Shown here: one piece after another, positions 1-36,244 of the stretch
Layout of the letters: every line of letters begins with the position of its first letter
Numbering within the stretch: position 1 is the first letter of the stretch
IMG/VR virus record: IMGVR_UViG_3300030339_000923
Coordinates: 1 to 36,244 of that record
Length of the DNA: 36,244 nt
Direction: 5' to 3' (one strand)
Source: a virus
Made by a program: the position numbers and the translations under genes
The notes under the pieces: generated by a model
Seen by the model: the letters and a program-made list of their open reading frames with translations, nothing else
Told to the model about the DNA's origin: nothing
Databases searched by the model: none

Positions 1-3000
1 GTCAAAGTTTCTGAACTGGGTAGTCCCGCCTGCATAACCAGTGTAGTTGTAGGCAATAGCAGAGGTGGCATTCGTAGCGGGTTCATTAATTTGCTTTTCA
101 ACAATTTGAATATAACCTGTTGAAAAAGCTGTTGCTTTGATTGTTCCAGTGCTAGATTGAATTTGAACACCTGCACAAGAATACATTGAACTTACATTAC
201 TATCGGTACCCCATAGTACCTGATAAAATGCTCCATCTGTTCTATTAGCATGCATAATAACGTTATTGGAGTAACTAGCGTTGTTTACTGACTGACTACC
301 AATATTTCCACTATGTATTACAGTTCTCCATGGTGTATAACTATCCCCACCAGCTAAATTACTTGTACCTCTAAAATACATATTATCACTTGTGTATCCA
401 CCAGCAATCTGAAATGCAACATCACCACCATTTGTCATATGTAACAAATTTAAATACATTGCACCAGGACCATCACCACCATAATCTGAAATTGCATATA
501 TACCAGTTCCTCTACCAGCTAAGTTATAAACATTACTATCTGACCTATCAATTCTTACAGTGAAATTTGAAATACTTCCTGCACTATTAGCATAATTAAC
601 TGATAAACTACTAGCAGTTCCTGTTAAACCAGCACCACTACCATTAAATTGAGTTGCTGTAACTGTTCCATCTGTGTTTATATTCCCACTATCATCAAAT
701 TTAATTGATTTAGATGCACCGTTTGTTGATTTAAAATTTAAACCACTTGATAAAGTATCTATAGTATAACCCCAAGAAATATCTGGAATTCCTCCTAAAT
801 ATAATTTTGAATCACCAAGATATGAAGCTGCAACAATAAAATTATTGGCATTAAATTGAGTTGCTGTAACTGTTGATGTAAAGACTGCTGCTCCTAATGC
901 GTTGACATTAAAATTGCTACCAAAAATACTGATTGGAGTTACTCCTCCGTATGTCTCAATATACATATAAGGTACTCCTGAGTTGTTTCTCCAACCAAGA
1001 AACCCAGAAGTTCCACTCCCGAATTGTTTGCCTATTGAATATGCTATATCATCGCCAGCTGTTAAGGTGGGGTCGTAATTATCTATTCGATTGCCTATTA
1101 TCCTTCCATCCACCCACACACTACCACTTTGAACAGATGATGGGTTGTTTTGGATATACTTAGAATCTAAAGACACTCCTGCAATAGTTGGGGTATTTAA
1201 AAAGTTTACTATTCCTGATGGGCTAATAGATAAGTCAACTACTCCACCTCTCGTATATGAAAATCCCTTTCCTGCTGGATTATAGATATTAAAATAATCA
1301 CCACCATCAGTAGCTCCTACATTAACCCCTGTTTGAATAAATGTTGACGTACTCCATAAAGTCGAGTACATATTTATAAATGGAGCGGAAGCATTTATCT
1401 TTATATTTCCCGATACATCAACATCACTACCCCACAATTTACCCAATCGACTTGCACTTGACCCTATTATTTGTTGGGTGGATTGATCTGTTAATACTGC
1501 ACCTAAAAGAGAATTAATATAACCTGATGGATTAGTTGAATTATAGGGCGTATAACCTAATGCGGTAGTTACCATTCCACTACTAATGCCTGTTATCCAA
1601 TTACCGTAATTACCTAAATTATTTGTAAATTGGGATAACTGAGTAGGTTTATTTAGTAATACTCCTATTCCAGATGTAGCATTCCAATCTGTTTGAACTT
1701 GTGAAGATGGAATAGTCGGAAAATCAGTTATTTGTGATTTAGTTATAGTTATGCCTGTACTTTTATCCCATGCAGTAAATACTGGATCAGTCTCAGTAAA
1801 TGATGTCAAATAATTTCCTACTGGTTGGTATACACCAGTATGTAAATGATCACCATAAGCTGATAATACATGTGTAGTACCAAACCCAGGAAAAGCATTT
1901 GCAATTGAACTGTACAGAGTAGATAATAGAACACCATTTACATAAATGTCACCACGTAACATTGTTTTTAGTACATCATTATTACCTAATGTTATTGTAT
2001 TTGAACCTGAACCTTTTGCTGTGTAACCTATAACAATTTCATTTGTACTGTTATTATGTAATGCTTCAGTTAGACCACCTATAAAAATTGAATGATCAAT
2101 GTTAGTAAGAAGATTTACACCATTATCACAGTAAGAGGCTGCCATATCACCTAATGCAATGTTATAGCCACCCAAAACATTATTGTTTAACACTGTATCT
2201 CCTATACCAACATTATAACTACCTTCTGTATTAGTATAAAGACTTTGATATCCGATTGATACATTAGATGTCCCTGTTGTATTTGCAATTAAACTCATAG
2301 CTCCAATTGCAGTATTATGACTACCGAAAGTAGCATTAGACATTGAATTAGTACCAATTGCAGTATTTCCAATTGTAGATGTACTTACACCTAATGCACT
2401 AGTACCGATAGCTATATTAGATATACCATCAGTATTATTGTACAATGCATAATTACCTAATGCAAAATTATCTGTACCAATTGTATTAGCATATAATGTA
2501 TTATTACCTATTGCAAAATTATTTGTACCTGATAAGTTATTGAATAATGACAAATTGCCAAAGGCTAAGTTAGTTCCACCATCAATGTTTTTGAACATTG
2601 CTTGATAGCCTATGGCTAAATTACCACTACCAATTGTATTGGCATACAATGATTGATAACCCAATGCAGTATTGTAATTTCCAATAGTATTAGAAAATAA
2701 TGATTCATCATATATTGCTAGTTTTCCAATGAATCGAACATAGCCATGACCACTAAGTTCTGCTTGTGCACCTAAACTAGTTAAAGTTTGATCACCAGTA
2801 TTTATATTTGATGTATTTCCTAATATAACTGATTCAGCAGTTGTTATTAATCTACTTCCAATTACTTTATCAACTTTTAAATTTAATGCTAATTGTGTAT
2901 CATTAGATATTGGTTTATTTAAATCAGTAGTATTATCTACTAAAGATAAACCTACATCAGATTTAGTAATAGTTACTATACCTGTTTGTCCATTTACCAT

Positions 3001-4677
3001 AGTTACATCATCTGAATTATCAGATTTTTCTGGTATACCATCTGAATTATATATTAACCAATCTCCTGGTTTGAAATTAATACCAAATCTAGTACCAGTG
3101 CCAACTATTGTATATACATTACTAACTTTAGTTAAATCAGGTGATATTAAAATAGGATCATTATTAATAATATCTCATGTTCCTATATATTTTAATAATG
3201 TTGATGGTAAATATTGTAATGCAACTTTACCGCCAGAATCTAATGGAGTGTATCCATTATTAATACCTTTTTCTGATAATAATTGATATGGAGTTAAATC
3301 CTGATCATCAGCATGTAACGAATGTATTTTTGCTATTTCAGTATCTAATACTAAAGATTTCCCATCAACTTTATCTACTTTTCCAGTTATGTCAACATTA
3401 TAAACTGAAGTTAATCTAGTTATCTCACTATCAAGTATTAAACTTTTACCTTCAACTTTATCAACTTTTCCACTAATATCTACATTGTGTAAAGTAGTTA
3501 ACCTTTCTATTTCAGTATTTAATATAAGAGATTTTCCTTCAACTTTAACTACTAATCCACTTAGATCTTGATCATCAGAATGAGGATTATGAAGATTTAC
3601 TTTTTCAATATCTGTAACATAATTTTCATCTTCTGTAAGTATTAAAGCAAACTCATTTGAATTATGAGTAATTATTTCTCCTAAATGTAAATCAGTAATT
3701 AATATTTGTGCAACTCCTTTATCTTCTTTAGTATCTGTTATATTTGTAACAAATAATTCTGTAGCATATCCATCTAAAGAAGGTATTACTGGTAATTCAT
3801 CTTTAGTTACTAAATTACTTAAATCTTGATCCCCTTTATTTGAACCTTCAACTAAATCTAATGCATATTTATTATCATGAGTATGAGTTTGACTATAAGC
3901 TAAATCATATAATTCTTTTAATTCATTTGTAAGATCATTAGTACTTAATTCTTTACCTTCAATCTTATCAACTTTAGTATATAATAAATTTAGTAAACTT
4001 TGTAATTCACCATCTGAAACAGGAGTTCTAAGATATAAATCAATTAATGCATTAGTAATAGTTTTTATAAATATTGCAAAATCATCTTGTTGATAATAAT
4101 CAGGAGAAGTACTAAATCTTATCATTATTTCTGATAAATATTTTAATAATTCTTCTAAAGATGTTATCCTTGGTAATTGTTCTGGGTCAGATGGAAAATA
4201 ATTACCATCTGTCAAATTAACTGAAGGAATAAATGTATTTTCATATCCAGAAATTAAATCATCATTGTTTATTGAATCTGTATTGAGTGGTCTTGAAGTT
4301 GTTATAAGATTATCATGTACAGGTATTTCAATTTGATTTAATAATATATTTTCTTTCACTGGTACATTATCTACATCTTTAATTGGAATAATAGAACTAA
4401 TTGTTGTTTCTAAATTATTAATTAATATACTAGATTGTATAATATTTTTATGACTTTCTACTGGATTTAATGTAATAGTATTTAAAGTTTGTTCATTAAG
4501 TAAAAGATTAGTATTAATTACATCACTTTTTATAATAGGTTTTATTATAAAAGTATTAGAGTCTATATCACTAAGTAATATATTATTTTCTACTATATTT
4601 TTTTGTATAGTAGGTGTACTTATTAATTCTTCAGAAGTAATTGATTCTGTACTATCTAGTAATATATTTTGTTCCAT
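1..4677 (-). CDS. Giant tail fibre protein (3' end beyond window)
   Basis: At least 1,559 codons are open leftward from ATG 4675-4677 to the window edge, interrupted only by one TGA at 3175-3177. Reading that codon as Trp gives ...KYIGT-W-DIINN... and leaves one frame. The N-terminal 170 residues are polar and repetitive (ILLxxxE motifs). About residues 350-470 hold repeats of the form KVDKVEGKSLIL, typical of phage fibres. About residues 665-845 carry ten or more 17-residue N-x-A-I-G repeats. A region near residue 1440 (WRTVIHSGNIGSQS) resembles the C-terminal knob region of phage fibres. It likely forms a trimeric receptor-binding fibre or spike. It is the last gene visible in the leftward late operon, 15 nt after the FISUMP gene. 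Function is inferred from repeats and composition; no catalytic domain is visible in the part present. Confidence 0.85.
2143..2691 (-). repeat. 17-residue (51-bp) tandem repeats in the fibre
   Basis: Inside the fibre gene the protein repeats a unit starting N-x-A-[IL]-G, with an Asn beginning a unit at codons 2671-2673, 2620-2622 and onward every 51 bp for ten or more units. The copies have diverged at the DNA level. The pattern resembles YadA-head-like left-handed beta-roll repeats, which trimerise in adhesins. It is a protein repeat, not a CRISPR array or satellite. Confidence 0.75.
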
Positions 4678-4692
4678 TTATTATATTTTTAT

Positions 4693-5682
4693 TTAAGCAT
4701 AATTGTAAACATTTGCTTCATCATTATTATAAGCAACTGCCATTCCTTCAATATCATCAAAAACAGTCCCAATAATTGAACCATCTCTATAATGTTTTGT
4801 TGCTAAATTTTGTTTTGTCCATATTTGTCCACCTATTGTAACTATATTATAAACATTACCATCAAAATCGATTAAATTTCCATCATCTATAATATTATCT
4901 TTAATTAATCTAACACTGTGAGCATAATTAGTATTAAATACTTCTTGACTAGAAGATAATGCACTTTCTGAATTCATTATATTAATAACAGTATTTGCTG
5001 CATTAACATTTGCAGGATAGGCTCAATAAGAACCAGTATTTCCAAGACTTTCAAATGAAGTTTGTGTGCCCAATCTTACTCCGCCAGGTAGAGCAGTAAA
5101 TTCAAATTCATTAGTTGCTCCTACATTAGGTTCAATTCAGTGAGTAGTTCCAATTTCTTTTAATTTACCCCCTGCAAATACATCTCCGCCAGCAAAATCT
5201 ATTAATGTTCTTCATTCAGCATCAGTTGGAATATGCCAACCAGTAGGTGCAATATTTTTTGAATTTACTAAAGCATAATAATTATATAGACGACCATATT
5301 TTATAGATTCTATATTTGTTGTTGGAGGTACTATTATTACTGGGTCTGATAAATCTTCTGATGTATAAACATTTGGATTATCATATAATCTTTGCCAAGT
5401 GTCTATAGTTTGAGGTAAACTAACATTCTTATAATATTTATTAGATGGTATATTTACTAATTCTATTTCTTTATTACAACGAATTATTTGTTTTCTAAAT
5501 TCTTGTAATTTTAATTGTTCTTTTTGTGGTGCATTATACCAATTAGCTCAATCGAATATTTCATCTACAATTAATAGAAGAGTTAAACTTTTTACAATAC
5601 TTGGATTTTCTTGTGCCAAGTATTGTAAATTATTTGTGTATTTATCTATTGATTGTAATATAGTAAGTTTTATATCACTCAT
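4693..5682 (-). CDS. FISUMP-domain virion protein with N-terminal anchor domain
   Basis: The gene encodes 329 aa once four in-frame TGA codons (5548, 5212, 5137, 5023) are read as Trp. The N-terminal 130 residues (IFD-W-ANWYN, then LQEFRKQIIRC and TWQRLYDNP) resemble a conserved crAss-like structural domain, perhaps a virion anchor. The C-terminal part is a FISUMP (Fibrobacter succinogenes major paralogous) domain with YGRLYNYYAL, GWHIPTDAE-W, GTTH-W, GATNEFEFTALPGG and GSY-W. Three of the four TGAs fall on conserved FISUMP tryptophans. The segment that normally starts the domain (YNIVTIGGQIW, HYRDG) lies at the extreme C terminus, so the domain looks circularly permuted. Start ATG 5680-5682 is chosen because it follows the previous stop by 1 nt; an upstream ATG at 5733 would overlap that gene. 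It is probably a surface adhesin or receptor-binding accessory. Confidence 0.85.
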
Positions 5683-5683
5683 T

Positions 5684-6256
5684 TTATTTACAATTACAAG
5701 TATTATTAATAGGTTTATTTTGAGAATTTCCACAAAGTGTAAAGTATTTTTTTAATATATTATAATACATTTCAGCTTCATCAAATCTTTCTAATCTCAT
5801 TGATTCTATATGTGCATATAAAAACATATAATGTTTTATAAGAGTTTGAAAATCTATTTGTGAAATACAATTTGCATCTAAATTTAATATATGATTTTTT
5901 AATGTATCATATACTTTATTTACATCAGATACTAATGCCATTACATTTGGTATCTCAGTTGTACCTATAGTAGGTGTAACACCAAATTCAACATAAAACA
6001 TTGTACTTCTAATAGGATCAGTATCCTTACTTAATGCATTGACATTAATTCTCATTATTTGAGTAATTGCATCAGGATTAGATGCATATATATTTGAACA
6101 ATCTCGTCAACCATCATCATCTACAATATTTGAATCAGGTACAAAATCATATTTTTTAATATTTAATGTATTAAATTTATATCCTGTTGGACAAGCTATA
6201 CTAAATTCTAAATATTGACTATCTGGCGATATTCTTAATAAATTAATTGATATCAT
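5684..6256 (-). CDS. Conserved crAss-like structural protein, 190 aa
   Basis: It starts at ATG 6254-6256 and ends in TAA. One in-frame TGA (6107-6109) is read as Trp (DDG-W-RDCSN); without readthrough the gene would begin at an internal ATG and lose its first third. The N terminus (MISINLLRISPDSQYLEF) and the helical C terminus (KHYMFLYAHIESMRLERFDEAE) resemble a small protein that I recall beside portal genes in crAss-like phages. It is probably a head-tail connector or other virion component; no enzyme motif is visible. The C terminus is Cys-rich (CGNSQNK...CNCK). It sits in a tightly packed run, 1 nt from the next gene on each side. Confidence 0.75.
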
Positions 6257-6257
6257 A

Positions 6258-6530
6258 TTATTTTTCTTTTGTTATTTGAGCAGCTAATCCTAAAGTAGCA
6301 CATACTACAATAATATATCCTGCAATTGTGAATATTATTTGAGGAACACCATAAGTCTGTAAATCAAAAAATTTATCAACACCTATTACAGATGCAGCAC
6401 TAATACCTAATTTTATAGAAATTGCTTTTATTCTTTGTCAAAATACTGGAGTTGCTGCATTCCATCTAATTTTTATTAAAGAATATGTAATTTTTAATTT
6501 TCTATATTTGATTTTTATTCTTTTAAACAT
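6258..6530 (-). CDS. Small membrane protein downstream of portal
   Basis: A 90-aa ORF from ATG 6528-6530 to TAA 6258-6260. A TGA at 6438-6440 is read as Trp (TPVF-W-QRIKA). The N terminus is strongly basic (MFKRIKIKYRKLKITY) and the C-terminal half contains a hydrophobic segment (PQIIFTIAGYIIVVCATLGL) likely to span the membrane. It starts 1 nt after the portal stop. A holin-like or infection-membrane role is possible, but nothing specific supports either. Confidence 0.65.
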
Positions 6531-6531
6531 A

Positions 6532-8748
6532 TTAATCTTCCCTCACTTTATCGTTTTTATTACTTTGATCAAATAATTGCACACCTTCTAATTGAACACG
6601 TTTTTGTTCTCATAAAAGTTTATTAGTATTATAATCACTATTGATATCCATTTGTCTATTTTCAAGATTTCCTTTTTGTAGTAATTCTTGTTTTTTCAAT
6701 TGCATTTCTGCATCACTATATCCATTTAATTTTGTAGTGGCAGTTTGTAGTTCTTTTTGTGCTTGTTCTTGAGCTTGTTGAGCTTGTTGTAAAGCTTGAT
6801 TCATTTGTTGTAATTGATTATTTTCTTCTTTTTTAGATTTAAGAGTTGCTAAAACATTTTCTTTCATTTCAGTTAAACTTCTTGATGTAGAAATAATTAC
6901 TAGCATTTCAGGATCAAATTGACCACCTTTAGTAAGTTCCATTGCAATTTGTTTAATTAACTCTTGTTCTTTAATTACAGTAGCACTATCAATTATATGT
7001 ACATCAAAATCTGTAACAGTATAATGTTCTGGTAAAGCAGTAAATAATTGTCTTCTATTATCTCCTAATATAGTAGATCCCGTAATACCTTTTTTAAATA
7101 CTTTTTTAGCAACATTTAAAGAATCAGTTAACATCTCTCTTACAAGTGTATCCATTCCTTGATAATACTGTTTAGTAATAACATAAGACATTTGCATACC
7201 CATTTCTACATTCTGTACAGCATCTCTTTGTTGAATACCTCCTAGACGTTCTCTAAATACACCAGTAATTGATGAAGCAGTTTCTTCTATTCTTTGTATA
7301 GCCATATCAATAGCTTGAATAGTTGTTACTTTAATAGTATCATCATATCCTGCAAAAGTTTGATTTATAACTTGCCCTTCTTGTGAAGAATCAAATGGTG
7401 CAATACCTGATTTTTTATAAGCTAAATATTTAACTAATCTTTCTGGCATAGTTGCTCCTAAAAATTCTGGTAAATGTGCAACATCTACATGACTTCCCAT
7501 ACTTCCACTAGTTGCAATAGCATTATCTTTGAAAAAATGTAAAATATCATATTTATCTTGTAAATTAGCAGTTGCTAACATTAAAGAATATGGTGTACCT
7601 GTTCTGTCAGTATAATATAATCCATTAACAGATAAATTACATTCATTAGGAGTATCAATACTTCTAACTACATCTTCATCTTTTCCATTTAAAATATACA
7701 TAGATGCACCTATTCTTATAACTTCATATCTATTTTCAAGGGGTTTTTGTCCTTTTACTATATCTGTATCAATTCATTCTGTTTCAAATACAGGTAATAA
7801 TTTTAAATTTCCTGTTGAGTATTGATTATACATTGGAGTTGCTTCTACTCCTGCCATAATACCATCAGTTAATAATGCCCCAGTTCTAGAATTAACAGCA
7901 TTTATTAACATTAAATTATTAGAACTGTATTCAGGTTTAATAGTATCTAATTCTTTAATATCATCTTTAGAAAGTTTATCTCCATATTTAACTAATATTT
8001 CAGATTTTGTCATTCATTTTCTAACTACACTGCGATAACCTTTCTTCATATAGGCTGATTTAAAATCTCTATCAACAAATGTGTTTAAAGGATTTTCAAT
8101 TTCAATATTAATATTTGTACCTCCAGTAGTAGGAATGACTTTAAAATAAGTCTCACCTGCTATCAGTAGGTCAATTATTAGGTCTTTCATTTTATTTTTG
8201 AAATCTACATCTCGAGAATTCATTAAATATTGAATAATATTTTGAGCGGCAATCTCATATTCTGAAATAAAATTTCTATCTGTTGAATCAGAAATTTCTT
8301 GTAATTGTTTCGCAATATCACTATCCATTGTTTTTCCAGAATTATCTCCTTTAAGTGCAGAAAACATAGAATTAGTTAAATGTGTTTTAATTAATTTAGC
8401 TATATTACCAGAAATAGCCAATTGTTTATCTCTAAACATATTAGTTAAAGTTCCTTTATCTTTACAAGATATTTTAGGTGTAATATTTGTAGCTAGATAT
8501 TCTCCTACAAGTGCATCAATATGTTTTCTTACAAGCGGAATAAATTCAATAGAAGTCGGATTACCAATTCCATAATTATGTTCTAAATGTGCAAATTGAA
8601 ATCTATCTCTTACACCATGATAATAATTAAATGCTTTTACTAGTGAAACTTTATCAAACACTAATTCAGCAATAGCTGTATCACAATGAGCAATTAAATA
8701 ATCATCGCTATTTTTATCATCACTATTTTTAAATAATGTCTTTATCAT
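6532..8748 (-). CDS. Portal protein
   Basis: The gene reads as 738 aa when three in-frame TGA codons (8014, 7774, 6610) are Trp. The standard code would split it into three pieces that share one frame without gaps, and its only visible tryptophans are the TGA ones. The layout matches a crAss-like portal: an N-terminal helical domain, an HIDALVGEYLATNITPKI segment, the middle region NPLNTFVDRDFKSAYMKKGY, and a long C-terminal helical, Gln-rich tail (EENNQLQQMNQALQQAQQ) reaching toward the capsid interior. It would form the dodecameric DNA channel at the head vertex. It overlaps the FISUMP gene by 20 nt, with terminase beyond. The call rests on remembered family similarity and position beside terminase. 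Confidence 0.85.
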
Positions 8749-9748
8749 CGTTAGTATCGTTTTTTATTAATTTAAAATATTTTACTACAGGAAAATTCCT
8801 GGTATTTAATTCTTTACATATATATGTAAAAAAATCATTATCACTTAAACATTGTATACAAATTGGCAATGGTATCATATAATTACTTAAAGTAATTAAT
8901 AAGCAATATTCTTTTAATACAGGTATTATAGTTGTAGTTGTAGTTGTAACTGGAGTTGTAGTAGTTATAATTTTGTAAACATTTGATTCATCATTAACAT
9001 AAGTACTAACAGATTCAGTCCTATTCATAGTATTAGTGCCAATTAAATCTCCATTTCTATAATGTAATGTTGCTAAATTTTGTTTTAATCAAATTTGATC
9101 TCCAATAGTTACTGTATTATAAGTATCTCCATCTATTATTATATCTCCTTCATTTATAGAAGTATTTTTAATAAGACGTACAGACAAACCTGTTTGTATA
9201 TCAGAATTATTTCTAGGTATATTATTAGAATTAATAATATTATGTATAGATATATATCATGCATTTAGTTTATCATACTTTGAAGAACTCCATCAGAAAC
9301 CACTTTCTCCTAAATTATAGAAATTAGCACTATCTGGATAATTTGGATTATTATAATTAGATATAGTAAGATATCCGCCAGGCAATGCACTAAAACCAGT
9401 TTCATTTGTAGCATTTATATTAGGGTCAGATCAATAGGTAGTGCCAGTTTCCTTAAGTTTGCCTAAAGATTCTGGAGTAGCACCTATGTAATTAATAAGA
9501 GTACCTCATTCTTCAGTTGTCGGTACATGCCATCCTATTGGTGCAATTTCTCTTGGATCAGTTATAGCATATCAATTATAAAGTCTACCATATTTAATAC
9601 CTTGATTAGTACTAGTAACAACATCAGTTGTTGTTGTAGTAGTAATTACTTTATCTTCACCTGTAATATCTACTTTAACTTTTCCTAGAAATTTAGCATC
9701 ATAACTGTCTTCTATAAAATCAAATATTTTAGTTTCTAGTGTTGTCAT
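8729..9748 (-). CDS. FISUMP-domain protein between terminase and portal
   Basis: The 339-aa product needs six TGA codons read as Trp (9089, 9257, 9293, 9431, 9506, 9572). All fall on tryptophans expected in FISUMP domains: NLYN-W-Y style, TEE-W-GTL, TTY-W-SDPN, GF-WW-SS (TGA TGG in tandem), AW-Y, and DQI-W-LKQN. Thr-rich linkers flank the domain. As in the paralogue at 4693..5682, the YNTVTIG...HYRNG half follows rather than precedes the YGRLYNWYAI half, so the fold appears circularly permuted. A C-terminal 80-residue tail with several Cys is unassigned. It overlaps the terminase 3' end and the portal 5' end by 20 nt each. It is probably a virion surface decoration or adhesin; its position between packaging genes is unusual. 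Confidence 0.85.
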
Positions 9749-12083
9749 TGTTCATTCAAGAATAATTAGGTTGAGTAAAATTTGGATTATGTTGTGGTAA
9801 AACTTTAGGAATAACTCCAAATTGTTTATAACCATTTTCATCAGTATAATAACCAATATCTTGCCATTCTTTATTGACTTTTGTAGATGATCTTGGAGCA
9901 TTTCCCATTAATTCTTCATCTGCTAATTCACACATTCCCATTGCTGCTACAATATCAAATTTTCTTTTATTTAAAAAAGAATACTTAATTAATTCATTTA
10001 ACATATCAAGAATAGTTATTTCATGACAATAATCACTAACATAGTTTTCAACTAAATCAAGATAATGATTAATATTTGGTACAGTTGCAGAACAACCATA
10101 CATTCTAGTATTTGCTTTATTTACATCACTTGTTGTTGCACGAGGTCGTAAAAAAAGTAAATTTAATTTTTTTTCAGTTTTAAAATGTGTTATTAAAGAT
10201 ACACGAGAAGTTTCAATTACTGCTTTACAATTGTAATACATTAAAAGTTTCATTGCAGTATCATATGCATCACGTACATCTTTAGGACGATACTTATACA
10301 TAGCTACATATTTAGGATCTTTTAATCCAAATTGTCTACGTTTAATTACAATACAAAATGATGATACATCTTTTTGACCTGTAGATGAAGTTTCATCACT
10401 ATCAATAGAGTCAATACCAGCTACATATAAATTATTATAAGGTATATTATTTTCATCTGTTCAAGGTTCTTCAACTATAGTAATTAAACCTTTATCAGTG
10501 TATTCAAGAGAGGGTGCTTTTTGTCTATTAGCTCCACCTATTTCTTTACTAAATTCTCAATTTAATTTAGCCATTTTAGGAAGTTCAACTGTTTTATGTA
10601 ATTCAATATTAGCAATTTGTTCAGCTAATAACTCAGTATCAAATCTATTATCCCCTTGTCTAATAAGTGCTTCTTCTGGTGTAAAACAATACTCTGATTT
10701 ATATTCAAGTAAGTTTTTTGCATTAGATGATTTTTTAACTCTTATAGAATTATAATAAATTTTAGCATCTATTTCATTACAAACTCCACGTGAATCACAT
10801 GAAGGAATATGCATTGTATATGCTGGAATAAAAAATCCTGTATATACATATTGACCATTTTCAGTATGATTATGGTAATATGGTAACATATTATATTCAC
10901 TAGGATTATAAAACATACCAGCTAAACCTGCTAATTGAGGTCCTTCATCACCACCTGTACCCCAAACAAATCTTGAACCAATACGTTTACCTAAAATATT
11001 TACTAAGGCTTCAGATTGATTATAAGAAGTTACTAATATAGGATTAGATCCAGCTTCTTCAAGGAACAAACGTTCTAAACGTCCACCACGTAATTTACGA
11101 GGTTTATCTACAACTTTACCTTCTAAAGTAGCCATCCAACCAAATTCAGTCCCTTCTGTAGTTACTTTAGAAGCACGTTTTTTCATGTCTGAATCTTTCT
11201 TCATTCTAACATGTTCAAAACCACCTTGTGTTTCAGTATTTAGAAACTCTAATTGTAACCAAGCTTTATCAAGTACATCTCTTACAAATCCCTCAGCAGC
11301 AGCAGCATATAAACATCTTGATTTAGCAACTGTAGTATAAACTCGTACTCCTAAAGATGCAGCAATTTCTGAAAAACCAACACCACGTGCTTTTAATGAT
11401 CCAACATCAAATCCAGATTTTTCACAAAGATCTATATAATGAAAATATTCATATTGTTTAGAAAAGAAATCTGGGAATGTTTCAAGGCGACCTTCTGCAG
11501 CTTTTTGAATATTAGTTACATTAAGTAATCTATAAAAATTTAACCAGAAATAATTATCTCCAGTTATTGTATATTTTCCAACAGTATATCCATCTTTACA
11601 TCTCTCCATTTGAGTATCCCAGAATTCATCATATAATTTAGAACCTTCTCTAAATGTACTATATTTTCCAGTTTCATCATAGATTCTACCAGCTTCTGTA
11701 AAAGGTGCTGATACAAAATCCAAACCTTTAGTCATTGTAATAGGTCTATAACCTGTAAGTTCATAAGATAATTCAGGATCAAAAAATACAATTGGTTCAC
11801 CTAATTTTACATCTCATTCATTTTTATTACGTCTAAGTTTTTCTTTTTTCTTATCCAGTTCTAATTGTTCTCGAAGTAATTCAATTTCCTCAACTTCTAA
11901 TTGAGCTTTAGTTTTAATTATTTTTACTTCATTAACTTCCTCTTCTTCTATAATAGTAGGGATAGTTGCTTCAATTATTTTGAGTTGTTTCTCAAAATTC
12001 TTTTTTTCTACTTCTTTTTTTCCTATAACTATTGTTTTTTTTGCAGCTTTTGCAGCTATTTCTAATTCTTTTTTAGTAGCCAT
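9729..12083 (-). CDS. terL: Terminase large subunit (crAss-like)
   Basis: The gene encodes 784 aa, from ATG 12081-12083 to TAA 9729-9731, with TGA read as Trp at 11814, 10557, 10461 and 9756. The N-terminal 90 residues are a charged coiled coil. After the first recoded Trp comes a crAss-type terminase start (DVKLGEPIVFFDPELSYE, then TGYRPIT). The ATPase has a Walker-A-like loop (LKARGVGFSE) and a Walker-B segment (RLFLEEAGS). The nuclease domain shows the acidic motif VAGIDSIDSDE and the late FDIVAAMGMCE. It pumps DNA through the portal and cuts the concatemer. The standard code would break it into four fragments, each beginning where the last ended in the same frame. It starts 2 nt after the previous gene. 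Confidence 0.93.
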
Positions 12084-12085
12084 AA

Positions 12086-12667
12086 TTATGAATCAAATCG
12101 TCCTCCGATGCGACCACCTCTAAGTGAACTTTCTTTTTCTTGTTCTTTTTTATAAGATTCTTCTAATATTTCTATATTTTCTAAAGCTTTTCCAGTTTTT
12201 GACATTTCATCAAGAACATCTTTCATTCTAAATATAGGTTTACCTGTTACAGTATCTCTTTCATCAAAATCAAGATTATCAAAATAGATAGTCATTCTAT
12301 CTACCATATTTTTTTGTGATTGTAATAATTTACCAATCTTAGAAGTTTCTTGAATTAGTTTGTATTTTCTACAAGCACATCTGAATACTTCATCATCAAA
12401 TTCTTCTTGTTCTAAACCACCGTCTCTTAAAGCTTCTTCGTGCCTTTCTTGTTCCGAATATTTAGCATATGGAGAACTCCAATCAATAGCACAATATATA
12501 TAAGTAAATTCTCTAAATGCTTTAGTTTTATTTTTACCCGTAGGATCTTTTTTAGTTTCATTTCTTTCATTAGTTCATAAATCAGCGAACTCCTTAATTA
12601 AAAGGACGTCCGCTTCATTAATAACTACTTCCTTCTTCATATTATCATAAGAAAATAATTTTAGCAT
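12086..12667 (-). CDS. Conserved protein upstream of terminase
   Basis: A 193-aa product from ATG 12665-12667, with one TGA (12575-12577) read as Trp (EFADL-W-TNERNE). The N terminus (MLKLFSYDN) and the AIDWSSPYAKYSEQER region match a protein I recall next to crAss-like terminases. Its second half is helical and acidic (DNLDFDERDTVTGKP), and it ends in a Gly/Arg-rich tail (GGRIGGRFDS). Its position directly before terminase fits a packaging or head-assembly role, possibly in place of a small terminase, but no DNA-binding motif is visible. Function is unknown. Confidence 0.7.
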
Positions 12668-12684
12668 ATATTTATTTTTTAATA

Positions 12685-14013
12685 TTAATTACATTGACCA
12701 CCACAGCATGAACATACTGTTGATAGAATTCCACCATTTTTATGTAGTTTAGTACCACATCCACATCCTTTTAAACATTTTTTAGCTTTCATTTTAGAAC
12801 CTTTAGCCATTTTAGGTTTAATCATTGTAGACATATCTTTCTTTTCTACAATTGGATCAACTTTTGGTTTAGTTTTATTTTTTAAATAACCACCTTTTTC
12901 TTTTTTCCAAGGAGTAAGTTGTTTATCATCAGATGGTATATTTTTATCTTTACTAGAAGTATTTGGTACACCTTTTTTCCAATCTTTTGGATTCATATCA
13001 GTTCCACCTTCATTTTTAGTAGGTACAGCATCATCTGATACAGGATTTGGTTTACCTTTTAAAACTGGGATAGGTTTAGTCACTTTAGCCCCTTTTTGTA
13101 GATAACCACCTTTTTTAGCAAATGTAGCACCTTCCCAAATACTTGGTTGTGTAGTTATTGTTTCTGGTAATACTGATGGATTTTCTGGTATTTCTCCTGC
13201 AGAAATATTTTGTTGCATTGTATTTAAATAAGATTGTTTTGCATCTCTTGCAGTACGATCTAAAGTTTTAAATACATCTCTAGTTGCCTCATCCCATTTA
13301 CCATTTGGTTGTAATCCAGCAGTTGCTTGAATTTCTCCAATTGCTTTCATAGTTTCTTTACCAAATTTACCATCTACCACTAAATTATGTCCTAAACTAT
13401 TTAAATGGATTTGAACCCATTTAACTTGATCAGGAGTTAAATTAGCATTATTTGCTTCTACAGGTGAATGAACATTATCAATAGGTTGAGAAGGTTTAAC
13501 TGCAGATTTTACAGTTGTTTTAGATACTACTTTAGTTTGTTGAGGAGGTGTAGATCCTGTAGGTTTAGCTACTATTTTTTTAGCAGTTACAGTTACTGTT
13601 GGTAATTGTTTTGGATTTGCTTTTGTTCCTACTGCAGGAGTACGTTCTTCCCATGAACTAATACTTCCATTTGTTGGTCTGGACATAGGTTTTACAGGTT
13701 CTTTTGATGAAACATTAGTTGCATCTTTTGCTGCAGGTCTAACATACATTCCACCTTTTTGAAGACGTTGTATAAATTCTAATTTAGCGCCATTCTTTGC
13801 AGAAGGAGTTCCACCTTTTAATTGTTGCATAATTGATTGTATCATTTGTGAAGCTTGTTCTTGAGGCATACCTTGTTTTACTAATTCTTGTAATACTTCT
13901 TCTGGTTGTGCACCACTTTGTAATGCTTTAGCTACTTGTTGTGCTATTTGTTGTTGTTGACCTTCTGCAGGTGCAGCACCTCCTTGTTGATATTTTCTAT
14001 TTAAATATTTCAT
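12685..14013 (-). CDS. Peptidoglycan-binding virion protein, Cys-rich tail
   Basis: 442 aa. It begins MKYLNRKYQQGG, an N-terminal motif shared with the rightward cargo genes at 18.7-20.9 kb. Residues 1-70 are Gln-rich and helical. About residues 185-255 form a PG_binding_1 domain (LTPDQVKWVQIHLNSLG, then VDGKFGKETMKAI and GKWDEATRDVF). Low-complexity Pro/Lys linkers carry repeated KGG-hydrophobic motifs (RLQKGGMY, KKGGYL, EKGGYL, KNGGIL). The C terminus is metal-site-like (CGCGT, then CSCCGGQC). It is probably a virion-associated wall-binding or ejected protein. All six tryptophans use TGG. No hydrolase motif is visible in this chain. Confidence 0.78.
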   Translation of the reverse strand: MKYLNRKYQQGGAAPAEGQQQQIAQQVAKALQSGAQPEEVLQELVKQGMPQEQASQMIQSIMQQLKGGTPSAKNGAKLEFIQRLQKGGMYVRPAAKDATNVSSKEPVKPMSRPTNGSISSWEERTPAVGTKANPKQLPTVTVTAKKIVAKPTGSTPPQQTKVVSKTTVKSAVKPSQPIDNVHSPVEANNANLTPDQVKWVQIHLNSLGHNLVVDGKFGKETMKAIGEIQATAGLQPNGKWDEATRDVFKTLDRTARDAKQSYLNTMQQNISAGEIPENPSVLPETITTQPSIWEGATFAKKGGYLQKGAKVTKPIPVLKGKPNPVSDDAVPTKNEGGTDMNPKDWKKGVPNTSSKDKNIPSDDKQLTPWKKEKGGYLKNKTKPKVDPIVEKKDMSTMIKPKMAKGSKMKAKKCLKGCGCGTKLHKNGGILSTVCSCCGGQCN

Positions 14014-14022
14014 TAATAAATT

Positions 14023-14259
14023 TTATTTAAGTTTCTGTAAGTCTTTAGTTGAGAATACATGTTCTAGTAATTCTCCTGTAGTAGTAAACCACATACATAA
14101 CATACCTTGAAAGTAAGTACTTTTATCTTCATCTTTTGGTTTAATTGTCATAGTTTTTTTCTTAACAATTATCATAACCGGTTTATTAGGTATATCTTGT
14201 TTCAGTTGTACTCTGTCACCTGGCAAGAAATATACTTTATCCATATTATATTCGTTCAT
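14023..14259 (-). CDS. Small YodC-like (DUF2158-type) protein
   Basis: 78 aa. The VYFLPGDRVQLKQDIPNKPVM segment followed by CMWFTTTGEL resembles the compact beta-barrel of YodC-like proteins, where a GDxVxL strand is followed by a CxWF strand. Similar short proteins are common in phages of Bacteroidales. Function is unknown. Its first codons overlap the end of the GroES-like gene by 14 nt, pointing to translational coupling, and it uses TGG for its single Trp. Confidence 0.6.
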   Translation of the reverse strand: MNEYNMDKVYFLPGDRVQLKQDIPNKPVMIIVKKKTMTIKPKDEDKSTYFQGMLCMWFTTTGELLEHVFSTKDLQKLK

Positions 14260-14602
14260 TTGTAAATCTTGTTGTTAAATTATCATTAATTATAGATACT
14301 AAATTTTGTTCTGCAATATTCCAAAATCCTTGTCTTAAAAATGGTACAGGTCTAGCTGATCTAGTATCATAAAATACATCATCCCCTACTTGTACATATT
14401 GTGTCCCAGGTCCTACTTCAATTACTTCAGCACACTTGATAAAATTATCTAGTATTTCATGTTCTCCAGAATCTTGACTATCAAATTCACCTTCAGTTAA
14501 TTTTAATCCACTTTTAGTTGTTAATGCAGCATAAGGATTAGAAGCATAAGGTAAAATCATTACATTTGTATATAAGGGCATTATTTCTTTTTTCATATTC
14601 AT
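14246..14602 (-). CDS. groES: GroES-like co-chaperonin
   Basis: 118 aa. The N-terminal MPLYTNVMILPY matches the first strand of GroES-type co-chaperonins. The core CAEVIEVGPG...VQVGDDVFYD matches the GroES beta-barrel signature (VxxVGPG, then VKVGDxVxY). The segment LTTKSGLKLTEGEFDSQDSG would be the mobile loop that docks on the GroEL apical domain. It is somewhat longer than bacterial GroES, with an extra C-terminal 20 residues. It lies immediately downstream of a GroEL-like gene, so the phage carries a complete pair, probably to fold capsid or fibre subunits. Trp is TGG. Confidence 0.8.
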   Translation of the reverse strand: MNMKKEIMPLYTNVMILPYASNPYAALTTKSGLKLTEGEFDSQDSGEHEILDNFIKCAEVIEVGPGTQYVQVGDDVFYDTRSARPVPFLRQGFWNIAEQNLVSIINDNLTTRFTNERI

Positions 14603-14611
14603 TTTTATTTA

Positions 14612-16072
14612 TTAATCCATATTTATTATTGAACAGCCATTTGTTAGAATTAAAGATGCTGCTGTAACTGCATTCTCTAAAGCGGTCTTTGTAACTAAGA
14701 ACGGATCAATAATTCCCATCTCATACATATTACCATTTACTATATTTTTAAAATCATATCCATTCCAAAATTCTTCTTTAAGAGAAATTTCAGGAGAACA
14801 AGCACTTTTCCATAATATATTAAATGGTACTTGAATAATTTTATCTAACAATACTAAATCCAAATCTCTTGCTGCATGAAGTAATGCAACTCCTCCACCT
14901 GGGAGAACTCCACCATCTAAAGCAGCTTTAACAGCAGCAATAGCATCTTCAACTCTATCTTTCTTTTCTAAAACTTCTACTTTAGAATAACCTCCAACTA
15001 ATATAGTAGCAACACCACCATAATAATTAGCTAATCTCTTTTTATGGAATAGCATTTCAAATTCACTTAATCCATTACCAGATAATAAAGATCTAATAGA
15101 CTCTACTTTATTTTGTTTTATTGTTTCATCTATTATACAACCGATGAATGTTGTTGTGTCTTTAGTTACAATTACTTTATTACAAGTCATTGTTTGTCCT
15201 AATGTTACTTTAATATCTTCTAATAATGTATCTCTATATATTCCATTTCCTGGGGATATAACAGTACAAGATTCTAACTTACTACCTTTATTTAATAATA
15301 ACATTCTAAGAATATTAGATGCAATATCTGGAGCTATAATTAATAATTCTTTTTTTTCATCAATAGCTTGATTACAAATATCAATTACTTGTTTTAATTC
15401 TACTAATTTTTCATTAAAAATAGCAACTAATACATTATTTAATTCACATGTATTTTTATCTGTATTAATAAAATATGGGGAACTAAAACCTGAATCAATT
15501 TGTAAACCATCAGAAAAAACAACTGAATTATTTATATCTGAAGATTCTTCCATATTTACACTGCCATCTTTTCCAACTTTATAATAAGTATCAGAGATTA
15601 ACTGTCCTAGAATAGGATCGTTATTAGCAGAAAGTGTTGCCACTTTAAGTAAATCTTCTTGTGTACTTATTTCTATTTTATTTTTATCTAAATATTCTGT
15701 TACCTTTTTTAAATCATCTGTCAATATTCTTAATATTTCTATTGGATGTTTAGTAGATTTAGATAAACTTAAAACAATTTCTCTAGCTAATATAGTTGCA
15801 GTAGTTGTACCATCTCCAACATCTTTAGCAGTTTTAACTGCAATATCTTTTATTACATCTATACCCATACTAACAGCAGGATCATTGTGATTTACATACT
15901 TAGCAACTGTTGCCCCATCTTTTGTAACATGAATACCAGTTCTATTTTTAATTATAACGTTTTTGCCATTAGGTCCAAAAGTTGTTGCTACTGCATCCCC
16001 TATTAATTTCACTCCTGTTATAAGTGGAGTCTTTGCATTGTCATCAAATAATACATTCATTGTCATTATCAT
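14612..16072 (-). CDS. groEL: GroEL-like chaperonin, shortened
   Basis: 486 aa, against about 545 for bacterial GroEL. The equatorial ATPase is well preserved: TFGPNGKNVIIKN, TKDGATVAKY, VGDGTTTATILA (with the D87 equivalent), VEDAIAAVKAA (with the D398 equivalent) and LPGGGVALLHAA. Apical landmarks such as SPYFIN and KDTTT are present. The shortfall is spread through the intermediate/apical region, and the C-terminal GGM tail is absent (it ends SIINMD). It should form an ATP-driven folding ring with the adjacent GroES-like protein. The start could be any of the Met codons in MIMTMN; 16072 leaves 9 nt to the previous stop. No TGA occurs in frame and both Trp are TGG. Whether it replaces or mixes with host GroEL cannot be told. 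Confidence 0.92.
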   Translation of the reverse strand: MIMTMNVLFDDNAKTPLITGVKLIGDAVATTFGPNGKNVIIKNRTGIHVTKDGATVAKYVNHNDPAVSMGIDVIKDIAVKTAKDVGDGTTTATILAREIVLSLSKSTKHPIEILRILTDDLKKVTEYLDKNKIEISTQEDLLKVATLSANNDPILGQLISDTYYKVGKDGSVNMEESSDINNSVVFSDGLQIDSGFSSPYFINTDKNTCELNNVLVAIFNEKLVELKQVIDICNQAIDEKKELLIIAPDIASNILRMLLLNKGSKLESCTVISPGNGIYRDTLLEDIKVTLGQTMTCNKVIVTKDTTTFIGCIIDETIKQNKVESIRSLLSGNGLSEFEMLFHKKRLANYYGGVATILVGGYSKVEVLEKKDRVEDAIAAVKAALDGGVLPGGGVALLHAARDLDLVLLDKIIQVPFNILWKSACSPEISLKEEFWNGYDFKNIVNGNMYEMGIIDPFLVTKTALENAVTAASLILTNGCSIINMD

Positions 16073-16081
16073 TTTTAATTA

Positions 16082-16369
16082 TTACCATTTCCCTACTGGG
16101 CATTTTTTATCTTTTACTCTTGTACTTGCTTCAACTCTACAACCACATCCTTTTACATATCCTTCTTTAGGATATTCAGATGTTTGATTGGTGTTAACAT
16201 TTAAGTAAAGTTTGGGATTACAGAGTTCAGTCTGTATTCCCATTACTTCTACTATTGTTTTTAATTTGCAAGCATTACATATTGGTTTTCTTTTTTTATA
16301 TAATCTTTTTTCTAAATTTAGAAGTTCGTTTATATGACCTGTTACTATTTGTTTTACTTGTCCTAACAT
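16082..16369 (-). CDS. Small Cys-rich conserved phage protein
   Basis: 95 aa from the ATG at 16367-16369, 4 nt past the previous stop. A longer frame exists upstream but overlaps the preceding gene and looks non-coding. The sequence has a basic helix (HINELLNLEKRLYKKR), then CNACKL, a single Cys (ELCNPKLYLN), GCGCR, and a final KCPVGKW. The spaced Cys pairs suggest one zinc or iron site. A protein with this shape recurs in phages of Bacteroidales as I recall it, but its function is unknown. Trp is TGG. Confidence 0.65.
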   Translation of the reverse strand: MLGQVKQIVTGHINELLNLEKRLYKKRKPICNACKLKTIVEVMGIQTELCNPKLYLNVNTNQTSEYPKEGYVKGCGCRVEASTRVKDKKCPVGKW

Positions 16370-16373
16370 ATTC

Positions 16374-17108
16374 TTAAAATTTAATGATGTTATATGAAAT
16401 TCCAATTCCAATAAAAGGGGTAAGACCACTTCCACCAATTCCATATCCTACTTGTAAACCAATTCCGAAAGGTTTTGATTTTTGATATTTATTATATGCA
16501 GTAAGATCTATAATACTGCCTTGAATATTTGTTATTGATACAGCAGGATTTGAAGAAGTTGCAAATACTTCAATTCCATTTGTTGTTTCTTTTTTGCCAA
16601 TTACTATTTCAGCAAATACTTTATCTTCTGTTATTAAACCTACAACTGATTGTGGTTTTTTATCTGCTGTTACTTTTATTATTCCTTGAATATCTCTAAA
16701 CTTATCAGTTTGTGCAAATGTATATGGATACATTTTTGTTGAATCATTTATAACTACTTCTGTACCATCTTGATTTAAAATTAATACACTATCTTTTAAT
16801 AAATTAATAGTTAAATTTAAATGATTAATATCTATTAAATTCTTTTTATCTTTAACAGATAAATTATTAATGTCTTTTGTCAATTCACTATTAGTATTTT
16901 TTAATTGATCTATATTCATTAATAGTATCTGTTTAGATTTAACTTCATCTCCAAGTTTATTTTTTGAAGTTTTTAAAGTATCAGTTAACGTAATGATATT
17001 ACTTTTTGCAATTTTATTATCATTACATTGTTTAAAATTAAAAAGTATGGATACTATAATTAATATTCCAATACCTATTTTAATATACAATGGGTTTAAG
17101 TTTTTCAT
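16374..17108 (-). CDS. Membrane-anchored coiled-coil protein
   Basis: 244 aa. The N terminus has one transmembrane helix (IKIGIGILIIVSILFNF), followed by about 80 residues of heptad-like coiled coil, a beta-rich middle, and a Gly-rich C terminus (GIGLQVGYGIGGSG, TPFIGIGISYN) resembling an outer-membrane-type beta hairpin. This layout matches an uncharacterised family I recall in Bacteroidales phages (DUF6549/DUF6808-like); the match is from memory. It could be spanin-like, bridging the inner and outer membranes, but that is speculation. Its start overlaps the nuclease gene by 29 nt. Confidence 0.65.
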   Translation of the reverse strand: MKNLNPLYIKIGIGILIIVSILFNFKQCNDNKIAKSNIITLTDTLKTSKNKLGDEVKSKQILLMNIDQLKNTNSELTKDINNLSVKDKKNLIDINHLNLTINLLKDSVLILNQDGTEVVINDSTKMYPYTFAQTDKFRDIQGIIKVTADKKPQSVVGLITEDKVFAEIVIGKKETTNGIEVFATSSNPAVSITNIQGSIIDLTAYNKYQKSKPFGIGLQVGYGIGGSGLTPFIGIGISYNIIKF

Positions 17109-17997
17109 ATGCTTTTTCTTTTATTAATGTTCCCTTATAATAACCTAACATTCTTTCAACATCATTTTTTAAATAATCCAATTCATAAATTGTTTCTTTA
17201 TTATCATGATCATAATGAATTAACATTAAGCCTGCAATATTTAATGTAGGATCTAACATTTGAATCATCCAAGCATAAGTAGATAGTTGTACTGCATAAT
17301 GCCAATAATTTGAATCCTGCAATGTATTTAAAGGATATTGCATCATTTGTTTTTTCTTTGTATTTATATCAAAATATGAAGATTTATTTATAGCTTTATT
17401 GGTTTTGTAATCTAATATGTAAACATCCTTACCATCTATAATAACTAAATCAGCTTGTCCAGCTAATCTAAATATTCCATCTTCTGATATTCTACTTAAT
17501 AATAATTCTGGGTAGATTCCTTGATCTCCAATTTTTAATACATTATTAGTATAACATTTGAATTTACCTCCTAATCCATAACGTTTTAATTCTTTAGAAC
17601 TTCCACCTAAGTTTAAATCTTCATGCATTTTATGGATAATAGTCCCTCTTTCACATGCTTCAACATTCTTATTTTTCCATAGTTGAAGAATTTCTGCTTT
17701 TTTCTTAATAAAATCTTTGGCTTCTATATTAAATTGTGCAACATATTTTGCATCAAATTTTTTAGTTATCATTAATTTCTTTTTAGTATCAGCAAATATA
17801 CCAGCACCTACAAGTTCTTCAAGTGCTTTTACTGAACTCCAGAAATGTTCATTAAAAGGTTGTGCAAATTTTTCAATTAGAGTTGTGACTGATATGCACT
17901 TTAATCCAGATTTTTTATCAATATATAAATGTTCTTTATCATTATATTGTACACTATCATTTTCTTTATCTACTTTCATTCCCATTTTCATTATCAT
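17080..17997 (-). CDS. PD-(D/E)XK superfamily nuclease (Cas4/RecB-like)
   Basis: 305 aa. Core motifs in order are SVTTLIEKFAQPF near the N terminus, RGTIIHKMHEDL (the helical His motif of Cas4/RecB-type nucleases), AGQADLVII with the first metal-binding Asp, DVYILDYKTNKA with the D-x-K catalytic pair, and QLSTYAWMIQ with the trailing Gln/Tyr motif. Together these define an active-looking PD-(D/E)XK exonuclease, probably acting on phage DNA during recombination, replication or genome maturation. No iron-sulfur Cys cluster is visible, so it is not a full Cas4. It is second in the leftward operon. Four Trp are all TGG. Confidence 0.85.
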   Translation of the reverse strand: MIMKMGMKVDKENDSVQYNDKEHLYIDKKSGLKCISVTTLIEKFAQPFNEHFWSSVKALEELVGAGIFADTKKKLMITKKFDAKYVAQFNIEAKDFIKKKAEILQLWKNKNVEACERGTIIHKMHEDLNLGGSSKELKRYGLGGKFKCYTNNVLKIGDQGIYPELLLSRISEDGIFRLAGQADLVIIDGKDVYILDYKTNKAINKSSYFDINTKKKQMMQYPLNTLQDSNYWHYAVQLSTYAWMIQMLDPTLNIAGLMLIHYDHDNKETIYELDYLKNDVERMLGYYKGTLIKEKAYEKLKPIVY

Positions 17998-18005
17998 TTA
18001 AATTT

Positions 18006-18401
18006 TTATACTTCTGGTACAACTGTTATTACAGTTGTTTTCTTTTTTCTTTTTGCTCTACTTACCATAATTTTATTGTAAGCTATTTTAGTAGGGCAGT
18101 TATCTCCTAAACAACGTTCTGCATTTTGTCTATCTACTATAATCTCTAATTCTTGAATTCTTATTCCTAACTGTTTAATTTGGATTTCAAGTCTTGCATT
18201 TTGAGTTTCTAAAGCTTTATTTATTCTTTCAAATAATTCTACTTCCTCTAATCTTCTTTCAATATCAATTTTGTCAGTCTCTGCTTCTATTTTTTTAGTA
18301 TCAGCAGTACTTTTACGTCTCCCAAACAAGTATGAACTCAATCCTACTACTAGTGGAATAATTATAGTTCCAGCAGGTACTAATAATGCATTTACATCCA
18401 T
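18006..18401 (-). CDS. Membrane-anchored coiled-coil protein (first late leftward gene)
   Basis: 131 aa with an N-terminal transmembrane helix (VPAGTIIIPLVVGLSSYLF), then a basic GRRKS turn and a long charged coiled coil (about residues 40-95), ending in a basic tail with two Cys (RCLGDNCPTKI). It resembles small holin-, spanin- or scaffold-like membrane proteins, but no family is recognised. It is the first gene after the divergent promoter region. Confidence 0.6.
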   Translation of the reverse strand: MDVNALLVPAGTIIIPLVVGLSSYLFGRRKSTADTKKIEAETDKIDIERRLEEVELFERINKALETQNARLEIQIKQLGIRIQELEIIVDRQNAERCLGDNCPTKIAYNKIMVSRAKRKKKTTVITVVPEV

Positions 18402-18735
18402 GTGCTTTTCTTTTACTTTATTTTACAAACTTTTTGTTTATTTCTTTTAACTTATGGACATTCTTCGTATTATTTACATATTGTACAAAGATACTAATAA
18501 ATAATGATTAAAAAAAGATATATAGTAAATATTAAAAATAAACTTCTAAAAATAATATTAAAAAGTTATTTTAGTATTATATATAATATAAATTTATATA
18601 ATTTATACCTATTATAATATTAATCAAATGTTTATATAAAAAACTATTTTTTGTTTTATATGTCATTATTTATTAGTAATTTTACACATTAATCATAATT
18701 TTTAAAGTCTGTAAAAACTAAATTAATTAAACCAT
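18402..18735. other. Divergent intergenic control region
   Basis: 334 bases, very AT-rich, between the leftward and rightward late genes. No ORF of note is present. It should hold the promoters for both operons; one leftward promoter candidate is listed separately. No clear rightward TAnnTTTG match with a good upstream box was found. Confidence 0.6.
18486..18493 (-). promoter_or_regulatory. Candidate late leftward promoter, -7 box
   Basis: On the minus strand this reads TATCTTTG, matching the Bacteroidetes TAnnTTTG -7 element, about 85 nt upstream of the first leftward gene. The expected TTTG box about 20 nt further upstream is degenerate (T-rich), so it is an imperfect match. Confidence 0.45.
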
Positions 18736-19299
18736 ATGAAAATAAATATTGAAATATTAAAAGCAGGAGGACACTTCTCAAAGAAGTATATTGAAGCTGC
18801 TCATAAAAAACCAGGTGGATCTAATGTTGGAAAGGCAACATTTGCTGATGGTAGTAAAAGAACTGGCCCATATGCAGGTCCTTCTGGTGGTGCACCTAAA
18901 GGATCATACCCAATACCTGATTTAAAACATGCAAAGTCTGCATTAAGTTTAGCACATAATGCTCCTAATCCTAGTGGTATAAAATCAGCAGTATATCGTA
19001 AATACCCAGGATTAAAAAAGGATCAATCAGGTGGTACATTAGATACTGATAAATATTCAGGAGAAAATCAATCTGGTGCATCAGGTATAAAAATTAATCC
19101 AGCTAATAAAGGAAAATTTACTGCAACTAAAAAACGATTAGGTAAAAGTACAGAAGCACTTACACATAGTAAGAATACTCTTACAAAAAAAAGAGCTATC
19201 TTTGCACAGAATAGTAAAAAATGACATCATAAAGAAGGAGGAATAATTGAATATAGATCTCCTTTATTAAATAACTTAATGAATATAGTATGAGATTAA
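18736..19299 (+). CDS. Virion cargo-like protein with MKINIEILKAGG leader
   Basis: 187 aa, with TGA codons at 19222-19224 and 19291-19293 read as Trp; the standard code would stop it at residue 162. It begins with the shared N-terminal motif (MKINIEILKAGG). The middle (YPIPDLKHAKSALSLAHNAP, then VYRKYPGL) resembles a small helical domain common in phage and bacterial proteins (YPIPDxxHAxxAL...RKYP). The later KFTATKKRLGKSTEALTHSK is basic and resembles crAss-like virion proteins. After the first recoded Trp come HHKEGGIIE and a short tail. The stop TAA 19297-19299 overlaps the next start by 10 nt. It is probably packaged or ejected; function is otherwise unknown. Confidence 0.75.
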
Positions 19300-20465
19300 A
19301 TATTGAAAAACTTCAAGTAGGTGGAATATTTAAACCACAAGTTGATACTACAGGTTTCTATAATAGAGCAGTACAATTAAATGATAAAAATAAAAATCTA
19401 AATTGGATATCAAGACAAAATAATAATACTGGCAATGAATTAAAATATAAATTTAAACCTGAAGATAATCAAGAAGGAGTATATGGTACTATGTTAACAT
19501 CTTATACAGATGATAAACAAGGTAATCAATTAGCATTTCCACAAATCCAACAATTGCCTGGGCAAAATAAATTAACTTATTTTTCTAATTGAAAAGATGC
19601 ATTAAATTCTGCAATTAAAAATAAAGAAGTAATTAATATGGGTAAGGATGCAAATTTTGCAGATTATTATACTACAGTTGGTGATAAATTAAATCAACGT
19701 CCTGAAGTTTTACAAGAAGCAAAACAAGATTATAAAAAGAATACAAATATAAAACTAGTTAATATAATTCCATCCACAAAAAATAATTTTAAAATGTTTT
19801 TAAAAGGCGGTATTATAAAAGGACAAAGTGGTATTAATCTTCAAAACAATACAGTTAAACCACTTACTGATGATGGTATGACTAATTTTTCTTTTACAGA
19901 TTTAAATACACCTAGACCTAATCTTATTAATCCAGTATTACCTAAACCAACATTTAATAACATGGGAATTATAAATAACCCAAATACTTCTAAAGTAGTA
20001 GATGAAAATACATTTTTAAATTATTGAGCAAATCAAGAAAATAGTATTAAGAAAGGATGAGATCCAAATAAAAAAGTATGGCATCCTTATCCAAGTATAG
20101 AGAAAGGAGCTGATACAGTAGCTTATGGATTAAAGTTAGGTATAAATCCTGAGTTTGATAAGAGAGCTAAACTTGGAGTTACTGATCAAGAAGCTGCTGC
20201 TGAATTAAAAAATAGAATGGCAGCTGGTCAATTACAAATTAAATCTTATCTGAATAAAAATTATGGAACTGGATCTTATGATAAGTTACCAGATTCAACT
20301 AAATATGCAATGTTAGATTTACATTTAAATACTAAAAAAGGAATAGCAGGTTTTCCTGCATTTATAAAAGATGCAATTGCTAATAATAAACAAGGTATGT
20401 TAAAGGAAAGTGTACGACCTCAATTACCTACACGAACAGCTGCATTTCAAAAAACTTTTTTCTAG
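19290..20465 (+). CDS. Virion-associated lysozyme-like protein
   Basis: 391 aa, with TGA as Trp at 19590, 20025 and 20058 and ending in TAG. It starts with the shared motif MRLNIEKLQVGG and has FLKGGIIKGQSG in the middle. The C-terminal 150 residues form a muramidase-like domain: WHPYPSIEKGADTVAYGLKL has the expected catalytic Glu followed by a T/D and Y-G strand as in phage-type lysozymes. VTDQEAAAELKNRM and the AMLDLHLNTKKG helix follow. It should cleave the glycan of host peptidoglycan during genome entry, or at lysis. With the standard code the lysozyme domain would be detached from the N-terminal targeting part. The UAG stop shows that TAG is not recoded. Confidence 0.8.
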
Positions 20466-20486
20466 ATATATTAATAAATAAATTAA

Positions 20487-20867
20487 ATGAAATACAATCC
20501 ACAAAAATTACAAATGGGTAATGTTATCCGCCCTATTAACTCAGTAGATAACCCAGTTATTATAGATTACTTTAAAAAGAATCCATTACAATTAAGTAAA
20601 TTTGCTGGTCAAATGAATAGTACTCCACAGAATTCAATGGGTATGATAACAGATAATAAATGAGGACCTTATCATGAAGCTGCTAATAAATTTATAATGG
20701 CTAATCCAGTAACTCCTACAAGAGTAGATAGTATGGATTATGTTAATCCTAGAACTAGGGGAGTAATGAGAACTAATAGTATTGAGTTTGCTAAAAACTA
20801 TCCAGGTAAAACTCCACAACAATTAGGTGCACAATATTTAGGAATGTCTAAATTAAATATGCAATAA
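20487..20867 (+). CDS. Small cargo-like protein with MKYNPQKLQMG leader
   Basis: 126 aa, from ATG 20487-20489 to TAA 20865-20867. One TGA (20661-20663, codon 59) is read as Trp (DNK-W-GPYHEAA). It opens with MKYNPQKLQMG, the same N-terminal motif as its neighbours. The rest is polar, with no recognised domain. The gene is easily missed because the standard code truncates it at 58 codons. It is followed 2 nt later by the next gene. Confidence 0.7.
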
Positions 20868-20869
20868 TA

Positions 20870-22192
20870 ATGAGATTGAATATACAGAAATTACAAAGTT
20901 CTATATTAAAAGCACAACAAGGGATTGCAATTCAGAGGAATGATAATACTAAAGTTGCACCAATTAAAATGAAAGTTAATACTATACCTTTAACTAAGCA
21001 GCAACAATATAATTTTAAAAACTTTGGATCTTTAAATACTCCACAACAAATACATCAAACTCTAAGACAACAACCATTAGGTGAATCTTTAAAATCTAAA
21101 AAAATTGCTGAAGAAAATGTCAATACTAGAGAACGTCTGGCTAAATTTACAGAAGAACAACGTATTGATAAAGAACGAGAATTAAAAGTTGCCCCATATG
21201 CTGCTATGGGATTAGTTGGTACTATAACTGGAACCCTTCCTGCTATGATTGGTAGTGAGATTGGCGGTAGAACAGTTGATAAAGTTAGCGAGAAATTAAC
21301 TGGTAAATCATGAGGTGAAAATGTATTACCAAAATATCCAGGGATTGGTGCATTAACTAATCCTGGATATATTCTTGGAGGAACAGCAGGAGCTGTCGCA
21401 ACAAACTTAGATAGAAAAATAGCAGAGATTGGATTAAGAGCTGGGGACTTTAATGTGGATAAATTAAAACATACTCTTCTTGATTCTAGTACACATAAAT
21501 ATTTATTAACTGGTGATGAAAATATATTAAAGACTGCAGGTTCTAGAGAAGTACCTTTTTCTAATAAAGCAATTCATGATTATAATGGTAGTATTAAATA
21601 TAGTTCAAGTAATCCAGCAGATTTAAATAAAGGGGATTATGTAGATATATTTTTAGGTAGAAATAAACCTACAGATTTTCGTGAAATTAAAACAAACGAT
21701 TTTGGAATTCATAATGATTATATAAATAAAAATTATCCTACTAAAAAAAATAATATAAGAACATTCTCAACATCTTCTTCAGATGAACCTAGTATAAAAC
21801 CTGTACGTCAAGTTAATATTGATAGTAGAAAAAAGGATTTTAATCCAACTACTGGAATAAGAAGTATGGAAGGAGAAATAATAGGTGATTTAGGAGGAGT
21901 AGATGCTGGAGGACATTTAGAATATATAGTTAATCAAGGTGATAATTTTATTACTACTCAAAAACAAGATATTTGAAAATATAATCCTAAAGATTATATG
22001 AATAAATGAGAACGTAATTCATTAGATTCCCCATTAAAAAAACTATTAATAAATCCAATAAAGAAAGCAGGTTTGAATTTATTAGATAGAGTAGGAAATC
22101 CAATTATAACTAAAGGTGAATTAACAAAATATGTTGTAGATCCAAGTATGGATAATATACAATATTTAAATAATTACATCTACCACTTATAA
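20870..22192 (+). CDS. Large virion cargo-like protein with hydrophobic Gly-rich segment
   Basis: 440 aa with TGA as Trp at 21311, 21974 and 22007, ending TAA 22190-22192. It opens with MRLNIQKLQSS. About residues 105-130 are a hydrophobic Gly/Ala-rich stretch (YAAMGLVGTITGTLPAMIG), and a second (YILGGTAGAVA) comes after the first recoded Trp, suggesting membrane insertion during ejection. The C-terminal part (GGHLEYIVNQGDNF, then KQDI-W-KYNPKDYMNK-W) resembles the tails of other crAss-like virion proteins by memory. No enzyme motif is recognised. It is the last gene of this rightward set, followed by a strong terminator. Confidence 0.75.
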
Positions 22193-22237
22193 AAATATAT
22201 GTATTAAATAAAAATGCCCGATACATTAATTTGTACA

Positions 22238-22274
22238 AAAAAATCCTGTATCTTAATTTGATACAGGATTTTTT
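22238..22274. terminator. Bidirectional rho-independent terminator
   Basis: A 15-bp perfect stem (left arm 22238-22252, right arm 22260-22274) with a 7-nt loop is flanked by A-runs on one side and T-runs on the other. It lies between the convergent cargo gene and HNH remnant and should stop transcription from both directions. Confidence 0.9.
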
Positions 22275-22797
22275 GTTTTAATTATATTAACTATTTTGTT
22301 TACTGATTCAATAACAATAGTACATTCTTTAATGGATTCAAAAGATCCAATTAAAATTTGTTCCTCATTATAAGTATAATAAGCTTCAAATTGTTTTGGA
22401 GAAATGTATTTAATATTATTTTTTATTTCAATAGGTTTAGTATTATTTCTTAATAACCCATCTACTACATTCTCTGCTGAAGTTATTAATTCTAAATTTT
22501 CAACATTATTATTTTTTCTATTTCCATCTATGTGATTTACAACTACATCATAACCACAAGGAATATGATTTAAAAAAGCTATTGCTACTAATTGATGTAT
22601 TTTAAATCCTTTCTTTTTTAATACTTATGATATAATTTATTATAGTTCTTAACTACATCTCCTAGAAGTGTTGGTTCATATTTTAATAGAACTTCTTTTA
22701 TAAATTTTTTGGATGGATTACCTAATCGTAATTGAATACTTCCATAACTTAATCCATCTTTTCTTGCTTCAATTATTTTAGTTTCTAATTCTGTCAT
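22253..22797 (-). pseudogene. Frameshifted HNH endonuclease
   Basis: The 5' part (22618..22797, MTELETKIIEARKDGLSYGS...) looks like a helix-turn-helix DNA-binding segment and stops at TAA 22618-22620. A different frame continues at once with KKKGFKIHQLVAIAFLNH and an HNH core (VVVNHIDGNRKNNNVENLEL), ending at TAA 22253-22255 inside the terminator loop. The HNH frame has no start codon of its own, so a single-base indel in an A-rich run near 22615-22625 best explains it. It could be an inactivated homing endonuclease or a sequencing/assembly error. It overlaps the preceding HNH gene by 1 nt. Confidence 0.75.
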
Positions 22798-23369
22798 TAC
22801 TTACAATCCTCCACTTTTAAAGTTTGTCTATATTTTGCTCTAGCAGAATTTTTATTTTTTGATTTATAGGTATCTAATTGTGAGTCACAGTTAGGACATA
22901 TTAATCTTAGATTAGTTCTTTCATTATTATCTGCATCACCATCTATATGATCTAATATAAAAATTAATTCTATATTATTCCAGATATTTAAATTTCCACA
23001 GATAGTACATTTATTATTTTGTTCTATGAGAAAGAATTTTTTATAATTACCCATGTTTTGTTGACCAGATGCAATAGAGTTATCTATTTTATATTCTTCA
23101 TAATGATTTTTAGATCTTAATTTTCCTGCACATTGTACAGAACAACATTCTGTATATCCACCATTACTATCAGTAGGTTTAAAATCTTTCCCACAACTAG
23201 GGCATATTTTATTATTTATTTTATTTTTTCTTACAGGTAAAGTAATACCTAGTTTTATTGCAGTATTTCTAATTGTTACATCAGATACTTTATATAGTTT
23301 TGCAATCTTTGCATAAGATAAATTATCTGTTAAGATTAATTTCTCTAATTCTTCTTTTTCTATTATCAT
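22797..23369 (-). CDS. HNH endonuclease with HTH and zinc fingers
   Basis: 190 aa from ATG 23367-23369. A GTG 21 nt upstream would overlap the tRNA 3' end, so it is not preferred. The N-terminal 45 residues form an HTH (LSYAKIAKLYKVSDVTIRNT). A Cys4 knuckle follows (CPSCGKDF ... CCSVQCAG), then a C-terminal HNH nuclease (CTICG, LDHIDGDADNNERTNLRL, CPNCDSQLDTYK). It probably makes a sequence-specific nick or double-strand break and acts as a homing enzyme. It lies directly downstream of the UCA tRNA and upstream of a broken relative, suggesting mobility of this small region. Trp is TGG. Confidence 0.85.
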   Translation of the reverse strand: MIIEKEELEKLILTDNLSYAKIAKLYKVSDVTIRNTAIKLGITLPVRKNKINNKICPSCGKDFKPTDSNGGYTECCSVQCAGKLRSKNHYEEYKIDNSIASGQQNMGNYKKFFLIEQNNKCTICGNLNIWNNIELIFILDHIDGDADNNERTNLRLICPNCDSQLDTYKSKNKNSARAKYRQTLKVEDCK

Positions 23370-23387
23370 ATTATCATATATTATTTG

Positions 23388-23459
23388 CACCCTCCCAAGG
23401 ACTCGAACCCTGACTTACAAATTTTGAAGATTTGCGTGCTACCATTACACTACAAAGGT
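23388..23459 (-). tRNA. tRNA with anticodon UCA (UGA-reading, probably Trp)
   Basis: A 72-nt cloverleaf: acceptor arm mostly paired (one mismatch at 7-66), D stem GTGT/GCAC with loop AATGGTA, anticodon stem CAAAT/ATTTG with loop CTTCAAA, and T arm CAGGG/CCTTG with loop TTCGAGT. The anticodon TCA lies at 23425-23427, with U33 and A37 in place. The discriminator base is G73, as in tRNA-Trp, and the D arm resembles tRNA-Trp. CCA is not fully encoded. It reads UGA by normal pairing and explains the in-frame TGA codons in this genome. Trp charging is inferred from the protein positions of TGA. Confidence 0.9.
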
Positions 23460-23490
23460 ATATTAGGAGTTTGAAAGATCTCCTAAAACT

Positions 23491-23670
23491 TTAATTTATA
23501 AATATAGTATTACCTATATATTGATATTCATTTTCTCCAACTTCTATACTTTCAAGAAAGTATCTTAATTTAGATTTATCTTCTATAGTTATATAGAAAA
23601 TATTACCAGTTGGGTATGTGGCATTTCTAATTAATGTTATTAGTATATTTTGAAATTCTGTTATTGTCAT
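23491..23670 (-). CDS. Hypothetical protein, 59 aa
   Basis: MTITEFQNILITLIRN... with a beta-rich, acidic C-terminal half (SKLRYFLESIEVGENEY). No recognised family. It starts at ATG 23668-23670, 1 nt after the stop of the preceding gene, and ends 31 nt before the tRNA, so the tRNA may be processed from the same transcript. Confidence 0.55.
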   Translation of the reverse strand: MTITEFQNILITLIRNATYPTGNIFYITIEDKSKLRYFLESIEVGENEYQYIGNTIFIN

Positions 23671-23671
23671 A

Positions 23672-23881
23672 TTAATCTAAAATGAATTCATCTATTTCAT
23701 CTAAGAGGACTTCTATATCCACTTTCTTTATTGGAGAAATATAATAATATCCTGATGCTTTATCTGGATTATTAAATACTTCAATAGTATCTTTATCTAA
23801 TCTTACAGTCCAGTCTGATTTAACATAATCATTGGATTTTCCTATTTGATGAAAACCTCTTTCTAATAATTCATTTATCAT
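23672..23881 (-). CDS. Hypothetical protein, 69 aa
   Basis: MINELLERGFHQIGKSNDYVKSD, then an acidic C terminus (VLLDEIDEFILD). The start chosen at 23879-23881 follows the preceding gene; a longer upstream frame overlaps that gene and has unlikely composition. It looks like a small beta-sheet protein (WTVRLDKDTIEVFN, YYYISPIKK) of the kind phages use as accessory or anti-host factors. Function unknown. Confidence 0.6.
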   Translation of the reverse strand: MINELLERGFHQIGKSNDYVKSDWTVRLDKDTIEVFNNPDKASGYYYISPIKKVDIEVLLDEIDEFILD

Positions 23882-23891
23882 AATATTATTT

Positions 23892-24248
23892 TTATTTTGT
23901 AGGTGTACAGTTTTCTGTATTGAAATTTGTAGTATTACCACTTGTATTTCCTGTTGAAATATTACCATTACCACTTATTATACCATTTTCACTTGTAGTT
24001 AGTATACCACCATTAATAGTATAAGGATTACTTGATCCCCTAATAAAATCTGGATGAACCCATTCAAGAGTTTTCACTGATGGGGAGGGTTGATACCAAG
24101 GTGAACTAATAGTTATTTGTGGATGTGAAAGTAAAGTCCATTCATCAACATCTAATCCTAATTCTGCAAACATATCATAAAGTTCTCCAATATTTACTTT
24201 ATCATTTAGAAGTATTGTTTTCTTTATTGTATCTAATTCTATTTTCAT
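23892..24248 (-). CDS. Hypothetical protein with Asn/Thr/Gly-rich tail
   Basis: 118 aa. The N-terminal half is ordered (KVNIGELYDMFAELGLDVDE-W) and holds three Trp, all TGG. The C-terminal 35 residues are Gly/Asn/Thr-rich low complexity (ISGNGNISTGNTSGNTTN), looking disordered. No family recognised. Confidence 0.6.
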   Translation of the reverse strand: MKIELDTIKKTILLNDKVNIGELYDMFAELGLDVDEWTLLSHPQITISSPWYQPSPSVKTLEWVHPDFIRGSSNPYTINGGILTTSENGIISGNGNISTGNTSGNTTNFNTENCTPTK

Positions 24249-24250
24249 TT

Positions 24251-24418
24251 TTATTTGTTTAATAGTTTATCTATTCTTTTTTTATAATCTTCTATATATA
24301 AATTTAAGAAGTCAGTTCCTAATTCTTGATTCCATTTAGACTTATGTTGCCACCCATCTCTCACTGTTGTTAGGCGAGCTAGTATTTCATCTAAAAATTC
24401 TAATGTAGGATTTTCCAT
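24251..24418 (-). CDS. Hypothetical protein, 55 aa
   Basis: MENPTLEFLDEILARLTTVRDG..., largely helical and amphipathic, with two TGG Trp. Start 24416-24418 overlaps the stop of the preceding gene by 1 nt, and the stop TAA 24251-24253 precedes the next start by 2 nt. The tight packing supports a real gene. No function is apparent. Confidence 0.6.
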   Translation of the reverse strand: MENPTLEFLDEILARLTTVRDGWQHKSKWNQELGTDFLNLYIEDYKKRIDKLLNK

Positions 24419-24657
24419 TAAGCTAGTTCATAAGTTTTTATAAATATATCTGGTTTACATGGATAAAATTCTCCACTAACTCCTTGTATAATATAATCTC
24501 CTACTGATGCTAACATTCCACCTTCTAATGTAGGGATTATTAATGTACCATTCTTTTGTGGAAGAGCTTTTTCATATGTAAATTTTACTATAACATCTTG
24601 ATTATCTTTTGTTAATTGTTCTGCTTGTATTACTACTGGTAGTTTTCTATATAACAT
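24418..24657 (-). CDS. Small conserved phage protein (PGDYG-type)
   Basis: 79 aa from ATG 24655-24657. The LYRKLPVVIQAEQLT start and the IPTLEGGMLASVGDYIIQGV...FYPCKPDIFIKTYE end match a widespread small phage protein (KYRKxPVxIEAxQ ... IGDWIIxGVxGExYPCKPDIFxxTYE). It is usually of unknown role. An upstream start would overlap the preceding gene and is rejected. Confidence in the family is good from the ending alone. Confidence 0.72.
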   Translation of the reverse strand: MLYRKLPVVIQAEQLTKDNQDVIVKFTYEKALPQKNGTLIIPTLEGGMLASVGDYIIQGVSGEFYPCKPDIFIKTYELA

Positions 24658-24661
24658 ATTT

Positions 24662-25042
24662 TTATTTTTTAAGATCCCCCATAACACCACGAAGTAGTCT
24701 ATCTTCTACTCTATCAACACAAGCTTCAATAAACATTGTTAATCCTTCTATCATTTTTTCATTTTGTTCAGAAGGAAATCTATTATTTAATTTAATAGTT
24801 CTATCTAAAAGTACATATGCTAATTGTTCTGATTGTATTCCAGCTTCCATTGTACCATCATCATTTTTCTTTACAAAAGGAATAGCAATTTTAGTTTCAG
24901 TATATTCTGTAGTTCCGTTATTAAATCCTTTTGACATTTCTACTAAATAGTAATGTGCTCCTCCGTATACATCTCCTGGTGATACTTCTATTGTTTCTTG
25001 TTGGCTTGGGAAAACCATATATGGTAATTTAATCATTTCCAT
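24662..25042 (-). CDS. Possible Acb2/Tad1-hairpin-like protein
   Basis: 126 aa. The N-terminal half is beta-rich (GAHYYLVEMSKGFNNGTTEY). The C-terminal half is a helical hairpin (GIQSEQLAYVLLDRTIKLNNRFP, then NEKMIEGLTMFIEACVDRVEDR) ending RGVMGDLKK. That ending resembles the pattern GVxNExxLAVLIDR...FPxxENxxAxxKLxEAxxWLxxRxxxR..RGVxG seen in proteins I recall annotated as Acb2/Tad1-hairpin, which bind cyclic nucleotide signals of CBASS/Thoeris defence. The match is from memory and partial, so an anti-defence role is a hypothesis. It overlaps the thioredoxin gene by 14 nt. Confidence 0.6.
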   Translation of the reverse strand: MEMIKLPYMVFPSQQETIEVSPGDVYGGAHYYLVEMSKGFNNGTTEYTETKIAIPFVKKNDDGTMEAGIQSEQLAYVLLDRTIKLNNRFPSEQNEKMIEGLTMFIEACVDRVEDRLLRGVMGDLKK

Positions 25043-25298
25043 TTTTTATTTTATTTATTAATACTTTCAACTGTTCCTTGCTTTTGCTTCCAGTTGTTTT
25101 TAAAACTTGTATATTATTTTTAAAAAAGATTAGTGTTGGTATACTACGAATTTCGTATTGTTCTACTAGATCATCTTCTTCATCAATATTAATCTCTTTT
25201 ATTTCTAAATCAAACTCCAATGCTAACTCTTTCATTATAGGTGAAAGAGTTTTACATGGGTTGCATCAATCTGCTTGGAACTTTAATATTTTAATCAT
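25029..25298 (-). CDS. Thioredoxin with TGA-encoded active-site Trp
   Basis: 89 aa. The active site reads QAD-W-CNPCK, where the Trp is TGA (25266-25268); this is the conserved Trp of the thioredoxin WCxPC motif. The remaining fold is typical: EINIDEEDDL, YEIRSIPTLIFFKNN with the cis-Pro loop, and a C-terminal helix. It starts at ATG 25296-25298. The standard code would leave only a fragment starting after the active site. The protein probably reduces disulfides in the host cytosol, perhaps aiding ribonucleotide reductase or assembly. Full expression depends on UGA readthrough. Confidence 0.9.
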
Positions 25299-26106
25299 TA
25301 ATAGTTGTTAATAATAAATATAAATCTTTAATTTTATCTGCTTCTTTCATTAGGATATTTCCTTTTTCAACTAGAATTCTTTTTCCTTCTTCCTTCCATT
25401 CTTCAAATGTCATTAAAGGTTTAAGAATTTCTAATTCTTGTTCAATAACTGGTTGTTCATGAGGAGTAGTAATTTGAATATATGATAAACTTTTATCACT
25501 ATTATATTCTGTAGGATCATATGACTTTATAAGTTGAGTTGGATATTCAATTGTTTTTTCTGGTGGAAGTAATACTTCTTCTTGTGAGAAATTAATTTTT
25601 TCTATTTCTTCTAACATATTAACTAAACTTTCAAATAAAGATTGTTGATCAGATCCTTGTTCAGGTTTCTTTTCAAATATATCACTAGTAGCTTCTTTCC
25701 ACATCTTACTGAAGTCACTTAAGAATTCTTCATTAATTTCAAATCCTTTTGCTTTTTGTGCATCTGCTATTTCTAATACTGCTTCTTCTGTTTGTTTTAT
25801 TTCTTCTTTAACAGCTTCTTCTTGTTTAGTTATATGATTAAGTTTAGTATTAAAATATATAAATTCATTTATTATATTAGTTAATAAACTTTCTACTTTA
25901 GGTAGTGTTATTTTTGGAAGACCTGGGAAAGTATCAATTCTATAATGATCTAAATCTAAATCTATAGCATCTACACTTGCTGAATCTTCTAAAAGCACAA
26001 CTTCAAATGTATATTTATTTTCTGTGTTTTCTTGATTATATAACATATTAAGTTTATCTATTAATGCTATAATTCTTATTTCTTGTAATTCAATTTCTGT
26101 TTTCAT
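25291..26106 (-). CDS. Acidic coiled-coil protein of unknown function
   Basis: 271 aa, strongly acidic and helical. An N-terminal segment is followed by a coiled coil of about 40 residues (KQEEAVKEEIKQTEEAVLE) and a long Glu-rich tail (FEEWKEEGKRILVEKGNILM). Trp are TGG. No domain is recognised. Its end overlaps the thioredoxin start by 8 nt. It could be a structural or scaffold-like protein, or one that modulates host proteins. Confidence 0.65.
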   Translation of the reverse strand: MKTEIELQEIRIIALIDKLNMLYNQENTENKYTFEVVLLEDSASVDAIDLDLDHYRIDTFPGLPKITLPKVESLLTNIINEFIYFNTKLNHITKQEEAVKEEIKQTEEAVLEIADAQKAKGFEINEEFLSDFSKMWKEATSDIFEKKPEQGSDQQSLFESLVNMLEEIEKINFSQEEVLLPPEKTIEYPTQLIKSYDPTEYNSDKSLSYIQITTPHEQPVIEQELEILKPLMTFEEWKEEGKRILVEKGNILMKEADKIKDLYLLLTTIND

Positions 26107-26125
26107 ATTTTGTTGGTTGGGTATT

Positions 26126-26305
26126 TTAACAATACCATTCTAATATATTTTCAATCTCTTTTAAAAGACTATTAATCTCATTTGGTGTATTACTACCTAT
26201 TAATATTTTTAAAGTTTTAACTTTATTTTTTAATTCTTTTTGAACTTTAGTAAAATTAAGAAATCCAATTTCTTCTTCTAGTAGTAATTCATCTTCTATA
26301 TACAT
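26126..26305 (-). CDS. Hypothetical protein, 59 aa
   Basis: MYIEDELLLEEEIGFLNFTK..., Glu-rich at the N terminus and helical throughout, ending LEWYC (TGG). Start 26303-26305 and stop 26126-26128 fit the spacing of the run, 20 nt from both neighbours. No family is recognised. Confidence 0.5.
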   Translation of the reverse strand: MYIEDELLLEEEIGFLNFTKVQKELKNKVKTLKILIGSNTPNEINSLLKEIENILEWYC

Positions 26306-26325
26306 GTATTTATGTTTTTAATTAT

Positions 26326-26541
26326 CTACAAAGATACATATTTTATTTCAAATGGAAAACTATCTTTTGATTTTTCTTTATATTCTGTATAGAAGTACCA
26401 ATTGTCATAAAATTTTGTAGGTGGTTCAGAAGTTTCATGACTTAAATCTTGTATAGCAATTCCTGAAGTCTTTAATTTAAAATAGTTTCTTAAACCTTCA
26501 CATTCATTTATATATTTTGGATGGTAATATTTATTTTCCAT
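26326..26541 (-). CDS. Hypothetical protein, 71 aa
   Basis: MENKYYHPKYINECEGLRNY..., aromatic-rich with one TGG Trp in DNWYFYTEYKEKSKD. No recognised domain. Its start overlaps the stop of the preceding gene by 1 nt, supporting translational coupling. Confidence 0.55.
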   Translation of the reverse strand: MENKYYHPKYINECEGLRNYFKLKTSGIAIQDLSHETSEPPTKFYDNWYFYTEYKEKSKDSFPFEIKYVSL

Positions 26542-26681
26542 TATTGTTTTATTATTGATGTTATATTAAATTTATCATCTATATGAATATAAGTATTTGT
26601 ATTTGGTACTTTAAATATATTATCTATTAATGTTACTTTATAACCTAAACTATTTGCTAATTCTATTTTATTTTTTAACAT
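26541..26681 (-). CDS. Hypothetical protein, 46 aa
   Basis: MLKNKIELANSLGYKVTLID... with a beta-rich second half (NTYIHIDDKFNITSI). It overlaps its neighbours by 1 nt at each end (26681 and 26541), which supports it despite its small size. No function is apparent. Confidence 0.55.
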   Translation of the reverse strand: MLKNKIELANSLGYKVTLIDNIFKVPNTNTYIHIDDKFNITSIIKQ

Positions 26682-26884
26682 TATTTTCCATAGTTTTTTA
26701 ATTGTTTTCTTAGCACATCTTCAAATTGTTTGTATCCTTGTTTGTTAGTGAAACATCCTTTAGATATTTCATATAATCCATCCTCATGATACTTTGGGTA
26801 ATCTAATTTATCATTAAATATATCTTTTAATTTACTTTTAATTAATTCTATAGTTAATTTTTGATATTTATAAGTATTATCCAT
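26681..26884 (-). CDS. Hypothetical protein, 67 aa
   Basis: MDNTYKYQKLTIELIKSKLKD..., lysine-rich and helical, with a central FTNKQGYKQFEDVLRKQL. No Trp and no recognised family. Shares 1-nt overlaps with both neighbours. Confidence 0.55.
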   Translation of the reverse strand: MDNTYKYQKLTIELIKSKLKDIFNDKLDYPKYHEDGLYEISKGCFTNKQGYKQFEDVLRKQLKNYGK

Positions 26885-27228
26885 TATTTTTCAAGTATTT
26901 GTAATTTACAATCAGCAAATGTTTTTATTTCTCTACCCCACATATCTACTATATCTCCATAAGTTGGAAGACTAAATAGAATATTTTTTAAAAGTTCTTT
27001 ATTAAATTCTTTTATTACTTCATCATATATATCTTCATCAGTAGGTACTGTTTGTTTTATTGTTAATATACTATGTTTAGTTGGGGTAAATATTAAATCT
27101 GCTATTGTTTTATATTCATTTAAAGACTCTTGTATTTTACATAAAGTAAATATAAAATATTCTTTACCAAAGATACTATTTAAATTATTTACTAATTCAT
27201 TATTTATATATTCTATTTTATTTTTCAC
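26884..27228 (-). CDS. Hypothetical protein, 114 aa
   Basis: MKNKIEYINNELVNNLNSIF... with a beta-rich centre (TIADLIFTPTKHSILTIKQT) and a helical end that includes VDMWGREIKTFADCK (TGG Trp). No domain is recognised. Starts 2 nt after the stop of the small upstream gene. Confidence 0.6.
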   Translation of the reverse strand: MKNKIEYINNELVNNLNSIFGKEYFIFTLCKIQESLNEYKTIADLIFTPTKHSILTIKQTVPTDEDIYDEVIKEFNKELLKNILFSLPTYGDIVDMWGREIKTFADCKLQILEK

Positions 27229-27230
27229 TA

Positions 27231-27398
27231 TTAATATTTTTGATGGATTGTTTCTTGTAATTGTTTTATTTTAAATTCTAGTAAATCAATAGTTATTTCC
27301 ATTGAATTAACAATGTCTAATGTTTGCTTTATTAAATCTTTATATCTATCTTTATATATACTTGGATATACAACTTGTTTTTTCTTTTTACCTCACAT
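27231..27398 (-). CDS. Small basic protein with TGA at codon 2
   Basis: 55 aa: ATG 27396-27398 is followed immediately by TGA (27393-27395), then GKKKKQVVYPS... and a coiled-coil-like C terminus (IDLLEFKIKQLQETI). Reading TGA as Trp gives M-W-GKKKKQ, an open frame that ends 2 nt before the next gene. With the standard code there is no useful start. An internal ATG at codon 33 would drop most of the protein. Placing the recoded codon second makes expression wholly dependent on UGA readthrough. Function unknown; the basic N terminus suggests nucleic-acid or membrane contact. Confidence 0.55.
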
Positions 27399-27446
27399 GA
27401 TTTTAATTTTTAAATTAGTTAATAGTTTTTACACAAACTTTAATTA

Positions 27447-27719
27447 CTAATTTAAATCTTCTGGAATATCTATATTATTACACTTTAATATATAAGTTTT
27501 AAAAATATTTACTATACATTCATTTATTTCAAATAATTTATTTTTTAAATGATATGCATTACAAACTTTTTGTAAAATTTTTTCTTCCCTTATTCCACCT
27601 TCTCTTAAAGCTATTATCTCTACATTAATATGAGTTGACTCAAATTGCTTGAATCTTTTTTCTATATTTTCTGAGAAACCTATTTTGTAAGTTTAATCTA
27701 ATTTTATTAAGTATAACAT
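27447..27719 (-). pseudogene. GIY-YIG (Mug113/T5orf172-like) gene with in-frame TAA
   Basis: The frame reads MLYLIKLD, then TAA at codon 9 (27693-27695), then TYKIGFSENIEKRFKQFEST and about 60 further residues to TAG 27447-27449. The YLIK...YKIGFS..IEKR pattern is the start of a GIY-YIG-type nuclease domain of the Mug113/T5orf172 kind. The TAA sits between two conserved segments and replaces one residue, so it looks like a point nonsense change or a base-call error rather than a separate gene. TAA ends nearly all other genes here, so recoding is unlikely. The product would be a small endonuclease-like protein. Confidence 0.65.
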
Positions 27720-28466
27720 TTATATAATCTCTATTGGTTTATATTCTAATTCTTTTGATTCTTTTAACTGTTGTTGTAGTTTTACGTTTTCTTTTAATAC
27801 TAAATTCATAGTCTTATTAAAAGTATCTTCTAAAGAATTTAAACGTTCATCTGTTTCATTTAATCTATCTTCATGTTTCTGAAGAGTAAATACTATTGCT
27901 TGTTCTAATTCATTAAGATGAAACATTTTTTCATTAATCATTAATCCAGTTTCCATATCTTTCTTATCTGTTTTAATAATAGATAGATAGTTTTTCTCTA
28001 ATAAAGATTTATTATATTTTGTAACTGAATGAGGAGACATATTAATAATGTCTGCTAATTTTCTATCACTATAACTTACATTACCATAACCACCTTCTTT
28101 AAACATATATTGTTGAGTAGCAATTAAATATGCTTTTTCATTTGAGGATAGATCTTCTTTATCTAAAAAATCATATGAAAATGGTTCAAATTTTTTATGA
28201 GGATTAAATTTATATAAATTATTTCTTCCTTTTTTTGTTACTGTTATATAACCAAGAGATTTTAAATTCTCAATACACTTTCTTACAGTTGGTTTTGATG
28301 CACTTGCATGCCCCATAATAGTTTCCAATGATGGGAATGCTTCTTTGGTTATTGAATTCATATATCTTCTTATTGAAACATAAATTAAAAGATCCTTAGA
28401 AGATAGTTTATCATCGACTGTCATATTATTTGGAAGTTGTACGTGCCTTTTATTTTCTAATTCCAT
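27720..28466 (-). CDS. Tandem winged-helix DNA-binding protein (regulator or replication initiator)
   Basis: 248 aa. Two winged-helix segments are visible. The first (SSKDLLIYVSIRRYM, then FPSLETIMGHASASKPTVRKCI and LGYITVTKKGRNN) looks like HTH_36-type domains. The second is VSYSDRKLADIINMSPHSVTKY. The C-terminal 60 residues are coiled coil (NELEQAIVFTLQKHEDRLNE, then KENVKLQQQL), suggesting dimers. It is the first gene leftward of the iteron region and has its own TTTG/TAnnTTTG promoter. Candidate roles are repressor of the divergent early genes or initiator binding the three iterons upstream; the sequence does not decide. Confidence 0.75.
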   Translation of the reverse strand: MELENKRHVQLPNNMTVDDKLSSKDLLIYVSIRRYMNSITKEAFPSLETIMGHASASKPTVRKCIENLKSLGYITVTKKGRNNLYKFNPHKKFEPFSYDFLDKEDLSSNEKAYLIATQQYMFKEGGYGNVSYSDRKLADIINMSPHSVTKYNKSLLEKNYLSIIKTDKKDMETGLMINEKMFHLNELEQAIVFTLQKHEDRLNETDERLNSLEDTFNKTMNLVLKENVKLQQQLKESKELEYKPIEII

Positions 28467-28490
28467 TTTCTATTACTTTAATTTCTAATA

Positions 28491-28522
28491 CAAAGGTAAT
28501 AAAATTTTTTGGATAGTGCAAA
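28491..28522 (-). promoter_or_regulatory. Bacteroidetes-type promoter for leftward small-gene operon
   Basis: On the minus strand, TTTG (28519-28522), a 20-nt spacer, and TACCTTTG (28491-28498) match the Bacteroidetes primary promoter (TTTG, 19-20 nt, TAnnTTTG). It lies 25 nt upstream of the winged-helix gene and should drive the leftward small-gene run. Confidence 0.75.
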
Positions 28523-28589
28523 TAAATAGTGTAAATTTAACATATTTTAATACTTTAATTTTCATAGTGAAAGTTTTTGCATAGAGGTT

Positions 28590-28648
28590 GTGCAAAAAAT
28601 ACCCCAAGGGTGTGCAAAATGTACCCCGATGCGTGCAAAAAGTACCCT
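28590..28648. repeat. Three 16-bp iterons GTGCAAAAwrTACCCy
   Basis: Direct repeats at 28590-28605, 28612-28627 and 28633-28648 read GTGCAAAAAATACCCC, GTGCAAAATGTACCCC and GTGCAAAAAGTACCCT. Spacing of 22 and 21 bp places them on the same helix face, two turns apart. They lie 70 bp upstream of the leftward promoter and beside the winged-helix gene, so they are candidate binding sites for that protein, as operator or origin iterons. Confidence 0.8.
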
Positions 28649-28942
28649 CTAACTATACTTACTTATACTTATATAATTATACTTACTAGGAATTTTCTTC
28701 GAAATTTCCTCAAGAAAAATAAAAAATTTTTTATATATGTATAATTTTAGTTAGGAATTTTAGTGCCCCCCTTAAGATGATTATAGATTGATTTGCTAAG
28801 GAGATTGAAAAAAAATTTTATATATATTTTTTACAGGTGAGAGCTGTTGGTCTTTACTCCCCCAAGCCTTAAGGAGAGTAAAATGAATTCGTAGAAAATT
28901 CGTCCTCTGTTCACTAAATATAAACAAATAAAAAAACTTATT
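28649..28942. other. AT-rich leader region upstream of 28943 gene
   Basis: No gene is seen. It contains repeated TATACTTA-like units at about 28653-28688, an AT-rich stretch to about 28830 suited to DNA melting, and a hairpin with stem TTTACTC (28853-28859) and GAGTAAA (28876-28882) in the leader of the next gene. With the iterons it could form an origin or a rightward promoter. Confidence 0.5.
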
Positions 28943-29446
28943 ATGGCTGAAAACAAAAATGTTGCAACTGAAACTGTTGCTCCTAAAACTTATCTTGATC
29001 GTGTTGTAACATTGGAATCACTTGAAGCACGTGCTTTACTTGATCCAAGTTTCGCTAATTCTTTTAATGGAATCGAAACCTTACAAGCCGGTCAAATCCT
29101 TACATTTCCTACTATCATTCCAATCACTGAAAAATTCTTCAATGATAAACCTTACAATTCTGTTGTAACTGTTGATGGTAAAGAAATTGCATTTTCTCAA
29201 TTTACTCGTAATGATTATGCTGGTACTCCAATCAATCCTAAATTTTCAGGATTAGGTTTCGCCACTATCATTGCATTGCTTTCAGGTAAAACTGCTATGG
29301 TTCAAAAGACTATTGTAAATATGCCTACTTATGTTGAAGTCAAAGGTAAACGTGTTCGTTCTATTGAAGCTTCTTCTCTTTGTGCACCAAAGTCTGTTAA
29401 TTACTTTGTAATTGCTGGTGTACAAGAAGCATTGCTTGCTGACTAA
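28943..29446 (+). CDS. Hypothetical protein, probably abundant, 167 aa
   Basis: MAENKNVATETVAPKTYL..., with ESLEARALLDPSFANSF, GQILTFPTIIP and VEVKGKRVRSIEASSLCAP. No domain is recognised; small proteins with this LDPSFxNSF...LTFPT layout recur in Bacteroidales phages by memory. Codon choice is less AT-biased than neighbours (more GGT, GTT, ATC, TTC), as for a highly expressed gene. It has its own leader hairpin and terminator. No Trp at all. It is the first rightward gene beyond the control region. Confidence 0.75.
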   Translation: MAENKNVATETVAPKTYLDRVVTLESLEARALLDPSFANSFNGIETLQAGQILTFPTIIPITEKFFNDKPYNSVVTVDGKEIAFSQFTRNDYAGTPINPKFSGLGFATIIALLSGKTAMVQKTIVNMPTYVEVKGKRVRSIEASSLCAPKSVNYFVIAGVQEALLAD

Positions 29447-29455
29447 ATTAATTAA

Positions 29456-29493
29456 TTGAGAACTCTACATAATCGTAGGGTTCTCAATTCTTT
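29456..29493 (+). terminator. Rho-independent terminator after 28943 gene
   Basis: A 13-bp stem (29456-29468 with 29475-29487, one G-T pair) and 6-nt loop ATAATC are followed by TTCTTT. Starts 9 nt past the stop codon. Confidence 0.85.
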
Positions 29494-29647
29494 ACAACCA
29501 GAGAAATAGCATTGGTAATTAACTATTCTCCTATTCGAGAAATAGTAATGATAACTGTTATTCAATCACAGATACCCGAATGTATACCAAAATGGATATA
29601 CTAACAAACTTCTCAGTTATTCTCGCAAATTTCTAATCGATTCCCAA

Positions 29648-29848
29648 ATGTATATCAATAAAGTACTAGCTATTAAAATTGTTCGAGGTCGTTTAATTGG
29701 TAGATGTTTACTACATTCTCGCAATAAAGATTATCAAGTTGGTATTTGGGATAATTTATATGAGCCACAACTATCTGGAAAGCTTTGCTATTTTAAGTTG
29801 GTAAAGTATAAGATCGGATGGATAATTAATGATTTTGTTTATGTTTAA
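29648..29848 (+). CDS. Hypothetical protein, 66 aa
   Basis: MYINKVLAIKIVRGRLIGRC... with a beta-rich body (YFKLVKYKIGWIINDFVYV) and two TGG Trp. The start ATG 29648 has no clear leader motif. No function or family is recognised; a small early phage protein is the best description. Confidence 0.5.
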   Translation: MYINKVLAIKIVRGRLIGRCLLHSRNKDYQVGIWDNLYEPQLSGKLCYFKLVKYKIGWIINDFVYV

Positions 29849-30245
29849 TAAATTTCTTTCTACAAAACTCAAAATTCGAGAAAGGATAATGCTAGATTTC
29901 AAAAGTGTTTACAAATGCATTATACCTGGACAAGAGGTCCTAAATTAATAGTCGAAGATTTATGAAAGTAAGTCTTTGGCTTTTAATGATAATATTATGA
30001 GAATTTTAGGTGAGTGATGAATGAGAACTGCCTAAGCCTTTCTTCTAAACGTAAACCAAACTACCCTTTCCAGAACTTTTTCCAATTCCAATTCACAACT
30101 TTGTATAACCTCGAAACGCAAAATCTTACCAATCTCTTTTTATTATTGCAGAGTGCAAATGTTTACAATTCGTAAATATTGATCTTATCATTTCGATAAG
30201 GTTTAGATCCATAGCGATGCTTAAACTCAAAAAAACTCAAATATT
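29849..30245 (+). other. Gene-free stretch with leader hairpin
   Basis: About 400 bases with only tiny frames under 20 codons. Near the end is a two-part hairpin: GATC (30181-30184) with GATC (30206-30209), enclosing CTTATC (30184-30189) with GATAAG (30195-30200). Then comes a leader with two ACTCAAA units just before ATG 30246. No convincing TAnnTTTG promoter was seen. Confidence 0.5.
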
Positions 30246-30689
30246 ATGAAAGAATCTTTATCTTTAATAAGAGCTCAAAAAGCTGTTGCAATTATCAATG
30301 AATTAAAAGAACAAAAATCAGCATTTACAGGAATATCATTATCTCATGCTTTGAAAATGTCTGGTTGTCCTTATTCTCAATTTGTATTCAGTATTCTTAA
30401 AAAAACTGGAATGATTGTAAAATTCAAAAAAAGAGAATATGTTTTTGCTTATGATGCTCCAGTATATTACAAGACTATTCAAAAAGGTCTTGATGAATGT
30501 GCTACTAATCAATTAGATTATACCAAAAAGTACAAAGGTAAACCCGAATTGGTTCAAAATTCTTTTGGAGATATAGTTTCAAACTCAGAAATTATAGATT
30601 TTATAGATCCAATTGAAGAAGCAATTGCATTGTTAAAAGCAAATGGATATAAACTTCAACGCCCAGTAATTAAGTATGAAAATTGTTAA
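30246..30689 (+). CDS. Hypothetical early protein, 147 aa
   Basis: MKESLSLIRAQKAVAIINEL..., then SLSHALKMSGCPYSQFVFSIL and KKTGMIVKFKKREYVFAY, a layout that could be a winged-helix fold. The C terminus (EEAIALLKANGYKLQRPVIK) resembles the end of uncharacterised Bacteroidales phage proteins. No Trp. The start is preceded by a double ACTCAAA leader, shared with other genes of this region. Function unknown; DNA binding is a guess. Confidence 0.65.
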   Translation: MKESLSLIRAQKAVAIINELKEQKSAFTGISLSHALKMSGCPYSQFVFSILKKTGMIVKFKKREYVFAYDAPVYYKTIQKGLDECATNQLDYTKKYKGKPELVQNSFGDIVSNSEIIDFIDPIEEAIALLKANGYKLQRPVIKYENC

Positions 30690-30698
30690 ACATTTATC

Positions 30699-30725
30699 AA
30701 GGGAATAGTAATCTATTATTCCTTT
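30699..30725 (+). terminator. Weak hairpin between 30246 and 30774 genes
   Basis: A stem of about 8 bp (AAGG plus AATA against TATT plus CCTT, one bulged G) with a 9-nt loop lies 10 nt after the stop. The T-run is short (TTTAATTT), so it may be a processing site rather than a terminator. Confidence 0.4.
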
Positions 30726-30773
30726 AATTTAAACTTAATTGTATAATCTTTAAAACTCAAAAACTCAAATTAT

Positions 30774-31010
30774 ATGCACGTTATAACTAATTTCAAACTT
30801 ATTAGAATTAAGATCCTTAATCTTAATACTACATTACAAAATCAATTTATTGATAAATTAGAAAAAGAATTATCTTTGCCTAATTTTGTAGATTTAATGG
30901 TTAATAATACCATTAGTAAATGTTATTTTGGTAATGATGAAAGACAAATCATTTTTCTTTTTAACGATAATGCAGGTGAATTCATTACTAGTTATTGTAT
31001 ATCATTGTAA
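30774..31010 (+). CDS. Hypothetical early protein, 78 aa
   Basis: MHVITNFKLIRIKILNLNTT..., Asn-rich and beta-rich (RQIIFLFNDNAGEFITSY). No Trp and no domain recognised. The leader AAAACTCAAAAACTCAAA ends 5 nt before the ATG. Small size and leader type match its neighbours; function unknown. Confidence 0.6.
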   Translation: MHVITNFKLIRIKILNLNTTLQNQFIDKLEKELSLPNFVDLMVNNTISKCYFGNDERQIIFLFNDNAGEFITSYCISL

Positions 31011-31132
31011 AATATATTCTCGAAAAATAGACGATTTACCAAAATTGTTTATCTGATTATTGAATTTCTGAACTGTTATAATAGAGGTATTATAAAGAAA
31101 GCGATTGAAAATAATATAGAGAATAATAATTT

Positions 31133-31217
31133 AAAAAGAAATGTAATCAGTTTATGCCTTCTTGAAGGTGTTGCATGCGGTGTATAATAGTCCGAAGCCT
31201 GTATTACATTTCTTTTT
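31133..31217 (+). ncRNA. Structured RNA closed by a 15-bp stem
   Basis: Perfect 15-bp closing stem, 31133-31147 against 31203-31217, followed by a T-run. A second closing helix CAG (31148-31150) with CTG (31199-31201) continues inside. The 48-nt interior includes CCTT/AAGG around loop CTTG, the palindrome GCATGC, and CGG...CCG. The long stem with a branched, G+C-richer interior points to a discrete RNA (regulatory leader, small RNA or unknown ribozyme) and not a simple terminator. No known family was recognised. Confidence 0.6.
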
Positions 31218-31334
31218 TTAACTCTAAAAGCGGGGTTTATCACTAATATAATGCGAAGTGAAACAGTGATTTTTTATTAAACTCAACCAGGAGAGTTTAG
31301 ATCAAATGTGCAAGCACATTTAATCTTATAAAAT

Positions 31335-31375
31335 AGTGTCTGATGAGACTGGACGAAATATATATGTATTACACT
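31335..31375 (+). ncRNA. Candidate hammerhead ribozyme in 5' leader
   Basis: Core CTGATGA (31340-31346) and GAAA (31355-31358) are in order. Stem I is AGTGT (31335-31339) with ACACT (31371-31375). Stem III is ATAT (31358-31361) with GTAT (31366-31369) around loop ATAT, with U at 31370 in the H17 cleavage position. Stem II (GACTGGAC, 31347-31354) is short, with one mismatched pair, which is the weak point. Predicted cleavage after 31370 leaves a 19-nt leader beginning ACACTCAAAA before ATG 31390. Confidence 0.45.
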
Positions 31376-31389
31376 CAAAAATACTTATT

Positions 31390-31989
31390 ATGATTACTGA
31401 AACAATGTCTAGAAAAGAAATAGTTGATGAAATACTATTAGATACAAAAGAATTAATACAAAAAACTTTACATTCAACAGTATTTCATAGTATAACTAAA
31501 GTATTTGTAAGAAAGCGTAAAACTTTTAATTATCCAATAATTTTTAAAACATCTGAAACAATAATATCAAAAAGAAACAATAATTATTTAATTATTTATG
31601 CTTCTGATAATATTGATAATTTAGGAGCAAATCATTTATGTTCATATATAAAAAATAATAAAAAACAATATGTTTTAATAAATTTTACTGAACAACATTG
31701 TTTTTTTATATCTGAACATTTTTTATCTCGATTTAAAGAAAGAAGTGAATATTTAATTGATTCTGATTTACCTTATTTCTTATTAAAAGAAATATGTATA
31801 CCTGAAGGTAATAATATTCCCGATAAAAATCATTTAATGTTTTTAAAAACATTATCTGGATTAGCTATTTTATCTAAAATTGATAATTATTGTGTATATG
31901 TAACATATATGAAAAATAATTTATCTTATGATAAGCAGCAAATTTTAAATGAATTAAATCTTTCTCAAATAATTGCTAAAGAAATTTAA
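31390..31989 (+). CDS. Hypothetical protein, 199 aa
   Basis: From ATG 31390 (a GTG start at 31336 would lie in the ribozyme-like leader): MITETMSRKEIVDEILLDT..., beta-rich with FFISEHFLSRFKERSEYLID. That segment resembles, loosely, proteins with an HFxxRFxER pattern found in phages and bacteria. No Trp. No domain is assigned. Very AT-rich codon use compared with 28943. Confidence 0.65.
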   Translation: MITETMSRKEIVDEILLDTKELIQKTLHSTVFHSITKVFVRKRKTFNYPIIFKTSETIISKRNNNYLIIYASDNIDNLGANHLCSYIKNNKKQYVLINFTEQHCFFISEHFLSRFKERSEYLIDSDLPYFLLKEICIPEGNNIPDKNHLMFLKTLSGLAILSKIDNYCVYVTYMKNNLSYDKQQILNELNLSQIIAKEI

Positions 31990-32008
31990 ACTCAAAAACT
32001 TAATCAAA

Positions 32009-32437
32009 ATGAACAAAATTATTCGTATCGCATTACAGAACAAATTCCCAGGAATTGAAATTGAAGCATTAATGGAAGTTATCAATCAAACTCCAAATGC
32101 AGTCATTGCAGTTGAAACTCTTATGAATGTATATGAAGTTCCTGATATTTCTAAAACATCTATTTATCCTCAAGGATCATCCAAAATTTGCCGCTTTAAA
32201 TCATTTGATAAATATACTGAAAAAGTAACTTATGAGTATGATTCAACTGAAAGTAAAACATTGTATTTTGATACAAAAGAAATTGCCGAAGAATCTAATT
32301 CATATGATTTAGCTGTTTCTAATAAAACAGGTAGAGATTATTATTCTCGTGATGATTTCCGTGCTGAAAAATCATTTAGAATTCCATGTGTGAGTAAATT
32401 AACATGTGATTTAGAATCTTGGAATGGTTGTAAATAA
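32009..32437 (+). CDS. Hypothetical protein, 142 aa
   Basis: MNKIIRIALQNKFPGIEIEA... helical first half (MEVINQTPNAVIAVETLMNV), then a beta-rich half with three Cys and SWNGC at the end. The single Trp is TGG. The leader AAACTCAAAAAC lies about 10 nt upstream of the start. No family recognised. Confidence 0.65.
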   Translation: MNKIIRIALQNKFPGIEIEALMEVINQTPNAVIAVETLMNVYEVPDISKTSIYPQGSSKICRFKSFDKYTEKVTYEYDSTESKTLYFDTKEIAEESNSYDLAVSNKTGRDYYSRDDFRAEKSFRIPCVSKLTCDLESWNGCK

Positions 32438-32448
32438 TATATTTTTTG

Positions 32449-32482
32449 AGTTTCCAATCCACATAAATGTGGTGCGGAAACT
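32449..32482 (+). other. Hairpin with 3x3 internal loop in leader
   Basis: Outer stem AGTTTCC (32449-32455) with GGAAACT (32476-32482), a symmetrical AAT/TGC internal loop, and inner stem CCACA with TGTGG around TAAA. It sits between two genes, 18 nt before the next ATG, with no T-run after it. Candidate processing or protein-binding site. Confidence 0.7.
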
Positions 32483-32500
32483 TAATTAAAACTCTTAATC

Positions 32501-32887
32501 ATGAATAAAAATCAAGCATATTTAGCAATGCAACAAGGTCATAAAGTTTGTAATGAATATTATTCACCTGAAGAATATGCATTTATAAATGATAATAACC
32601 TTATTGAGTATGAAGATGGTTGCGTAGTTGGTAATCAATACAGTGAAAACTGGGTTAAATATCAAGATCCAGAACATAAACTTGAATGGTATTATTGGAT
32701 ATCAAAAGATGTTAGATCTGATACTTCTCAGAATTCAATATCTGATCCATATTTAGAAAGATTAGGTGATGATATATCATTGATCCCTTTAATGTTTACT
32801 AATCCAATGCAAGGATATAATGATTGTAAATTCTATTCAAAAAAGGAATTCATTCCAAAGAATCATAAACGCACAAATCGCAGATGA
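32501..32887 (+). CDS. Hypothetical protein, 128 aa, ending in TGA
   Basis: MNKNQAYLAMQQGHKVCNEY..., with ENWVKYQDPEHKLEWYYW (three TGG Trp) and KKEFIPKNHKRTNRR at the end. It resembles small phage proteins of unknown function. Its stop is TGA 32885-32887, overlapping the next ATG (ATGA). If TGA were Trp here the protein would gain only eight residues (KQFKMV-type tail) and overlap the next gene, so stop is favoured. Trp use is TGG only. Confidence 0.65.
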   Translation: MNKNQAYLAMQQGHKVCNEYYSPEEYAFINDNNLIEYEDGCVVGNQYSENWVKYQDPEHKLEWYYWISKDVRSDTSQNSISDPYLERLGDDISLIPLMFTNPMQGYNDCKFYSKKEFIPKNHKRTNRR

Positions 32888-33087
32888 AAACAATTCAAAA
32901 TGGTTTAGTTAATTTTCCAGAAATTCAACAAGCATTAGCAACTGATATTGATAATCTAATTCATACTACAATTAGTAATAAAGGACATTTAGCTGATGTT
33001 TCTTGTAGTCTTCGTTTGATTGCTTCAAGTTTAAACTTAAAAGCAGATAAACTATCAATTCTTTTTAATCAACAAAAATTAGACTAA
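32884..33087 (+). CDS. Hypothetical protein, 67 aa
   Basis: MKTIQNGLVNFPEIQQALAT..., entirely helical in appearance (ADVSCSLRLIASSLNLKADK). No Trp and no family recognised. ATGA coupling to the upstream gene and a 1-nt overlap (TAATG) with the downstream lipoprotein gene support it as real. Confidence 0.6.
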   Translation: MKTIQNGLVNFPEIQQALATDIDNLIHTTISNKGHLADVSCSLRLIASSLNLKADKLSILFNQQKLD

Positions 33088-33362
33088 TGAAAAAACTTAT
33101 ATTATTTCTTATAATTGTATTAACTCTTTCTTGTACTTCTCAAAGTGGTAAAAAAGAACATTTATTAGTTATTCAAACTGAACTTCAACGTTTTAATGCA
33201 ATACCATCTCCGTTAATATTAAAAGATTATACTTTTGAAAATGGAGTAACTGAACAAGTTGTAATTATGCAACATAATGATTCAATTATTATATTTCGAG
33301 GTAGAAATCCATTAACAGAATATTTATTAAAAACATACAATAGAAATGATACTATAAAATAA
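33087..33362 (+). CDS. Small lipoprotein, 91 aa
   Basis: The N-terminal signal MKKLILFLIIVLTLSCTSQ has a lipobox (LTLSC) for lipidation at Cys16, placing the mature protein on the inner or outer membrane. The rest is beta-rich (YTFENGVTEQVVIMQHND). No Trp. Possible roles include superinfection exclusion, spanin-like lysis or envelope modulation; the sequence does not decide. Confidence 0.65.
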   Translation: MKKLILFLIIVLTLSCTSQSGKKEHLLVIQTELQRFNAIPSPLILKDYTFENGVTEQVVIMQHNDSIIIFRGRNPLTEYLLKTYNRNDTIK

Positions 33363-33517
33363 AGTTATTCAATAACCGAAAGTGGGGGTCCAATTCATGA
33401 ACAGTTAGCTCTATGTTAACAAGAGATATGATTGGGGTAAAAAACAAAATGAAATACACGGAATGACTTTATTTTTCTTTAATCATAGTTATTAAATTTA
33501 CTTAACTCAAAATTCAA
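33363..33517 (+). other. Short gene-free leader with hairpins
   Basis: 155 bases. A hairpin GTTAT/ATAAC (near 33364-33376) and CCAAT...ATTGG pairing (about 33391-33438) are visible, followed by a leader AACTCAAAATTCAA just before ATG 33518. No gene seen. Confidence 0.45.
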
Positions 33518-33715
33518 ATGAAATTAATCAAATCTATTATCATTGTAATTATGATTTTAATTATAGTGACTATTCTCTCTGTTTCTCTATATACAGTACT
33601 ACATGGTAGTTGGTATGGAGTAGTTTGTTGGCCTTTTATGATTGTTGGTTTTCTTTATTCTTCTATTTTTGGAATAATTAAATTTGATCATTGGTTTCAT
33701 AAACAATTGAAATAA
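33518..33715 (+). CDS. Membrane protein with two transmembrane helices, 65 aa
   Basis: MKLIKSIIIVIMILIIVTIL... first helix, then a short loop with GSWYG and CWPF and a second hydrophobic helix (MIVGFLYSSIFGIIKF), ending HWFHKQLK. Trp are all TGG. The size and two-helix hairpin are holin- or superinfection-exclusion-like, but position in the probable early region argues against a late lysis role. Confidence 0.6.
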   Translation: MKLIKSIIIVIMILIIVTILSVSLYTVLHGSWYGVVCWPFMIVGFLYSSIFGIIKFDHWFHKQLK

Positions 33716-33885
33716 TGGAACAACTTTGTATTCTTTTTTTAAAACTATTCTCCATATTATGGGGAATAGTTATTATTATTTCAATTCCAGGTATTATAAC
33801 ACATAAACGTTCTTTTAATTTGTATTATAATGATATCTTCAAAATTACATTTTTTATCATTTGTGTAATCTCTTGGTTTGTATGA
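33715..33885 (+). CDS. Small membrane protein, 56 aa, TGA stop
   Basis: MEQLCILFLKLFSILWGIVI... has two hydrophobic segments (LWGIVIIISIPGIITHKR, FKITFFIICVISWFV). It starts in a TAATG overlap with the preceding gene and stops at TGA 33883-33885, overlapping the next ATG (ATGA). With TGA as Trp it would gain only WEV before TAA, so the alternative cannot be excluded. Trp codons are TGG. Confidence 0.55.
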   Translation: MEQLCILFLKLFSILWGIVIIISIPGIITHKRSFNLYYNDIFKITFFIICVISWFV

Positions 33886-34163
33886 GAAGTTTAAAAGAAT
33901 TATTATGTTTATTGTGGATTACAATAAACGCAGATGAAAATTTTGAATTTGGTTTATGCGCTACTGTAAATTATTTATCTCTAAAAGATAAACTTAATTT
34001 TTCTGAATATAAGTTATTATATAATTATATTCAAACAAATCGACCTAAATGGTATCAAAAACATTATAGTAAAGCTGATAAACATTCAGGTTATTATTGG
34101 GCACATGGTAGTAAACAACCAAGATTAGATTGGTTAACAACACATATTAAAAAACAAAAATAA
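33882..34163 (+). CDS. Hypothetical protein, 93 aa
   Basis: MRSLKELLCLLWITINADEN..., then NRPKWYQKHYSKADKHSGYYWAHGSKQPRLDW and a basic tail. Four Trp, all TGG. Start 33882 overlaps the upstream TGA; a GTG frame extension upstream is rejected. No family recognised. It is the last gene before the structured RNA region. Confidence 0.6.
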   Translation: MRSLKELLCLLWITINADENFEFGLCATVNYLSLKDKLNFSEYKLLYNYIQTNRPKWYQKHYSKADKHSGYYWAHGSKQPRLDWLTTHIKKQK

Positions 34164-34165
34164 AT

Positions 34166-34282
34166 GAATTAATTGAAACTGTAAAGAATTGAGATATATT
34201 GCGTGATTTATCACAATAAAATACCAAAGGCAATTACTCATCAATGTAATCGAACTGATAAAGGCAGCTCTTCAATTAATTA
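34166..34282 (+). ncRNA. Structured RNA closed by 11-bp stem
   Basis: AATTAATTGAA near 34166-34176 pairs perfectly with TTCAATTAATT near 34272-34282. Inside, GTGAT/ATCAC forms a hairpin and other partial stems are possible. No tRNA signature and no coding frame is seen. First of a run of folded elements in this 1.1-kb gene-free region. Confidence 0.45.
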
Positions 34283-34322
34283 ATAGCATAGTATCCAATG
34301 CCAGTTGTTCTGTCAACACGTC

Positions 34323-34360
34323 ACTCCATAATACTACAGCGGTAGTATTAACGTTGGAGT
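34323..34360 (+). ncRNA. Long hairpin with 15 bp
   Basis: ACTCCA + TAATACTAC (34323-34337) pairs with GTAGTATTA (34342-34350) + TGGAGT (34355-34360), loop AGCG, with one 4-nt bulge ACGT. A 5-bp hairpin TACAC/GTGTA follows about 5 nt later. Confidence 0.55.
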
Positions 34361-34397
34361 CGGTATACACTCTTCGTGTAGAAGAAAAAAGAAAAAG

Positions 34398-34455
34398 ACA
34401 TTATTTCAATTTTAAACGGTGCCATTGTTGCATTAGCTTTTTATGGAAATAATGT
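34398..34455 (+). ncRNA. Structured RNA closed by 10-bp stem
   Basis: ACATTATTTC (34398-34407) pairs with GAAATAATGT (34446-34455) around a 38-nt interior rich in short G+C pairings (GGTGCC...GTTGCA). Further on are a 7-bp hairpin GTATGTA/TACATGC and a 7-bp stem ATACCAA/TTGGTAT with 7-nt loop. No gene seen. Confidence 0.45.
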
Positions 34456-34693
34456 ATAGACGTAAATGTTTTAAAGCTAGAGTCGTCGGTATGTAATATC
34501 CTACATGCGAACCAAGAATGGATTAATAAAAACCTTTATAAAGGTAATTCTGATAAATACCAACTTACTCTTGGTATAAACAGAAAATTATATGAGTAAG
34601 ATATAATTGTACGATAGAATTTGTATAATGTCAATGGATATTATGTGAGTTTTCGTCGATGTTGATGAGTAATCATGAACATTCAAATTAATT

Positions 34694-34775
34694 AGTATTG
34701 GAATCATTGATTCTCGTGGTCACAGAATACACTCTGTTGAAAATAAGTCTAAAGAGGACTTTTACCACCAATACT
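34694..34775 (+). ncRNA. Cloverleaf-like structured RNA
   Basis: An 8-bp closing stem AGTATTGG (34694-34701) with CCAATACT (34768-34775) encloses three hairpins in order: AATC/GATT, ACAGA/TCTGT, and AAGTC/GACTT with a 7-nt loop. The overall shape is a four-way junction like tRNA, but D- and T-arm sequence marks are missing. It ends 2 nt before a tRNA-like element. Function unknown. Confidence 0.45.
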
Positions 34776-34777
34776 TA

Positions 34778-34847
34778 TCTCTTTCGTCTAATGGTAGGAC
34801 ATTATTGTAAAGCAATAAAAATTCAGGTTCGAATCCTGTGTGGAGAA
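34778..34847 (+). tRNA. tRNA-like element, anticodon uncertain
   Basis: D stem GTCT/GGAC with loop AATGGTA, anticodon stem TTATT/AATAA with loop GTAAAGC, T stem TCAGG/CCTGT with loop TTCGAAT, and a 5-bp acceptor stem TCTCT/GGAGA. Discriminator A is followed by CA. The anticodon by position is AAA, unusual. Junction next to the acceptor is 1 nt short and T stem has one mismatch. Could be a divergent tRNA or pseudo-tRNA. Confidence 0.45.
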
Positions 34848-34932
34848 CAACACAGAACTTACTTAAGTGTGATTCTGTATAGGGTAAGAAAGTCGACTTT
34901 CATCCTGCACTTACGACTGATCATTGTAAGTA

Positions 34933-34999
34933 GAGTAACTCGTCTAATTGGTTAGGGCACTCCGAAGAGGGGAGATAGGGTTCGATTCCCTAATACTCG
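34933..34999 (+). tRNA. Degenerate tRNA-like element
   Basis: D arm GTCT...GGGC with loop AATTGGTTA, T arm TAGGG/CCCTA with loop TTCGATT, acceptor GAGTA/TACTC, and discriminator G. The anticodon hairpin CTCC/GGAG has loop GAAGAGG without U33, and only 1 nt of variable loop remains. Likely a pseudo-tRNA or tRNA-like RNA rather than a working tRNA. Confidence 0.4.
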
Positions 35000-35221
35000 C
35001 TTAAATTTGCTTCTCTTATTATTATTAGTCCCTAGCAATGCTGATACTAATGAAATAAGAAGGAGTAATTTTTATTAGATAAACAAGTAGGTGTCACATT
35101 ACAGCCCTGAATACATTTAACGGATTAAATTCACTCTGATGTATTAAGACTTGCAGAAATTTGAATATTTTAACGATTAGTTTGGTACGTATAAGTTAAA
35201 CTTAGACTAGCCCATTAATAT

Positions 35222-35229
35222 TATATTTG
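35222..35229 (+). promoter_or_regulatory. Candidate promoter -7 box for lipoprotein gene
   Basis: TATATTTG matches the Bacteroidetes TAnnTTTG consensus and lies 53 nt upstream of ATG 35282. No good TTTG box is visible 20 nt further upstream. Confidence 0.4.
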
Positions 35230-35281
35230 CAAATTGTAAAGAGCCTTGTTTATTAATATTAAATTTAAAAAAATAAATCAT

Positions 35282-35392
35282 ATGAAGAAAATTCTCTTTT
35301 TATTTCTCATGTTATTTTTAATGAGTTGTATAACTACTAAAAAAGTTAAACAACCTGTAGTTTTTGATCATTCTTATATTGTAAATAAATGA
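35282..35392 (+). CDS. Short lipoprotein, 36 aa, TGA stop
   Basis: MKKILFLFLMLFLMSC is a signal peptide with lipobox LMSC; only about 20 residues follow (ITTKKVKQPVVFDH...). The stop TGA 35390-35392 overlaps the next ATG as ATGA. Read as Trp it would run 18 more residues of unlikely composition into the next gene, so stop is favoured. It may be a small membrane-anchored early protein. Confidence 0.6.
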   Translation: MKKILFLFLMLFLMSCITTKKVKQPVVFDHSYIVNK

Positions 35393-36244
35393 GATACACT
35401 CTTAATCAACTTAAAAATAACAAGAAAATTGTTGTTTATTTAGAAACAAAAACTGATTGGCAGAAATTATTTGATCTTAAGATGTTTAACATAACTGTTG
35501 AATATTATGGTTCTTATTGTTATTCTTTAATAGATGATACTTATAGTGGTAGTTCAACTAAAACTAATCCTGGTGCTTATAATCATGACACAATAATTGT
35601 ACAATTTGATGAAATAGATTTTGATATAAATATTGAAAATAAAGAATTTTTAGAATCTATTAGTTGCCCTTATCAAGAAGGTGATCTTCTTGAAGGAAAA
35701 ATTGCTGATAGATGGATTTCTGAAATGGTATTACATGTTGAAAATAAACATATATTTTTATGTCAAAATAATTGTAATGGTATGAAATGTATAGATAAAC
35801 AAGGTTATAGCTATTCTTATAATATTTATGATGAATATCCTAAAAAAAATTGGGAAGATTCATTACATCTTTATAAAGTCACTGAATTATGTTATATTAA
35901 TACTAAAACATTTACAAAATTAACAAAAGATATTATGTCTGATGGCTTACCAAAATATTTTTGTATTGAATATAATGATTCAATTATTAATAAATTAATT
36001 GAATTATTTCCTGACTCTCAAGTAAAAGATGAATATAACGAATATGGTGGAGGATCTTTAAATTATATTGGTAGAACTGAAGATTATGAGGAGTTTACTA
36101 TTAATGATAAAAGTTATTTCGAACATGAAGATGTTCTATTTATTACTTCAAATCAATTTGATGAATTTTTAGATGCTAAATATTCTGTAAAAGGAGAATT
36201 TGATTCTTTTTCACTTAATACTCCATTATTTGAATATCAACAAG
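35389..36244 (+). CDS. Large hypothetical protein (3' end beyond window)
   Basis: At least 285 codons run off the right edge: MRYTLNQLKNNKKIVVYLET..., acidic and rich in Tyr, Asn and Asp (YNEYGGGSLNYIGRTEDYEEF). Three Trp are TGG and there is no in-frame TGA, in contrast to late genes of similar size. No domain is recognised in the visible part. The start overlaps the TGA of the lipoprotein gene by 4 nt. Confidence 0.75.
   Translation, partial: MRYTLNQLKNNKKIVVYLETKTDWQKLFDLKMFNITVEYYGSYCYSLIDDTYSGSSTKTNPGAYNHDTIIVQFDEIDFDINIENKEFLESISCPYQEGDLLEGKIADRWISEMVLHVENKHIFLCQNNCNGMKCIDKQGYSYSYNIYDEYPKKNWEDSLHLYKVTELCYINTKTFTKLTKDIMSDGLPKYFCIEYNDSIINKLIELFPDSQVKDEYNEYGGGSLNYIGRTEDYEEFTINDKSYFEHEDVLFITSNQFDEFLDAKYSVKGEFDSFSLNTPLFEYQQ

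Follow-up and report, generated by a model that had tools for sequence, protein, structure and literature searches.

The question raised by this locus is whether a single stretch of phage DNA is read under two genetic codes. The stretch analysed, referred to below as the window, is the complete IMG/VR record IMGVR_UViG_3300030339_000923, a linear fragment of 36,244 bases from a virus of bacteria. A sequence-only reading had proposed that TGA is a sense codon in genes to the left of 27.4 kb and a stop in the rightward genes after 28.9 kb, the former being recoded late genes and the latter standard-code early genes. ORF lists were made with translation tables 11 and 4, and codons were tallied gene by gene. 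A close-match search of the phage collection with the window gave no match. Two other records extend it: a sister contig, IMGVR_UViG_3300030230_000014, which is 99.9% identical to the window and runs 19.5 kb beyond it, and the 125,282-base contig IMGVR_UViG_3300028772_000007 (G004), which overlaps the far end of the sister contig and terminates in window positions 1-1709. Together the three contigs, which come from near-identical phages, outline a composite circle of ~167.5 kb. The relatives MT835470 and MT835539 were used for alignment, and a second, divergent phage, IMGVR_UViG_3300020045_005021 (G002), for comparison.

Left of 28.5 kb the window holds 37 genes with 33 in-frame TGA and 45 TGG codons. 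None of these genes ends in TGA, as had been claimed, but only 14 of the 37 contain TGA in frame, so the description of TGA as a sense codon throughout this side was too general. The genes fall into blocks with different codon usage (Table 1). Block B, which encodes a PG-binding endolysin, GroES, GroEL and a nuclease, fits either code; block D (22.6-28.5 kb) has 2 TGA and 12 TGG codons and was read with TGA as Trp. For block E, to the right of 28.9 kb, the sequence-only reading was correct: TGA does not occur there in frame, all 18 Trp codons are TGG, and three genes stop at TGA within an ATGA shared with the next start codon. Two of the TGG codons belong to ORF 29648-29848, which is of uncertain coding status. 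The rightward direction of these genes, which it had also offered as the rule, does not hold as one. Block C is rightward yet recoded and block B is without TGA; strand and coordinate therefore do not set the code, and recoding by strand was rejected. Since the PG-binding endolysin and GroEL are without TGA, recoding is also no blanket lock on late or lysis genes.

Table 1. Features of the window and TGA-bearing right-arm genes of G004 (G004 coordinates are marked)
Feature	Coordinates	Strand	Details
Block A, recoded virion genes (tail, portal, TerL)	1699..12667	-	22 TGA / 16 TGG
Portal protein	6532..8748	-	3 in-frame TGA; phrog_6547
Terminase large subunit (TerL)	9729..12083	-	4 in-frame TGA; phrog_6681, E 3e-67
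Block B, eight leftward genes without TGA	12685..18401	-	0 TGA / 15 TGG; every stop TAA
Block C, recoded rightward genes	18736..22192	+	9 TGA / 2 TGG
Suppressor tRNA, anticodon UCA, Trp-like	23387..23459	-	ARAGORN; Rfam tRNA 50.9 bits; alignment
Thioredoxin	25029..25298	-	TGA encodes Trp of WCNPC active site; PF00085, E 4e-20
Small ORF (tentative)	27231..27398	-	Second codon TGA
Replication-initiator-like protein (HTH_36 / DnaD-like)	27720..28466	-	No Trp codon
Divergent intergenic region, site of code-regime change	28467..28942	.
Block E, standard-code rightward genes, onset of early/replication arm	28943..36243	+	14 ORFs
Gene with TGA stop	32501..32887	+	ATGA shared with start at 32884
Short membrane-type ORF with TGA stop	33715..33885	+	ATGA shared with ATG 33882
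Short lipoprotein-signal-like ORF with TGA stop	35282..35392	+	ATGA shared with ATG 35389
HNH nuclease	G004 17989-18774		TGA where the window's other HNH protein has Trp
Glycine-rich protein	G004 35255-36058		In-frame TGA
Tail-fibre-like protein	G004 36638-38428		Three TGA
Holliday junction resolvase	G004 56611-57129		TGA at codon 17

Alignment with the relatives placed TGA codons of the window opposite Trp. At terminase codon 90 and at codon 31 of gene 12086 the window has TGA where MT835470 has TGG for Trp, and portal codons 245 and 325 correspond to TGG in both MT835470 and MT835539. Some other TGA codons align with Tyr, Ile or Asn of the relatives, not Trp. At the level of sequence, these alignments show TGA to be read as Trp in the virion genes and some of their neighbours. 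The suppressor tRNA has an A1-U72 pair, G73 and the loop CUUCAAA; these identity elements agree with a Trp tRNA, and the molecule would be expected to be charged with Trp. Neither a phage release factor (PF00472) nor a TrpRS (PF00579) was found in the window contig, the sister contig or G004. Suppression must therefore compete with host RF2, and the onset of phage tRNA(UCA), which the host TrpRS would charge, is the likeliest switch.

The phage is crAss-like. Its TerL and portal protein match phrog_6681 and phrog_6547 and are homologous to those of Crassvirales; tblastn with TerL returned many crAss-like records at 26-30% identity, together with the unclassified MT835470 at 51%. The Crassvirales-type layout of two opposed arms, one for replication and one for the virion, is also present. 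The right arm encodes DNA polymerase, a DnaB-like helicase, primase, a second helicase, ligase and RNA ligase, as well as ribonucleotide reductase, thymidylate synthase and NAMPT, ~20 tRNAs including tRNA-Trp(CCA), and a tmRNA. The left side carries the virion genes and the UCA tRNA, and G004 contains two long late ORFs (2882 and 2909 aa). This division of functions supports the proposed pairing of standard-code early genes with recoded late genes.

By Fisher's test, the two sides of the window alone differ with p=2.3e-4 by codon and p=0.027 by gene. Right of position 28943 the window and the sister contig together have 0 TGA and 80 TGG codons, with a TGA stop in 10 of 46 genes (p=1e-12 by codon); the continuation past the window contributes 0 TGA, 62 TGG and a TGA stop in 7 of 32 genes. 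The count per gene over the whole genome, which the sequence-only reading had suggested as a check, was made with mechanical ORF calls and ATG starts, and gave 6 TGA (in 4 genes) against 302 TGG and 18 TGA stops for the 149 genes of the right arm, compared with 80 TGA, 100 TGG and no TGA stop for the 61 genes elsewhere. Genes with TGA make up 4/108 in the right arm and 30/49 in the rest (p=3e-15). The right arm is thus, by its sequence, a replication/early module that uses TGA as a stop with few exceptions.

All four exceptions lie outside the window, in G004. One is tail-fibre-like, and a glycine-rich protein is probably virion-like, judged by its position and composition. The other two, the resolvase and the HNH nuclease (2 of ~149 genes), are in-frame TGA in other early genes, an observation that had been named in advance as contrary to the switch; this contrary observation is borne out weakly. 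In the resolvase no ATG, GTG or TTG separates the TGA at codon 17 from the conserved domain. This enzyme is plausibly needed late, at packaging.

The use of TGA as a stop was compared with that in MT835470, which reads as standard code; a suppressor tRNA was searched for in this genome and none was found, and there was no sign of recoding. TGA stops nevertheless occur in 22/68 of its early genes and 5/46 of its late genes (p=0.013, a control of one genome and a small sample). As the same early bias arises under the standard code, TGA-stop usage by itself was rejected as proof of a switch, and the three TGA stops of the window alone are weak evidence. What does prove a switch is TGA in frame at Trp positions that are conserved.

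Genes that occur in more than one phage provided the strongest sequence evidence that location predicts the code under which a gene would be read. Thioredoxin and gene 6258 contain TGA on the recoded side of the window and TGG in the right arm of G002, in thioredoxin at the same site. Gene 24662 of block D stops at TAA, whereas its homologue in the early arm of MT835470 stops with TGA at the same place; conversely, gene 54851 of the right arm has a TGA stop, and its end coincides with the TAA end of the MT835470 homologue. G002 itself has 23 TGA and 38 TGG codons in its leftward genes and its own UCA tRNA; in its right arm Trp is encoded essentially by TGG only (146 codons), and four genes there stop at TGA. 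Its TerL and portal protein are too divergent for TGA as Trp to be checked at conserved sites. A homologue continuing past one of the three TGA stops was another observation expected to count against the switch. For the gene at 32501, where this was tested, the G002 homologue (53% identity) also ends at this TGA, past which the two sequences show no relationship (KQFKMV and KSCYCLH). Because the homologues diverge directly after the common TGA, the tail is not under selection as part of the protein.

Three iteron-like repeats (28588-28648) and a putative Bacteroidetes-like promoter on the minus strand (28491-28522) lie in the intergenic region across which the code regime switches. The window contains two copies of the Bacteroidetes -33/-7 pattern against an expectation of four, and enrichment was rejected; the placement of the promoter ahead of the initiator gene is the only suggestive feature of the pattern.

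We consider it likely, at roughly 85%, that this crAss-like phage of ~167.5 kb has two translation regimes, in which the early arm is expressed first and tRNA(UCA) then permits synthesis of the late proteins. The early arm would be translated first, an order deduced from gene function, with host RF2 terminating at UGA. A leftward transcript carrying tRNA-Trp(UCA) would then be made, the host TrpRS would charge the tRNA, and suppression of UGA would allow full-length late proteins to be produced. The rule for the code would be when a gene product is needed, not its strand or position. The next TAA or TAG follows the right-arm TGA stops of the window and sister contig after 0-19 further codons (mean 5.4), so that early genes still translated late would gain short tails only. 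We do not claim special back-up stops behind these TGA codons, as the distances are similarly short in the standard-code MT835470 (mean 9.2).

The same short distances could be taken to favour constant suppression of UGA with no timed switch. On this account the TGA ends are leaky, adding up to about 20 residues, and the right-arm genes avoid in-frame TGA because they are translated before, or without, enough suppressor. That no phage release factor was found agrees with it. The comparable spacing in MT835470 and the divergence of the 32501 homologues straight after their common TGA both speak against it, and we regard it as unlikely. A further objection, that few Trp codons and mis-called ORFs produced the pattern by chance, could draw on the modest gene-level p of the window alone and on the two TGG codons in an uncertain ORF; it is refuted by the extension to the sister contig (0/80) and to the genome by gene, and its probability is negligible.

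A mosaic origin would make the boundary a product of recombination, not of regulation: the right arm would come from a standard-code phage and be too recent to have acquired TGA. Right-arm genes are indeed poorly conserved among relatives, with no more than short patches shared by G002. However, the same left/right split is present in two divergent phages, recoded virion-like genes inside the right arm sit among neighbours without recoding, and where a gene lies on opposite sides in two phages, its code is that of the side it occupies. We regard such an origin as very improbable. The virion-like genes and resolvase of the right arm, which carry TGA among co-oriented neighbours that stop at TGA, form the basis for a further and more tentative proposal, to which we give rather less than even odds: in-frame UGA may act as a gene-by-gene timing tag that is independent of transcription. 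If so, a single transcript could yield early proteins immediately, whereas tagged ones would have to await the appearance of tRNA(UCA).

A single genome here supports both readings of one stop codon, with internal controls in the form of gene families on both sides, recoded islands in a standard arm and a standard-code relative. Calling genes in such phages needs two codes simultaneously, and the locus is relevant to the question of whether phages time the expression of their genes by recoding stop codons.

The standard-code relative MT835470 shares with the window phage the late order nuclease, GroES, TerL, portal and an early arm that runs in the opposite direction, and differs in its standard code and the absence of a detected suppressor tRNA. 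Genes for RF1 and TrpRS are reported in some code-4 phages (PMC10746230); this feature is optional, and neither gene was found here. Lera phage (PMC12386605), of the Zeta crAss-like group, is a code-4 crAss-like case. The resemblance extends to a tRNA-SUP-TCA, TGA in TerL and structural genes, ~18% of ORFs recoded and standard-code relatives nearby; Lera differs in having an extra CTA suppressor and TGA in lysin and holin, whereas the PG-binding endolysin described here is without TGA. Peters et al. 2022 (PMC9523058) reported early-phase peptides of a code-15 phage without recoding. The model of Borges et al. 2022, as it is described in PMC9523058 and PMC10746230, combines standard-code early genes, recoded structural genes and a suppressor tRNA switch; the first two are matched here, and the third is probable. 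Yutin et al. 2021 (PMC7886860) found TAG-to-Gln or TGA-to-Trp recoding in 243 crAss-like phages, mostly confined to parts with putative late genes. The pattern described here is thus real but not new, as TGA-to-Trp recoding of late genes only is already published for crAss-like phages (PMC7886860). Like those phages, the present one has TGA as Trp in TerL and portal genes, a UCA tRNA, recoding largely of late genes and a standard-code replication module. It is only distantly related to them (TerL ~26-30% identity to named crAss-like phages), and differs in having recoded virion-like islands within the early arm and in encoding a tmRNA and tRNA-Trp(CCA) in that arm.

Three copies of a 22-bp iteron-like repeat of the TTGTGCAAAAAGTACCCC type, against 0.02 expected by chance, were found immediately upstream of the replication-initiator-like gene. 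The cumulative GC skew has its minimum close to these repeats and the initiator-like gene. The region of the repeats and the promoter-like sequence (28491-28648) resembles an iteron-type replication origin.

Positions of features in the window, sister contig (L017) and relative H2 (MT835539, L015)
Feature	Sequence	Position	Strand	Remark
Iteron-like repeats	window	28588-28648
Bacteroidetes -33/-7-like promoter	window	28491-28522		25 bp ahead of replication-initiator-like gene (27720-28466)
Fib_succ_major domain protein	window	4693-5682	minus
Fib_succ_major domain protein	window	8729-9901	minus
RAGATH-1 hammerhead-ribozyme-like match	window	31280-31375	plus	44.5 bits, E 2e-4
tRNA-like match	window	34778-34848	plus	30.3 bits
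Phage-encoded tmRNA	L017	8818-9237	minus	RF00023, 75.5 bits; outside window
tRNA, UUA anticodon	L015	6356-6440	minus
TerL	L015	29994-34241

The two Fib_succ_major genes lie on either side of the portal gene region, share a 205-base segment of 71% identity, and both contain in-frame TGA.

The RAGATH-1-like match, which scores under the family cut-off of 56.3, is directly 5′ of gene 31390. No convincing ORFs were seen in window 29447-30245 (0.8 kb) or 34164-35281 (1.1 kb), whether TGA was read as stop or as Trp. The latter stretch contains the weak tRNA-like match, which may be a decayed tRNA: its anticodon, AAA, is unusual and its acceptor stem has mismatches.

On the sister contig the tmRNA lies within the arm that uses the standard code, and its tag region, read by eye, apparently ends in AYAVAA followed by TAA. 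In relative H2, TAG is used as sense (coding fraction 0.85 versus 0.37), and the terminase large subunit matches as separate pieces across 4.2 kb, an arrangement suggestive of introns.
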